Of a stretch of DNA of 56,756 nucleotides, positions 1-56,756 are shown piece by piece (the first letter of the stretch is position 1; each line of letters begins with the position of its first letter). The stretch covers positions 1 to 56,756 of the forward strand of contig CACWGK010000005.1 in the NCBI GenBank assembly GCA_902760415.1, in the 5' to 3' direction. A program made the translations under genes and the position numbers. The notes under the pieces are model-generated. The model was given only the letters and a program-made list of their open reading frames with translations, made no database searches and was not told where the DNA came from. The DNA comes from an uncultured Lachnospiraceae bacterium (GTDB lineage: Bacteria; Bacillota; Clostridia; Lachnospirales; Lachnospiraceae).

Positions 1-21
1 GATACTGAGGAGGGTGAATAG
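1..21 (+). CDS. C-terminal tail of an upstream gene (partial)
   Basis: The first seven codons read D-T-E-E-G-E-stop in the frame ending with TAG at 19-21, directly abutting the next ATG at 22. The next gene's ribosome binding site (AGGAGGG, 8-14) lies inside this tail, the pattern of a tightly coupled operon. If the next gene is a Wadjet-type ATPase, this would be the small JetB-like or JetA-like subunit. Too little is present to identify it. Confidence 0.5.
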   Translation, partial: DTEEGE

Positions 22-3000
22 ATGCCTAGTATCAACCGAATCAGAGTTAATAACGTAAAGTACAACTTCGGTACACAAGGGTATGATGATTTCTCTATGA
101 GGATGTACGGACGCAATACACTCTACGACCTTGCGAATGGAGGTGGTAAGAGTGTGCTTATGCTGCTTCTTATGCAGAATCTGATACCTAATTGTACGCT
201 TGATGATAAACAGCCTATAGAGAAGTTATTCCGTGATCCTAGCAATACAGTAATCCATAGTCTTATAGAGTGGAAGCTTGATCCTTGTGATATCAAGGAA
301 GGCATGAGATATATGACTACTGGCTTCGCTGCCAGAAAGGCTGCGACTATGGAGACTGAAGGAGAAGAGAACTCCAGTCAGACTGCTCAGATAGAGTATT
401 TCAACTACGTTATCTTCTATAGAGATTATAATAAAAATGACATTATTAACCTTCCGCTTGTGAAGGATAACGAACACATTTCTTACAAAGCACTTAGAAA
501 TTATCTCCACGATTTGTCTCGAAATGATAAGAATCTTCTTGTCTATATTTTTGACAGAAAGGGTGAATATCAGAGATTTATAGCTGACTACGGTCTATAT
601 GAGAGTCATTGGGAGATAGTCAGAGGAATCAACAGAACTGAGGGACATGTAAGAACATATTTTGAGACAAACTATAAGACTACTCGCCGTGTTATAGAAG
701 ACCTTCTTATCGAAGAGATTATTGAGAAGGCATATATGACAAAGACTGAGCGTGAGACAGGTAAGACAGAGAATACTGTATCACTGCTGATGACTATTCA
801 GGAGGAACTTAAGAGTCTTGCTGAGAAGAAGAAGGGGATACAGACCTATGATCATGAGCAAGAACTGGTTAAGCTGCTTGTGGACAGAATAGATTCATTT
901 ATGGCTCTTTATACAGAGCAGGAGGATACTGCGAAGGCTGCAGGCCAGATCCTTGTAACTCTGAATAAAGAGAAAGAAGGCAGAGAGGCAAGACTTGAAG
1001 CGCTGACAGCAAATGTGGCTGAAGCAGAGGAAAAACTTAGAGATACTAAGGAACTTGTTGAGATACTGAAGATATATCGTGATATCGAAGAGCTCGAGAA
1101 AAGAAATGAACTGATCGAAGAAAAGGAAGCTCAGTCTAAGAAATTGACATCTGATATGGAGCTTCAGGATCAGTCCTATAGATATAAGTCAGCTATACAG
1201 TCATATCTTTCTCTTAAGAAGGCGAAGAGTGAACTAGGTCTACTTCAGAATGAGAAGAAGGATATTCCAAAGGGTGCCTCTGATGTATATACAGTTGTAG
1301 CAAATATCCGAGACAGAATGGATAATGCTCTGGCACAGATGGAGGAGAAGAAGCAGTCTGTTATAGAGAAGCAGACAGTTCTTAAAGAAGAGATAGATAG
1401 TCTTAATAAGGAAAAGGCTGAGGCAGAGACAGAAGTCGCTGTATCTAGCAGTAGACTTGATTATCTGGATAAGGATATAGAGGCTGAGAATAAGAATCTT
1501 GCTTCTATGCAGGACGAAGTTGATTATGCCCTCCTTATGGATCCAGCTGGTTCCATAAGAGAAGAGACGAAGCTTTTAAATGATAGCGAAGACCGTGCTG
1601 TAACCCTTAGAAAGAATCTTGAAGATATGGGATACGAGAAGGGTGAATATCAGACACGCATTGAGGATGTGACATCAAAGCTTCGTGACCTTGAGATGGA
1701 AGAAAAGAATCTGGAGAAGAAGGCAGAGGAATATAGAGAGTGTAAGGATAAGTTTAAATCACTATGCTCCATATATGCAGATGATGTTAAGGCTTCTCCT
1801 GAAGATGTAGAGAAGAGACTTACAGACAGACTCAGTGATACAGTGATAAATGTATATGAGCTGGGGAATGTACTCCGAAAGCTCGAAGATAGAGAAAAAG
1901 ATATCCGAGAAGGCAAGCTGATAGAAGAGTCTGAAGGTGTAAAGAAGGTTATGGATTATCTCTTTACAAGACAGGGCAAGAGTTCTATGCATGGAATGGA
2001 TTATCTTGCAGCACTGCCTGAGGATAAGAGAGAAGCTCTTCTTATGAAGACACCCGGTATAGCTTACGGAGTTGTAGTTGAGAATCTTAAGGAACTTCTT
2101 GAAGATCCAGGACTTATGGAACTTGGACTGAATGAAGAAATATATCTCTATGATAGAGACCGTCTAAATGAAGCGTCTATACTTCTAGGAGATGGAGTAG
2201 AGGCAGTAAGACCAGCCCGTGAGTTCTTTGTTGATCCAAAGTTCATGGATCAGAAACTTAGACTTCTTGGAGCGGATCTTGATAATAGACAGGAAGAACT
2301 CAGGAATAGTGAAGTAATCTTAGAGACTCTTAGAGAGGATCTTGACTTTGTGAAACTCTTCCGAGAGAAGGGACTTCCAAGCGCTGAGGCTGAGTATGCT
2401 GAAGCTAAGGAAAAGAGTAAGGAAATCAGAAGCGAGCTTACCAGCCTTAAGGAAAAACTCGGAGCGCTTGAACTTAGTATAAATGAAACTGAAGGAAAAC
2501 TTCTGGATACTGAAAATGCAATAAAGAGATATCATACTGAACTGATCAGTCTAAATAATATAGTATCCATTCAGGACCGTATCTCTCAGCTTGGCCGTAC
2601 AAAAGATAAACTGAAGAAAGAGCGTAAAGAACTTCAGGGAAGAATTGAGAGTATCGTCTCTACACTTAGAACCAAAGATCTTAGTCTTCTGGAATTAAAT
2701 GCTGAACTAGAAAGTATTGATAAGGAAAAACTGAGTACTGAGCATAAGTGGGAAAACAAGTATGCAGTATACTATATGGAATCAACTCCATTTCCGAGAC
2801 TGGATATGGACGAGGCTCAGCTAGAGAAGGCATTTGAAGTAGCACTCGCTGGTAGTACAGATAGCAGAATGGCTATGGAGAAGGAAAAGCTTCTTCAGGA
2901 TACTCTGGCAAGTACTATAGAGCGTGAGACTAAAGCTATAGCAAAGCTTGGTGTAGATATCAGTCTTCTTGCTGATACAGATAAGAAGGAGGGACTTACT

Positions 3001-4428
3001 GCAGCAAGTGAAGAAGTCTTAGAGGCTACAAAACAGGAACTCGATAGATTACATAGAGATAGAGATAGTATCGAAAAAGAACTAAGTCTTATAAGAACTG
3101 AGAAGGCCAGAGTTGAAGGTAGTATAGAATATGCCAGGGAACGTCTGGGACAGGAGTTCGGAGAGACGGCTCTTGTCAGACTATCTGAGACTAAGGATAT
3201 ACAGGATAGCCAGAAGCTTCTGGATGATACGATCCTTATCAATAAGCAGCAGAGACAGGAGCTGGATAAATTAAAGGCAGAGCTTAAATCTGCTGAAGGA
3301 GCGGCTAGAGGAAATGATGATCTCATCCGTCTTGCTACTAGAATAGTTGAAGCAAATGCTATCGATATATCGGGACTTACACCACTTGAAAGTGTGGATG
3401 ATCTAGGCGATAAGTTTGATAGCTATCTATCAAGATATGATAAATTATCTAAGGATATAGATAGAGCAAAGGCAGATATGCTGAAGGTGAAGATGAGTGT
3501 ATTTGAAACTCTGAGTACCATGGGCGTAAATGAGCTTGCTATGTCTATAAGAGATGATGTAGTTATTCCTGAGAATAGAGTAGAGGCAGAGAAACTGCTG
3601 TCTCGACTAAGTGAAGTTATTAGTATCATTTCTCTTGAAAGAGATAGAGTGGAGAAGACTCTTGTCAGCATGCAGCAGCTGAAGGACAGCTTCGTAGATC
3701 AGTGCGTGGAGCGTTGTCTAGACGTTAAGTCTGAGCTGGATAAGCTTACAAAGCTTTCAGAGATTTCTATGGGTGAGAATAAGGTTCAAATGATACGACT
3801 CACAATTCCTTATGTGAAGGATGAGTTTATCAAGGACCGTATGTCTGACTATATCGACCAGATCGTTGAAGAAGTCGATAAGAAGGAAAGTGATGCAGAG
3901 AGACAGAAATTCCTGGGAAGCAGTCTTGCTATGAAGAAGCTCTTCTCAGTTATCGTTACTGATATGTCAAAGATTAAGCTTCTGCTTTATAAGAGAGAAA
4001 GAATTAAGGAACAGAGCCGTTATCTTAGATATGAAGAGGCTGTTGGCAGTACAGGACAGTCACAGGGTATCTATATACAGTTCCTTATCTCTATAATAAA
4101 TTATATAGCTGGTATGTATGCAGTGGCTGATAGCGGAGCAAGGTCCAAGACACTCTTCATAGATAACCCATTTGGAGCGGCTAAGGATATATATATATGG
4201 GAGCCAATCTTTACGTTGCTGGCTGAAAACTCATGTCAGCTGATAGTTCCTGCCAGAGGAGCAACTCCTGAGATTACAGGACGTTTCGATATCAATTATG
4301 TATTGGGACAGCAAATGACAGGAGACAGAACTACAACTGTTGTTGTGAACTATAGCAGCAAGACAAAGGGCGAGGAGCTTGAATATCGCGACCTTGATTA
4401 TCAGCAGCAGACCTTTGATTTTATATAA
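22..4428 (+). CDS. SMC/MukB-like coiled-coil ATPase, candidate Wadjet JetC
   Basis: A 1468-residue protein with ATPase halves at the two ends and about 1000 residues of charged, heptad-rich coiled coil between them, the layout of SMC, MukB and Wadjet JetC. The Walker A region is LANGGGKS (residues 37-44); the first glycine of the classical loop is Leu. Near the C-terminus are a signature-like STGQSQG (about 1343-1349) and a Walker B-like TLFIDNPFG (about 1377-1385) where Asn follows the Asp instead of the usual catalytic Glu. From memory, Lachnospiraceae carry such ATPases with JetA (DUF5716) and DUF6063 genes in Wadjet-type plasmid-defence operons; those partners would lie upstream, outside the window. 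No JetD nuclease follows. The ATG at 22 overlaps no other plausible start and has an AGGAGGG site 7 bases upstream. The SMC-like assignment is solid; the Wadjet assignment is inference. Confidence 0.72.
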   Translation: MPSINRIRVNNVKYNFGTQGYDDFSMRMYGRNTLYDLANGGGKSVLMLLLMQNLIPNCTLDDKQPIEKLFRDPSNTVIHSLIEWKLDPCDIKEGMRYMTTGFAARKAATMETEGEENSSQTAQIEYFNYVIFYRDYNKNDIINLPLVKDNEHISYKALRNYLHDLSRNDKNLLVYIFDRKGEYQRFIADYGLYESHWEIVRGINRTEGHVRTYFETNYKTTRRVIEDLLIEEIIEKAYMTKTERETGKTENTVSLLMTIQEELKSLAEKKKGIQTYDHEQELVKLLVDRIDSFMALYTEQEDTAKAAGQILVTLNKEKEGREARLEALTANVAEAEEKLRDTKELVEILKIYRDIEELEKRNELIEEKEAQSKKLTSDMELQDQSYRYKSAIQSYLSLKKAKSELGLLQNEKKDIPKGASDVYTVVANIRDRMDNALAQMEEKKQSVIEKQTVLKEEIDSLNKEKAEAETEVAVSSSRLDYLDKDIEAENKNLASMQDEVDYALLMDPAGSIREETKLLNDSEDRAVTLRKNLEDMGYEKGEYQTRIEDVTSKLRDLEMEEKNLEKKAEEYRECKDKFKSLCSIYADDVKASPEDVEKRLTDRLSDTVINVYELGNVLRKLEDREKDIREGKLIEESEGVKKVMDYLFTRQGKSSMHGMDYLAALPEDKREALLMKTPGIAYGVVVENLKELLEDPGLMELGLNEEIYLYDRDRLNEASILLGDGVEAVRPAREFFVDPKFMDQKLRLLGADLDNRQEELRNSEVILETLREDLDFVKLFREKGLPSAEAEYAEAKEKSKEIRSELTSLKEKLGALELSINETEGKLLDTENAIKRYHTELISLNNIVSIQDRISQLGRTKDKLKKERKELQGRIESIVSTLRTKDLSLLELNAELESIDKEKLSTEHKWENKYAVYYMESTPFPRLDMDEAQLEKAFEVALAGSTDSRMAMEKEKLLQDTLASTIERETKAIAKLGVDISLLADTDKKEGLTAASEEVLEATKQELDRLHRDRDSIEKELSLIRTEKARVEGSIEYARERLGQEFGETALVRLSETKDIQDSQKLLDDTILINKQQRQELDKLKAELKSAEGAARGNDDLIRLATRIVEANAIDISGLTPLESVDDLGDKFDSYLSRYDKLSKDIDRAKADMLKVKMSVFETLSTMGVNELAMSIRDDVVIPENRVEAEKLLSRLSEVISIISLERDRVEKTLVSMQQLKDSFVDQCVERCLDVKSELDKLTKLSEISMGENKVQMIRLTIPYVKDEFIKDRMSDYIDQIVEEVDKKESDAERQKFLGSSLAMKKLFSVIVTDMSKIKLLLYKRERIKEQSRYLRYEEAVGSTGQSQGIYIQFLISIINYIAGMYAVADSGARSKTLFIDNPFGAAKDIYIWEPIFTLLAENSCQLIVPARGATPEITGRFDINYVLGQQMTGDRTTTVVVNYSSKTKGEELEYRDLDYQQQTFDFI

Positions 4429-4469
4429 CTCATTTAGAATAATACGATACATCTACAAAAGGGCTCGAA

Positions 4470-5330
4470 ATGTACAAAATAGAAAGTAAAAATATACTCA
4501 CTCCACAGAATGGACTGAATATATATCGTGGACGAACTGAGGACTCTATATTACTTACAGAGATTCCGGGTGGCGATTCCATGGATATTGGTGTAAAGGT
4601 TGACGCCGCAGATCAGCTGGACACAGTTCTAAAGTCCAGGAGGAGCAAGAGTATCATATTGATGGGAAACCTTGGGGATCCTTATAACAAATATGAGGAA
4701 GAATATTGCCTGACCAGAAAATGTCTTAAGGTTATTGAGAATAACGACTACGGAGTTGTGATAACGACAAAGCAGTCACGTATCCTACGTGATATGGATA
4801 TCCTTCAAGGAATAGCGCGTAAGACCAAGTGTGCGGTTGAAATCAGTATTCCTACACTTGATGATAAGAAGCTTAAGAAGATTGAAGGCGAAGAGGTTAT
4901 CTCTATAAAAGAAAGATTTGAACTGATCAAGGAACTGACTAAGGAAGGAATAAGCATTTTGATTCAGCTTGCGCCTGTCATAACCTATGTAAATGATAAT
5001 GAACTTATGGACATAATAGAAGAACTTGCACAGTATGATATACTAGGTGTTGACCTTGGTGACCTGAGGCTGGCGATTAAGAAGTCTGTGCGTGATTTCT
5101 TCTATATGGAGTACCAGAAGAGATTTCCTAAGGAGTATCAAGCGTTTGATGAGGAATACTCCGGAAAGCCTGGAGAACTTACGCCAAGGGATTACAAGAA
5201 GGTACTGAGTGATATGACAGAGTTTTGTGACGAGCGAGGTATTATATCTTCATCCAGCAAGATAAAGGCATGGAAGAGACAGTACGAGAATAAAACTGAA
5301 GGGGAACAACTTTCATTTGAGTTTACATAA
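4470..5330 (+). CDS. Radical-SAM/spore photoproduct lyase-like protein lacking its cluster cysteines
   Basis: A 286-residue protein of the length and plan of the clostridial SPL-like radical SAM family. Family landmarks as I recall them: NIYRG near the N-terminus, GxxxDPYxxxExxxxLTR, a TKxxxIxRDxDIL segment, a PSxxER-like RFE segment and a DFFY segment. Here they appear as NIYRG, GNLGDPYNKYEEEYCLTR, TKQSRILRDMDIL, IKERFELIKEL and RDFFYMEY. Directly after NIYRG the family has C-x3-C-x2-C, which binds the 4Fe-4S cluster; here the same columns read R-TED-S-IL-L, so all three cysteines are gone, and no other C-x3-C-x2-C exists in the protein. It therefore cannot be a normal radical SAM enzyme. 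It lies 41 bases after the SMC-like ATPase on the same strand, probably in one transcript. The intact frame argues for a maintained non-catalytic role, which is inference. Confidence 0.75.
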   Translation: MYKIESKNILTPQNGLNIYRGRTEDSILLTEIPGGDSMDIGVKVDAADQLDTVLKSRRSKSIILMGNLGDPYNKYEEEYCLTRKCLKVIENNDYGVVITTKQSRILRDMDILQGIARKTKCAVEISIPTLDDKKLKKIEGEEVISIKERFELIKELTKEGISILIQLAPVITYVNDNELMDIIEELAQYDILGVDLGDLRLAIKKSVRDFFYMEYQKRFPKEYQAFDEEYSGKPGELTPRDYKKVLSDMTEFCDERGIISSSSKIKAWKRQYENKTEGEQLSFEFT

Positions 5331-5333
5331 TAT

Positions 5334-5350
5334 ATGAATCTGAGATTCAT
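5334..5350 (+). repeat. Perfect inverted repeat upstream of malic enzyme
   Basis: ATGAATCT and AGATTCAT flank a single G, 51 bases before the malic enzyme start. There is no T-run, so it is more like an operator than a terminator. A TATTAT that could be a -10 box follows at 5355-5360, without a clear -35. Confidence 0.4.
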
Positions 5351-5401
5351 TTGATATTATAGAAAATACATTTAGATTTTTATTAATGGAGGAATATAAA
5401 A

Positions 5402-6574
5402 ATGGATTACAATGCAGCAAGTTTAAAGATGCACGAGGAAGCAGGTGGAAAGCTTGAGGTTGCACTCAAGGTTCCAGTAGAAACAAAGGATGATCTCTCA
5501 ACAGCTTATACCCCAGGTGTTGCAGAACCATGTAGAAAGATCGCTGAAAACCCAGATGATGCTTATAAGTACACACTTAAGCAGAATACAGTTGCAGTAG
5601 TATCTGACGGTACAGCAGTTCTTGGTCTTGGAGATATTGGTCCTCTTGCAGCTATACCTGTTATGGAAGGAAAGTCAGTTCTCTTCAAGAGATTCGGAAA
5701 TGTTGATGCATTTCCTATCTGTATAGATACAAAGGACACAGAAGAGATTATTGAGACAGTTAAGAGACTTGCTCCATCATTTGGTGGAATCAACCTTGAG
5801 GATATTGCAGCTCCAAGATGTTTCGAGATTGAAGCAAGACTTAAGGAAGAACTTGATATTCCTGTATTCCATGATGATCAGCACGGTACAGCTATCGTAG
5901 TTGCTGCAGGTCTTACAAATGCTCTTAAGCTTATTGGAAAAAAGTGGGAAGATTGTTCAGCAGTAATAAGTGGTGCTGGTTCAGCTGGTATCTCTATCTG
6001 CAAGCTTCTTCAGAGCTTTGGACTCGGAAATGTAGTACTCGTAGATAGTAAGGGTGCACTTGTTGATGGTGATCCTAGACTTAACTCGGCTAAGCAGGAG
6101 ATTGCAGCTGTAACTAATAAGAATAAGGAGTCAGGAAGTCTGGCAGATGTTATCAAGGGTAAGGATATCTTTATCGGAGTATCTGCTCCAGGACTTGTAA
6201 CCGCAGATATGGTTAGATCTATGGCTAGTGATCCAATCGTCTTTGCTATGGCTAACCCAACTCCAGAGATTATGCCAGATGAGGCAAAAGAGGGTGGTGC
6301 AAGAATCGTTGCTACAGGACGTTCTGACTTCCCTAACCAGATTAACAATGTTCTTGTATTCCCTGGTATCTTCAGAGGTGCCCTCGATGCAAGAGCTAGA
6401 GCTATTACAGAGCCTATGAAGGAAGCAGCTGCTAGAGCTATCGCATCTATCGTAACTGATGATGAACTTTCAGAAGAGTACATCATTCCAGATGCATTTA
6501 ACGAAAATGTTGCTAAGGTTGTTGCCAAGGCTGTTGCTGATGAGGCACGTAGATCAGGTATCAGCAAGCTGTAA
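5402..6574 (+). CDS. NAD(P)-dependent malic enzyme (oxaloacetate-decarboxylating)
   Basis: A 390-residue short-form malic enzyme, which oxidatively decarboxylates malate to pyruvate and CO2 in the cytoplasm. Visible landmarks are YTPGVAEPC near residue 40, the VVSDGTAVLGLGDIG segment, NLEDIAAPRCF, the metal-binding HDDQHGTA segment, and the nucleotide-binding GAGSAGISICKLL at about 185-200. Size matches bacterial short forms rather than the MaeB-phosphotransacetylase fusion. The start at 5402 follows GGAGGA with good spacing. It stands between the degenerate SPL-like gene and a BMP-domain protein, with citrate synthase three genes on, so the neighbourhood has a C4/C6 acid theme. NAD versus NADP preference cannot be told from sequence alone. 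Confidence 0.93.
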   Translation: MDYNAASLKMHEEAGGKLEVALKVPVETKDDLSTAYTPGVAEPCRKIAENPDDAYKYTLKQNTVAVVSDGTAVLGLGDIGPLAAIPVMEGKSVLFKRFGNVDAFPICIDTKDTEEIIETVKRLAPSFGGINLEDIAAPRCFEIEARLKEELDIPVFHDDQHGTAIVVAAGLTNALKLIGKKWEDCSAVISGAGSAGISICKLLQSFGLGNVVLVDSKGALVDGDPRLNSAKQEIAAVTNKNKESGSLADVIKGKDIFIGVSAPGLVTADMVRSMASDPIVFAMANPTPEIMPDEAKEGGARIVATGRSDFPNQINNVLVFPGIFRGALDARARAITEPMKEAAARAIASIVTDDELSEEYIIPDAFNENVAKVVAKAVADEARRSGISKL

Positions 6575-6632
6575 ATATAAACTGATAAATGTAGCATTTA
6601 ACATATGTCCATATTAGGAAGAAGGGGAAAGT

Positions 6633-8654
6633 ATGTCTTTTGTTCTATATGATAAAGCGAAGAAAATGGGGGCTAAGGCTTATAAGAGAGCTGTTGCTGA
6701 TGGACGTTACCCATTTCTTCCGGTGCTTGATGACATTATCGATAAGGATAGTATCGCAAAAGAGATGAATCTTGGACTAGTGGATATACCACTTTCAAGA
6801 GTTGTCGGAACAAGTAGTGCTGGAAGAACTCAGGCCTTTGCATCTAACTTTATGCCACTTATGCAAAATGGCTCAGAGTTTGCAAGCAAATGGTCTATGC
6901 TTTGTGATGCTCACGTTGATGAGGGTATCAGGGATGCAATCAAGGTATATGAGTACTTGAACTTTTACTATGTCGTAGAAGGTAACAAGCGAGTTAGTGT
7001 TCTTAAGTTCTTTGGAGCGGATTCGATTCCTGCATTTGTAACCAGAAAGATTCCAAAGCTGACAGACGATGAACTTGTTAAGGCCTACTATGAATATATG
7101 GAGTTCAATAGAAAGACAGGTGTTAATTATATTCGTTTCACACATGAGGGCGAGTATAAGAGACTCATGGATCAGGTCAGAATTGCTCCAAAGCATGGTG
7201 GTGAATATGAGGAACATGAGACAGTTTCTGAGCTTATAAATGCAAATGATACGGCAGAGGGAGTAAGCTCTGCTATCAGAACTGACTTAACTAAGATATG
7301 GAGCGATGATACGCTTCTTGAGTTAAAAGCTGCATATAAAAGATTTGAAAAAGCCTTTCGAATAAAGGGAGGAGTGGATCTCCATGATGTAAGTACGGGA
7401 GATGCATTTCTTGCCTTTATAGAAGTTAAGGGATTTGATGAAGTGTGCGATATGAGTCTGGGTGAGATTCAGAATGGTATCGCTGCTATGTGGGAAGAGT
7501 TTCTGGTTATAAATGAGAAATATGAGGTTGAGGTTTCACTGACACCTCCGGAAGAGAAGAAGAATGTTCTGTCTTCGATTCTGTCTCCTAACTATTCGGC
7601 TGCAAAGCCTCTTAAGATAGCATTTATCTATGATGGTGATCCATCTGAATCTGATTGGAGATATTCTCACGAACTGGGACGTAATTATATTAAGGAAGTC
7701 TATGGGGAGAAGCTTGTGGCCCTTAAGATTACTGGTGCGAGTACGGAAGAAGAGATTATCAAGGCTATAGATGATCTGGTTGAAAATCATGGTGTTGAAG
7801 TTATCTTTACGCTTAATGCGCAGGCGGTTAATGCCAGCCTTAAATGTGCTATCAAGTATCCGGAAGTTAAGATACTTAACTGTTCACTGAATACTTCTCA
7901 TAGATATATAAGAACCTATGATGCTCGTCTCTATGAGGCAAAGTTCCTCTCGGGAATGGTAGCAGGTTCCCTTACTAAGACAGATAAGGTTGGATATATC
8001 GCGGATTATCCGATCTATGGTGTAATAGCCAATATTAATGCATTTGCAATAGGCGCACGTTTAGTAAATCCAAATTGCAAGGTATATCTACAATGGACTT
8101 CAACAAGGAAGGACCAAAATACGGATGTATATAACTCTCTTAAGGAGGAGGGCGTAGATATCATAGCTGATCAGGATATGATCACACCTAGTCGTGCATC
8201 TAGAAAGTTTGGTCTGTATAGAATTACAAGTAATGGACCAGAAAATCTTACAATGAGCGTATATAACTGGGGCAAGCTATATGAGAGAATTATCAATCTT
8301 GTGATGCAGGGAGCCTATTCCAGTGCGGATGCAGATAGCGAGAGCAAACCAATAAATTATTGGTGGGGTCTTTCTGCAGGGGTGGTTGACATAATTCTAT
8401 CTGAAAAGGTGCCTGCAGACACTAGACGACTTGTTAAACTCATAAAGAAACTTATCATGAAGGACCAGTTCTCTCCATTCTGGGGTGAGATATATTCTCA
8501 GGACGGTAAACTCAGAACCGAGGAAGGCGTCGATATGGATGCTGATGATATCATTAAGATGAACTGGTTAGTTGATAATGTAGTAGGAGAGATTCCTGGC
8601 ATCGATGAATTGGATGAATCAGCTCGTGAATTAGTTGAGATGAAGGGTGTATAA
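6633..8654 (+). CDS. Cytosolic BMP-family binding protein with ParB-like N-terminal domain
   Basis: A 673-residue protein with no signal peptide, lipobox or membrane span. Residues ~325-615 form a BMP/PnrA-like periplasmic-binding fold (KIAFIYDGDPSESDW, the YEAKFLSGMVAGSLTKTDKVGY stretch, then GVDIIADQD), normally the nucleoside- or lipid-binding lipoprotein of an ABC importer. Residues ~40-140 carry a ParB/Srx-like segment ending VVEGNKRVSVLKFFGA, which resembles the DGNHRV motif of ParB-type domains. There is no importer permease or ATPase beside it. The next gene, a metallophosphoesterase, begins 4 bases after its stop. The absence of an export signal implies an intracellular ligand sensor or enzyme instead of a transport protein; that role is inference. 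Start 6633 has a GGGGAAAG site upstream. Confidence 0.8.
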   Translation: MSFVLYDKAKKMGAKAYKRAVADGRYPFLPVLDDIIDKDSIAKEMNLGLVDIPLSRVVGTSSAGRTQAFASNFMPLMQNGSEFASKWSMLCDAHVDEGIRDAIKVYEYLNFYYVVEGNKRVSVLKFFGADSIPAFVTRKIPKLTDDELVKAYYEYMEFNRKTGVNYIRFTHEGEYKRLMDQVRIAPKHGGEYEEHETVSELINANDTAEGVSSAIRTDLTKIWSDDTLLELKAAYKRFEKAFRIKGGVDLHDVSTGDAFLAFIEVKGFDEVCDMSLGEIQNGIAAMWEEFLVINEKYEVEVSLTPPEEKKNVLSSILSPNYSAAKPLKIAFIYDGDPSESDWRYSHELGRNYIKEVYGEKLVALKITGASTEEEIIKAIDDLVENHGVEVIFTLNAQAVNASLKCAIKYPEVKILNCSLNTSHRYIRTYDARLYEAKFLSGMVAGSLTKTDKVGYIADYPIYGVIANINAFAIGARLVNPNCKVYLQWTSTRKDQNTDVYNSLKEEGVDIIADQDMITPSRASRKFGLYRITSNGPENLTMSVYNWGKLYERIINLVMQGAYSSADADSESKPINYWWGLSAGVVDIILSEKVPADTRRLVKLIKKLIMKDQFSPFWGEIYSQDGKLRTEEGVDMDADDIIKMNWLVDNVVGEIPGIDELDESARELVEMKGV

Positions 8655-8658
8655 CTGA

Positions 8659-9249
8659 ATGAAGATTCTTGCGCTGGCAGATGTTGAATCTAGATATCTG
8701 TGGGATTTTTTTGAGAAAACTAAATTAGATGGTATAGACCTTATTCTTTCAGCTGGCGATCTGGCTCCTCAGTATCTGGAGTTTCTAGCTACTTATTCGA
8801 AGGTTCCGATACTTTATGTTCATGGTAATCATGATGGCTGTTACAATGATACTCCTCCAGGAGGTTGTATCTGTGTTGATGGTGATATATATGAGTATCA
8901 GGGCCTAAGAATTATGGGACTGGGCGGTAGTATGTGTTATAATTATAGTGGTTTTCAGTATACGGACCGTCAGATGACTCAGAGATATCTAAAGATGAAA
9001 CCTAAGATATGGAGAAAGAAGGGAGTAGATATACTTCTTACTCATAGTCCTGCGAAGGGATTCCATGATGGCTCAGATATGCCACATATGGGTTTCACTT
9101 GTTTTAATACTATACTTCAAAAGTATGAGCCAAAGCTTTTTGTTCATGGTCATGTTCATATGACCTACGGACGTGACTTTAAGCGTGAGGCTATGTATAA
9201 TAATACCAGAGTAATAAATGCATTTGAGAGATATATTATCGAAATATAA
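8659..9249 (+). CDS. Small calcineurin-like metallophosphoesterase
   Basis: A 196-residue metallophosphoesterase. The dinuclear-metal motifs appear in order: AD-V-E near residue 8 (where the textbook motif is D-x-H), SAGDLAP (~30), VHGNHD (~55), LLTHSPAKG (~120) and FVHGHVHM (~158). The Glu in place of His in the first motif is, as far as I recall, common in this small clostridial subgroup. It is almost fused to the preceding BMP-domain gene (4-base gap), so the two are likely co-translated and may share a substrate, perhaps a nucleotide or nucleoside. The substrate is not predictable from sequence. Confidence 0.85.
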   Translation: MKILALADVESRYLWDFFEKTKLDGIDLILSAGDLAPQYLEFLATYSKVPILYVHGNHDGCYNDTPPGGCICVDGDIYEYQGLRIMGLGGSMCYNYSGFQYTDRQMTQRYLKMKPKIWRKKGVDILLTHSPAKGFHDGSDMPHMGFTCFNTILQKYEPKLFVHGHVHMTYGRDFKREAMYNNTRVINAFERYIIEI

Positions 9250-9266
9250 GGAAAGATTAATTCAGT

Positions 9267-10634
9267 ATGAATATAGAGGCATTCGAAAAGTTTAAGGAAA
9301 ATGAAGAATACTACACTAAAATGTGTGATATTCATGGAAAGATAGATCAGGGACTGTATACTAAGTACGACGTTAAGAGAGGACTTAGAGATTCAGATGG
9401 TCGCGGTGTGCTTACAGGACTTACTGAGATATCTGATGTATCAGGATTTAGAGTTGATGAACAGGGGAATCGTACTCCTATTCCTGGAGAGCTTCATTTC
9501 CAGGGATATGATGTTAAGAAGCTGGTAGAGGGCTTCAGAGGAAGTAAGCATGGATTCGAGGAGACTACATTTCTCCTTCTTTTTGGTAAGCTTCCAACAG
9601 AGCAGGAGCTGAAGGACTTTATGGAGATAATCAGTGCCTTCAGACCGCTTCCTGAGAACTTCAACCGAGATGTTATAATGAAGGCTCCTAGCAGAAATAT
9701 TATGAATGTTCTGGAGAGATGTGTACTGACGCTTTATTCGTATGACGATAATCCGGATGATATCAGCGTATCACATGTTCTTGCGCAGTCACTAAGTCTA
9801 ATAGCAAGATTTCCTGTCATCGCTGCTTATGGATATCAAAGCTATCGCCATAAGTTCCTTGACTCGAGTCTTGTAATACATAGACCAAAGCCAGAGCTTT
9901 CAACTGCCGAGAATATACTTCGACTGCTTAGATCGGATCCTTCATTTACGGAGCTTGAAGCTCAGGTGCTTGATATATGTCTCGTACTTCATGCAGAGCA
10001 TGGTGGTGGAAATAACTCCACATTTACGACTCATGTTATAACAACTACTGGAACAGATACATATTCTACCGTGGCAGGTTCACTAGGTTCTCTTAAGGGC
10101 CCTAGACATGGTGGTGCAAACCATAAGGTTCAGCAGATGATTGCAGATCTTAAGGCAAATGTTGCAAATACCGAGAGTGATTCTGAAATTAAGGCATATC
10201 TTTCTAAGGTACTGAAGAGAGAAGCCTTCGATAAGATGGGACTCATTTATGGTATGGGACATGCTATATATACACTCTCTGACCCAAGGGCAGAGGTGCT
10301 TAAGGAATACGCTAGGAAGCTTTCTGAAGCAGAGGGCTATGCTCAGGAGTTTGCTTTATATGAAAGAGTAGAGCGTATTGCAAAGGAACTGATCACTAAT
10401 AACCGAGATGTACATAAGCCAGTGTGCGCAAATGTCGACTTCTACAGTGGTTTTGTATATTCGGTTCTAAAGATTCCTGTAGAGCTTTTTACGCCTATGT
10501 TTGCTATAGCACGTATATCGGGATGGTCAGCGCATCGTATAGAAGAGCTGGTAAATGCTGGCAAGATTATACGTCCTGCATACAAATATGTTGGAACTCA
10601 TCGAGAATATCTTCCTATCGAAGATAGAAAATGA
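9267..10634 (+). CDS. gltA: Citrate synthase
   Basis: A 455-residue citrate/2-methylcitrate synthase that condenses oxaloacetate with acetyl-CoA. Catalytic regions seen: LHAEHGGGNNSTF (first His), the GPRHGGANHKV loop, MGHAIYTLSDPRAE (second His) and NVDFYSGFVY (catalytic Asp). It has an N-terminal extension of about 60 residues relative to the shortest Gram-positive enzymes, as seen in clostridial Si-type relatives. It begins 17 bases after the phosphoesterase and ends in the first copy of a hairpin repeat (stop TGA at 10632-10634). No aconitase or isocitrate dehydrogenase is adjacent. Likely provides 2-oxoglutarate precursors in a fermentative organism. Confidence 0.93.
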   Translation: MNIEAFEKFKENEEYYTKMCDIHGKIDQGLYTKYDVKRGLRDSDGRGVLTGLTEISDVSGFRVDEQGNRTPIPGELHFQGYDVKKLVEGFRGSKHGFEETTFLLLFGKLPTEQELKDFMEIISAFRPLPENFNRDVIMKAPSRNIMNVLERCVLTLYSYDDNPDDISVSHVLAQSLSLIARFPVIAAYGYQSYRHKFLDSSLVIHRPKPELSTAENILRLLRSDPSFTELEAQVLDICLVLHAEHGGGNNSTFTTHVITTTGTDTYSTVAGSLGSLKGPRHGGANHKVQQMIADLKANVANTESDSEIKAYLSKVLKREAFDKMGLIYGMGHAIYTLSDPRAEVLKEYARKLSEAEGYAQEFALYERVERIAKELITNNRDVHKPVCANVDFYSGFVYSVLKIPVELFTPMFAIARISGWSAHRIEELVNAGKIIRPAYKYVGTHREYLPIEDRK

Positions 10635-10710
10635 GTCACTTATTACGTCGAACGTGGAAGGTGACTCAAAAATGAGTCACTTGTTACGTCGGACGTGGAA
10701 GGTGACTCAT
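10631..10710 (+). repeat. Two tandem copies (41-bp period) of a nested hairpin repeat
   Basis: Copy 1 is 10631-10668 and copy 2 is 10672-10710. Each has outer arms TGAGTCAC/GTGACTCA and an inner near-palindrome (ACGTC-G-GACGT in copy 2; ACGTCGAACGT in copy 1). Copy 1 overlaps the citrate synthase stop codon and copy 2 ends 20 bases before the next start. A third copy lies at 21188-21226. The tandem arrangement is unlike a single terminator. Confidence 0.85.
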
Positions 10711-10730
10711 TTGTATGAGGAGGTAGTGAT

Positions 10731-11957
10731 ATGTTTTGTACTAAATGTGGAAAAAGTGTAGCAAATGGTTCTTTGTTCTGCGAATACTGCGGAAGTCCAA
10801 TCAAGCAGGTTAGTCAGCCAGCACAGCAACAGATTCAGTATAATGCGCCGGCACAGCAACAGATTCAGTATAATGCACCTGCAAAGAGTGGAAAGGGACC
10901 GCTTGTTCCGGTTCTTTCGGCTTGTGCTGCGGTTATTCTCATTTCACTTGTGATTCTTTTTGTTGTAATCATGAAGAACAGATCGGGTAGTAAGACTGTT
11001 GATCTTGATATGAGTAAGTATGTCAAGATTGAGTATAATGGTTACAATGGTATAGGAACCGCAAGCGTCTCATTTGATCAAGATTCGTTCTATGATGAAT
11101 ATGCAGATATCATAAAGTATTCGAAGGATAAGCCGCGAGATGCCGACGAATATTATGATGCAGCTGAGTATATCTTATATGGATGCGTAAGTGGAACTCT
11201 TGATAAGACAACAGGTCTTAGCAACGGCGATACTGTTACTTATATTTGGGATGTTGATACAAAAAGCATAGAAGAACATACAAATGTAAATCTAACATAT
11301 GAAGATATTCCATTTGTAGTTAAGGATCTTATCGCAGTTGGTCAGACGGATATTTTCCAGTATGTAACGGTTACATATAGCGGAAAAGACGGAGAGGGCA
11401 CTGCAACTATCACAACTACGAGTGGTACACCAGTTGAAGGTTGGACCTTCGTAGCAGATAAGATGGAAAATCTCAGCAATGGAGATACTATCCTTGTTTC
11501 TGCAAATGATGATGGAACACTTGTAGATACATTTGTAGCGGATACTGGTATGGCCCCAGTATCAATTACTCACGAGTATACTGTAAGCGGTCTTGAAGAA
11601 GATACTGCTAAAGATGATGATGATGAGCCAGACGATGATGATTCAAGCGCACAAAACAATGGTTCATCTAGTGCTTCACCATCAGGCGGTTATGATGGAA
11701 TGGTAATACCTGATAGTGATACACGTACACTTACTGAAGCTGATGTTCGTCGCATGAGTCAGGATCAGATTCAGACAGCGATAAATGAAATCTATGCAAG
11801 ACATGGTTATAAGTTTAAAGATCAGGGAATCTTCAACTACTTCAGTCAGTTTGATTGGTATCATCCTATAACAACAGATCAGGAAGATGCAAAGAGACAG
11901 TTTAATTCAACTGAGAATTATAATGTAGAACTTCTTCAGAAATATCGTGATCAGTAG
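10731..11957 (+). CDS. Zinc-ribbon membrane protein with C-terminal YARHG domain
   Basis: A 408-residue protein. The N-terminus is a zinc ribbon (MFCTKCGKS ... LFCEYCGSP, four Cys in two CxxC pairs), followed by a Gln-rich linker containing an exact 10-residue duplication (AQQQIQYNAP twice, from a 30-bp DNA duplication at 10821-10880). One membrane span lies at about residues 58-82. The extracytoplasmic part has a tandem-repeated domain (~100-285, with KYVKIEYNGYNGIGTASV and later QYVTVTYSGKDGEGTATI), an acidic Asp/Ser linker, and a C-terminal YARHG domain (NEIYARHGYKF, ~350-400). Zinc-ribbon/YARHG proteins are common in Lachnospiraceae; YARHG is thought to act at the cell surface. Function unknown. 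The gene precedes a cell-wall amidase by 14-23 bases. Confidence 0.8.
   Translation: MFCTKCGKSVANGSLFCEYCGSPIKQVSQPAQQQIQYNAPAQQQIQYNAPAKSGKGPLVPVLSACAAVILISLVILFVVIMKNRSGSKTVDLDMSKYVKIEYNGYNGIGTASVSFDQDSFYDEYADIIKYSKDKPRDADEYYDAAEYILYGCVSGTLDKTTGLSNGDTVTYIWDVDTKSIEEHTNVNLTYEDIPFVVKDLIAVGQTDIFQYVTVTYSGKDGEGTATITTTSGTPVEGWTFVADKMENLSNGDTILVSANDDGTLVDTFVADTGMAPVSITHEYTVSGLEEDTAKDDDDEPDDDDSSAQNNGSSSASPSGGYDGMVIPDSDTRTLTEADVRRMSQDQIQTAINEIYARHGYKFKDQGIFNYFSQFDWYHPITTDQEDAKRQFNSTENYNVELLQKYRDQ
10821..10880 (+). repeat. 30-bp tandem duplication inside the zinc-ribbon gene
   Basis: Two adjacent 30-bp units beginning GCACAGCAACAG differ at only two positions near their ends and encode the AQQQIQYNAP repeat. 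In-frame expansion or contraction of the linker is the likely source. Confidence 0.9.
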
Positions 11958-11980
11958 AACTTCTTAATATAGTGAATCAT

Positions 11981-12913
11981 ATGAAATGTAATATTAAAAA
12001 GATAATTACATATATGTTTGTCACTGTGTTGATCTTCATCTTGGCGGGATGTGGTAGTTCCTTGTCAGATGACGATTCAACAGCTTCACGTCGCGATGAC
12101 TGGGGGACGGAAGCTGCTGATGAAACTACAGAAGTGACTACAGAAGTAACAACTGAGAAAAAGACTGAAGAGAAAAAAACAGAAGAAAAAACAACAGAGT
12201 CAAAAAATGAGAGTAAAGCGAGCTCGTCCGATGCTGATAAGTCGGATGATCAGGCGGATAGTGGTAGCACATCTAGTTCGTCGGGAGGAAAGCTGATCGT
12301 ACTGGATCCAGGACATTCCAATGTGGTAACTGGTAATACAGAGCCCCTTGGTCCTGGTTCAGGAGAAATGAAAGCAGCGGACTCCGCAGGTACACACGGA
12401 ACTACCAGTGGACTTACAGAGATTCAGCTGAACTTTCAGATTGCGACGAAGCTAAAAGCCGAGCTTGAAGCTCGCGGCTATACAGTTCTCATGACTCGTT
12501 ATGATAATGATACAGCTATATCCTGTAGTGAGAGAGCTAAGATAGCAAATGATGCTGGAGCAGATGCATTTATCAGAATCCATGCTGATGGGTCTGAGAG
12601 TTCTTCCAGCAGTGGGGCAATGGCTATATGCATAACTCCATCTAATCCGTACACGGCCGAAACTTATAATTCGAGCCGCGCTTTGTCGGATGCAGTGCTA
12701 AATGCATATGTTGCGTCTACAGGCTTTTCTAGCAGAGGCGTGTGGGAGACTGATACTATGACAGGTAATAACTGGAGTACAGTTCCATGCACTCTTTTAG
12801 AAATGGGATTTATGACGAATCCTAACGAAGACTCGCTTATGGCTGATACCGCCTTCCAACAGAAGATGGTTACAGGTATAGCAAATGGTATAGATGATTA
12901 TTTTGAGAATTAA
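11981..12913 (+). CDS. N-acetylmuramoyl-L-alanine amidase lipoprotein (Amidase_3)
   Basis: A lipoprotein signal with lipobox LAGC near residue 24 is followed by a long Thr/Glu/Lys/Ser-rich linker (~30-100) and an Amidase_3 catalytic domain (~105-310). Zinc-site and catalytic elements: LDPGH (His), SGLTEIQLNF (Glu), FIRIHADG (His) and LLEMGFMTNPNED (catalytic Glu). It should cleave the bond between MurNAc and the peptide stem on the outer face of the membrane. I choose ATG 11981; an in-frame GTG at 11972 would add three residues, and neither has a strong ribosome binding site. Weak initiation and close spacing suggest coupling to the preceding zinc-ribbon gene. Confidence 0.88.
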   Translation: MKCNIKKIITYMFVTVLIFILAGCGSSLSDDDSTASRRDDWGTEAADETTEVTTEVTTEKKTEEKKTEEKTTESKNESKASSSDADKSDDQADSGSTSSSSGGKLIVLDPGHSNVVTGNTEPLGPGSGEMKAADSAGTHGTTSGLTEIQLNFQIATKLKAELEARGYTVLMTRYDNDTAISCSERAKIANDAGADAFIRIHADGSESSSSSGAMAICITPSNPYTAETYNSSRALSDAVLNAYVASTGFSSRGVWETDTMTGNNWSTVPCTLLEMGFMTNPNEDSLMADTAFQQKMVTGIANGIDDYFEN

Positions 12914-12933
12914 AATATTAAGGAACGCAAGAT

Positions 12934-13851
12934 ATGATATTAGCAGACAGATGGAAAGATTATGAAGTGCTAGACTGCACAGATGGAGAAAAGTTAGAGA
13001 GATGGGGGAAATATATTCTCCTAAGACCAGATCCTCAGGTTATTTGGAGTACAAAACATATATCTAAGGAATGGAAATCTCTAAATGGTCATTACCATAG
13101 AAGCAGTAAAGGCGGAGGAGAGTGGGAGTTCTTTGATCTTCCAGAAGAGTGGCAGGTTGAGTACCATCTTCCAAGCGAAGGTGTAAATGGAACGGATAAG
13201 ATGACATTTAATCTAAAGCCATTTTCCTTTAAGCATACCGGAATCTTTCCGGAGCAGGCGGCTAATTGGGACTATATATTTGAGACGATTAAATCTGAGA
13301 TACAGACAAGAGAGTCGAAGGGAGTAAACTCCGAAATAAAGGCGCTGAACCTCTTTGCTTATACTGGCGGTGCAACACTAGCAGCTGCTATGGCTGGGGC
13401 TAAGGTAACGCATGTAGATGCTTCCAAGGGTATGACTGGATGGGCAAAGGAAAATGCAAAGTCTTCTGGTCTCGAAGAGGCTCCTATCAGATGGCTCATA
13501 GATGACTGTATCAAGTTCGTAGAGCGAGAGATAAGACGAGGCAATAAGTATCATGTTATCATCATGGATCCACCATCGTATGGAAGAGGACCTAAGGGTG
13601 AAATGTGGAAAATGGAAGATAACATTTTCGAACTTATCCAGTTGACCAGTCAGATACTTGCGGATGACGCAATCATTTATCTGATAAATATGTATACTAC
13701 AGGACTATCACCTGCAGTACTTAATTATATGATAGGGGAAACAGTAATTAAGTCTCATGGTGGAGTAGTAACATCAGAAGATATCGGTCTTCCGGTTCGT
13801 GATACAGGACTTATTCTTCCTTGCGGATCTACTGCTAGATGGACTCCATAA
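12934..13851 (+). CDS. Class I SAM-dependent methyltransferase (RlmI/RlmK-like)
   Basis: A 305-residue methyltransferase. The SAM-binding motif I is LNLFAYTGGATLAAAMAGA (~140-160), the acidic ribose-binding strand is VTHVDASKGM, and motif IV is IIMDPPSYGRGPKGE (~210-225). This DPPSYGR form is typical of the COG1092-type rRNA methyltransferases, but the N-terminal PUA domain of RlmI is absent and the first ~100 residues are a compact beta-rich domain. The target is probably rRNA; base and position cannot be assigned. It ends 120 bases before the promoter of the signalling operon. Confidence 0.82.
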   Translation: MILADRWKDYEVLDCTDGEKLERWGKYILLRPDPQVIWSTKHISKEWKSLNGHYHRSSKGGGEWEFFDLPEEWQVEYHLPSEGVNGTDKMTFNLKPFSFKHTGIFPEQAANWDYIFETIKSEIQTRESKGVNSEIKALNLFAYTGGATLAAAMAGAKVTHVDASKGMTGWAKENAKSSGLEEAPIRWLIDDCIKFVEREIRRGNKYHVIIMDPPSYGRGPKGEMWKMEDNIFELIQLTSQILADDAIIYLINMYTTGLSPAVLNYMIGETVIKSHGGVVTSEDIGLPVRDTGLILPCGSTARWTP

Positions 13852-13931
13852 GCGAGGATTCATATATCAAAAGTCTTTCTTATGACACAAGTGTAAAGGT
13901 TAAAGAGATTATAATTTTATAATTTTAAAAT

Positions 13932-13950
13932 ATCTAGATAAAATCTAGAT
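13932..13950 (+). promoter_or_regulatory. Paired 8-bp palindromes, candidate operator
   Basis: The self-complementary octamer ATCTAGAT occurs twice with an 11-base period (one helical turn), 18 bases before the -35 box at 13968. This is the geometry of two adjacent half-sites or dimers for an activator or repressor of the downstream operon. No regulator can be named. Confidence 0.5.
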
Positions 13951-13967
13951 GAAGTTAAAAATATTTA

Positions 13968-13996
13968 TTGACATAACTGTAACAATAGTGTAATGT
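13968..13996 (+). promoter_or_regulatory. Sigma-A-type promoter of the FecR-cyclase operon
   Basis: TTGACA (13968-13973), a 17-base spacer, then TAATGT (13991-13996). The FecR-domain gene starts 50 bases downstream. The -35 is consensus and the -10 matches four of six positions. Confidence 0.75.
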
Positions 13997-14045
13997 AGGA
14001 AGGTGACTTTGTTACCGAAATAATTTGGGCAAAGGATGATGTGGT

Positions 14046-14951
14046 ATGAATAAGAAGAAGGTTGTAATAGCAATATCTGGAATCATTCTAGTTGCTATTG
14101 TTGTAGCATTAGTTCTATTCCTTACGGTCTTTAAGAAAGATGCATACCGTATCTTGAAAGTGTTTGAATATTCCGGTAAAGGAAATATCACAAGAAAAGA
14201 TATAGGCGATATAGAGCCTTATAGCAATATGGTACTTGAGTCAGGAGATACTGTATCACTCGATGAGGGTGCGATGGTACTTCTTGCTGATGAAGATAAG
14301 TACATTCACTTAGAAGAAGGCACCGAGCTTGTTTTAAATGCAACTGGAAAAAGTGATTCCAGCAAGACAACTATAGAACTAAAAAGCGGTGCTATCACAA
14401 ATGACATTCAGAATAAACTTTCTGAAGATTCTTATTACGAGGTTAATACCCCGAATTCAACAATGTCCGTTCGTGGCACAATTTTCCGTGTTGAAGTTTA
14501 TGAAGAAAATGGAATAAAGTACACCAGAGTTTCTGTATTTGAAGGTAAGGTTGCTTCACGTCTCATTTATAAGAATGGAGATGTGGCTGATAAGGAAGTA
14601 ACTATCGAAAAAGGCAAGGAAGTTCTTATCTATGAGGATGATACTACAGTAGATTACGTGTCTCCTCCTAAGGATATAGATTATTCAGACCTTCCTGATT
14701 CTGTAAAGGAACTTCTTGAAAAAGCCATAGAGGATGGCCGTGATCTTGATATCACTAAGGAAGAGCTTGAGAAGTACTTAAGCAGCGTAGTAACAGTAAC
14801 ATTTACTTACAATGGAAAAGTATTTGGTACTCAGACTGTTACAAGAGGAGATAAGGCTACAGAACCAACACTTGCTCCAGCTGCTACGGGAAGCTGGAAT
14901 TGGGATTTCTCTAAACCTGTTAATTCAGATACAACGATAGAGTGGAAGTAA
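14046..14951 (+). CDS. Membrane-anchored FecR-domain protein with InlB-type B repeat
   Basis: A 301-residue protein: one N-terminal membrane span (residues ~5-28) followed by an extracytoplasmic FecR domain (~60-190), recognised from the IEPYSNMVLESGDTVSLDEGA start, the LVLNATG strand, and the diagnostic VNTPNSTMSVRGTIFRVEV and VSVFEGKV segments. A short helical linker (~215-245) leads to a C-terminal Listeria/InlB-type B repeat (VTFTYNGKVFGTQTV, ending DTTIEWK). There is no sigma factor, TonB receptor or anti-sigma domain, so this is not a classic FecIR system. It is first in an apparent operon with a secreted repeat protein (13-base gap) and a CHASE2 cyclase, suggesting an outside-facing sensing or scaffold role. 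That role is inference. Confidence 0.82.
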   Translation: MNKKKVVIAISGIILVAIVVALVLFLTVFKKDAYRILKVFEYSGKGNITRKDIGDIEPYSNMVLESGDTVSLDEGAMVLLADEDKYIHLEEGTELVLNATGKSDSSKTTIELKSGAITNDIQNKLSEDSYYEVNTPNSTMSVRGTIFRVEVYEENGIKYTRVSVFEGKVASRLIYKNGDVADKEVTIEKGKEVLIYEDDTTVDYVSPPKDIDYSDLPDSVKELLEKAIEDGRDLDITKEELEKYLSSVVTVTFTYNGKVFGTQTVTRGDKATEPTLAPAATGSWNWDFSKPVNSDTTIEWK

Positions 14952-14964
14952 GGAGGACGTGAAT

Positions 14965-17900
14965 ATGAAGATTAGTAATACAAAAAAATCCCATAGAATT
15001 ATAAGCGTTCTGCTTGCTTTTGCTATGGTGATAGGTGGAATAGTAAGCGAGAAGAGTTCGTTTGTAGTATTTGCCGCTGAACCATCTGGCTATGCATTAA
15101 TTAATGATGTGGAAGGTGATTACTCGATAAGTGCTCTAAATCAAGGGGAGACCTGTACTGTCATACTTAGCGGTGGCACGCTTTCTTATGTAAGATTCGT
15201 AGAGCCTGATGCGGATAATCCAGAAGGCGGTTCTGAAACAGTTACAATAAATGATGCATCTGGTAAAAATATTTATTTGGGTCCAGGTGCGACTCTTATC
15301 CAGGACGGAAATAGTAATAATAGTATTACGATTAATGATAATACGGCTAAGCTTTATGTAGAAAGCACTGTTTCTACTAATAATCTGACTATAACTAATA
15401 ATGTCGGTTATTGTGAGATAAATGGAACATGCCAGGGAGATATAATTAATCTCTTTGGTAATCTAGTTATAAATGGATCTCATTCTGGAGAAATTGATAA
15501 TGGTAATAGCTTTGATCTTGAGGATAATAACGCAAGGCTAATAATTAATGGAACTAATTCTGGAACAATTAATAATTATTCTGATATGACGATCGGGACT
15601 TCTGCAAGTGTTACTGTTCCAACAAGTGACATATTTACGAATTATAAAAATCTATCTGTGACTACTTTTAATGGGGTTAGTTATGGAAATAGATTTGTTA
15701 ATCTTGGAAAAATAACTGGTGCAAATATCATACTTGACTCAAATATGGGATATGATGCTTCTGTAGCAGTATATCAAGTGACTTCATCTTTGGATATTAA
15801 GATAAATGATATAGCTGGAATAGGTTCTGTTATTGCTTCTCCTGATGCGATTATTCAGCTCTCTGATATAGTATCAGGATATAGTAAATATGTATCTTTT
15901 AAACTTACTACAGGAAGTGTAACCGATAAAGAAGTTACAATATCAGACGACTTTGAACCCAAGACAGCAAGGTATCTTGCAAAAGATATTCCACATATTA
16001 GTTGGGTTGAGGGGTTACCAAATCCACTTTTTTACGGAGTAGATTATGATGTCAAACCATTTATATCTTGTGATTCTGATGGTCCCATTACAATAACATA
16101 TAGTGATATGTATGGTGATTATCAATCTCCGCCAACAAGCGTTAAACCAACTGAAGTTGGTGAACATAGAGTAGTAGTAAGTGTCCCGGAAACAGATACA
16201 TTTAGAGATGAACAAGACTACGGACTTCATGATTATAACATCATATATCTTACTAGAAGTTATGATTCATCTATGGGAGCAATCCTTGATGCAGATCTGA
16301 TAAGTGATGGTGGATATTATTATACTAATTCACCTGTTAAAGTTGTCGGAAATGAAGGCTTCCAGGTTTCAGTTCATTCTTATGTTACAAATGAAGATTC
16401 TGACTTCGCAGATAGTGTAGTGGTTGATGAGGATGGATATTATAATGGTACATATGCTGCAGTTCGTCGTAAGAGCGATGGCGCCACATCTGATTACTAT
16501 TTTGTGGATTCTGCGGCGATATATATCGATCAGAAAGCTCCAGAAGTAAATCAGTCTTCAGTTGTTGATCAGGATGGTAATACTCCAGATGTAAGGGTTG
16601 AGGATGGAGCTAAGATCCATGCTTCTCGTCTTGAGTTTGATATAAATGATGTCTGGGATAATGATAATCCTATATATTATGCAGCTCTAGATTCTGTTAA
16701 CGTAAATGGTGAAAATGTTGATGTTGACTGGAATACTAATTCAGCACATGTAGTTCTTTCAACTCTAAAAGAGAGAAAAACATACAATATAGTTGCAAAA
16801 GATAAGGTGGGTAATACATCCGAGTTTTCTGTGGCTATAGATAATCTAGATATACCTGAAACATCTATTAGCATGCCTGCATCTTACTATGGTGCAGAGG
16901 TACCTACACCGACTGTAACTACAACATCCGATCAGGATTCTTCTAATTATGAGTTCTTGTATAAGAAGAAGGGAGCTAGTGATGACACATATTCATCAGT
17001 TAAGCCTTCAGCTATTGGAGACTATACAGTAAGGGTAAATATACCTTATTCATATAATTATACTGAATCTATGGCAGAAAGTGATTTCAGTATATCTTAT
17101 CTTCCGGCTCCGGCAGTTCCATTTACGGTTCTTGGAGTAGAGGGTGAAAATGAATACTATAAGAGTGATATTACATTAGCTGCACCAGAAGGTTACTTAA
17201 TATCAAGTTCGACAAGTGATGATTCCTTTGGTTCTTCTATTCAGTACAGCAGTAACCTTAAGTCTGTATATTTAAAGAGAATTGCAGATGGTGCAAGAAC
17301 AAATGCTATAGAAGTTAATTCATTTGGAATAGATAAGGATGCTCCAGTCTTTTCTGAAACTGCCATAGACGCAGCAGGAGAGAGCCATGCATTAGTAGAT
17401 GGAATTGGAGTTGATACTACTAGTCTTAGTTTCAATGTCACAGATGCAAATCTTTCTTCAGTCACTGTAAATGGTGAGTCAGCTCTCATAGCTGGAGGAA
17501 AGTCTGATATAGTTCTTTCAATCGATGCAGGAACAGAGAAAGCATTTAAGGTTATCGCTGAAGATATCGCTGGAAATGTATCAGAGATAAATGTAACTCT
17601 TCGAAATCTACCTACAGAGGAAGAAACTCCTGCTCCAGGTCCTAAGCCTGAACCAACTCTTACTGTATCATTAGATGATCAGTATTATGGCGTGGATTAT
17701 GATCCATCAGCTTCCACTGATTCAAATGGAGCTGAGGGAATAAGTTTCTCATTTAGAAAAGATATTGAAGGAAGTGAATATGAGTCAGTTAAACCTGTTG
17801 AGCCAGGTAACTATGTAGTAAAGGCCACACTTCCAGAAACAGATCATTTCCAGGGGAAAGAAGCAGAGACTAAGTTTTCTATATCATATCTTCCTGCTCC

Positions 17901-18564
17901 ATCAGATGCATATACCGTGTCTGGTACAATAGGCAAGAAGGATTACTATGTAACAGATGCAAAGATTGTCGCTAAGGATGGTTATTCCATATCTAATAGA
18001 CTAAATGGTACATATGCTTCAAGTGTAACCTATACAGATGGAATGACAGCTGTATATCTGAAACGTAATAGCGATAATGCAAAGACTTCAGCTATCACAA
18101 TTAAGGAAGAGATTAAGGTAGATAAGATAAAGCCTGCGCTAAGTACTTTCGGTAAAGATCAGGATGGCAAGACTGTAGATTTATCTTCGGCCTTCTATGC
18201 GGATACAGTAACATTTAGCATCTATGATGAGCATCTAGAGACTGTTTATCTAGATGATGAAGAAGTTGCTATAAAGGATAATACTGCAACTATAACAATA
18301 GATGCTGAGGGCGGTAAGAAGGGCTGTACAGTAAAGGCTTACGATGAGTCCGGAAATGAATACGTACTGAAGATTAATCTTATGGCAACATGGATGTTCA
18401 CTAATATAGTTCCAGTTGGAAATGTGCGGCTTGAAGCGGGAACTGCTTATAAGTTTGGTTCAGGACATTATAAGTTCAATAATGATGCTACACTTTATAA
18501 TGGTAGTAGTGGAAGCTTCTATGTTAAGAAGTCTGGTAAGTATAACGTTGTCGGTGTTGACTAA
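14965..18564 (+). CDS. Secreted multi-repeat surface protein (Ig-like/MBG-type modules)
   Basis: A ~1199-residue exported protein with a signal peptide (basic start, hydrophobic core, cleavage near VFAAE). The first ~330 residues are Asn/Thr/Gly-rich and look like a beta-helix (repeated INGT, INN, LTITNN strands). Three related modules then follow, each opening with a YYGVDYD-like strand and containing SVKPxxxGxYxV and SISYLPAP, then a domain with DKxAP and VxVNGE strands typical of bacterial Ig-like folds. The C-terminus (MATWMFTNIVPVGN, then LEAGTAYKFGSG) carries no LPxTG-like signal or membrane span. I choose ATG 14965, eight bases after AGGAGG; the GTG at 14959 is too close to it. It sits between the FecR protein and the CHASE2 cyclase and may be the ligand or matrix they monitor (inference). 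Confidence 0.78.
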   Translation: MKISNTKKSHRIISVLLAFAMVIGGIVSEKSSFVVFAAEPSGYALINDVEGDYSISALNQGETCTVILSGGTLSYVRFVEPDADNPEGGSETVTINDASGKNIYLGPGATLIQDGNSNNSITINDNTAKLYVESTVSTNNLTITNNVGYCEINGTCQGDIINLFGNLVINGSHSGEIDNGNSFDLEDNNARLIINGTNSGTINNYSDMTIGTSASVTVPTSDIFTNYKNLSVTTFNGVSYGNRFVNLGKITGANIILDSNMGYDASVAVYQVTSSLDIKINDIAGIGSVIASPDAIIQLSDIVSGYSKYVSFKLTTGSVTDKEVTISDDFEPKTARYLAKDIPHISWVEGLPNPLFYGVDYDVKPFISCDSDGPITITYSDMYGDYQSPPTSVKPTEVGEHRVVVSVPETDTFRDEQDYGLHDYNIIYLTRSYDSSMGAILDADLISDGGYYYTNSPVKVVGNEGFQVSVHSYVTNEDSDFADSVVVDEDGYYNGTYAAVRRKSDGATSDYYFVDSAAIYIDQKAPEVNQSSVVDQDGNTPDVRVEDGAKIHASRLEFDINDVWDNDNPIYYAALDSVNVNGENVDVDWNTNSAHVVLSTLKERKTYNIVAKDKVGNTSEFSVAIDNLDIPETSISMPASYYGAEVPTPTVTTTSDQDSSNYEFLYKKKGASDDTYSSVKPSAIGDYTVRVNIPYSYNYTESMAESDFSISYLPAPAVPFTVLGVEGENEYYKSDITLAAPEGYLISSSTSDDSFGSSIQYSSNLKSVYLKRIADGARTNAIEVNSFGIDKDAPVFSETAIDAAGESHALVDGIGVDTTSLSFNVTDANLSSVTVNGESALIAGGKSDIVLSIDAGTEKAFKVIAEDIAGNVSEINVTLRNLPTEEETPAPGPKPEPTLTVSLDDQYYGVDYDPSASTDSNGAEGISFSFRKDIEGSEYESVKPVEPGNYVVKATLPETDHFQGKEAETKFSISYLPAPSDAYTVSGTIGKKDYYVTDAKIVAKDGYSISNRLNGTYASSVTYTDGMTAVYLKRNSDNAKTSAITIKEEIKVDKIKPALSTFGKDQDGKTVDLSSAFYADTVTFSIYDEHLETVYLDDEEVAIKDNTATITIDAEGGKKGCTVKAYDESGNEYVLKINLMATWMFTNIVPVGNVRLEAGTAYKFGSGHYKFNNDATLYNGSSGSFYVKKSGKYNVVGVD

Positions 18565-18601
18565 TTACTTAAGAAACTAGTGATAGCTTGTGGGGAGTTG
18601 T

Positions 18602-20404
18602 ATGGAGTCGAAGAAGAAAAGTAATTTACTCATTATACTTGAGACTTTGCTAGTCGGAGTATTAACATTTATCCTGATATTTTCAAATAGTCTTAATCTG
18701 CTTGATCTTATGGCCCGAGATAAGCTGTATCAGATACCTCGAGGTATTGATAGCAAGATTAAGATTATAGGAATAGATGAAAAGACCATGAATGAGCTCG
18801 GACCGATTCAGACATGGTCGCGTTCAACATATGCAGATCTGCTGAATAAGCTCACTGAAAATGAAGATTCGAAGCCTATGGTTGTAGGCTTCGATATTCA
18901 ATTTTCCGGAAATGTCGATGATGGCGATGCGGCATTTGTAGAAGCAGCTAAGCAAAGTGGAAATGTTGTAATCGTAAATCATCTTATATATGGAAAGAAA
19001 CTTGAACCTAATGAACGGGGACTTCTTGTTGCTCCTGTTACTGACGTTGAAGAGCCATATGATGAGCTGCGAGAAGTTTGCTCTATCGGATTCAGTAATG
19101 TGTCTCAGGATTCAGATGGTACAGTACGAAGGATCATTCCTGTTGAGAAGTTTAACGGAACTAATCAGAAGATGTTCTCCAGTATCCTGTATGAAAAGTA
19201 CTGTGAGTATTCGGGTGTAACGCCTAACACAGTTCCTACTGATAAGTATGGCCGTTCTAATATCAACTATTCTGGTCGCCCGGGCGATTACGAATATATA
19301 TCAATGATCGACATGCTAAATGGCACGATAGACACCAGAGCATTTAAGGACAGTATTGTTCTGGTTGGTGCCTACGCTCCAGGAATGCGGGATAGCTTTA
19401 AGGCTCCTACAAGTGGAAGCCAGCAGATGTACGGAGTTGAGATCCATGCAAATATTCTGCAATCATATATTCAAGGACGTTTCTCTGTGAATGGTAATAG
19501 AGTGGTTTACATAATTCTCGTTGTAATTATAGCCATGCTGCTTCATTTTCTTTTTAGAAAACTGAAACCGTGGCAGTCGCTTATCCTTCTGCTTGTTACT
19601 ATTGGAGCTGAGGTGGGTATACTTATGGCCATCAATAATAGCGGCCACACTTATAGTATTATCTATCTTCCGGTTATATTAGTTCTTTCATATATATACT
19701 CGCTTGCTATGAATTACATATATGAGAAGGCAAGAAAGAAGAAAGTGCTGAACGCATTCAAGAAGTATGTAGCTCCTGAGATTATTGATGAAATATCAAA
19801 GAGCGGTGATTTCCAGATAAAGCTTGGTGGTGAGAATCGTGATATAGCAGTTCTCTTCGTGGATATACGAGGATTTACAACTATGTCAGAGGTTCTTGAG
19901 CCAGAACAGGTTGTAGAGATATTAAATGAGTACTTATCGCTAACAACCAAGTCGATATTCGATAATTCTGGAACTCTTGATAAGTTTGTAGGGGATGCAA
20001 CGATGGCAGTCTTTAATTCTCCATTTGATCTTCCGGATTATGAGTTTAAAGCAGTGTGTGCTGCTATGGATATCGTAAATGGAGGAAAAGCTCTTGAGAA
20101 GACGCTTATGGAGAAGTACGGTAGGACAGTAGGCTTCGGTGTTGGTGTTAACGTCGGCCCAGCTGTCGTAGGAAATATTGGCTGTGAGTTTAGAATGGAC
20201 TTTACAGCAATTGGTGATACAGTTAATACAGCAGCCAGACTCGAGGCAAATGCAAAGAAGGGTCAGGTTCTTATAAGTGATGCATTATATGAGCGAGTTA
20301 AGGATAGAGTTGAAGTGGCTGAGATAGGAGAGATTCCACTTAAAGGAAAGAGTAAAGGTGTATTTGTATATGAGGTAACGGAGGTGCATAGAGAGAATGC
20401 TTAG
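18602..20404 (+). CDS. CHASE2-domain class III adenylate/guanylate cyclase
   Basis: About 600 residues. One N-terminal span (~8-30), an extracytoplasmic CHASE2 domain (~35-300, with IKIIGIDEKTMNELGP, PMVVGFDIQFSG and the later KDSIVLVGAYAPGMRDSF), three closely spaced spans (~300-375), then a cytoplasmic class III cyclase domain (~410-595). The metal-binding aspartates are D421 (VDIRGFT) and D465 (VGDATMAVF). The Lys in LDKFVGDA and Asp in FTAIGDTVNTAARLE are the adenine-selecting pair, and Asn/Arg of NTAARLE are the transition-state residues, so an active adenylate cyclase is expected. ATG 18602 follows GGGGAG; an in-frame GTG at 18590 is less likely. The 3' end overlaps the next gene by 8 bases. 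Class III cyclases are uncommon in Clostridia. The signal sensed by CHASE2 is unknown. Confidence 0.9.
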   Translation: MESKKKSNLLIILETLLVGVLTFILIFSNSLNLLDLMARDKLYQIPRGIDSKIKIIGIDEKTMNELGPIQTWSRSTYADLLNKLTENEDSKPMVVGFDIQFSGNVDDGDAAFVEAAKQSGNVVIVNHLIYGKKLEPNERGLLVAPVTDVEEPYDELREVCSIGFSNVSQDSDGTVRRIIPVEKFNGTNQKMFSSILYEKYCEYSGVTPNTVPTDKYGRSNINYSGRPGDYEYISMIDMLNGTIDTRAFKDSIVLVGAYAPGMRDSFKAPTSGSQQMYGVEIHANILQSYIQGRFSVNGNRVVYIILVVIIAMLLHFLFRKLKPWQSLILLLVTIGAEVGILMAINNSGHTYSIIYLPVILVLSYIYSLAMNYIYEKARKKKVLNAFKKYVAPEIIDEISKSGDFQIKLGGENRDIAVLFVDIRGFTTMSEVLEPEQVVEILNEYLSLTTKSIFDNSGTLDKFVGDATMAVFNSPFDLPDYEFKAVCAAMDIVNGGKALEKTLMEKYGRTVGFGVGVNVGPAVVGNIGCEFRMDFTAIGDTVNTAARLEANAKKGQVLISDALYERVKDRVEVAEIGEIPLKGKSKGVFVYEVTEVHRENA

Positions 20405-21185
20405 ATTCTTTGGACGTGGCTCAGGTTTCTCTGATGAGCATAATGGAGCGTATTTTACAGTTGGCAGTCAGCTTATACTAGTTGACTGCCCGCTTGTTAC
20501 ATTTAAGAGACTTAAAAATGATGGACTTGAATATTATTATAATAAAGCAAATCAGGTTGATATAATTCCGGAAGAGAAAACATCAAAGGTTGACATAATT
20601 CCTGATGAGTCTGTAACAGATATTGTTATAGTAATAACTCATACGCATAGTGATCATATCGGAGGACTTGCCCTTACCATTCATTATGCAACATTTATAT
20701 GGAAGAAACATATAACGGTTGTTGCACCTTCAGAAGAGGTTAGAAAAAATCTGGAGTTTGTACTAAGTGAGCTGGACGGTTGTGACAGAGGCACATATTC
20801 TCTGGTTACTGCTGAGTATTATATAGGAGAAGGTGAATCGTGGCTTAGAGCGGCTATCCCAACAACACATGTTCCGGCCCTTGAAGGAAAATGCTTTGGA
20901 TACTGCTTCAATATAGAGTCAAGAGCGGTTGTCTATACAGGCGATACCAATACTCTAGAACCATTTCTTCCTTATATATTAGAAGAAACATCCACGAGAC
21001 ATATATTATATACAGAGTGTTCCGCCTTTGATACAGGGGTTCACATGTTTGTTGAAAAACTACTAGACTATTCTGAGATTTTTAGAGATAATGGGATAGA
21101 AGTCTATCTGATGCATCTTGATGATGTAGAGAAGATAGAGGAAAAAATACATGGAACAAAGTTTAATCTTGCGCCGCTGGCGTAA
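20397..21185 (+). CDS. Metallo-beta-lactamase-fold hydrolase, candidate cyclic-nucleotide phosphodiesterase
   Basis: A 262-residue MBL-fold protein. The metal motif H82-T-H84-S-D86-H87 is present in ITHTHSDHIGGL, with later ligands TTHVPALEG (His ~160), VVYTGDTNT (Asp ~183) and a C-terminal LMHLDD (His). The frame starts inside the cyclase gene (ATG 20397, cyclase stop 20402-20404), so the two are translationally coupled. RNase Z, arylsulfatase-like and class II cyclic-nucleotide phosphodiesterases share this fold and HxHxDH motif. The coupling to a cyclase makes a turnover role for cAMP/cGMP attractive, but the sequence alone does not prove it. A local duplication (VDIIPEEK, VDIIPDES) lies just before the metal motif. 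Confidence 0.82.
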   Translation: MLRFFGRGSGFSDEHNGAYFTVGSQLILVDCPLVTFKRLKNDGLEYYYNKANQVDIIPEEKTSKVDIIPDESVTDIVIVITHTHSDHIGGLALTIHYATFIWKKHITVVAPSEEVRKNLEFVLSELDGCDRGTYSLVTAEYYIGEGESWLRAAIPTTHVPALEGKCFGYCFNIESRAVVYTGDTNTLEPFLPYILEETSTRHILYTECSAFDTGVHMFVEKLLDYSEIFRDNGIEVYLMHLDDVEKIEEKIHGTKFNLAPLA

Positions 21186-21187
21186 GA

Positions 21188-21226
21188 ATGAGTCACCTTT
21201 TACGTCCGACGTAACTGCTGACTCAT
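21188..21226 (+). repeat. Third copy of the nested hairpin repeat
   Basis: Outer arms TGAGTCA/TGACTCA enclose an inner palindrome ACGTC-C-GACGT, the same plan and size (39 bases) as the tandem pair at 10631-10710. It lies 2 bases after the MBL gene stop and 21 bases before the GGDEF gene start. It has no T-run, so it is not a typical intrinsic terminator. Confidence 0.8.
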
Positions 21227-21247
21227 TTAAGGTCAAGGGGGCCACAT

Positions 21248-22261
21248 ATGAATCTGAATATTAATATAGAAGAAAATACTCTCAAGGAGATTTATGACAT
21301 TAGTTCTAAACTATATACTGAGATGTGCAGCGATAAGGAAAAGGATCATGCTGCAATCTTCGAGTATATGACAGAGCTTGGAAGAACTATGGCTGATGCT
21401 GATAGAGCCAGCTTCTGGAAATGGGATAGACACAAGAAGGAGCTTTGGACCACATCAGCTACCGGCGTAGATAAGATAGCAATTCCTGATAATACCGGAC
21501 TTGTAGGCCGTGCCCTTCGTGAGGGTAAGGTCGTTGTGACAAATGATCCTTATAATGATCCAGATTTTAACAAGGATGTTGACTGGATGACAGGATACAC
21601 AACTAAGTCCGTTCTGGTAATGCCTGTTGCAGATATCAATGGCGAGTTTATCGGTGCATTTCAGATAATTAATAAAAATGGAGATGGCGGCTTCGATGAA
21701 AAGGAAGATGTAAGAAAGCTTTCTATGGCTGCACTTATCTGTGGACTTGCGATGGAGTCAGAAACATTTTATGAAGAATCTCATCATGATAAGCTGACCA
21801 AGCTAAAGAATCGAATGGGATTCTACAGTGATTTTTCTCGTAAGTATAACAAGGCATTAGATGAAGGAAAAAATATCAGCCTCTTTATATCAGATATAGA
21901 TAAGTTTAAGAGGGTAAATGATACATATGGCCACAATGCTGGTGATGATGTACTCTCAACAGTTGCTTCCATAATGGAAAGTAGTTGCGGTGAAAATGAA
22001 GCAGTTTACAGATGGGGCGGAGAAGAGTTTGTGATGATGATTATCGGAGCAACTCTAGAAGATAGCGTAGAAAAGGCTGAATCCCTTCGTAAGAAGATAA
22101 TGAATACTTCTATTGAAGCGGATGGAAACACCCTTAAGGTAACAATGAGTTTTGGATGCAGACAGTTCGATCAGAATCTATCTATAGAAGAAAATATCAG
22201 CAAGGCTGATGAACATCTCTATACAGCAAAAGAGAGTGGTCGAAATTGTGTAATATATTAA
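21248..22261 (+). CDS. GAF-GGDEF diguanylate cyclase
   Basis: A 337-residue soluble protein. Residues ~25-170 form a GAF sensor domain (DRASFWKWD, NTGLVGRALREGKVVVTNDPYNDP, GAFQIINK). Residues ~185-337 form a GGDEF domain with DKLTKLKNRMGF, FISDIDKFKRVNDTYGHNAGDD, the active-site GGEEF (257-261) and the ADEHLYTAKESGRN terminus. All catalytic residues are intact, so it should make c-di-GMP from GTP. The RxxD product-inhibition site usually five residues before GGEEF is absent. There is no membrane span; the GAF domain would sense a cytosolic ligand. It follows the cyclase-MBL pair after a hairpin repeat and ends in a strong terminator. Confidence 0.93.
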   Translation: MNLNINIEENTLKEIYDISSKLYTEMCSDKEKDHAAIFEYMTELGRTMADADRASFWKWDRHKKELWTTSATGVDKIAIPDNTGLVGRALREGKVVVTNDPYNDPDFNKDVDWMTGYTTKSVLVMPVADINGEFIGAFQIINKNGDGGFDEKEDVRKLSMAALICGLAMESETFYEESHHDKLTKLKNRMGFYSDFSRKYNKALDEGKNISLFISDIDKFKRVNDTYGHNAGDDVLSTVASIMESSCGENEAVYRWGGEEFVMMIIGATLEDSVEKAESLRKKIMNTSIEADGNTLKVTMSFGCRQFDQNLSIEENISKADEHLYTAKESGRNCVIY

Positions 22262-22270
22262 AATGATGCT

Positions 22271-22308
22271 ATGAGTCATCGGCTGAAAAGCTGGTGACTC
22301 ATTTTGTT
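22271..22308 (+). terminator. Intrinsic terminator after the GGDEF gene
   Basis: Arms ATGAGTCATC-GGCT and AGC-TGGTGACTCAT close on a GAAA tetraloop and are followed by TTTTGTT. It ends the upstream transcription unit 12 bases before the S10 promoter. Confidence 0.85.
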
Positions 22309-22319
22309 AAAAAAAGTGC

Positions 22320-22348
22320 TTGCATTTAGTTGATGGCTATGATATATT
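22320..22348 (+). promoter_or_regulatory. Promoter of the S10 ribosomal operon
   Basis: TTGCAT (22320-22325), 17-base spacer, TATATT (22343-22348). Transcription would begin near 22355, giving a leader of about 270 nt before rpsJ. The 11 bases CTTGCATTTAG around the -35 recur at the rpmJ promoter (34290-34300). Confidence 0.75.
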
Positions 22349-22354
22349 ATCTCT

Positions 22355-22628
22355 TGCTGTGACATTGATAGCGAAGAAGCGGTAGTTGCTGCTGCAGGAG
22401 CAGGTAATATCGTGGAGCGAATGTCAAGATCAAAGAATCTGGCGACAAGTCACTGTACTAAAAACCATCTGACAACGGTCAGAGATGACGGATGTAAGCG
22501 TCTTTTCAAGAAAATCATGTCGGATTAATCCGACATTTTTAAAGAAAATACCATGATACACCCGGGATAGTTGTACAGTCACCACTTGTTCCGCATTACA
22601 AAATGCAAAAAAGGAGGCGGCTTTTTTT
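22355..22628 (+). promoter_or_regulatory. Structured S10-operon leader with long-range closing stem
   Basis: About 270 nt of non-coding leader. Visible helices: CTGCT/AGCAG (22389-22403); CTGAC/GTCAG with an AACG loop (22469-22482); GACG/CGTC followed by TTTT (~22487-22506); a terminator-like stem at 22517-22540; and GCATT/AATGC (22593-22606) just before the AGGAGG at 22612. ACTGTAC (22452-22458) can pair with GTACAGT (22573-22579), and flanking AAGT with ACTT, enclosing the inner stems. This looks like a ribosomal-protein-binding or attenuating leader. I do not recognise it as a named Rfam class. Confidence 0.6.
22517..22540 (+). terminator. Terminator-like attenuator hairpin within the S10 leader
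   Basis: A perfect 20-base palindrome (ATGTCGGATT and its complement AATCCGACAT) leads directly into TTTTT. Because it lies ~90 bases before rpsJ and after the S10 promoter, it would cut off the whole ribosomal operon unless bypassed, which is the arrangement of an attenuator. Confidence 0.65.
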
Positions 22629-22937
22629 ATGGCTAACACAATGAGAATTACACTAAAGGCATATGATCATGAACTTATCGATCAGGCTGCAAAGCAGATC
22701 GTTGAGGCAGTTAAGGGTTCAGGAGCTCAGGTAAGTGGACCAATTCCTATGCCAACAAAGGTAGAAAAGATTACAATCCTTAGAGCTGTACATAAGTATA
22801 AGGATAGTAGAGAGCAGTTCGAGCAGAGAACTCACAAGAGACTCATCGATGTTATCGCACCAACACAGAAGACAATCGAAGTTCTTCGTAAGATGGACAT
22901 CAGTGCTGGTGTATACGTAAACATGCGTACAAAGTAA
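22629..22937 (+). CDS. rpsJ: 30S ribosomal protein S10
   Basis: The 102-residue S10, which sits in the 30S head and also partners NusB in antitermination. Conserved segments are [24 protein letters not shown] and [24 protein letters not shown]. The start ATG at 22629 follows AGGAGG (22612-22617) by an unusually long, T-rich 11-base gap. It is separated from rplC by 208 bases containing a possible second promoter, so it may be expressed apart from the rest of the cluster. Confidence 0.98.
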
Positions 22938-22984
22938 TCTAATTACTACAAAATTAAGAGGAAAAATAATAACAGTATACCTAA

Positions 22985-23016
22985 TTGACTACATTAACAA
23001 AATTCCTGCATATAAT
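22985..23016 (+). promoter_or_regulatory. Possible internal promoter between rpsJ and rplC
   Basis: TTGACT (22985-22990) and TATAAT (23011-23016) are strong boxes, but the 20-base spacer is long; an overlapping CATATA (23009-23014) would give 18. It precedes a structured leader for rplC. Confidence 0.45.
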
Positions 23017-23024
23017 AATGTAGA

Positions 23025-23130
23025 AGATTTAGTAAGACCACACGGTGGTGCAAGCACCGACAAAAGATGGTCCGCTGTAAATTATTTAGAATGATTTCCT
23101 GGTAATAAGGAAATCCGCTGTAAATCAAAT
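23025..23130 (+). promoter_or_regulatory. Structured leader upstream of rplC with duplicated motif
   Basis: Two mutually exclusive helices can form: ACCAC/GTGGT (23037-23049) or GGTG/CACC closing on CAAG (23047-23058). A dodecamer TCCGCTGTAAAT occurs at 23071-23082 and again at 23114-23125, on either side of a GATTTCC/GGAAATC hairpin (23093-23115). The last element runs into the AGGAGG of rplC. The arrangement suggests translational or attenuation control of the L3 to L17 genes; no named class is recognised. Confidence 0.55.
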
Positions 23131-23145
23131 TAGGAGGAATCAGAA

Positions 23146-23832
23146 ATGAAAAAGGCAATACTTGCAGAAAAAGTCGGAATGACTCAGGTCTGGAACGATC
23201 AGGGACAGCTCATTCCAGTAACTGTACTTGCTGCTGGACCTTGTGAGGTTCTTCAGGTTAAGACAGTTGAAAATGATGGCTACGAAGCAGTTCAGGTTGG
23301 CTTCGGAGATATCAAAGAGAAGATAATAACAAAGGATGGCTCAGGCAAGAAGGTTGTTCACAACCCACACGGAGCAACTAAGGCTGAGGTTGGACATGCA
23401 AAGAAGGCTGGCGTTGACGCTAAGAGATTTGTAAAAGAGTTCAAGTTTGACGACATCACAGCTTATGTTCCAGGTGAGACAGTTATCAAGGCTGACATCT
23501 TCGCAGAGGGTGACAAGGTTGATGTAACTGCTAAGTCAAAGGGACATGGATACGCTGGTGGTATCAAGAGACACGGACTTAAGTCAGGTCCTTCAGGACA
23601 TGGTTCAAAGTACCATCGTCATGCAGGTTCTAACGGTTCTGCATCTGATCCAAGTAGAGTTATGAAGGGCAAGAAGATGCCTGGACATATGGGTACAGAT
23701 CAGGTAACTATCCAGAACCTTGAGGTTGTTAAGATAGATGCCGAGAATAATATAATTCTCGTTAGAGGCGCAGTACCTGGCCCTAAGAAGTCACTCGTTG
23801 TTGTAACAGAGTCAGTTAAGGCTAGAGCATAA
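23146..23832 (+). CDS. rplC: 50S ribosomal protein L3
   Basis: A 228-residue L3, an early-assembling 23S rRNA binder whose loop approaches the peptidyl transferase centre. The loop segment [20 protein letters not shown], then [19 protein letters not shown] and [13 protein letters not shown], is intact. It is about 20 residues longer than the usual Gram-positive L3, mainly in the 70-100 region. It opens the contiguous block with rplD 24 bases downstream. Confidence 0.98.
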
Positions 23833-23856
23833 GACTAGACGAAGGAGGATTAAGAA

Positions 23857-24477
23857 ATGGCAACAGTATCAGTACTTAACACCGACGGAAAAGAAGTTGA
23901 AAAGCTCGAGCTTAGCGACAAGATTTTCGGTGTAGAAATAAATGAAGCAATTGTCCATAAGGCTGTTGTAACTACACTTGCTAACAGACGTCAGGGTACA
24001 CAGAGTGCACTTACACGTTCAGAAGTAAGTGGTGGTGGTAGAAAGCCTTGGAGACAGAAGGGAACAGGTCATGCAAGACAGGGTTCTATCAGAGCTCCAC
24101 AGTGGACAGGTGGTGGTGTAGTATTCGCACCAAAGCCAAGAGATTATTCAAAGAAGATTAACAAGAAAGAAGCACGTCTTGCTCTTTTCTCAGCTCTTAC
24201 AGCTAAGGTTCAGGAGAACAAGCTCATCGTTGTTGACGAGCTTACAATGAACGAGCCTAAGACAAAGGATTTTGCAAAGATCCTCAGCAACATAAATGCT
24301 ACTAAGGCACTTATCGTATTAGAGGGTGAGAATAACGGCGTAGTTCTTTCAGCTAGAAATATCCCTGATGTAAAGACAGAGACAAGAAATGCTATAAATG
24401 TATATGATGTTGTGAAGTATGACAGTCTCGTAATCACCAAGGATGCAGTTAAAGCATTAGAGGAGGTATACGCATAA
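23857..24477 (+). CDS. rplD: 50S ribosomal protein L4
   Basis: A 206-residue L4, a 23S rRNA binder with an extended loop lining the exit tunnel. That loop is seen as [20 protein letters not shown] through the [15 protein letters not shown] segment. In gamma-proteobacteria L4 represses its own operon; whether the leaders seen here respond to L4 is unknown. The stop codon overlaps the rplW start by one base, so the two are translationally coupled. Confidence 0.98.
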
Positions 24478-24776
24478 TGGCAGATTTAAAGTATTATGAT
24501 GTTATATTAAAACCAGTTCTTACTGAGAAGAGTATGAACATTATGGCAGACAAGAAGTATACATTCCTTGTACATCCTGATGCTAACAAGTCTCAGATTA
24601 AGGAAGCTGTAGAGAAGATGTTCGATGGCACTAAGGTTGCTAAGGTTAACACAGAGAACTGCAGCGGTAAGACAAAGAGACGTGGCATGGTATTTGGTAA
24701 GACAGCAAAGAGCAAGAAGGCATACGTACAGCTTACAGCTGACAGTGCAGACATTCAGCTTTTTGAGGGACTGTAA
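24477..24776 (+). CDS. rplW: 50S ribosomal protein L23
   Basis: A 99-residue L23, the exit-port docking site for trigger factor and SRP. The LKPVLTEKSM start, YTFLVHPDANKSQIKEAVEK helix and NTENCSGKTKRRG loop are typical. It starts on the TAATG overlap with rplD. Confidence 0.98.
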   Translation: MADLKYYDVILKPVLTEKSMNIMADKKYTFLVHPDANKSQIKEAVEKMFDGTKVAKVNTENCSGKTKRRGMVFGKTAKSKKAYVQLTADSADIQLFEGL

Positions 24777-24801
24777 GAGGTAATTTGAAAGGAGAAACAA
24801 G

Positions 24802-25644
24802 ATGGGAATCAAAGTATATAATCCATATACACCTTCTAGAAGGAATATGACCGGTCTTGATTTTGACGTAATCACAACAGATAAGCCTGAGAAGTCACTT
24901 CTTGTATCTAAGAAAAAGACAGCAGGACGTAACAACCAGGGTAAGATTACTGTCAGACATCACGGTGGTGGAAATAGACAGAAGTATAGAATAATAGATT
25001 TTAAGCGTAATAAGGATAACATTCCAGCAAAGGTTGCTAGTATCGAGTATGATCCAAACAGAACAGCTAACATCGCTCTTCTTGTTTATGAAGATGGTAC
25101 TAAGTCATACATCCTTGCTCCAGCAGGACTTAAGGTTGGTGACAAGCTTATGAACGGATCAGAGGCAGAAGTCAAAGTTGGTAACTGTCTTCCACTTGCT
25201 GATATACCAGTAGGTACAGAGATTCACAATATCGAGCTTGTACCTGGTAAGGGCGGACAGCTTGTTCGTTCAGCTGGTAACTCAGCACAGCTCATGGCTA
25301 AGGAAGGAAAGTATGCAACACTTCGTCTTCCTTCAGGCGAGATGAGATACGTACCAATCAATGGTAGAGCAACTATTGGTTCAGTAGGAAATGGCGAGCA
25401 CAGCCTAGTAAACATTGGTAAGGCTGGTCGTAAGCGTCATATGGGCATCCGTCCTACAGTTCGTGGTTCTGTTATGAATCCTAATGACCATCCACACGGA
25501 GGTGGTGAAGGTAGAGCACCTATCGGTAGACCAGGTCCTTCAACTCCTTGGGGTAAGCCAGCACTTGGACTTAAGACAAGAAAGAAGAAGAACAAGTCTA
25601 ACAAGATGATCATTAGAAACAGAGCAGGTAAGAATGTTAAGTAA
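24802..25644 (+). CDS. rplB: 50S ribosomal protein L2
   Basis: A 280-residue L2, needed for subunit association and peptidyl transferase activity. The conserved RNA-binding [20 protein letters not shown] region and the [20 protein letters not shown] segment with the critical His are intact, followed by the basic tail [12 protein letters not shown]. The ribosome binding site is AAGGAGAAAC before ATG 24802. Confidence 0.98.
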
Positions 25645-25656
25645 GGAGGAAAAGTA

Positions 25657-25932
25657 ATGGCTAGATCACTTAAGAAAGGCCCATTCGCAGACGCAAGTCT
25701 ACTCAAGAAGATAGATGAGATGAACAAGAATGACCAGAAGGAAGTTGTTAAGACATGGTCAAGACGTTCAACTATCTTCCCTTCATTCGTAGGACATACA
25801 ATTGCAGTACATAACGGCAGAAATCACATTCCTGTATACGTTACAGAGGATATGGTTGGCCATAAGCTCGGTGAGTTCGTTGCAACAAGAACTTACAAGG
25901 GCCATGGTAAGGACGAGAAGAAGGGTAGATAA
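25657..25932 (+). CDS. rpsS: 30S ribosomal protein S19
   Basis: A 91-residue S19 of the 30S head, which contacts the A-site finger region with S13. [32 protein letters not shown] and [17 protein letters not shown] are canonical. It begins 12 bases after rplB with AAGGAGG upstream. Confidence 0.98.
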
Positions 25933-25947
25933 GGAGGAGAGTAGAAA

Positions 25948-26334
25948 ATGGCAAAAGGACATAGATCTCAAATTAAAAGAGAGAGAAATGAAAAGAAAGA
26001 TACTAGACCTTCAGCTAAGATTTCTTACGCTAGGGTTTCAGTAACTAAAGCATGTTTCGTACTAGACGCCATCAGAGGTAAGGATGTTAACGAAGCTCTT
26101 GCTATCCTGAAGTATAACAACCGTAAAGGCTCTACAGTTATCTATAAGCTGCTTCAGTCAGCTATAGCAAATGCTGAGAATAACAATGGTCTTAAGGCTG
26201 ATAACCTTTACATTGCAGAGTGCTTTGCAAACAAGGGACCTACAATGAAGAGAATTCATCCTAGAGCACAGGGTAGAGCTTACAGAATCGAGAAGAAAAC
26301 AAGCCACATTACAGTAGTGCTTGACGAGAGATAA
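25948..26334 (+). CDS. rplV: 50S ribosomal protein L22
   Basis: A 128-residue L22 whose beta-hairpin lines the exit tunnel. Core elements [33 protein letters not shown] and the hairpin [18 protein letters not shown] are present. Its N-terminus carries ~15 extra basic residues ([17 protein letters not shown]) compared with minimal L22 proteins. Confidence 0.98.
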
Positions 26335-26344
26335 GGAGGAAGCA

Positions 26345-27010
26345 ATGGGTCAGAAAGTTAATCCACATGGACTTAGAGTTGGCGTCATCAAGGATTGGAA
26401 CTCAAAGTGGTATGCAGATACCAAGGATGACGAGTTTGCAAACAACCTTGTTGAAGATTACAACATTAGAAAATATCTTAAGAAGAGACTATATGATGCT
26501 GGCATCTCAAAAATCGATATCGAGAGAACAAGAGATAAGGTAAAGATAAGCCTCTTTACAGCTAAGCCTGGTATTGTTATCGGTAAGGGCGGAGCTGAGA
26601 TAGAGAAAGTTAAGGGCGATGTTCAGAAGCTTACAAAGAAGAAGCTTATCATCGACGTTAAGGAAATCAAGAAACCAGATATTGATGCACAGTTAGTAGC
26701 TGAGAACATAGCTAAGCAGCTCGAAGAGCGTGTATCCTTCCGTAGAGCTATGAAGACCTGTATGGGTAGAGCTATGAAGGGCGGCGAGGTTCTTGGAATC
26801 AAGACCAGTGTGTCAGGACGTCTTGGTGGTGCAGATATGGCAAGAACAGAGTCATACAGCGAGGGTACAATTCCTCTTCAGACTCTTCGTGCCAACATCG
26901 ACTATGGTTTTGCTGAGGCTGACACAACATACGGAAAAGTTGGTGTAAAGACTTGGATTTACCATGGTGAAGTACTTCCAACTAAGAATAAGAAGGAAGG
27001 AGCGAATTAA
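26345..27010 (+). CDS. rpsC: 30S ribosomal protein S3
   Basis: A 221-residue S3 at the mRNA entry site, with a type II KH domain ([17 protein letters not shown]) and the C-terminal fold ([20 protein letters not shown], then [15 protein letters not shown]). The open frame extends upstream to 26321, but ATG 26345 is right: [13 protein letters not shown] is the family N-terminus and AAGGAGG precedes it within the rplV stop region. Confidence 0.98.
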
Positions 27011-27012
27011 TC

Positions 27013-27456
27013 ATGTTAATGCCAAAGAGAGTTAAATATCGTAAGCAGCAGCGTGGATCTATGAAGGGTAAGGCTACAAGAGGTAACAAGCTTCATCGTG
27101 GCGAGTATGGTATCATTGCTATGCAGCCAGCATGGATCAAATCAAATCAGATCGAGGCTGCCAGAGTTGCTATCACACGTCACCTTAGACGTGAAGGTAA
27201 AGTTTGGATTGATATGTTCCCAGACAAGCCAGTTACATCTAAGCCTATCGGTGTTCGTATGGGATCCGGAAAGGGTGCTGTAGAGTACTGGGTAGCAGTT
27301 GTTAAGCCAGGTAGAGTACTTTTTGAGGTTGCTGGTGTACCTGAAGAGAAGGCTAGAGAAGCTCTTCGTCTTGCTTCACACAAGCTTCCAATCAAATGTA
27401 AGATTGTATCAAAGGCTGAACTTGATGAAATCAATGGAGAAGGAGGTAACGAATAG
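27013..27456 (+). CDS. rplP: 50S ribosomal protein L16
   Basis: A 147-residue L16 that helps position A-site t[37 protein letters not shown] and the [18 protein letters not shown] segment are typical. ATG 27013 is favoured over ATG 27019 because GGAG at 26999 is about 10 bases away. Its stop overlaps the GTG start of rpmC by one base. Confidence 0.98.
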
Positions 27457-27659
27457 TGAAGACTAAGGAATTCGTAGAAGAGTTAAAGACAAAATCAGTT
27501 GATGAGTTAAATGTCGATCTTGTAGATGCTAAGAAAGAACTATTCAACCTCAAGTTCCAGAATGCTACAAATCAGCTCGAGAACACAAGCAGAATCAAAG
27601 AGGTTAGAAGAAACATTGCCCGTATTCAGACTGTTATAGCTGAGAAGGCTAACGCTTAA
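27456..27659 (+). CDS. rpmC: 50S ribosomal protein L29
   Basis: A 67-residue L29 near the tunnel exit, two helices with the [24 protein letters not shown] core. It uses a GTG start overlapping the rplP stop (TAGTG), so translation is coupled. Confidence 0.97.
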
Positions 27660-27680
27660 TCGTCGGGAAGGAGATAAACA

Positions 27681-27935
27681 ATGGAAAGAAATTTACGTAA
27701 GACACGTGTAGGTCTTGTTACAAGCGACAAGATGGATAAAACTATTGTTGTTTCAATTATCGACAATGTTAAGCATCCACTTTATGGCAAGATCGTTAAG
27801 AGAACATACAAGCTCAAGGCACATGACGAAGAGAACGCATGTAAGAAGGGCGATAGAGTAAGAGTTATGGAAACAAGACCTCTCTCAAAGGATAAGAGAT
27901 GGAGACTTGTTGAGATTATTGAGAGAGCTAAGTAA
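27681..27935 (+). CDS. rpsQ: 30S ribosomal protein S17
   Basis: An 84-residue S17, an early-binding OB-fold protein of the 30S body. [19 protein letters not shown] and the [20 protein letters not shown] segment are diagnostic. Good ribosome binding site GGAAGGAG before ATG 27681. Confidence 0.98.
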
Positions 27936-27949
27936 GGAGGTCGGACAAA

Positions 27950-28318
27950 ATGATACAGCAGGAATCAAGACTTAAGGTTGCCGACAATACAGGTGCTAAG
28001 GAACTCCTTTGCATCAGAGTACTTGGCGGTTCAACTAGAAGATATGCTAATATCGGTGACGTTATCGTAGCATCTGTTAAGGAAGCTACACCAGGCGGCG
28101 CTGTAAAGAAGGGCGATGTTGTTAAGGCTGTTGTAGTTCGTACAAAGCATGGCTCACACCGTAAGGACGGAAGCTACATCAGATTTGACGAGAACGCTGC
28201 AGTTATTATCAAGGATGATAATAATCCAAGAGGAACACGTATATTCGGACCAGTTGCAAGAGAGCTTCGTGATAAGAAGTTCATGAAGATCATCTCACTT
28301 GCACCTGAGGTACTTTAA
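27950..28318 (+). CDS. rplN: 50S ribosomal protein L14
   Basis: A 122-residue L14 at the subunit interface, also the docking partner of the silencing factor Rsf[40 protein letters not shown] and [20 protein letters not shown] are canonical. Confidence 0.98.
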
Positions 28319-28330
28319 GGAGGTAGCATC

Positions 28331-28648
28331 GTGGCAACATCAAAGATTAAGAAGGGTGACCTTGTAAAAGTTATCGCCGGTAAGGATAAGGATAAAGAAG
28401 GCAAGGTTCTTAGTGTTGATCCTAAGAACGGCAAGGTGCTTGTTGAAGGTGTTAACATGGTATTCAAGCACAGCAAGCCAAGCTATCAGAACCAGAATGG
28501 TGGTATCGTTGAGAAAGAAGCACCTATCGATATTTCAAATGTAATGTACCTTTACAAGGGTAAGGCCGTAAGAGTTGGTTTTACTGGTGAAGGTAAAGAT
28601 AAGAAGAGAGTAGCCAAAGTTAATGGCAAGCTCGAGAACATAGACTAA
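28331..28648 (+). CDS. rplX: 50S ribosomal protein L24
   Basis: A 105-residue L24, an assembly initiator with an N-terminal KOW motif ([20 protein letters not shown]). It uses a GTG start at 28331, following AAGGAGGTAG. Confidence 0.97.
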
Positions 28649-28669
28649 TCTTGGAAGGAGGAAAAAGCA

Positions 28670-29209
28670 TTGAGTAGATTAAGAGAAGATTACGAGAACG
28701 ACATTAAGAAAGCTTTAACAGAAAAGTTCGGCTATAAAAATGTTATGCAGGTTCCAAGATTAGAAAAGATTGTCATCAACATGGGTGTTGGTGAGGCTAA
28801 GGAAAATAGCAAGATCATGGAATCAGCAGTTAAGGATCTGACAACAATTTCAGGTCAGAAGCCAGTAGTTACCAAGGCTAAGAAGTCAGTAGCTAACTTC
28901 AAGATTCGTGAAGGCATGCCTATTGGATGTAAGGTTACACTTCGTGGTGAGAGAATGTATGAGTTTGCAGACAGACTTATCAATCTTGCACTTCCACGAG
29001 TTCGTGACTTCCGTGGTGTAAGCGCTGAGTCATTTGATGGAAGAGGAAACTACGCTCTTGGTATTAAGGAGCAGATCATCTTCCCAGAGATCGAGTATGA
29101 CAAGGTTGACAAGGTTAGAGGAATGGATATCATTTTTGTAACCACAGCACAGACAGATGAAGAGGCAAGAGAATTACTTAGACTCTTCGGTATGCCATTC
29201 AAGAGGTAA
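28670..29209 (+). CDS. rplE: 50S ribosomal protein L5
   Basis: A 179-residue L5 of the central protuberance, binding 5S rRNA and P-site tRNA. Recognisable segments are [35 protein letters not shown] and [17 protein letters not shown]. It starts with TTG at 28670 after GGAAGGAGG, an uncommon start for such a highly expressed gene. Confidence 0.98.
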
Positions 29210-29222
29210 GGAGGAAGAAACT

Positions 29223-29408
29223 ATGGCTAAGACAGCTATGAAAGTAAAGCAGCAGAGAAAGCAGAAGTTCTCAACTAGAGAATATTCACGTTGCAAGATC
29301 TGTGGTAGACCACATGCATACCTCAGAAAGTATGGTATCTGCAGAGTATGTTTCAGAGAACTTGCTTACAATGGTGATATTCCAGGCGTAAAGAAGAGCT
29401 CATGGTAA
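29223..29408 (+). CDS. rpsN: 30S ribosomal protein S14, zinc-binding type Z
   Basis: The short, 61-residue zinc form of S14: [16 protein letters not shown], then [20 protein letters not shown] with four zinc-binding Cys, and [16 protein letters not shown]. The longer open frame starting at 29157 lies inside rplE and is rejected; ATG 29223 follows AAGGAGG. Confidence 0.98.
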
Positions 29409-29450
29409 AGTTCACGATTTGCTGTTATAAAATTAATGGAGGTAATTAAA

Positions 29451-29852
29451 ATGGCAACAAGCGATCCAATTGCAGATATGCTTACAAGAATTCGTAATGC
29501 AAATACTGCGAAACATGATACAGTAGATATACCTGCATCTAAGATGAAGCAGGCGATTGCTAAGATCCTTCTCGATGAGGGATATGTTAGTGCCGTTGAA
29601 ACTGTTAAAGAAGGTAACTTCGACGTTATAAGAATTACACTTAAGTATGGTAAGGATAAGAACGAGAAGGTTCTTAGAGGCCTTAAGAGAATATCTAAGC
29701 CAGGACTTAGAGTATATGCTGATACAGAGAATCTTCCAAAGGTACTTGGAGGAATGGGTACAGCAATCATTTCAACAAACAAGGGTGTGCTTACAGATAA
29801 GGAAGCACGTAAGGAGAATGTTGGAGGAGAGGTCCTCGCATTTATCTGGTAA
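29451..29852 (+). CDS. rpsH: 30S ribosomal protein S8
   Basis: A 133-residue S8, central to 30S platform assembly and the classical translational repressor of spc operons. [29 protein letters not shown] and [22 protein letters not shown] are diagnostic. ATG 29436 contains the ribosome binding site (GGAGG), so ATG 29451 is the start. Confidence 0.98.
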
Positions 29853-29875
29853 TTATATTATAGGAGGAAAGGCAA

Positions 29876-30415
29876 ATGTCACGTATCGGTAAAATGCCTA
29901 TCGCTGTACCTGCAGGTGTAACTGTAGATATAGCAGAAAATAATAAGGTGACGGTCAAGGGTCCTAAGGGTGAGCTTTCACGTGCTCTTGCTCCAGAGAT
30001 GGAGATTAAGATGGACGGTGATGTTATCACAGTTACAAGACCTAACGATCTTAAGAGAAACAGAGCTCTTCATGGTCTTACTAGAACACTTCTTAACAAC
30101 ATGATCATTGGTGTTACAGAGGGATATAAGAAGACTCTTGAGGTTAACGGTGTTGGTTATAGAGCTTCAAAGCAGGGCAAGAAGCTTGTACTTAACCTTG
30201 GATATTCACATCCAGTAGAGATGGAAGATCCAGAAGGACTTGAGACAACAGTAGAAGATAACAAGATTGTCGTATCTGGTATCGATAAGGAGAAGGTTGG
30301 ACAGTATGCTGCAGAGATACGTTCAACAAGAGCTCCAGAGCCATATAAGGGCAAGGGTATCAAGTATGATTATGAAGTAATCAGACGTAAAGTCGGTAAG
30401 ACTGGTAAGAAGTAA
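29876..30415 (+). CDS. rplF: 50S ribosomal protein L6
   Basis: A 179-residue L6 near the factor-binding site, with the duplicated fold expected. [23 protein letters not shown] and [19 protein letters not shown] are typical. AGGAGG precedes ATG 29876. Confidence 0.98.
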
Positions 30416-30432
30416 GAAAGGGAGAGTAAACT

Positions 30433-30801
30433 ATGATTAACAAGGAATCAAGAAATGTTATTCGTCAGAAGAAGCATTTAAAGATTAGAAATCGTTTCAG
30501 TGGTACTACTGAAAGACCAAGACTTGCTGTATATAGAAGTAATAATCATGTGTATGCTCAGGTTATTGACGATACCGTTGGTAAGACTATCGTTTCTGCT
30601 TCAACAGTTGAAAAAAGCATTGCTTCAGAACTTGAGAAGACAAATAACATAGATGCAGCAGCATATGTTGGTAAGGTAATTGCTGAGAGAGCACTTGCAG
30701 CAGATATCAAAGAAGTAGTATTTGACAGAGGTGGCTTTATCTACACTGGTAAGGTTAAGGCCCTCGCCGAGGCAGCTAGAGAAGCTGGCCTTGTATTCTA
30801 A
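30433..30801 (+). CDS. rplR: 50S ribosomal protein L18
   Basis: A 122-residue L18, the third 5S rRNA-binding protein. [29 protein letters not shown] and [22 protein letters not shown] are diagnostic. Confidence 0.98.
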
Positions 30802-30817
30802 TAAGGAGGACGTCGTA

Positions 30818-31327
30818 ATGAAGCATACAAAGATAGATGTAAGCCAGATGGAGCTCTTTGATAATGTTGTTGCTATCAAGCGTGTAACCAAGGTTGTTAA
30901 GGGTGGACGTAACATGAGATTCTCAGCACTTATCGTTGTTGGTGATCGTAACGGTCACGTTGGTGCTGGAATTGGTAAAGCAGCTGAGATTCCAGAGGCT
31001 ATTAGAAAAGCTAAGGAAGATGCTATCAAGAAGATGGTAGCTGTTCCTATAAATGAGAATGGAAGTATCCCTTATGGATATACAGGCGAGTTCGGAAGTG
31101 CTAAGGTTCTTCTTAAGTCTGCTCCAGAAGGTACTGGTATCATCGCAGGTGGTCCTGCACGTAGCGTGCTTGAGCTTGCAGGATACAAGAACATACGTAC
31201 TAAGTCACTTGGTTCAAACAACAAGCAGAACGTTGTTCTTGCTACAATCGAGGGACTTAAGGCCATTCAGGATCCAGAAGAAATCGCTAGACTTCGTGGT
31301 AAGTCTGTAGCTGAGATTCTTAACTAG
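30818..31327 (+). CDS. rpsE: 30S ribosomal protein S5
   Basis: A 169-residue S5 involved in mRNA helicase activity and accuracy. The N-terminal double-stranded RNA-binding fold ([29 protein letters not shown]) and C-terminal domain ([18 protein letters not shown]) are intact. A longer in-frame extension begins at 30722 within rplR and is rejected because AAGGAGG precedes ATG 30818. Confidence 0.98.
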
Positions 31328-31340
31328 GAGGTAGAGACAG

Positions 31341-31520
31341 ATGGCAGATACATTAAAAGTAACATTAGTTAAATCACCTATAGGCTGCATTCCAAAGCAT
31401 AAGCGTACAGTTGAGGCTCTTGGCCTCAAGAAGGTTAACAAGACTGTTGAGCTTCCTAACAACGCTGCTACAAAGGGAATGATTAAGCAGGTAGAGTATT
31501 TACTTAAGGTAGAAGAATAG
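31341..31520 (+). CDS. rpmD: 50S ribosomal protein L30
   Basis: A short gene of 59 codons plus stop. The product reads [20 protein letters not shown], then [20 protein letters not shown], ending VEYLLKVEE: the standard L30 fold and length. AGGAGG lies in the rpsE stop region and the gene ends 13 bases before rplO. Confidence 0.96.
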
Positions 31521-31533
31521 GAGGACCCGCAGG

Positions 31534-31974
31534 ATGAATTTATCAACTCTCGCACCAAATGAAGGTGCAGTAACACGTGATGACTTCAGACGTGGACGTG
31601 GTCACGGTTCAGGAAATGGAAAAACAGCCGGTAAGGGACATAAGGGTCAGAAAGCACGTTCAGGTGCACCAAGACCTGGTTTCGAAGGTGGTCAGATGCC
31701 ACTCTTCAGACGTATTCCTAAGAGAGGCTTCAAGTGCAGAAACTCTAAGTTCATCATCTCAATCAATGTTTCAGATCTTAACAAATTTGAGGATGGTGCT
31801 ACAGTAGATAATGCAGCACTTAAGGAAGCTGGTCTCGTAAAGAATCCTAGAGACGGTGTTAAAGTTTTAGGAAATGGAGAACTCACAAAGAAGCTTACAG
31901 TCAAGGTTGCTGGTGCTAGTAAGACAGCAGTAGAGAAGATTGAAGCTGCAGGCGGTACATTTGAGGTAAACTAA
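31534..31974 (+). CDS. rplO: 50S ribosomal protein L15
   Basis: A 146-residue L15, a late assembly protein. The Gly/Arg-rich N-terminal tail (RGRGHGSGNGKTAGKGHKGQ, then GFEGGQMPLFRRIPKRGF) is diagnostic. secY begins one base after its stop. Confidence 0.98.
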   Translation: MNLSTLAPNEGAVTRDDFRRGRGHGSGNGKTAGKGHKGQKARSGAPRPGFEGGQMPLFRRIPKRGFKCRNSKFIISINVSDLNKFEDGATVDNAALKEAGLVKNPRDGVKVLGNGELTKKLTVKVAGASKTAVEKIEAAGGTFEVN

Positions 31975-31975
31975 T

Positions 31976-33295
31976 ATGTTTAAAACCATTAGAGATGCGT
32001 TTAAAGTTAAAGAGATTAGAAATGGTCTGATATTTACATTTTTTATTCTCATAGTTGTAAGACTTGGATCACTTATACCTACACCAGGTGTAGATACATC
32101 TAAGCTTTCAAACTACTTTGCAAATAATCTTGGTGATGGTGCTAATTCGCTTCTTGATTCATTTACTGGTGGATCATTCCAGAGAATGTCGATATTTGCA
32201 CTTTCTGTAACGCCATATATTACTTCATCCATCATTATACAGCTCCTCACGATTGCTATCCCAGCACTTGAGGAGATGCAGAAAGATGGAAATGAAGGAC
32301 GTAAGAAGATGACAGCCATTACTCGAGTTGTTTCAGTTGCTCTTGCTATTATCGAGGCACTCGGACTTTCAATCGGTTTTGGCCGTTCAGGTCTTCTTTA
32401 TGAGTACAACTTCCTGTCAGTAGCAGTTATCGTTATTTGCTTAACTGCAGGTAGTACATTTATTATGTGGCTTGGTGAGAGAATCACTGAGAGAGGTGTT
32501 GGAAATGGAGTATCTATCATACTTCTTATCAACATCGTGTCACGTATGCCTAACGATTTCGTTAACCTTTTCAATATGTTTGTTAAGGGTAAGGCTGTTG
32601 TGAATATGATCTTCGCAGGTGTTATTATCATCGCAGTTGTTGTTCTTACAACAATACTTACCATTCTTCTGAATGATGCTGAGAGAAGAATACCTGTATC
32701 ATATGCACAGAAGGTTCAGGGAAGACGTCAGGTTGGTGGAAACACATCCCATATTCCACTTAAGGTGAATACAGGAAACGTTATGCCTATTATCTTCGCA
32801 TCAACGCTTATGTCAATTCCATCAATCGTAACCAACCTTTTCAATGTAAATATTAAGAATCAGGTTGTTGCAAAGATATTTGAAGGACTGAATACAAATT
32901 ATTGGTTTAGACCTGGATATCCATGGGCTTATATAGGACTTGTTCTTTATGTAGCACTTGTTATCTTCTTTGCATATTTCTATACATCTATTTCATTTAA
33001 TCCAATGGAGATTGCAAATAACCTGAAGAAGCAGGGTGGTTTTGTTCCTGGTATCAGACCAGGTAAATCAACACAGGATTATCTGAATAAGATACTTAAC
33101 TATATCGTTATAATAGGTGCTATCGGACTTATTATCGTAGCTATAATCCCAATCTTCTTTAACGGAAGATTTAGTGCGGATGTTTCATTTGGTGGTACAT
33201 CACTTATCATTATCTGTGGTGTTATCATTGAGACAATTAAGCAGATTGAGTCTAAGATGATAGTACGTAACTATTCAGGTTTCCTTAACAGTTAA
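31976..33295 (+). CDS. secY: Protein translocase subunit SecY
   Basis: A 439-residue SecY with ten predicted spans; the channel for export of the many secreted proteins in this window. Recognisable: [20 protein letters not shown] (TM1), [20 protein letters not shown] (plug/TM2), [27 protein letters not shown], and the lateral-gate segments, with [17 protein letters not shown] before TM9. The ATG at 31976 follows the rplO stop by one base and its ribosome binding site lies in the rplO end. Confidence 0.98.
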
Positions 33296-33303
33296 CAATA
33301 TGA

Positions 33304-33339
33304 TGTGTCAATGGGGGCTTTCCCCCACTGACACATTTT
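33304..33339 (+). terminator. Terminator-like hairpin between secY and adk
   Basis: Arms TGTGTCA-at-GGGGG and CCCCC-ac-TGACACA with a CTTT loop, followed by TTTTG. The stem is very stable but the T-tract is only four bases, so it may be a leaky terminator or processing site that sets the ratio of adk to upstream genes. Confidence 0.7.
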
Positions 33340-33359
33340 GCAGTAGAAAGGAGCAAACT

Positions 33360-34001
33360 ATGAAGATAATTATGCTTGGAGCTCCTGGTGCCGGTAAAGG
33401 TACACAGGCTGATATGATCTGTGGCAAGTACAATGTACCTCATATTTCAACTGGAGATATCTTCAGAGCAAATATCAAGAATGGTACAGAACTTGGTCAG
33501 AAAGCTAAGGGTTATATGGATAGAGGAGAGCTTGTTCCTGATTCACTTGTAGTTGATCTTGTTATCGACCGCATACATCAGGATGACTGTGCAAACGGTT
33601 ATGTACTGGATGGTTTCCCAAGAACTATTCCACAGGCAGAGGCTCTTGATGCTGCACTTGCTGAAGCAGGTGAGTCAGTAGACTATGCTATAAATGTAGA
33701 TGTTCCTGATGAGAATATCGTAAACCGTATGTCAGGTAGACGTGCATGTGTAAAGTGTGGTGCTACATATCACATTAAGTACAATGCACCTAAGACAGAA
33801 GGAATCTGTGATAACTGCGGAAGTGAGCTTATCCAGAGAGAAGATGATAAGCCAGAAACTGTACTTAACAGACTTTCAGTTTATCATGAGCAGACACAGC
33901 CACTTATTGATTACTATGACGGTAAGGGATTAGTAAAGAATATAGATGGTACAAAGTCACTTGAAGATGTATTCGCTGATATAACAGCAATACTTGGTTA
34001 A
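33360..34001 (+). CDS. adk: Adenylate kinase
   Basis: A 213-residue adenylate kinase that interconverts AMP, ADP and ATP. P-loop GAPGAGKGT at residues 7-15, AMP-binding [23 protein letters not shown], and a zinc-binding lid with CVKCG and CDNCG, the Gram-positive long form. The open frame runs upstream to 33300, across the hairpin; ATG 33360 after GAAAGGAGC is the start. The methionine aminopeptidase gene usually found next is absent. Confidence 0.98.
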
Positions 34002-34043
34002 GAAGCTTATAGCTTTAAGCTACTATATAAAAGGAGTAAACAT

Positions 34044-34262
34044 ATGTCCAAAACTGACGAAATTGAGTGCGAAGGCGTAGTATTAGAAAAGCTTCCGAAT
34101 GCCATGTTCAGGGTAGAACTTGAGAATGGTCATGAGATACTTGCTCATATAAGTGGAAAGCTTCGTATGAACTACATCAAGATATTGCCAGGAGATAAGG
34201 TAACAGTTGTTTTATCACCTTATGATCTATCAAAGGGCAGAATAACTTGGAGAGCAAAGTAA
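34044..34262 (+). CDS. infA: Translation initiation factor IF-1
   Basis: A 72-residue OB-fold protein that occupies the ribosomal A site during initiation. [40 protein letters not shown] and [18 protein letters not shown] are diagnostic. It lies 42 bases after adk with AAAAGGAG upstream. Confidence 0.98.
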
Positions 34263-34290
34263 TTTTTTTATAATTTACTTTAGAAAGTCC

Positions 34291-34319
34291 TTGCATTTAG
34301 CACTGAAAAATGTTAGAGT
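34291..34319 (+). promoter_or_regulatory. Promoter upstream of rpmJ
   Basis: TTGCAT (34291-34296), 17-base spacer, TAGAGT (34314-34319). The bases CTTGCATTTAG around the -35 are identical to those at the S10 promoter. The weak -10 lowers confidence. Confidence 0.5.
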
Positions 34320-34358
34320 AGACATTTGCAGGACACTTTTGGAAAGGAGAGTATTTTA

Positions 34359-34472
34359 ATGAAGGTACGCGCATCAGTAAAACCAATTTGCGATAAGTGC
34401 AAAATCATTAAAAGAAAAGGCAGAATTCTTATTATCTGCGAAAATCCAAAGCACAAACAGCGTCAAGGATAA
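34359..34472 (+). CDS. rpmJ: 50S ribosomal protein L36
   Basis: A 37-codon gene. The product begins [20 protein letters not shown] and ends [11 protein letters not shown], with the Cys3-His zinc site of the standard L36. GGAAAGGAG precedes ATG 34359. It is followed by an unusual 282-base gap before rpsM. Confidence 0.97.
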
Positions 34473-34754
34473 TAATTATATTACGATTTTGACAAGGAGA
34501 TTAGAAAAACCGGTGTTTAGCCCACTAGGAGTTTAATTTCCTGCTTTGTGCGTTTGCTACCTGGTCTATGAAAATTGGTATGAGTATCTACATATCTAAT
34601 ACATGGATGTAAGGTAGGTTAATTTGTATCATATATGGTGGTACGGACAAAACGCGGCTAATCAGCGCGTCTAATGCTGATTAATTTATCTCGGGTTTCT
34701 CGAGATAGCGGCTGACAGAAACAGTAACATTTATTTTATTTGGAGGTAGAATTA
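34473..34754 (+). promoter_or_regulatory. 282-base structured leader between rpmJ and rpsM
   Basis: No gene is visible. Two clear hairpins stand near the 3' end: TAATCAGC/GCTGATTA (34659-34683) and ATCTCG/CGAGAT (34688-34706). A TTGACA at 34489-34494 lacks a matching -10. In most Firmicutes rpmJ and rpsM are tens of bases apart, so this may be an S13/S4-type autoregulatory leader. No known class is recognised. Confidence 0.5.
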
Positions 34755-35123
34755 ATGGCTCGTATTTCAGGAGTAGATTTACCTAGAGACAAGCGTATCG
34801 AGATTGGTCTTACCTATATTTATGGTATCGGTCTTACAACTTCTAAGAAGATTCTTGAAGCTACTGGAGTTTCTCCAGACACTAGAGTTAAGGATCTTGC
34901 TGATGACGAAGTTAGAAAGATGAGTGACTATATCAACGAGAATCTTATGGTCGAAGGTGATCTCAGACGTGAGACAGCGCTTAACATTAAGCGTCTGCAG
35001 GAGATAGGTTGCTATCGCGGCATACGTCATAGAAAGGGTCTTCCAGTTCGTGGACAGAACACAAAGAACAATGCTCGTACACGTAAGGGACCTAAGAAGA
35101 CAGTTGCTAACAAGAAGAAGTAG
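34755..35123 (+). CDS. rpsM: 30S ribosomal protein S13
   Basis: A 122-residue S13 of the 30S head, bridging to L5. [33 protein letters not shown] and [20 protein letters not shown] are diagnostic. ATG 34755 is chosen over 34740 because GGAGG lies at 34742-34746. Confidence 0.98.
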
Positions 35124-35157
35124 TATCGTAATATATTAATTTGGAGGATATAAGTTA

Positions 35158-35556
35158 ATGGCTAAGTCAGGAGCTACCAAAAAGGTATCTAAAAAGCGTA
35201 ACAGACGTAGTGTGCAGCATGGACAGGCACACATTCAGGCGTCATTTAACAATACAATCGTAACATTAACTGATGCCGAAGGTAATGCACTCTCATGGGC
35301 AAGTGCAGGTGGTCTTGGATTCAGAGGATCTAAGAAGTCTACACCATACGCTGCTCAGATGGCAGCTGAGACAGCTGCAAAGGCTGCTGCACCTTACGGA
35401 CTTAAGACAATCGATGTTATGGTAAAGGGACCTGGTACAGGTCGTGAGGCAGCTATCAGAGCACTTGCTGCTTGCGGTCTTGAGGTTCAAACAATTAAGG
35501 ATGTTACTCCAGTTCCACACAATGGATGTCGTCCACCAAAGAGAAGAAGAGTCTGA
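35158..35556 (+). CDS. rpsK: 30S ribosomal protein S11
   Basis: A 132-residue S11 of the platform. [39 protein letters not shown] and the C-terminal [15 protein letters not shown] are typical. Confidence 0.98.
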
Positions 35557-35573
35557 GTTAGGAGGAGATTATT

Positions 35574-36167
35574 ATGGCAATTAATAGAACACCAGTTCTT
35601 AAGAGATGTAGATCACTTGGACTTGAGCCTTCTTATCTTGGAGTGAATAAGACATCTCGTAGAAAGAACTTAAGAGGACAGAGAAAAGTAAGTGAATATG
35701 GACTTCAGCTTCGTGAGAAGCAGAAGGCTAAGTTTATATACGGAGTACAGGAGAAGCCTTTCCGTAACATGTTTGAGAAGGCAGAGAAGATGCCAGGACT
35801 TGTTGGTACAAATCTTATGCAGCTTCTTGAGCTGAGACTTGATAACATTGTTTTCCGTCTTGGTTTCGCTAGAACTAGACGTGAGGCAAGACAGATCGTT
35901 TCTCATAAGCATGTAACAGTAAATGGTAAGGTTGTAAACATTCCATCATATAAGGTTAGTCCAGAAGACGTAATCGAGATTAAAGAGAAGAGCAAGTCTC
36001 TTCAGAGATTTAAGGATATTGCTGAGGCAAATGCTAACATCGCTGTTCCAGCATGGCTTGATGTTGATTCAGATAAGCTTAGTGGTAAGGTATCACAGAT
36101 CCCTCTTAGAGAGCAGATTGATGTTCCTGTAAATGAGACACTTATAGTCGAGCTGTATTCTAAGTAA
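35574..36167 (+). CDS. rpsD: 30S ribosomal protein S4
   Basis: A 197-residue S4, primary 16S rRNA binder and a translational repressor of the alpha operon in other bacteria. It carries an S4 RNA-binding domain ([33 protein letters not shown]). The N-terminal zinc-type cysteines of some Firmicutes are reduced to a single Cys, so this is a zinc-independent form. Confidence 0.98.
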
Positions 36168-36174
36168 TTCTAGC

Positions 36175-36194
36175 GCATATCTTATACGATATGC
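36175..36194 (+). promoter_or_regulatory. Hairpin in the rpsD-rpoA gap
   Basis: GCATATC/GATATGC with a TTATAC loop, 48 bases before the rpoA start. No T-tract follows; likely a processing or translational element. Confidence 0.45.
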
Positions 36195-36242
36195 CGCCAG
36201 AATCGCCAGATTATACAGTATATATATATTTGGAGGTTATGA

Positions 36243-37199
36243 ATGTTCGAATTTGAAAAGCCTAGAATAGTTATAGACGAGATGTCAGAGGATAACAAGT
36301 ATGGAAGATTCGTCATTGAGCCACTTGAGAGAGGTTATGGTACAACTCTCGGTAACTCACTTCGTCGTGTTATGCTTTCATCACTTCCAGGAACAGCTGT
36401 AAGCTATGTCAAGATTAAGGGCGTGCTTCACGAGTTTAGTTCAATCCCTGGTGTTAAGGAAGATGTAACTGAGATAGTTATGAACATTAAGGAGCTTTGT
36501 ATCAAGAATAATTCATCAAATGATGATATTAAGATCGGATACATTGAGGCTTCAGGGGATAAAGTCGTAACAGCAGCTGATATCCATGTTGATGGAGATC
36601 TTGAGATTCTTAATCCTGATCTTGTTATCGCTAATCTTAATGGTGCTGATGCACGTCTTGAGATGGAGCTTACTATCACAAATGGCCGTGGTTATGTAAG
36701 TGCTGACAAGAATAAGGAACGTGAGCCTTCTATAGATGTAATCGCTGTTGATTCCATTTATACACCTGTTGACAGAGTTAACCTTACAGTAGAGAACACT
36801 CGTGTTGGTCAGATCACTGATTATGACAAGCTTACACTTGATGTTTTCACAAATGGTACTCTTGCTCCAGATGATGCAGTAAGTTATGCTGCAAAGGTGC
36901 TTAGTGAGCATCTTGGCCTCTTCATTAACCTTTCTGATAATGTTAAGGATAAGACAATCATTATCGAGAAGCAGGATGAGGTTCCAGAGTCTACAGCTAA
37001 GGATATGTCAATTGATGAGCTTGAACTCAGCGTTCGTTCTTACAACTGTCTGAAGAGAGCTAATATCAATACAGTTAAGGAGCTTTGCAGTAAGACTCCT
37101 GATGAGATGATGAAGGTTCGTAACCTGGGCCGTAAGTCACTCGAGGAAGTTCTCGCAAAACTTAAGGAACTCGGCCTTTCACTTAACGAAGGCGAGTAA
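36243..37199 (+). CDS. rpoA: DNA-directed RNA polymerase subunit alpha
   Basis: A 318-residue alpha subunit. The N-terminal assembly domain shows [20 protein letters not shown] and [18 protein letters not shown]; the C-terminal UP-element-binding domain shows [31 protein letters not shown] and LKELGLSL. Complete and of ordinary length. GGAGG lies just before ATG 36243. Confidence 0.98.
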
Positions 37200-37205
37200 T
37201 ATAAA

Positions 37206-37310
37206 GCGATATATATCGCAGTAACCACTCACGCGGAAGGCGCCTTGATACATTTTGTTATATAGGCGGATACAGTACGCACAGTGAAGACCGCGGGTTA
37301 TCCCGTAGGT
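37206..37310 (+). promoter_or_regulatory. Two hairpins in the rpoA-rplQ gap
   Basis: A perfect 14-base palindrome beginning GCGATAT (37206-37219), and ACC-g-CGGG/CCCG-ta-GGT around a TTAT loop (37290-37310), the latter ending just before AAGGAGG of rplQ. They could tune rplQ translation. Confidence 0.45.
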
Positions 37311-37325
37311 AAGGAGGAATAAAAA

Positions 37326-37862
37326 ATGGCAATGTACAGAAAGCTTGGTAAGAAGGCTGATCAGAGAAAGGCACTTCTTCGCAGCCAGGTAACACAGCTT
37401 ATCTACAATGGTAAGATTAAGACAACTGATGCAAGAGCTAAGGAAGTTCGCAAGATCGCTGAGCACCTTATCACACTTGCAATCAGGGAAAAGGATAATT
37501 ACGAGGAAGTAACCGTTAAGGCTAAGGAAGCTCGTAAGGACAAGGACGGTAAGAGAGTAAAGGAAGTTGTAGACGGTAAGAAAGTTACTGTTTATGATGA
37601 GATAGAGAAGACAGTTAAGAAGGATAAGCCTTCAAGACTTCATGCTCGCCGTGAGATGCTTAAGGTTCTTTATCCTGTATCTGAGATACCTGAGGATGCT
37701 GAAGGTAAGAAGAAGGCAGCTAAGAAGGTTGACCTTACAGAGAAGCTCTTTGATGAGTATGCAGTAAAGTATGCTGATCGTAAGGGTGGATACACAAGAA
37801 TAGTTAAGATTGCACAGCGTAAGGGCGATGGTGCACTCGAAGTATTCCTTGAGCTTGTATAA
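37326..37862 (+). CDS. rplQ: 50S ribosomal protein L17 with internal insertions
   Basis: A 178-residue L17, against about 115-130 in most bacteria. The ends are canonical (YRKLGKKADQRKALLRSQVT, IKTTDARAKEVRKIAEHLIT, and the C-terminal ADRKGGYTRIVKIAQRKGDG). The extra residues are mainly at ~58-105, a highly charged Lys/Glu/Asp segment, and a Lys-rich patch at ~125-135. I recall extended L17 proteins in Lachnospiraceae, so this is probably lineage-specific and not a defect. It ends the ribosomal/rpoA block in a strong terminator. Confidence 0.96.
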   Translation: MAMYRKLGKKADQRKALLRSQVTQLIYNGKIKTTDARAKEVRKIAEHLITLAIREKDNYEEVTVKAKEARKDKDGKRVKEVVDGKKVTVYDEIEKTVKKDKPSRLHARREMLKVLYPVSEIPEDAEGKKKAAKKVDLTEKLFDEYAVKYADRKGGYTRIVKIAQRKGDGALEVFLELV

Positions 37863-37871
37863 TAGAGTCAT

Positions 37872-37911
37872 AATCACCATTTGGGATTTATCCCAGATGG
37901 TGATTTTTTTA
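37872..37911 (+). terminator. Intrinsic terminator after rplQ
   Basis: AATCACCAT-t-TGGGA and TCCCA-g-ATGGTGATT enclose a short loop and lead into TTTTTT. This closes the alpha operon. Confidence 0.92.
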
Positions 37912-37934
37912 TGCAACGAGGTATACTTAATTTA

Positions 37935-37963
37935 TTGACACATTTTTTAATTATAGGTACAAT
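37935..37963 (+). promoter_or_regulatory. Strong promoter for the ECF transporter genes
   Basis: TTGACA (37935-37940), 17-base spacer, TACAAT (37958-37963): near consensus. It gives an ~85-nt leader and separates the ecf genes from the alpha operon. Confidence 0.82.
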
Positions 37964-38052
37964 ATTCTTCGTGCGACAATAGTCGAGAATTACATTGTTT
38001 TATTCATTTATGGTTAGTAATAATATTTATTCTATAGGTTAACATAAAGTTT

Positions 38053-39405
38053 ATGGTTCCATATATTAAGATTAATCAACTTAATATGAAAAATGTACCT
38101 GGCAGCAATGTTTCGCTAAGTGTTCAGAAAGGCGAGATCATTGGTATAACAGGTCTTAATGGTTCTGGAAAAAGCACTCTTGCCAGATATCTTGCAGGTA
38201 TTATTCGTCCAGATGTTATGGGTAAGATTCTGATTAATGGTTTAGATCCTTATTCTCATCTAGATAGAGAGAAGATATCCAGACAGGTTGGAATAGTATA
38301 TCAGGATCCTGGTACCGCAGTTGTCTTTGATAGTATAGGACGTGATATTGCATTTGGTGCTGAAAATCTTGGAGTTCAGAGAGATAAGGTTATCGCTAGA
38401 ATGAATGGGTATATTAAGCGATTTGGCCTTTCTGGAAGACGGAAGAGCAGTATATCAATGCTAAGTGGTTCCGAGGAACAGAGGGCAGCTATATCGGCTG
38501 TTTTAATGATGAGACAGGATATACTTATATTGGATGAACCATTTAGTATGCAGAGTGAAGAACATGCGAAGAAGTATCTTGGTATGATGATTAAGACAGC
38601 TCGTAAGAAGGGGCAGACCATGATCATATTCTCTAAAATGAGTTTTGTTATGGAGGCTGTCGATAGGGCTTATCAGCTTATGGAAGGTGATCTCTATGAG
38701 ATAGATGCCTATGGTATGCCAAGGGATATATCTGATGACAGTAACAGTCCTCAGTATGTTAGGACTGGAGATCATTTTGAACGTGGACAATATATAGATG
38801 TTAACAGAAAGATATCTGTAGAAAGCTTTATTCAGGGAAGTCAGTCCAAGGGTGAAAATGGAATCAGTTTACATAATATTTCATTTGCGTATGGTAATAG
38901 ACTATTGCTTGATAATGTAACTGCTAGATATCTCGCAGGTTCTGCTTATAGAATAGTTGGTGAGTCTGGTTCTGGTAAGACCACATATCTTCAGGTTATA
39001 GCAGGTTTATTAAAACCGTTTGAAGGTGAGATATTTATTCGTGAAAATGCAAGGATAGGTTATGTGTTCCAGTATAGTGAGGATGGTTTTGTTGAAAACA
39101 CTGTTTTGGAAGATGTTATGTTTGGACCTATCAGTGATGGTCATTCGAAGAAAAAGGCTAGAGCTATGGCACAGTCCGTTCTTAACTTTGTTGGAGTTAA
39201 GCAGTCTCTTTGGAATACTTCGCCGCTGAATCTATCGATGGGAGAACAAAGACTTGTATCTATAGCAGGTGCACTTGCACTTAATCCAGATTTTCTATTG
39301 ATTGATGAACCGTATCTTGGACTTGATATAAAGAGTCGTGAACATATACGTGATATCATAACTGCTTTATGTCTAGAAGGAAAATGTGTAATAACTGTTG
39401 AATAG
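38053..39405 (+). CDS. Fused double-ATPase of an ECF transporter (EcfA1-EcfA2 type), divergent
   Basis: A 450-residue protein with two ABC ATPase domains in one chain. Domain 1 (~1-230): Walker A GLNGSGKST, Q-loop VYQDP, signature LSGSEEQR, Walker B LILDEP. Domain 2 (~265-450): Walker A GESGSGKTT, Q-loop VFQY, signature LSMGEQR, Walker B LLIDEP. In most Firmicutes this position holds two separate genes, ecfA1 and ecfA2 (~280 residues each). The H-loop His is Lys in domain 1 (FSKM) and domain 2 stops at VITVE, where VTHD would begin, so it also lacks the C-terminal dimerisation region. The frame around the stop shows no frameshift. There is no good ribosome binding site at ATG 38053. Probably a vitamin or micronutrient importer; S component not seen. 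Confidence 0.85.
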   Translation: MVPYIKINQLNMKNVPGSNVSLSVQKGEIIGITGLNGSGKSTLARYLAGIIRPDVMGKILINGLDPYSHLDREKISRQVGIVYQDPGTAVVFDSIGRDIAFGAENLGVQRDKVIARMNGYIKRFGLSGRRKSSISMLSGSEEQRAAISAVLMMRQDILILDEPFSMQSEEHAKKYLGMMIKTARKKGQTMIIFSKMSFVMEAVDRAYQLMEGDLYEIDAYGMPRDISDDSNSPQYVRTGDHFERGQYIDVNRKISVESFIQGSQSKGENGISLHNISFAYGNRLLLDNVTARYLAGSAYRIVGESGSGKTTYLQVIAGLLKPFEGEIFIRENARIGYVFQYSEDGFVENTVLEDVMFGPISDGHSKKKARAMAQSVLNFVGVKQSLWNTSPLNLSMGEQRLVSIAGALALNPDFLLIDEPYLGLDIKSREHIRDIITALCLEGKCVITVE

Positions 39406-39431
39406 TTAGTTTTAATGATTAGTGAGTAAAG

Positions 39432-40196
39432 ATGAACAGAAGATTTTCAGTGCTCAGGTCCTATGATCCGAGAACAAAACTTCATATACTGCTTATGTAT
39501 CTTGTAGTTACTGCAGTGGCGTGGAATGCACCTGCAATGGCTCTATCAGTGCTTATAGCAGCGCTTGTCATATACATGTCACGCGAGAGCCTGCGTCCTG
39601 TTGTTAGTATGTCACTCTTACTGCTTCTGCTGGATATAATAATTGGTGTAGTTTGCATGATAGCTATGCCTTTCAAATACGGATTTTATACAACCGTAAA
39701 GCTTCTGCTTTTGACATTTGTCTATCTTCTTATTATGAAGAGTATGAAACCAGGCGAACTTTTAGATGGTTTAGCATTAGGATTTGGTCTTAGAGCAAAG
39801 ACGACTAAGGTGCTTCTCATTATTCTGGATTTTATTCCAAAGGTCTATAGAGAGAAGAAGCGTGGTAGAAAGGCACAAAAGGCAAGAGGTATCAGTCCGG
39901 ATGGTATATATTCGAGACGAGTATTCGTACGAATTGGAAATAAATCATTTAGACAACCGGATGTGAGACACGTCTTTAGCCGTATAAGACAGGAAGCGTT
40001 GCTTGCTATTCCAAATGTCAAATATGCTTTTACTCGTTCTAAGAGACAGTCGGAGGCAATGACTAGACGTCAGTATCTTTCGACGATTAGACGTAATCCA
40101 GTATATGAACTGAAACTTACAACGGTTGATAAGGTCTCAACTATCATATATATGATACTAATGCTTGTAACGATTGCATTTACATGCTTTTTTTAA
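39432..40196 (+). CDS. ecfT: ECF transporter transmembrane subunit EcfT
   Basis: A 254-residue EcfT-type protein: an N-terminal cluster of spans (~15-105), a basic cytoplasmic coupling region (~125-225), and a final span (~235-253). The first coupling motif is seen as AQKARG (~149-154). The second, usually A-x-x-ARG, reads AMTRRQY, so its ARG is altered. The coupling region is unusually Arg/Lys-rich. It follows the fused ATPase by 26 bases, consistent with a shared transcript. The divergent second motif parallels the loss of H-loops in the ATPase. Confidence 0.82.
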   Translation: MNRRFSVLRSYDPRTKLHILLMYLVVTAVAWNAPAMALSVLIAALVIYMSRESLRPVVSMSLLLLLLDIIIGVVCMIAMPFKYGFYTTVKLLLLTFVYLLIMKSMKPGELLDGLALGFGLRAKTTKVLLIILDFIPKVYREKKRGRKAQKARGISPDGIYSRRVFVRIGNKSFRQPDVRHVFSRIRQEALLAIPNVKYAFTRSKRQSEAMTRRQYLSTIRRNPVYELKLTTVDKVSTIIYMILMLVTIAFTCFF

Positions 40197-40219
40197 TCTT
40201 ATATGAAATGAATAATAGA

Positions 40220-40243
40220 GAATGATTCATTTGAAAATCATTC
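40220..40243 (+). repeat. Inverted repeat between ecfT and truA
   Basis: GAATGATT/AATCATTC around an 8-base loop, 17 bases before truA. No T-tract; possible mRNA hairpin affecting truA translation. Confidence 0.45.
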
Positions 40244-40260
40244 GTTAGGATATAACCAAT

Positions 40261-41085
40261 ATGGCGAGAATCATGATGCGCGTTGCGTATGACGGAACAA
40301 AATATAGTGGATGGCAGGTTCAGCCAAATGCGTTAACTATAGAAGGAGTGCTTAATGCAGCGCTAAAGGAGCTAACGGGAGAAGATATACAAGTTATCGG
40401 AGCTAGCCGAACAGATGCTGGAGTGCATAGTCTTGGAAATGTATGTGTATTTGATACTACTTCTAGAATCCCTGCCGAGAAGATGTGTTACGCTTTAAAT
40501 AATCTGCTTCCTGAAGATATTCGGGTTATAGAATCGGGACAGGTGGCAGATGATTTTCATCCGAGACATTGTGATTCGGTGAAGACGTATGAGTATAGGA
40601 TATGGAATGATAAGTTTCCTAGTCCAACGCTTCGGCAATATTCTCATTTTACTTATAGGAAGATAGATATAGATAAAATGAGACTTGCAGCGGATAAACT
40701 TGTAGGTGAACATGATTTCGGCGCTTTTTGTGGATCTGGTTCACAGGCTGAAACGACGGTAAGAACGATATATAGCATAGATATTTCTACAGAAGATAGA
40801 GAGGAATCTGTATCTGAACATATTGAACTTGGCGCAAAAGATGATACATATAAATATGGTCGGATGATAAAGATTCGTGTGATAGGAGCAGGATTCTTAT
40901 ATAATATGGTACGCATAATAGCGGGCACACTTCTTGATATAGGCAATGGACTTCTGGATGTCGATGTGATAGATAAATGTCTTGAGACTCACGATAGAGC
41001 AGATGCAGGGCCGACTGCACCTGCCTCAGGACTTACTATGATTGGTATAAAGTTTAAAGATTTTACGCTTGACAGGGATAGATAA
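40261..41085 (+). CDS. truA: tRNA pseudouridine(38-40) synthase TruA
   Basis: A 274-residue TruA, which makes pseudouridine in the tRNA anticodon arm. The catalytic Asp lies in GASRTDAGVHSLGN (~residue 53). VAYDGTKYSGWQVQPNA and the YNMVRIIAGTLLDIGNG helix are typical. It ends with the promoter of rplM embedded in its last 17 coding bases. Confidence 0.97.
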   Translation: MARIMMRVAYDGTKYSGWQVQPNALTIEGVLNAALKELTGEDIQVIGASRTDAGVHSLGNVCVFDTTSRIPAEKMCYALNNLLPEDIRVIESGQVADDFHPRHCDSVKTYEYRIWNDKFPSPTLRQYSHFTYRKIDIDKMRLAADKLVGEHDFGAFCGSGSQAETTVRTIYSIDISTEDREESVSEHIELGAKDDTYKYGRMIKIRVIGAGFLYNMVRIIAGTLLDIGNGLLDVDVIDKCLETHDRADAGPTAPASGLTMIGIKFKDFTLDRDR

Positions 41086-41097
41086 TTAGAGTAGAAT
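41069..41097 (+). promoter_or_regulatory. Promoter of rplM-rpsI, inside the end of truA
   Basis: TTGACA (41069-41074), 17-base spacer, TAGAAT (41092-41097). The -35 overlaps the last truA codons. Transcription would start near 41104, at the base of the leader structure. Confidence 0.82.
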
Positions 41098-41103
41098 ATG
41101 TTT

Positions 41104-41250
41104 CTGTGACTGCCTAGGTCACATTTAGCTTAGTTGGAGCTGAAATCGGTGAGAATCTAAACCGGACATTTAGATTGATTCACCTGAGTAAGCTACTCTG
41201 TAGATAAACTACAGACGAGTCGGGTAATCGTGAGGTTATCCAAGAAAAAG
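41104..41250 (+). ncRNA. L13-type ribosomal leader
   Basis: Three well-formed helices in the 5' leader of rplM: TGTGAC/GTCACA (41105-41123), a long stem GGTGA-AATCTAAA/TTTAGATT-TCACC (41148-41184), and ACTC-TGTAG/CTACA-GAGT-like (41195-41220). L13 leaders are a known Firmicute class thought to be bound by L13 for feedback control; the position and size fit. I assign it by position and structure, not by a covariance-model hit. Confidence 0.6.
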
Positions 41251-41262
41251 GAGGAACAAAAC

Positions 41263-41697
41263 ATGAAGAGCTTTATGGCTAGCCCATCTACCATCGAGAG
41301 AAAATGGTATGTGGTTGATGCAGAGGGACAGACACTTGGACGTCTTGCATCTGAGGTTGCAAAGGTACTTAGAGGAAAGAATAAGCCTATCTACACACCT
41401 CACATTGACACAGGTGATTATGTAATCATCGTAAACGCAGATAAGATCAGAGTATCTGGTAACAAGATGAATGATAAGGTATATTATCATCATTCAGGCT
41501 ATGTTGGAGGAATCAAGTCTTCAACTCTTAAGGAGAAGATGGAAAAGAACCCAACATTTGCAGTAGAGCATGCAATTAAGGGAATGCTTCCTAAGGGACC
41601 TCTTGGAAGACAGATGTACAAGAAGCTTTTTGTATATGCAGGACCAGATCACAAGCACCAGGCACAGCAGCCTGAGAGCCTTGAGATCAAGTACTAA
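41263..41697 (+). CDS. rplM: 50S ribosomal protein L13
   Basis: A 144-residue L13, an early assembly protein. [38 protein letters not shown] and [20 protein letters not shown] are diagnostic. The frame is open from 41230, but AAGGAGG immediately precedes ATG 41263. Confidence 0.98.
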
Positions 41698-41714
41698 GAA
41701 GGAGGTAACTTAAG

Positions 41715-42110
41715 ATGGCTAAATCTACAAGATATTACGGAACAGGTAGAAGAAAGAGTTCAGTTGCCAGAGTTTATGTAACACCTGGTACTGGAAAGAT
41801 TACAGTTAACAAGAAAGACCTTGAAGATTACTTTGGTCTTGAGACACTTAAGGTTATCGTTAGACAGCCTTTCGCTGCTACAGGAACAGAAGGAAAGTTC
41901 GATGTTCTCGTTAACGTATATGGTGGTGGATTCACAGGTCAGGCTGGTGCTATCAGACACGGTATCGCAAGAGCTCTGTCAGAGGCAAGTGCTGATTACA
42001 GACCAATCCTTAAGAAGGCAGGATTCCTTACAAGAGATCCTCGTATGAAGGAGAGAAAGAAGTACGGTCTCAAGGGAGCACGTCGTGCACCACAGTTCTC
42101 AAAGAGATAA
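41715..42110 (+). CDS. rpsI: 30S ribosomal protein S9
   Basis: A 131-residue S9 whose C-terminal tail reaches the P-site t[41 protein letters not shown] and the tail RRAPQFSKR are typical. It is 17 bases downstream of rplM. Confidence 0.98.
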
Positions 42111-42129
42111 TAATTCTTATAGAGATATT

Positions 42130-42162
42130 GAAGAAGCTCAGATTGTCTGGGCTTCTTTTTTA
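42130..42162 (+). terminator. Intrinsic terminator after rpsI
   Basis: GAAGAAGCTCAG and CTGGGCTTC-TT pair around a short loop and run into TTTTTT. Confidence 0.9.
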
Positions 42163-42174
42163 GTGTTTATATGA

Positions 42175-42203
42175 TTGCGAAAAAAAGTTAAACATATTAT
42201 AAT
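42175..42203 (+). promoter_or_regulatory. Promoter of the small membrane protein gene
   Basis: TTGCGA (42175-42180), 17-base spacer, TATAAT (42198-42203). The start codon is 25 bases downstream of the -10. Confidence 0.75.
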
Positions 42204-42227
42204 TATAGTATCTTGGAGGGGAGACAT

Positions 42228-42734
42228 ATGAAAGTAGATAAGCATAAAACTGTAGGTCTGTTGGTTAGTACATTTATGGGGTTATCGATCAGCTTAGTTT
42301 TATCAATTGTAGGACCTGCAAGTTCTGGACATTTTGCAGTTAAAACCGTATTAGTTTCATTTTTTTGTAGCTCTATAATCAGTGTTATAATATCGATCTT
42401 GATTCCAATCAAGAGAATATCAGATGCAGCTTGCAGCGGTGTACATCTTAAAAATGAAAGCCTTGCTGGGCGTTTGTTTTCAACTTTTGTAAGTGACTTA
42501 TGTTTTACACCTATTATATCAACGCTCATGGTTTTAATGAGTTATATCAGTGCGAAGCGTCATGATCCACATTTTAATGTTCCATTTGGAAGAATGCTTA
42601 CGAGTAATTTGATAATAAGCTTTATAGTTGCATATTTCATAATATTTATCTTTTTGCCACTATTTATTAAGCTTTCTATAACCATTGTAAAATCAATGAG
42701 TGCTTCTGATGAAGAACAGGAAGAAAACAGATAA
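42228..42734 (+). CDS. Four-span membrane protein of unknown function
   Basis: A 168-residue integral membrane protein with four hydrophobic segments at about 8-28, 40-62, 88-106 and 128-152. The loop after the second span contains CSGVHLKNESLAGRLFSTF; the N- and C-terminal tails are short and charged. I do not recognise the family; DUF2798-like small membrane proteins have a similar span layout. ATG 42228 is chosen over TTG 42213, which falls within the GGAGGGGAG ribosome binding site. It is a single-gene unit with its own promoter. Confidence 0.65.
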   Translation: MKVDKHKTVGLLVSTFMGLSISLVLSIVGPASSGHFAVKTVLVSFFCSSIISVIISILIPIKRISDAACSGVHLKNESLAGRLFSTFVSDLCFTPIISTLMVLMSYISAKRHDPHFNVPFGRMLTSNLIISFIVAYFIIFIFLPLFIKLSITIVKSMSASDEEQEENR

Positions 42735-42762
42735 AGTTTTTTGAAAAAAATTGAGAATACTT

Positions 42763-42852
42763 CTTTACTTTAACGCGGTAAAGTGATATTATAATCGGGA
42801 CGTACGGAAATGTACGTCCTGTTTTTGAGACAGGGGTGATATATTCCTGTCT
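42763..42852 (+). promoter_or_regulatory. Promoter and double-hairpin leader of the DAHP synthase gene
   Basis: An inverted repeat CTTTAC/GTAAAG (42763-42783) sits just before a consensus -10 TATAAT (42790-42795). In the transcript, GGACGTAC/GTACGTCC (42798-42819) is followed by TGTTTTT, and then AGACAGG/CCTGTCT (42828-42852). The first stem with its T-run resembles an attenuator. No T-box or TRAP-type features are seen. Confidence 0.5.
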
Positions 42853-42892
42853 ATAGATAACCTTAAAATGTAGTACCGGAGGAAAAAACATA

Positions 42893-43927
42893 ATGGAAAT
42901 GACAATGGAGTTCGTTAGAAAGCTCCCAACCCCACTTGAGATTAAAGAACAATATCCAATAGATGATCGAATTAAGGATATCAAGGAAAAGCGTGACCAG
43001 GAGATACTAGATATCTTCAGCGGAAAGTCCAACAAGTTTCTGATGATAATCGGACCTTGCTCAGCTGATAATGAAGAGGCTGTAGTTGATTATATGCACC
43101 GTCTTGCACGTGTTCAGGAGAAGATAAGTGATAAGATCTTTATCATCCCACGTGTATATACTAATAAGCCTCGTACAACAGGTACAGGTTACAAAGGTAT
43201 GCTTCATCAGCCAGATCCAGAAGGCCATGAAGATATGCTTGCAGGTATCATTGCTATCAGACATCTTCATAAGAGAGTAGTAGAAGAGACTGGATTTACA
43301 TGTGCAGAAGAAATGTTATATCCATCAAATCATAGATACTTATCTGACCTTCTATCATATATTGCTGTAGGAGCTCGTTCAGTAGAAGATCAGGAGCACC
43401 GTATGGTATCATCTGGTGTTGGTATCCCAGTTGGTATGAAGAATCCTCCTAGTGGAGATATATCAGTAATGATGAATGCTATCACAGCAGCTCAGTCAAA
43501 GCAGGACTTCATCTATAGAGGATGGGAAGTTAGAACAAATGGTAATCCATATGCACATGCAATCATGCGTGGATATATTGGAAATGTTGGACAGAGCCAG
43601 CCAAATTATCATTATGAGGATCTTATGGCTGTATACGAAGCTTATCAGGAGCGTAACCTTAAGCATCCAGCGATTATTGTAGATACAAACCATGCTAACT
43701 CCAACAAGAAGTATCTTGAGCAGATCCGTATTGCTAAGGATATCATGCACAGCCGTAAGTTATCAGATGACATTCGTGGAATCGTTAAGGGTCTGATGGT
43801 AGAGAGTTACATCGAAGATGGAGCTCAGAAGATCGGCGATGGCGTATATGGTAAGTCTATTACTGATCCATGTCTTGGTTGGGCTAAGACTGAGAGACTT
43901 CTTCTAGATCTTGCAGAGTTATTATAA
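42893..43927 (+). CDS. aroF: 3-deoxy-7-phosphoheptulonate synthase (DAHP synthase, type I AroG-like)
   Basis: A 344-residue enzyme that condenses PEP and erythrose 4-phosphate as the first step of aromatic amino acid synthesis. Landmarks: LMIIGPCSADN, RVYTNKPRTTGTGYKGML, VGARSVEDQEHRMVSSGV, GMKNPPSGD, IIVDTNHANSNKK and VESYIEDG. Full length, of the AroG/F/H class that is usually allosterically inhibited by one aromatic amino acid; the effector is not predictable. The symbol is one of several equivalents (aroF/G/H). GGAGG precedes ATG 42893; the ATGs at codons 3 and 5 are less well placed. Confidence 0.95.
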   Translation: MEMTMEFVRKLPTPLEIKEQYPIDDRIKDIKEKRDQEILDIFSGKSNKFLMIIGPCSADNEEAVVDYMHRLARVQEKISDKIFIIPRVYTNKPRTTGTGYKGMLHQPDPEGHEDMLAGIIAIRHLHKRVVEETGFTCAEEMLYPSNHRYLSDLLSYIAVGARSVEDQEHRMVSSGVGIPVGMKNPPSGDISVMMNAITAAQSKQDFIYRGWEVRTNGNPYAHAIMRGYIGNVGQSQPNYHYEDLMAVYEAYQERNLKHPAIIVDTNHANSNKKYLEQIRIAKDIMHSRKLSDDIRGIVKGLMVESYIEDGAQKIGDGVYGKSITDPCLGWAKTERLLLDLAELL

Positions 43928-43940
43928 ACAAAAGATTTTA

Positions 43941-43976
43941 TGAGTCACCTTCCTATGAGCTGGTGACTCTTTTTCT
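43941..43976 (+). terminator. Intrinsic terminator after DAHP synthase
   Basis: GAGTCACC and GGTGACTC arms with a 12-base loop, then TTTTTCTT. The same arm sequence recurs in the terminator at 22271 and in the hairpin repeats at 10631 and 21188. Confidence 0.9.
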
Positions 43977-44044
43977 TATTAACTCATTTTGCTTTACTAT
44001 ATTTTATGTTAGAATGAATATATTATGGATTAAAGGTAAGTTTT

Positions 44045-44818
44045 ATGAAGAAGGCTGAGATTACAAAACTTAAGACTCCGTATGTAAATGTTGAAGGTTC
44101 CTTTGGTGGAAATCAGGGATGGTTCAAACCTAAGGAAGGAGCTACAGGAGTTGACTCAAGAGGACTTAGTGTAAGAAAAGCTAAGACTCTGGAGGGATTT
44201 GGTTGCGGCCTTATAGGCGGCTCAGATATACTTCTTCATCTTTTTGGATTACCAACAAAAACTCAAAGTAAAAATGAGGTTTACATAAGTCGAAAGGAAT
44301 ATGAAGATTATATTCTTCAAATGGAAAAGAAGTTTTTCCATATCTTACCTAAACTAGGAATCTCAGGGGTACTGCTTGCATTTAATTTTAATCTTTATTT
44401 TTTGCTTAATAGAAGAAAGATAAAGGAAAAAACTGGAAGCACGTACTTCGCCAGATGGGCTGTTCTTCCAAGAAATATAATCCCTAAGATTAAAGAGATG
44501 CTTTCAAATGATATACCAGTCATTATAGCTATTGGACCAGGCTTTTTCCGTAAGAACAAACTTAACTTTTATAATAAACAGGAGAATAAGCCTTCGCTTA
44601 TCTTTAAACCTGTTACTAAGACAAAGGATCACTATGTTACCGTTACGGGAGTAGAAGAGTATCCGACTACAGACGGAACAAAGATAATGCTAGAAATCTC
44701 ATCTTGGGGCAGAAAATATTATGTAAACTATAATGAATATCTTGAATATGTAAGGAAGAATGATAATTTCTACTTTAGTAACATTTTATATATCAAAAAG
44801 AAAATTAAAAAGAAATGA
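44045..44818 (+). CDS. Papain-like (C39-type) putative cysteine peptidase
   Basis: A 257-residue protein with no signal peptide. A papain-like arrangement can be read: Gln24 in GGNQGWF (oxyanion hole), Cys54 in GFGCGLIGGSD at the start of a helix (nucleophile), His196 in KDHYVTVTGV, and ISSWGRKYYVNY (219-230), where the usual Asn of NSWG is Ser220. One hydrophobic stretch (~105-122) could be a buried helix or a membrane span. The assignment rests on motif order and secondary structure logic, so it is tentative. It is a monocistron or leads into acylphosphatase 20 bases downstream. Base composition is more AT-rich than its neighbours. Confidence 0.5.
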   Translation: MKKAEITKLKTPYVNVEGSFGGNQGWFKPKEGATGVDSRGLSVRKAKTLEGFGCGLIGGSDILLHLFGLPTKTQSKNEVYISRKEYEDYILQMEKKFFHILPKLGISGVLLAFNFNLYFLLNRRKIKEKTGSTYFARWAVLPRNIIPKIKEMLSNDIPVIIAIGPGFFRKNKLNFYNKQENKPSLIFKPVTKTKDHYVTVTGVEEYPTTDGTKIMLEISSWGRKYYVNYNEYLEYVRKNDNFYFSNILYIKKKIKKK

Positions 44819-44838
44819 ATTAATAGGACAGTGATTTT

Positions 44839-45114
44839 ATGATAAGAAGACATATGATTATATCTGGAGACGTACAAGGTGTTGGCTTCCGATACCGAGC
44901 AAAATATGCTGCTGTGTATTTGGGTCTAACAGGTTACGTTCGTAATCTATATGATGGAAGAGTTGAACTAGAAGTGCAGGGGGATAGAGAACTCATTTCT
45001 AGATTTCTTATGGAAGTTGAATCGGGAAGCTTTATAAATATAGAAAATATAGAATCAAAGGATATTCCTGTGGTTGAAGAAGAGAGGAGCTTTTCTGTTA
45101 GACATGACGGATAG
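44839..45114 (+). CDS. acyP: Acylphosphatase
   Basis: A 91-residue acylphosphatase that hydrolyses acyl phosphates. The catalytic Arg lies in GDVQGVGFRYRAKYAA (~residue 20) and the catalytic Asn in GYVRNLYDGRVE (~38). Length and fold are ordinary. Converges on ddh through a shared bidirectional terminator. Confidence 0.93.
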   Translation: MIRRHMIISGDVQGVGFRYRAKYAAVYLGLTGYVRNLYDGRVELEVQGDRELISRFLMEVESGSFINIENIESKDIPVVEEERSFSVRHDG

Positions 45115-45149
45115 CTGGGTGTATCTACAGTTTATTACTCAAAATATAA

Positions 45150-45176
45150 GGGGCCGGTACATTATGTACCGACCCC
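45150..45176. terminator. Bidirectional terminator between acyP and ddh
   Basis: GGGG-c-CGGTAC and GTACCG-a-CCCC pair around ATTAT between convergent genes. T-tracts are weak on both sides, but the position and stem fit a shared terminator. Confidence 0.7.
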
Positions 45177-45208
45177 GATATTAGTTAGTAGTAAATGAAT
45201 ACTATCAA

Positions 45209-46216
45209 TTACAGCATATGTGCACGTATATCATCGCCACTAAGTGGAGATAGAAGAGCAGGAGCAACATCGAATACTGTCTTAGCACCCTTATCGCCGG
45301 CCTGATTCATTCTATAAGCTGCTCTAGCGTAAGCTACAAGAACAGAACCAGTGAACTCAGGGTTAGAGTCGAGCTTGAGGCTGTACTCGATAACGTGAGT
45401 ATTAACCTTAGATGTTGTGCCGTCTGCATTTTCATTTCCACCTGTAGTACCTGAGTAGATAACAGAACCGCCGTGTGGAAGACCACTATGCTCAGCCTTC
45501 ATCTCTTCAGCTGAAATGAAATTAACAGTTGTATCGTAATCTGCAAAGTAGTTAGGCATTGTTACGATTTCCTTCTCGATGCGAGCCTTATCAGCACCTT
45601 CTTCAGCAACAACGTAGCATACTCGAGTGTGCTTATCACGAGTTGTAAGCTCTGGATTCTCACCAGCACGTACTTTATCAAGAGCTTCTGGAACAGGAAC
45701 TGTGTACTGACGAGCATCTACTACACCTTCGATACGTCTGATAGCATCAGAATGTCCCTGACTAACTCCCTTGCCCCAGAATGTATAATCCTTACCGCCT
45801 GGGAGAATGCTGTGTGCATAAAGACGATTAAGTGAGAACATACCAGGATCCCATCCGCATGAGATAATTCCAATCTTTCCAGCTTCCTTAGCTGCTGCAT
45901 CAACATTTGCAAAATGAGTAGGGATGTTTGCATGTGTGTCAAATGAATCGATAACATTGAAAAGCTTTGCATACTTAGGTGTCATCTCTGGAAGATCAGT
46001 AGCAGAACCACCACAGATTACAAGTACATCAATCTTATCAGTCATGTTAGCGAGATCATCAACGTGATACACATTTGCACCACTATCAACCTTAACTGTA
46101 GAAGGATCACGTCTAGAAAAAACACCAACGAGTTCCATATCGTTTGAAGCAATAACTGCTTTCTCAACACCGCGGCCAAGATTGCCATAGCCGAGAATAC
46201 CAATTCTTATACTCAT
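45209..46216 (-). CDS. ddh: meso-Diaminopimelate dehydrogenase
   Basis: A 335-residue NADP-dependent enzyme that makes meso-DAP directly from tetrahydrodipicolinate for peptidoglycan and lysine synthesis. N-terminal Rossmann motif IRIGILGYGNLGRGVE; VFSRRDP; IDSFDTHANIP; ISCGWDPGMFSLNR; TFWGKGVSQGHSDAIRRI; and the SGLPHGGSVIYSG substrate loop. The frame is open to 46285, but the start at 46216 has a GGAGG-type site (complement of 46225-46230) eight bases away. It is divergent from the adhesin gene. Confidence 0.96.
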   Translation of the reverse strand: MSIRIGILGYGNLGRGVEKAVIASNDMELVGVFSRRDPSTVKVDSGANVYHVDDLANMTDKIDVLVICGGSATDLPEMTPKYAKLFNVIDSFDTHANIPTHFANVDAAAKEAGKIGIISCGWDPGMFSLNRLYAHSILPGGKDYTFWGKGVSQGHSDAIRRIEGVVDARQYTVPVPEALDKVRAGENPELTTRDKHTRVCYVVAEEGADKARIEKEIVTMPNYFADYDTTVNFISAEEMKAEHSGLPHGGSVIYSGTTGGNENADGTTSKVNTHVIEYSLKLDSNPEFTGSVLVAYARAAYRMNQAGDKGAKTVFDVAPALLSPLSGDDIRAHML

Positions 46217-46256
46217 AACTAAAACCTCCATATATATCAATATAAAAACATCGATA

Positions 46257-46285
46257 ATTATAATATTAGTCGAAGTATCTTTCAA
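46257..46285 (-). promoter_or_regulatory. ddh promoter (minus strand)
   Basis: On the minus strand TTGAAA (46285-46280), 17-base spacer, TATAAT (46262-46257). The start codon lies about 40 bases downstream. Confidence 0.75.
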
Positions 46286-46304
46286 GTTATAGATTTATAA
46301 CTTG
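46283..46304. promoter_or_regulatory. 22-bp inverted repeat overlapping the ddh -35 box
   Basis: CAAGTTATA and TATAACTTG, nine-base arms with a GATT spacer. The repeat covers the ddh -35 and abuts a possible plus-strand promoter (TTTACA 46307-46312, 16 bases, TATAAA 46329-46334) for the adhesin. A dimeric regulator bound here could affect both directions. Confidence 0.55.
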
Positions 46305-46340
46305 AGTTTACATAGTTGATTAAAATAATATAAATCAAAA

Positions 46341-46678
46341 CTGCTAAAAAAAAGAGAAATAAAGAGACTTCAACAAAATATGGCGTTCAGTAGACTATTA
46401 TTTAAATATATGTTGTGGTATACATAATGTTATAAAATACATAAAAGAACAACACTTCTTTTGGTAAAAATGCACAAACGAGTTGTGCAACATAACGAAA
46501 ACATTTAGTTCACAGTGTTTTCACTTGAATTATGTAAATTGCGTTGCTAAACTGAATAAAATACCTAGTGGGATTGGGCGAGCTATGCCCTTAAACACTA
46601 GATATTTGAGTAATACATCTTATCAAAATCATCGGGGAAATGAAGGAGAGAGCGTTTCCTCAGAGGGGAGAAAGATCT
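46341..46678 (+). promoter_or_regulatory. Long structured 5' region of the large adhesin gene
   Basis: About 340 AT-rich bases with no convincing gene. Hairpins: TGCACAA/TTGTGCA (46471-46489); GAAAACA/TGTTTTC (46497-46522); and a nested stem CTAGTG/CACTAG with inner GGGC/GCCC separated by symmetric 5-base internal loops (46565-46601). Nearer the start, GGGGAAA may pair with TTTCCTC around a GGAGAG, close to the ribosome binding site. The nested stem has the look of a ligand- or protein-binding leader, but it matches no class I know. Confidence 0.5.
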
Positions 46679-49600
46679 ATGAAAATGAAAAACAAGATTT
46701 CTAGAAGGGTGTGGGCATTTTTACTTGTATTTGTTATGCTGGTTTCGTTGTTGCCTAGTAATCTTAAAGCTGTACAAGCTGAAGAAATTTCAAGTTACCC
46801 AGTAACAGTAAAGTTTTTTGATTATGACGGTACTACACCAGCGACAGATTATCCAAGTAGCGGACAGTATTATATCTTAGCTACTCTAACTTGGAAAAAT
46901 GATTCAGCAGATCTAGTTCATGTTGCAGGTGATGTTGCTGGTTATGGATTTGTAACGTTGAATAATGGATTTACATCCGCGGAAGCAACTTACAATATTG
47001 ATCATTTTTTTGTAAAAGATGAATCAACACAGATGTACGAATCAGTTACCAGAACACCTATGGCTTATGATAATAGTCTATATAATATCTCGACTCGAAT
47101 TTATAAAGCAAATGGTGGTGCGCCTGGTAATTATGATAATGGTACAGCATATAATTATTTGGCAAATGGGGATGATATAGTTGATGGATTTGCTTTCGTA
47201 ACAAATGATGGCTCAACTATTACGGCTAAGAAAGATTATACGCATAATTTGGTTATAAGATTTACTGCGGATAGTGATGTATCATTTAGTGAATCTGATA
47301 ATCTGTTTTTGTTGGTTGATATAGATCATCATAGTAGTGGACATACATATTATGTTCAAAATCTTGCGAATTCTTCGATAACAAAAAATAATCCGTTGGA
47401 TATTCGTATCACTGAATGGAAAGATCAAAATGGTACAGTTCTGTCAAATGAAAAGTATACGGGTAATGAACGTGATTTATCAGTAAAGCTTATAAAAACT
47501 TCTTCATCTAATCCAAATTTTACAGAATTGGTGAACGGTAGCTCTAGAACTATTTTAAAGGAAAATGATATTATAAAAGCTAATAAGATTCACTATGTCG
47601 GATTAGATAGTAATTTAAAGACTACTGATGATTCTAATAAGACGACAACAGAATATGATGTTATTAACTTTAATAAGATTATTGATGAGAACTACGACAA
47701 ATATACATTTCTTGATGTACTGGGTGCAGCAGTTAACTATGGACTGGTAGCAGATAGTATCACTCAGGAAAATCATAGTGAAACCAATCTTGTAACTAAT
47801 ACATTGGCTGGAAGTAATGATGGAGTTGAACCAGATCTCTCACTGGATAGTGATGGGAATCAGGCTCCTGGTGATTTTTATGTTGGTAATATAACTCCTA
47901 AATTAAAAATAGGTAAAAAGACACCGACTGCTTTAAATATTTATACACCTAGTACTAATTTCGATTCAATTGAAGATGATACAAATGGATATGTTAATAA
48001 GGTAGATACAAGTGCTAGTACCATTAGTACAATGATAAGTAATATGGTATCAAATATATCGACGTATTCAAATCTCATGATTTCTAAGGATAATATGGTT
48101 ACTCCAGTGACTTCTGGTTCAAAATGTGTTATTAACACTTTTGATTATCCGGATGATGCAGTCATTTATGTAGATGCAGATGATTATAGATCATATATTT
48201 CTGGAGATTCAAACTTAATATTAGAAAAAAAGAGAAACCAACTGATTGTATTTAACTTTAAAAACCAGTATCCTTCGACAGATAAATTAGTTATAGGAAA
48301 GACTGTAATAAGAGAACTAAATAATACTGGTGCTGTTGACAGAGAATATACAACAAATACATCTGGTTCTGGAGATTGGAATAATGCCTTAAATCGAACT
48401 GCTGATGAAGCAGCACAGCAAATTGTATGGAATCTTAAAAATGTTAGTAAATGTGAACCTGAAATAGCTGGAGGAATGTTTATTCAGCCAACGGCTGGTA
48501 CTGAATTGACACTTGGTCATACAACATGTGGATGGGGTGTCAGCGCTGGACATATAACTATGGGTAAAGATGGAGAGTTCCATTTTGTTTACAAGGGTGT
48601 AACAAGTTCAACTGCTAAGCCAAAAGGATCTATATCTATTTCAAAATCGCAGGTTGATAATCCAAGCAATGTAATAGATGATGATACATTATTTACATTT
48701 GTTGTAAGCTTTTCTCATAGTAACACTTCGGTTGATCTTTCTGGAATAAAGTATTTGCCATCTACAGCGAATGTTACTAAAGCTACAGATTCGTATACAT
48801 ATACGGTAAAAACTACAAAAGGAGCTGCTAACTCGGTTTCGTTTAGTGGATTACCAGATGGAACAAGTTATTCTGTAGAGGAGATAGTAACTGCTCCTTA
48901 TGTATTTAATAGTTGTACTCCATCAGAAGGTTCGGGAGCAACTGTTGATGCGAATAATAGTAAAAAATATACTGGTACTATAGATACATCTGTGACGGCG
49001 AAAAAAGATATATCTTTCAATTTCGTAAACGATATGAATGGTCCGGATGTTGATATCAGTAAGAAATCTGTTTCAGGTTCTGAAGTTGTTGGCGCTTCTA
49101 TAGAGATTACACGTACAGATGTTAATGATTTCAAGTTTACAGCTGCTAATGTAACATTTGGAGAGGGTGCTACAGATACTAACCAGACTGATCTTGAGGC
49201 AACGGGTGGTTCGTCGAAGATTTCTTTCAAGTCTGGAACAAAAGATACTGTATTACATAATCTTCCGGATGGAACATACAAGATGCATGAAGTGGTTGCA
49301 CCTGATGGATATCTGGTTGCTACTGATATTACATTTACTGTTGAAAATGGTGCTGTTGTAGCTTCAGGTACAAGTGTTAAGGCTGCTGTAACAGATGAAC
49401 AGGGTAATGTAACTAATAATGCTAAAGTTACAATGCTTGATGATGTTGCAGGTGATATTACAATTACAAAGAAACTTGTTGGTGCTAGCTTAAGTGATTT
49501 GGGTGACATCACATTTAAAGTTAAGTATCCTGATCAGTCTGAAAAAACAGTTACGCTTAATAGTACAACTGCTGAAACTTCTGAATGGAAATTAGTAAGT

Positions 49601-52600
49601 GGTTCATATGTACATACAATTAAGAATGTACCGACTGGGAATTATACTATTACCGAAGAGAATGCAGGGGCTAAAGGGAAGTATAGCTTAAAGAGTACAG
49701 TTTCTTTGCCAAGTAATAATACAGTAACAGTAGGTGCTTCAACTACTGGAAATATTACATTTACAAATACATATGATGAATCAGCTTCTCTTAAGGTAAG
49801 TAAAAGCTTTAGAGCAGATAGCGATCCTGTACCTAACGGAGATGCAGATAATAGAAATTATGAATTTACTTTAACGCTTAAAAACTCTGATGGAACGGCG
49901 TATGCAAATAAAGAAATTGGTTTACCGGTTGGTCCTTCTAATACATCAACAACAGATGCACAGGGTAAAGTGTCATTTAAACTTAAAAAGGATCAAAGTG
50001 TAACTATTACAGATATTCCTGTAGGAGTTAAATATACTGTAAGTGAAACTGTAGATAATAATGCTATAAAATACGGTTTTGGTTTTGCTTCTGAAACGCC
50101 TGAAAAGTCGATTGTAAGTGGAACAAATACTGTTGTAATGGAAAATACTTACAGTGAAAAGAAGACTAAGATAGTAGTTGAAAAGGAATGGAAAAATGAT
50201 GACATCAATGGTCGTCCTGCTAGTATATCAGTTCAACTAAAGAAGAATAGTTCAAATGAAGGAGCTGCTGTTACTCTAAATGAAGCAAATAATTGGACGA
50301 AAGAATGGTCTGATTTACCTGTTTATAGCTGTGATTCATCAGGTAAATGGACTGAGAATCAGTACTCTGTTGATGAGACAGCTGTTCCTGATGGATATGT
50401 AAAGACGGTGTCATCTAGTGATATAACAAATGGTAAAAAAATCACTATTACTAATACAAAGAGTGATGAAACGGTTGGTTCTCTTCAGATTACAAAAACA
50501 GTTAATGATGGTGATTCAACTAAGCAGGCTCCTGATGCTGCTGCAAAGTCATTTGAAATAGAAGTTACATTTAAGGATGGAACTACAGCTTATAGTAGCA
50601 AAGATATTAACTTAACAATTGGTTCTACTGCTAAGTCGGTTAAAACTAATGCGGATGGAAAGATTTCATTTGAATTAAAATCTGGTGAAACCGCTTTGTT
50701 AGGAAATATAAAAGACGGAGTTTCATATACTGTAAAGGAATCAACTATATCAACTGAAGATCAGAATCATGGCTATACATATGATAGTACAGCTGTAGGA
50801 AATGGTTATTCAGGCAGTGTGGATGCATCATCTGCTACTCCTTCTTCTGTAACAATAAAGAATACATATAATGAGAAAAAGGTATCTGTTACAGTAAATA
50901 AAGTATGGGATGATGAAAATGACAAGGCAAATGCCAGACCATCAAAGATAAGTGTTCAGTTGAAGAAAAATAATGTTGTTAGTGATACTGCTGAATTAAC
51001 AGCTACTGGCAACTGGACAAAGACATGGGATAATTTGCCAGAGTATACTTATTCTAGTGGTACTTGGACTCAGAATGTTTATACGGTTTCTGAGACTCAA
51101 GTTTCTAGATATAAAGAACCTGTTATCGAACAGCCTTCATATGTTAATACCAGTGCTAGTGGTGTAAAACAGTATACAGGAAATATTGTAAATAAAAAGG
51201 ATGTTGATAAAGGATATATTAAGCTTACTAAGACTATTGAAGGACCTGTAACAGATAATGACTTTGACAACTTAACATTTACAGTTAAGGAAAAGGGTTC
51301 TTCAGAGGCTGGAAAGACATATAAGTTTGGTGATTTTACAACAGTAACATCATCAACGGGTATTAAACGTGAACTTGTTATTGAAGTTGCAGATGTTACC
51401 AAGCAGTATGATGTGATAGAACATCTAACTGATGTTGATGGAACAAATGTTGAAGTTAAATACACTATTGGAACAGGCTCCGAAACAACGGCTGCTGTTT
51501 CGAATAAAGATGCAACAATATCTGGTGTTACTCCAAGTTTATCAAGAGATAATGCAACATCGGTATCAATTAGAAATATCTATACTAGTCAGCCTGTTAG
51601 CACAACTATTACTGCAAATAAGACTCTATCGGGAGAAACTCTTGCAGCAGGAAAGTTTAGCTTTAAATTAACAGAAACTACATCTGGAGCATCTTATACA
51701 GAAACAGTTACAAATGCGGCTAATGGAACAGTAACATTTTCAGATATTACTTATACAAAGGCTGGAGTATATACATATACTGTAGAAGAGGTAGGAAAGA
51801 CTGATACAGATAAGTATGAATATTCTGATAAAGTATATACAGTAACAGTAACTGTTACAAATACAAAAGGAGCTCTTAGTGTATCAAAGGCTTATTCTGA
51901 TGGATCGACATCCGTGAATGCTTTGGATTTTGTTAATACAAAGAAGGGTACTGCTCCTGATACTGGATATATTGATATTACAAAGACAATTAAGGGTGAT
52001 GTTACAGTTGAAGATTTATTAGGCCTTTCATTTACTGTTATTAAGGTTGGAGAAACAACTGGAAAAACATATACTCTAAAAGATGATTTTACAAGAAATG
52101 GAAAATCATTTACGCTAACTAATAAGATAGTGGCTAATGTAGGAGATAAGTACATAGTACAAGAAAACCTTGTGAAACTTAATGGTTTTACTGAATCAGT
52201 TTCTTATGAGATAACTGCTGGAGATGGTAATAAAACAGACGGAAAAGGCACAACAACAGGAGAGCTGAGCGTCGTTAAAGGCAAAACTACAACAGTTGCT
52301 TATGAAAATGATTATACTAAGACGCAAAATGTTTATAAGGTTCATATAAGTAAAATTGATGCTGTAAACAAGAAGGAAATTGCTGGGGCTAAGCTTGAGC
52401 TTTATGCAATTGATGCTAGAGGCAACAAGATTGTAGGTGGTTATGATAAAGAATGGATTTCTGAGGAATCAGTAAAGACATTTGATGACATTACTGCAGG
52501 TGATTATGCTATCAAGGAACTGGTTGCACCTACTGGATATGAATTAGTCGAGACATTATTTAAGTTTAGGGTATCATTTGATGCTTCTGGTAAAGCGAGT

Positions 52601-53557
52601 GTTACTTCTCTTGGAACAGATCTTCCTGGAAACTATGATTCTACAAAGGATTTGATAACGTTCGAAAATGATCCGATCAAAGTAACTGGTAAACTGTCAG
52701 TTCATGTGGTTGAGGAAAAGACAAATCGCGATGTTCCTGATGCTACAGTTCTTGTTGAAGCTCCTGATGGAACACAGAAGACATATAAGACCAATTCAAA
52801 AGGTGAAATCGTTGATGAAAATGGTAAGACACCTATTGATGTTGCTCCAGGAAAGTATAAGATAACTGTTACTCAGGTTCCTGAAGGATATGAGGTTACA
52901 GTTGGTGAAACAGCCGAAATAACAGTTCCAGAGAATGGAGAAGCTAGACATGAAGCAAAGATTCTTCCTAAATCTGGTGGATTAAAAGTAAAGGTTGTTG
53001 AAGAGGGAACTAATAGAGAGGTTCCAAATGCTACTGTTGAGATTGAGGCACCAAGTGGAACAACATTCCCTGATGGATCTACAAAGATTATTGTTACAAC
53101 GGACGAACATGGAAATGTTACAGGTTATAAGGATAAGAGTGGTAAGTTTATTGATCTTACAACTGGCCTTACACCTGGTGATTACAAGATTACAGTAACT
53201 AAGGTTCCTGAAGGATATAAGGTAACTACCGGAAAGACTGAAGTTGTTACAGTTAAGCCAGGTGAGGTTGCTGAACATCTTGCTCTTATCGGAACTGCAG
53301 AGAAGAAAGATGAGCAGACAACCGAGAAGACTACTGAGACAACAACTCAAAAGCCTTCAGATACACCTTCAACAGAGGTTAAGAAGCCTAATACGACTAC
53401 TACACCAAATGCTCCTTCAACACCTCAGAAAGATACAACGGTGGTTAACACGGGAGATAGCACAAATGTAGTACCGATCATAATAGTTATGATCATTTCA
53501 CTTATCGGAATCATCTTCCTTGTTAGTCGTAAGAGAAAGATGCGTTACGAGTACTAA
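46679..53557 (+). CDS. Giant sortase-anchored Cna_B/SpaA-type surface adhesin
   Basis: About 2292 residues. Signal peptide (cleavage near VQAEE); an N-terminal domain (~35-650) whose later part (NYGLVADSITQENHSETNLV, GGMFIQPTAGTELTLG, GWGVSAGH, GEFHFVYKG) is shared with the next gene and resembles choice-of-anchor A domains. Then about ten Ig-like/prealbumin-like modules follow: SpaA-type (VDISKKSVSGSEVVGASIEI; HISKIDAVNKKEIAGAKLEL), Cna_B-type (VVEKEWKNDDINGRPASISV; VTVNKVWDDENDKANARPSK), one FctA/Spy0128 pilin-type module (TITANKTLSGETLAAGKFSF), and two tandem carboxypeptidase-regulatory-like repeats (VVEEKTNRDVPDATV; VVEEGTNREVPNATV). These families form isopeptide bonds. A Thr-rich stalk leads to VVNTGDS, a span and RKRK, a variant cell-wall sorting signal. 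ATG 46679 follows AGGGGAG. No sortase is present nearby. Confidence 0.88.
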   Translation: MKMKNKISRRVWAFLLVFVMLVSLLPSNLKAVQAEEISSYPVTVKFFDYDGTTPATDYPSSGQYYILATLTWKNDSADLVHVAGDVAGYGFVTLNNGFTSAEATYNIDHFFVKDESTQMYESVTRTPMAYDNSLYNISTRIYKANGGAPGNYDNGTAYNYLANGDDIVDGFAFVTNDGSTITAKKDYTHNLVIRFTADSDVSFSESDNLFLLVDIDHHSSGHTYYVQNLANSSITKNNPLDIRITEWKDQNGTVLSNEKYTGNERDLSVKLIKTSSSNPNFTELVNGSSRTILKENDIIKANKIHYVGLDSNLKTTDDSNKTTTEYDVINFNKIIDENYDKYTFLDVLGAAVNYGLVADSITQENHSETNLVTNTLAGSNDGVEPDLSLDSDGNQAPGDFYVGNITPKLKIGKKTPTALNIYTPSTNFDSIEDDTNGYVNKVDTSASTISTMISNMVSNISTYSNLMISKDNMVTPVTSGSKCVINTFDYPDDAVIYVDADDYRSYISGDSNLILEKKRNQLIVFNFKNQYPSTDKLVIGKTVIRELNNTGAVDREYTTNTSGSGDWNNALNRTADEAAQQIVWNLKNVSKCEPEIAGGMFIQPTAGTELTLGHTTCGWGVSAGHITMGKDGEFHFVYKGVTSSTAKPKGSISISKSQVDNPSNVIDDDTLFTFVVSFSHSNTSVDLSGIKYLPSTANVTKATDSYTYTVKTTKGAANSVSFSGLPDGTSYSVEEIVTAPYVFNSCTPSEGSGATVDANNSKKYTGTIDTSVTAKKDISFNFVNDMNGPDVDISKKSVSGSEVVGASIEITRTDVNDFKFTAANVTFGEGATDTNQTDLEATGGSSKISFKSGTKDTVLHNLPDGTYKMHEVVAPDGYLVATDITFTVENGAVVASGTSVKAAVTDEQGNVTNNAKVTMLDDVAGDITITKKLVGASLSDLGDITFKVKYPDQSEKTVTLNSTTAETSEWKLVSGSYVHTIKNVPTGNYTITEENAGAKGKYSLKSTVSLPSNNTVTVGASTTGNITFTNTYDESASLKVSKSFRADSDPVPNGDADNRNYEFTLTLKNSDGTAYANKEIGLPVGPSNTSTTDAQGKVSFKLKKDQSVTITDIPVGVKYTVSETVDNNAIKYGFGFASETPEKSIVSGTNTVVMENTYSEKKTKIVVEKEWKNDDINGRPASISVQLKKNSSNEGAAVTLNEANNWTKEWSDLPVYSCDSSGKWTENQYSVDETAVPDGYVKTVSSSDITNGKKITITNTKSDETVGSLQITKTVNDGDSTKQAPDAAAKSFEIEVTFKDGTTAYSSKDINLTIGSTAKSVKTNADGKISFELKSGETALLGNIKDGVSYTVKESTISTEDQNHGYTYDSTAVGNGYSGSVDASSATPSSVTIKNTYNEKKVSVTVNKVWDDENDKANARPSKISVQLKKNNVVSDTAELTATGNWTKTWDNLPEYTYSSGTWTQNVYTVSETQVSRYKEPVIEQPSYVNTSASGVKQYTGNIVNKKDVDKGYIKLTKTIEGPVTDNDFDNLTFTVKEKGSSEAGKTYKFGDFTTVTSSTGIKRELVIEVADVTKQYDVIEHLTDVDGTNVEVKYTIGTGSETTAAVSNKDATISGVTPSLSRDNATSVSIRNIYTSQPVSTTITANKTLSGETLAAGKFSFKLTETTSGASYTETVTNAANGTVTFSDITYTKAGVYTYTVEEVGKTDTDKYEYSDKVYTVTVTVTNTKGALSVSKAYSDGSTSVNALDFVNTKKGTAPDTGYIDITKTIKGDVTVEDLLGLSFTVIKVGETTGKTYTLKDDFTRNGKSFTLTNKIVANVGDKYIVQENLVKLNGFTESVSYEITAGDGNKTDGKGTTTGELSVVKGKTTTVAYENDYTKTQNVYKVHISKIDAVNKKEIAGAKLELYAIDARGNKIVGGYDKEWISEESVKTFDDITAGDYAIKELVAPTGYELVETLFKFRVSFDASGKASVTSLGTDLPGNYDSTKDLITFENDPIKVTGKLSVHVVEEKTNRDVPDATVLVEAPDGTQKTYKTNSKGEIVDENGKTPIDVAPGKYKITVTQVPEGYEVTVGETAEITVPENGEARHEAKILPKSGGLKVKVVEEGTNREVPNATVEIEAPSGTTFPDGSTKIIVTTDEHGNVTGYKDKSGKFIDLTTGLTPGDYKITVTKVPEGYKVTTGKTEVVTVKPGEVAEHLALIGTAEKKDEQTTEKTTETTTQKPSDTPSTEVKKPNTTTTPNAPSTPQKDTTVVNTGDSTNVVPIIIVMIISLIGIIFLVSRKRKMRYEY

Positions 53558-53568
53558 AATGAATCAAA

Positions 53569-53604
53569 TAGTCGGAGGGACATAAGTCCTTCCGGCTATT
53601 TTTT
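53569..53604 (+). terminator. Intrinsic terminator after the first adhesin
   Basis: ATAGTCGGA-g-GGAC and GTCC-t-TCCGgCTAT around an ATAA loop, then TTTTTTT. Confidence 0.9.
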
Positions 53605-53862
53605 TGCGTCGAAAATACGTCATTTGTGTGTCTTTTCTGTGTATTAAATATCTGTCTTTTGTGGCATTTTCTATTATTTAATGGATGCTTTTTACCTTTT
53701 GTTGTGCAATGTCACGATTCTGTCATTTATTGCAAATAATTGCTTGTATTATAAAGGCTATCTTGTTAGACTAGACCATGTTGGTGCATTCTACGCACCA
53801 TGGGGAAAAGGAAGAATTAAAAGAATCTATATTACACTGTTTTTTTTGAGAGAGGTCTTGTT
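53605..53862 (+). promoter_or_regulatory. Intergenic leader of the second adhesin
   Basis: No gene is supported. A TATAAA (53750-53755) could be a -10, but a -35 at standard distance is weak. In the presumed leader a stem-loop GGTGC/GCACC with outer CCA(TG)/(CA)TGG pairing spans 53776-53803. A run of eight T and GAGAGAGG lead to the start at 53863. Confidence 0.45.
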
Positions 53863-56275
53863 ATGTTTAAAAACAAAATCAAGAAGGCATTATCCCTTGC
53901 ACTCGCAACGACAATGTCCTTCGCCATGACGCTTACTGGTGTTGGCAGCAACATCGGTGTAGTTAATGCGGCTGAATCGACAAATGGACTTGATTCTGCT
54001 ACACAAGTAAACTATTCGACTATTCTTGGTCGTGGTGTTGACTATGGTATCATAGCTGAGAATTATCAGCAGAGAGATCATATTCAGTCGACATTTGCGG
54101 TAAAGAACTATTCTAGAAGTAGCAATTGTGATGCTTTTGCTACTGTCGACTTGATACAGCAAGGTGCGGCTGCACAGATTCTTGTTGGCAATATCGATAT
54201 GTCAAATCCCGAGATTATGGGTCGTGCTACAAGAGGACCAGAATATCTTAAGTTTGATGGAGATGTAGCTGGTGCTTATATCGTTGAGGTGGGTGATGAA
54301 AAGATTTATGAAGGAAATAATATATTTTTCCAGACTAAATCAGAAAAGGTTTTAAGGGTTAACCCAGATACTGCCTCTAACGTTGAAGATATGTATAAAA
54401 GAGTTTATACATATTCAGAAGATATGGCTGGCAAAGGCTTAACTCATGGAATCAATTATAGAGATTATTATAAATCTAATGATTCAAGAGCAGAGAATAA
54501 AGCTTGTATAGATCTTACAGCGGGCGATTTTGCTGATAAGGTTGTATATATAAATGCTGATCAGGAATTATTGACTACAGTAGCAGAGAATGGAAGACTT
54601 CATATTATTAAAGATCCTTCAACTGTTGTAGTATTTAATATAAATGATAATTCAGGCTCTGCAAAAATATGGGACAATAATGGAAATCAGGTTGAGTATT
54701 CAGCATTTATTGCAGGTTATACAGTTTCTACAGATGGCGGAAAGACTTGGATAAATCCAACAGCTTATTCTTGCCATGATAGTGAGAAGGATTCTAATCC
54801 TGAAGCTTATGCTGAGAACAGAAAAAATGATGAACAGCTTTGTCAGAAGATTATATGGAATATTAGATCCACTGGTAGAGTTGGAGTTCAGAATACTTCT
54901 GGTCTTTTTATCGCACCTAATGCTTCTATATTTGAGGTAGCTGGTACAAGTGCTGGTTGGGTAGTTGCAAAGAACTTTGCAAATACTTCTGGTGAGTGGC
55001 ATTACATTTATCATGGTGGAGACCAGTCAGTTATTGATAATGGCGTTGGTGAAGTTAACTTCGCAGTTAATAAGAGAATTACACATAAGTGGGATGGTAC
55101 AAATACAGTTCAGGATTCTTCTGTTGAAGTACCAGAAGATGCTTATTCATTCTATTGGTATGATAATGATGATGCTTATAGCATTACAGATCCTTCTACA
55201 TTAGATGAGAATGAAGTTAAGATAGTAGGTAATAACACTACTTCAAAGGTACATTTTCCAAAATTAAAGTTCTATACTAATAAGAGCGAAGCAAAGAAAG
55301 CTGGAGAGCCTGATCATTATGTAGAGAAGGACGATTCAAAAACTTTCTATTATACTATTCGCGAGGTTGGTGCAGGTACAGCTGATGATAAAGGTATTAT
55401 GCGTTCAACTGGTTACGTGAATATAGAACTTACAGTTAAGAATGTTGATGGAATACTTGAGTTCTATGGTAAGACATCTACATATCTTGGTGATTCAAAA
55501 CATACTCTCTTTAGTACAATTAGTAATAAAAATGGTGATGCAATTCGTTTTACAGATGTAGAACTTCTTATTGGTGACTTCTTTAACTGTGATGGCGAAG
55601 AGGTTGCTAGTGGAGCAGACGTTCTTATTAGCAAGCAGGGAGTTGGCGGTGGAAATGAACTTCCAGGAGCTACATTTACACTTACTGGTAAAGAATCTGC
55701 AGATGAAAATGCTGATGATATATTATTCTCAGAAGATAATAGTAGTGAATATACTCCAGTTGTTGTTTCTAAAGATCAGAAGTCATTAAGCTGGGAAACT
55801 GGTAGTGTTCCTACAGAGATTAAGAATCTTCCTGATGGTATTTATACACTTAAAGAGACAGCGGCTCCTTATGGATATGATATCGCTTCTGCAGTTACAT
55901 TTACTATTAAGGATGGAGTTGTTACAGGTTCTGAGAATTCTGTAATACCTGCAGATGACGATAATCCAGCTATTGTTAGAGTATTTGATGATTTATATAA
56001 GACAGATGTTACTCTTAGCAAGAGAGATATTAATAAGAGTGGCGAGCTTGAAGGTGCAAAACTTGCTATAGCTTATGATGAAAAAGCTAAGAGTATAGTT
56101 AATGATGCAAAGACTGGTGAAAGACTTGAGTGGATTTCAACTGATACACCAAAGAAGGTAAGTCTTCTTAATGGAACATATTTCATGGTAGAGCTCGTTG
56201 CTCCTGGTGAATACGATATTGCCGAGAGTATTGAGTTCGAGGTTAAAAATGGAGTTGTAATAAGAGATGGTGTTG
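53863..56275 (+). CDS. Second SpaA-type surface adhesin, truncated at a chimeric junction
   Basis: A signal peptide (cleavage near VNAAE) is followed by the same N-terminal domain as the preceding giant protein (GRGVDYGIIAENYQQRDHIQ, then SGLFIAPNASIFEVAGTSAG and GEWHYIYHG, ~40-390). After a 170-residue domain, two SpaA-type modules follow (VLISKQGVGGGNELPGATFT with NLPDGIYTLKETAAPYGYDI; TLSKRDINKSGELEGAKLAI with LNGTYFMVELVAPGEYDI). The frame formally continues to a stop at 56358, but beyond ~56270 the DNA has different composition and the plus-strand codons no longer look like protein. The true C-terminus, where a stalk and sorting signal would be expected, is missing. It is a paralogue and likely partner of the first adhesin. 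Confidence 0.82.
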
Positions 56276-56285
56276 GTGGTAAAGG
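56265..56285. other. Composition and coding junction (probable chimera point)
   Basis: Counting by hand, 56041-56100 has 23 G/C of 60 (38%), whereas 56401-56520 has 69 of 120 (57%). Coding sense also switches from plus to minus here, both frames running into each other in antisense. No inverted repeat, target duplication or transposase marks the boundary. Confidence 0.75.
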
Positions 56286-56756
56286 TGCCATCGCCTTTTG
56301 GAAGAGCGATGTTGACGTGAGTGCCATCAACGGAGGCCTTGCCAGTGAAGGTAACTAATTTGACAGTGCTGGCGGCTGGGGTGGTATAAGCATCGAATTC
56401 AGTCGCGGTGAAATCGGAGTCAGCGACAGCTGGAAGGGCGATTTCAGCGTGGTCGATCTTAGAGATGCCAACAGCGACCTTCTTCGCGGTGCTGTCAAAG
56501 CAGGTGAACTGCCACCAGCGTTCATCGGTAGCGGAAGCCTTGTAACGGGTTGGGGTACCGGTGACACGGACATAATCGCCAACAGCGAGGTTTAAGGATG
56601 GGTAGTCTTCAGCGAATTTCTTGTCATAGCACTGGATAAGGGCGGTTCCGTCATAGATGACTGGACCGTTGTAATTCATGTTGACGACGCGGCCTTCGAT
56701 GGCGACTTTGTTCGGATAAGTAGCGTTTTTGCCATCAGTGCCATAAGTAGGAGCGG
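56275..56756 (-). CDS. Partial foreign protein with OB-fold-like domain (both ends missing)
   Basis: Reading inward from the right edge of the window on the minus strand, an uninterrupted frame gives NATYPNKVAIEGRVVNMNYN, then GPVIYDGTALIQCYD, LAVGDYVRVTGTPTRY, and later FDAYTTPAASTVKLVTFTGK, to about GDGTFT. The pattern VxIEGxV, then a D-G-T strand, then V-G-D-x-V-x-V-T-G is that of the OB-fold domains found in secreted nucleases and lipoproteins. The frame enters from beyond position 56756, so the N-terminus is missing, and it ends at the junction. The ATG at 56679 is internal. High GC and unrelated content suggest another genome. Confidence 0.6.

Follow-up and report, generated by a model that had tools for sequence, protein, structure and literature searches.

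How could a bacterium of the Clostridia convert a condition outside its membrane into a signal in the cytoplasm, and which genes would receive that signal? The question is raised by a gene cluster of an uncultured Lachnospiraceae bacterium that lies within a stretch of 56,756 nucleotides (contig CACWGK010000005.1; the whole stretch is called the window below). cAMP signalling in gut Clostridia appears to be little studied, and a search of the open-licence literature found no paper on such clusters in Clostridia. We consider it fairly probable that five genes constitute a surface-to-cytoplasm second-messenger relay that leads from cAMP to c-di-GMP and includes an MBL-fold enzyme as eraser. According to open reading frames and domain content, the genes follow each other on the forward strand in the order FecR protein, exported repeat protein, CHASE2 cyclase, MBL protein and GAF-GGDEF protein. 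The features are:

13968..13996, + strand: possible promoter; perfect TTGACA at 13968-13973, weak -10 element TAATGT at a spacing of 17; absent from the consensus-scan list
14046..14951, + strand: FecR-domain protein, 301 aa; Pfam FecR 42 bits; one N-terminal hydrophobic segment
14965..18564, + strand: exported protein with three repeats, 1199 aa; repeat units of about 240-280 residues; C-terminal region conserved
18602..20404, + strand: CHASE2 class III nucleotidyl cyclase, 600 aa, predicted adenylyl cyclase; Pfam CHASE2 155 bits, Guanylate_cyc 81 bits
20397..21185, + strand: MBL-fold protein, 262 aa, relative of Apyc1/YhfI; HTHxDH, H158, D183 and H240 invariant in 18 sequences
21186..21247, + strand: intergenic hairpin between the MBL and diguanylate cyclase genes; -22.5 kcal/mol, z -2.9
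21248..22261, + strand: GAF-GGDEF diguanylate cyclase, 337 aa, proposed cNMP receiver; GAF PF01590 1.9e-13; fused to MBL elsewhere
22271..22302, + strand: terminator-like hairpin at the end of the cluster; 14 pairs, z -5.6

The reading frames and spacings given in an earlier note on this DNA are correct, with gaps of 13 and 37 bases followed by an overlap of 8 (-8). That note let the unit end at position 21185; the four genes up to there are in place, but the GAF-GGDEF gene follows and only then the terminator-like hairpin. Its consensus promotor holds for the TTGACA element but not for the -10 element, which is weak and was not reported by the consensus scan. An alternative -10 element, TGTAAT at a spacing of 15, is likewise weak, and the scan as a whole remained at chance level (31 promoter-like sites, 32.6 expected). 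Around the cluster lie an rlmI-like and an amidase-like gene, both named by eye, and the S10 operon, whose leader was the only result of an Rfam search. In the genus the GAF-GGDEF gene faces the opposite way at 9 of 30 loci, so that co-transcription is not universal, a point against the relay.

What would generate the signal? By Pfam, CHASE2 covers residues 20-308 of the cyclase and Guanylate_cyc residues 413-585, and hydropathy indicates one hydrophobic segment before CHASE2 (6-31) and three after it (294-323, 323-346, 350-371). CHASE2, membrane segments and class III catalytic domain thus succeed one another as expected for a CHASE2 cyclase, in agreement with the membrane-sensor cyclase proposed previously. 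The catalytic residues, also said to be complete, are indeed so: D421, D465, K461, T535, N542 and R546 do not vary among 32 aligned cyclases and align with those of solved adenylate cyclases. We take D421/D465 to be the metal pair, K461/T535 the substrate (base-selecting) pair and N542/R546 the transition-state pair. A Lys/Thr pair is typical of adenylyl cyclases, and among the cyclic mononucleotides cAMP is the most likely product.

The FecR gene lies within 7.5 kb of the cyclase gene at 24 of 35 genus loci (36 minus L068, which holds only a cyclase fragment). Among the remaining 11, nine have less than 3.3 kb of upstream DNA, L047 has its FecR gene farther off and L045 is not covered. Of the 76 other loci with full flanks, 66 have FecR near the cyclase too, as compared to 1 of 19 control regions. 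Since FecR is kept at most cyclase loci and is rare in controls, the linkage is strongly conserved, and the lack of conservation that the earlier note named as a possible refutation can be set aside. Its impression that the linkage is new is not supported, as a 2022 report describes clusters of CHASE2 cyclase, FecR and cAMP phosphodiesterase in Campylobacterota (PMC9239204, available text) and FecR adjoins the cyclase in Paenibacillus too. A FecI/FecR anti-sigma regulation was rejected, the neighbours of the cluster including no ECF sigma gene.

The three repeat units of the exported protein are related to each other (pairwise scores 163, 169 and 308; 200 shuffles per pair gave no score above 79). 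The protein has an N-terminal hydrophobic segment, no LPXTG motif in its last 75 residues and no informative match in an NCBIfam search. Complete orthologous reading frames mostly encode 864-2440 aa, with three short ones of 230-346 aa and one cut frame of more than 3200 aa. The repeat protein is found at 32 of 35 genus loci versus 19 of 130 other loci. The earlier note overlooked the output: the conserved partners of the cyclase are the adjacent MBL and GAF-GGDEF proteins rather than the repeat protein.

How tightly are these partners connected to the cyclase? In 61 genomes of the genus the cyclase was found in 37, the MBL protein in 37 and the GAF-GGDEF protein in 39, among them every genome with the cyclase (37/37) and every genome with the MBL protein, which supports the relay, although the Fisher values for such associations ignore relatedness. 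Among the 39 genomes, 12 encode MBL and GAF-GGDEF in one open frame, and apparently 2 more do in which the frame is cut by contig ends (G039, G055). A second family has the fusion at 5 of its 7 loci (L266-L270), whereas no receiver was recognised at the other two (L262, L263), which counts against the relay; fusion in two families likewise supports it. The MBL/GAF-GGDEF pair is kept even in G024 and G053, where it is located on a different contig from the cyclase, whose own contig extends far on both sides; this too supports the relay. Genomes lacking a partner weaken the case: no MBL was found in G012 and G037, which keep cyclase and GAF-GGDEF, and in G035 and G038 GAF-GGDEF is present but no cyclase was detected.

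Outside the 36 genus loci, 130 further cyclase loci were surveyed (59 + 71). The 71 are what remained of the best 80 of at least 584 loci of a named collection after 9 had been dropped whose last 300 cyclase residues were identical to others; as loci of this collection carry no genus assignment, some may share the genus. At the 76 de-duplicated loci that were fully flanked (4.5 kb or more on each side of the cyclase), FecR was present at 66, a receiver at 59, a hydrolase at 60 and all three at 49, whereas 19 random control regions of such genomes contained FecR once and no other partner at the same cut-offs. These bit cut-offs and the 7.5 kb partner limit were chosen by us; one CNBD-PP2C match among the controls reached 218 bits, slightly below the cut-off of 250, and a twentieth control, L242, was left out because of a second CHASE2 match at its end. 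The partner counts are partly circular, since the profiles for the GAF-HD, TIM-barrel, second MBL and CNBD families were seeded with 1 to 5 proteins from the same loci and a second FecR profile was built from matches in the surveyed loci; controls were scored with the same profiles. Clustering of FecR, receiver and hydrolase outside the controls argues for the relay, while the complete lack of partners at L104, L138 and L215, all fully flanked, argues against it, and at 17 of the 76 loci the receiver was not recognised. Another 16 class-level loci were read by eye and excluded from the counts.

Similar clusters with exchangeable parts thus recur in many Clostridia. The receiver is a GAF-HD protein, a GAF-GGDEF protein or, at some loci, a protein with a bona fide cNMP-binding domain and canonical phosphate cassette; the hydrolase is an MBL protein or a TIM barrel, never both together, and is fused to the receiver at several loci. 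Tentatively, and with rather less confidence than we place in the relay itself, these clusters could be regarded as a modular cNMP platform of Clostridia, in which FecR and CHASE2 cyclase would be the fixed input, GAF-GGDEF, GAF-HD, CNBD-PP2C or CNBD-DUF2225 proteins would fill a reader slot and an Apyc1-like MBL protein or an AP-endonuclease-like TIM barrel an eraser slot. The TIM barrels would then possibly be a new, so far unrecognised class of cNMP phosphodiesterases, and the MBL-GAF-GGDEF fusion would unite erasing, reading and conversion of the signal in one polypeptide. If true, slot exchange predicts a reaction for the TIM-barrel family and suggests a route to cNMP readers in Bacillota.

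How would the relay operate in the window? The extracytoplasmic CHASE2 domain, probably together with the FecR protein anchored in the membrane and with the exported repeat protein, would detect a condition outside the cell and switch the class III cyclase, whose product would be a cyclic mononucleotide and most likely cAMP. Hydrolysis of this nucleotide by the MBL enzyme would set the baseline and reset the system, and the GAF domain of the GAF-GGDEF protein would bind it and tune c-di-GMP synthesis by the GGDEF domain in one direction or the other. A conserved cluster that joins the cyclase to its likely eraser and reader would make up a testable pathway ending in c-di-GMP.

Does the GAF domain read the nucleotide made by the neighbouring cyclase? 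Its relatives suggest that it probably does. The best match among PDB sequences is the GAF-HD-GYP protein 4mcw, which to our knowledge is not known to bind a cNMP, followed by CyaB2 and PDE10/5/2. Residues equivalent to R291 and D356 of CyaB2, matched by hand on the alignment, are invariant in 21 GAF sequences, which together with these relatives supports the relay. Of the other CyaB2 contacts, T293 is replaced by Ser and N359 by Thr, as in PDE10 and PDE5. The relay is weakened by the loss of the cAMP contact I308 (Ser in 15, Ala in 6 sequences) and by the altered ending of the NKFDE motif, of which N and K are invariant and F is Y in 4 of 21, while the last two residues are E-D instead of D-E. 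It is further weakened by the GAF-HD proteins of relatives, which have Ala or Gly in place of R291 in 58 of 58 cases and keep the NKFDE Lys in 3 of 58. As precedents, cAMP-activated GAF-GGDEF (Lcd1) and GAF-HD-GYP (Tlr0485) enzymes were reported (PMC8846402, available text). Alternatively, cyclase and MBL protein could make and erase cAMP while a different ligand is read by the GAF domain; the diguanylate cyclase would then be an output of the same envelope process that runs in parallel and has its own sensing. The altered contacts would fit, GAF domains are described as binding many ligands (PMC4411481, in the part available), and GGDEF genes are common in this genome (31 matches, 30 above cut-off). 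We nevertheless regard such a parallel output as unlikely in view of the strict co-occurrence, the MBL/GAF-GGDEF fusions in two families and the true cNMP-binding domain that holds the receiver position at other loci, which also supports the relay.

A CRP/FNR receptor, for which the earlier note proposed to search, was tried as receiver in this genome and rejected: the sole PF00027 match (28.9 bits, cut-off 27.5), on contig C102, has no clear phosphate-binding cassette by eye. A CNBD-PP2C query matched this genome only once (E 0.032), and a PilZ search of it found nothing. The PilZ result speaks against the relay but carries little weight: the domain search used is insensitive in its first pass, since it also returned no GAF domain despite the PF01590 match of 1.9e-13, and the single copies of FecR, class III cyclase and PF00027 counted in this genome come from the same search.

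Is the MBL protein an eraser? HxHxDH and further metal ligands are present in an MBL fold (18 sequences; model pLDDT 88.5). At E 0.01 the profile has six matches among PDB sequences, namely 7fct, three Apyc1, 1zkp and 8yhe, with no RNase Z among them, and Foldseek with the model ranks 7fct (MBLBt2) first and includes Apyc1, YhfI, 1zkp and an arylsulfatase at ranks 3-12. By profile and fold search the nearest characterised relatives are therefore Apyc1 and YhfI, which hydrolyse cNMPs (PMC9117128, available text); this supports the relay, and from such likeness we infer that the MBL protein acts as a class II cNMP phosphodiesterase. Less probable than a GAF domain with another ligand, and in our view improbable, is a cAMP relay that has no dedicated eraser, the MBL and TIM-barrel proteins acting on some other phosphodiester or envelope metabolite. 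The presence of RNase Z, PhnP, the arylsulfatase and a GMP-bound MBL protein, beside a cAMP-bound one, among the fold matches points in this direction and, for the first two and the arylsulfatase, weakens the relay; a literature search on MBLBt2/7FCT, the closest structure, found no function. Against it stand the reach of the profile to three Apyc1 proteins but to no RNase Z, and the linkage of a hydrolase to 60 of 76 cyclase loci, in several fused to the receiver.

Anti-phage signalling of the Pycsar type is very improbable and was rejected: PADLOC models of Pycsar cyclases match the cyclase domain (7.7e-28), models of Pycsar TIR effectors match the CNBD part of two relatives' receivers (5.1e-18, 7.8e-12) and the MBL protein is an Apyc1 relative, but many other systems also contain class III cyclase and CNBD domains, the cyclase combines a CHASE2 receptor with the Lys/Thr pair of adenylyl cyclases, the window's cluster shows neither a PycTM nor a PycTIR effector and PADLOC finds nothing in the MBL and GAF-GGDEF proteins.

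Which known systems does the proposed relay resemble? Thermosynechococcus Tlr0485 has the architecture of the GAF-HD receivers of other clusters, and the available text mentions no link to a CHASE2/FecR cluster (PMC8846402). The Xanthomonas pair XC_0250/XC_0249, converting cGMP to c-di-GMP, likewise combines an adjacent class III cyclase with a cNMP-reading diguanylate cyclase, but the reader is a CNBD, the nucleotide is cGMP and neither CHASE2 nor FecR nor a hydrolase is mentioned in the part available (PMC3770947). The cAMP-activated diguanylate cyclase Lcd1 of Leptospira shares the GAF-GGDEF order and a proposed step from cAMP to c-di-GMP (PMC8846402, PMC6717892, available text); here the ligand is putative and the gene adjoins that of the MBL hydrolase next to the cyclase, with which hydrolase it is fused in relatives. 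YhfI of B. subtilis and Apyc1, both class II cNMP phosphodiesterases (PMC9117128, available text), share MBL fold and HxHxDH with the MBL protein, whose gene, in contrast to theirs, lies within a signalling cluster and is often fused into it. The Campylobacterota clusters of CHASE2 adenylate cyclase, FecR protein, cAMP phosphodiesterase and TPR protein likewise link a CHASE2 cyclase to a FecR envelope protein and a cAMP phosphodiesterase (PMC9239204). Their FecR protein is an outer-membrane protein and, in the available text, no GAF or GGDEF receiver is named, whereas the present cluster comes from a member of the Clostridia and includes an exported repeat protein in addition.

The four genes covered by the earlier note, encoding a FecR protein, a repeat protein, a CHASE2 cyclase and an MBL protein, were confirmed at their places and with their gaps. 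Pfam identifies gene 1 as FecR and gene 3 as CHASE2 plus a class III cyclase, and the MBL-superfamily match of gene 4 is weak yet over threshold (29.5 bits, cut-off 27). The gene 2 product contains three related units (about 356–632, 641–886 and 907–1139; pairwise scores 163–308 versus a top shuffled score of 79) and a single stretch named by Pfam, Glucodextran_B. The consensus promoter stands in part: its -35 element is perfect, but the -10 element is poor, it was missing from the output of a consensus scan, and sites resembling promoters are about as frequent as chance predicts. The cluster may also extend further than claimed, its earlier end falling 62 bases short of a fifth gene.

21186–21230: stable intergenic hairpin, ATGAGTCA...TGACTCAT (-22.5 kcal/mol), after the MBL gene and before the GAF-GGDEF gene
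21248–22261: GAF-GGDEF gene (Pfam GGDEF 136 bits, GAF 52 bits)
22271–22302: terminator-like hairpin of 14 pairs, 3' of the GAF-GGDEF gene

The S10 leader comes after the last of these, in which the arms of the first hairpin reappear. A stable hairpin ahead of the fifth gene puts read-through into GAF-GGDEF in question, and it may be an attenuator; it is absent from a close relative (locus L033), since the gap there is only about 27 bases. A conserved FecR C-terminal stretch (14778–14951), mostly ending ...IEWK and common to the genus proteins, is named by no Pfam model in the window protein. Elsewhere in the window (46640–56358) lie two large proteins, perhaps surface or pilin-like adhesins, one of 2305 aa with a sub-threshold DUF7601 match in its first 787 residues and one of 831 aa with SpaA-like prealbumin domains.

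How could such a cluster signal? Input would come via CHASE2, while FecR and the repeat protein would sit outside the cell. A cNMP made by the cyclase would then be hydrolysed by the MBL protein and read by the GAF domain, the GGDEF domain responding with c-di-GMP. The cyclase was rightly credited with complete catalytic residues, which are retained across 32 diverse cyclase sequences, and its Lys/Thr pair is presumably that of class IIIb adenylyl cyclases; judged from sequence, cAMP is the likely product. As the genome has 31 GGDEF matches, c-di-GMP signalling is likely in this organism.

Cyclase matches occur in 61/397 family genomes (E 1e-60) and, at E 1e-80, in 17/391 class genomes, of which 14 do not belong to the family. 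The best 80 of at least 584 cyclase loci in named genomes are mostly from Lachnospiraceae and other Clostridia of rumen and gut, and include Clostridium aestuarii and three Paenibacillus. Partners were counted within 7.5 kb of the cyclase at 76 de-duplicated, fully flanked loci, the 36 genus loci being excluded. The proposed linkage of FecR to the CHASE2 cyclase was borne out at 66 of the 76, versus 1/19 random regions of such genomes; at the same cut-offs these regions held no receiver (proposed cNMP reader) or hydrolase (MBL or TIM-barrel protein), with sub-cut-off matches to CNBD-PP2C (218 bits, cut-off 250) and GGDEF (62 bits). Receivers were found at 59/76 loci (GAF-HD 43, GAF-GGDEF 6, CNBD-PP2C 6, CNBD-DUF2225 5; one locus has two) and hydrolases at 60/76 (TIM 45, MBL 15). 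All three partners are present at 49 loci, at least two at 63 and none at L104, L138 and L215. MBL and TIM proteins are mutually exclusive (both at 0/130 loci, Fisher 1e-9; at 0/76, 1e-7). On representative proteins Pfam names the TIM protein AP_endonuc_2, GAF-HD as GAF plus HD_5, and the CNBD proteins as cNMP_binding plus SpoIIE or DUF2225.

At L127, L224 and L226 the TIM and GAF-HD proteins form a fusion, and in C. aestuarii cyclase, FecR, MBL and GAF-HD are consecutive. In a second family, FecR, cyclase and a fused MBL-GAF-GGDEF protein that retains the MBL metal ligands occur at 5/7 loci (L266–L270), and the host genomes of the other two (L262, L263) have a fused copy elsewhere. One genome (G539) has two clusters, L262, with FecR, repeat protein and cyclase and no receiver in the stretch viewed, and L268, with three FecR, cyclase and the fused protein.

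Within the genus, the cyclase orthologue was found in 37/61 genomes (34 nearly whole, 3 partial), GAF-GGDEF in 39 and MBL in 37. GAF-GGDEF is present in 37/37 cyclase genomes and 37/37 MBL genomes; G035 and G038 have it without a detected cyclase, G012 and G037 without a detected MBL. Its co-occurrence with the cyclase gives a Fisher value of 1e-14, counting genomes as independent despite their relatedness; the 31 genomes with a completeness of 90% or more comprise 22 with both, 1 with GAF-GGDEF alone and 8 with neither. It adjoins the cyclase at 30/35 loci (21 same direction, 9 inverted), and in G024 and G053 it lies with MBL on a different contig from the cyclase. MBL and GAF-GGDEF form one open frame in 12/39 genomes (573–637 aa where measured); in G039 and G055 this frame is open up to the contig end that cuts it, and in G029 each half is on a contig of its own, the MBL half at the edge of one. 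FecR was counted at 24/35 loci. Among the remaining 11, the upstream sequence to inspect is <3.3 kb long at 9, at L047 FecR lies >7.5 kb away and is hence uncounted, and at L045 the fetched stretch stops inside a very long repeat protein.

That MBL and GAF-GGDEF would share a ligand is argued best by their fusion in a single chain. In the alternative putative hydrolase, the TIM protein, eight putative metal ligands, known from the AP-endonuclease family, are invariant in 65 sequences; its role as eraser is the boldest prediction and unproved. The MBL profile matches six PDB sequences, MBLBt2 (7fct, for which the literature yielded no function), three Apyc1, 1zkp (the B. anthracis ELAC homologue) and 8yhe. 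Its model is good (pLDDT 88.5), with MBLBt2 as top Foldseek match, followed by Apyc1, 1zkp, YhfI and arylsulfatase and, lower, by a cAMP-bound MBL, RNase Z and PhnP. Apyc1 and YhfI hydrolyse cNMPs, YhfI favouring cAMP/cGMP, and the authors suggest that the host enzyme Apyc1 may take part in cNMP signalling (PMC9117128). A calcineurin-like phosphoesterase (8659–9249) adjoining citrate synthase, about 5 kb before the start of the cluster, is conceivably another cNMP phosphodiesterase.

The strongest case for a cNMP reader at the receiver position is that a true CNBD occupies it elsewhere. The CNBD proteins carry an invariant cassette, GEL...R-x-A-T in 10 and GEM...R-S-A-S in 6, presumably the cAMP cassette. 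The closest PDB sequence relative of the GAF domain is 4mcw, a GAF-HD-GYP protein that we take to be PmGH, followed by the cNMP-binding GAFs of CyaB2, PDE10, PDE5 and PDE2; a fold search with a middling model (pLDDT 79.6, pTM 0.50) returned diguanylate cyclases, 4mcw, CyaB2 and PDE10. The cAMP contacts of CyaB2 include R291, T293, I308, D356 and N359 (PMC4411481). R291 and D356 are invariant in GAF-GGDEF, T293 is replaced by Ser, N359 by Thr and I308 by Ser/Ala, and of NKFDE three positions are kept and the final two swapped; with contacts and motif partly kept, this GAF is a plausible cNMP reader. The ligand of the GAF-HD proteins is less certain, because the R291 equivalent is Ala/Gly in 58/58 and the NKFDE Lys is kept in 3/58. 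The CRP/FNR-family receptor that was sought did not emerge: the sole PF00027 protein found in the genome, a CRP/FNR-like regulator (contig C102; L069:7081–7677), has no clear cAMP cassette. A GAF-family search of this genome returned nothing despite the clear Pfam GAF of the window GAF-GGDEF protein (P0005), so absences given by that search method need care.

In the open-licence literature no published description of such clusters in Clostridia, nor of an MBL-GAF-GGDEF protein, was found. The association of CHASE2 and FecR has precedents, as clusters of CHASE2 cyclase, FecR and cAMP phosphodiesterase are described for Campylobacterota (PMC9239204). Diguanylate cyclases and c-di-GMP phosphodiesterases driven by cAMP or cGMP are likewise reported, namely Lcd1, Tlr0485 and Bd1971 (PMC8846402, PMC6717892), and XC_0249, another cNMP-driven enzyme, has an adjacent cyclase (PMC3770947). 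With both the Campylobacterota clusters and the cNMP-driven c-di-GMP enzymes in print, the cluster is best regarded as a variant of already known systems.
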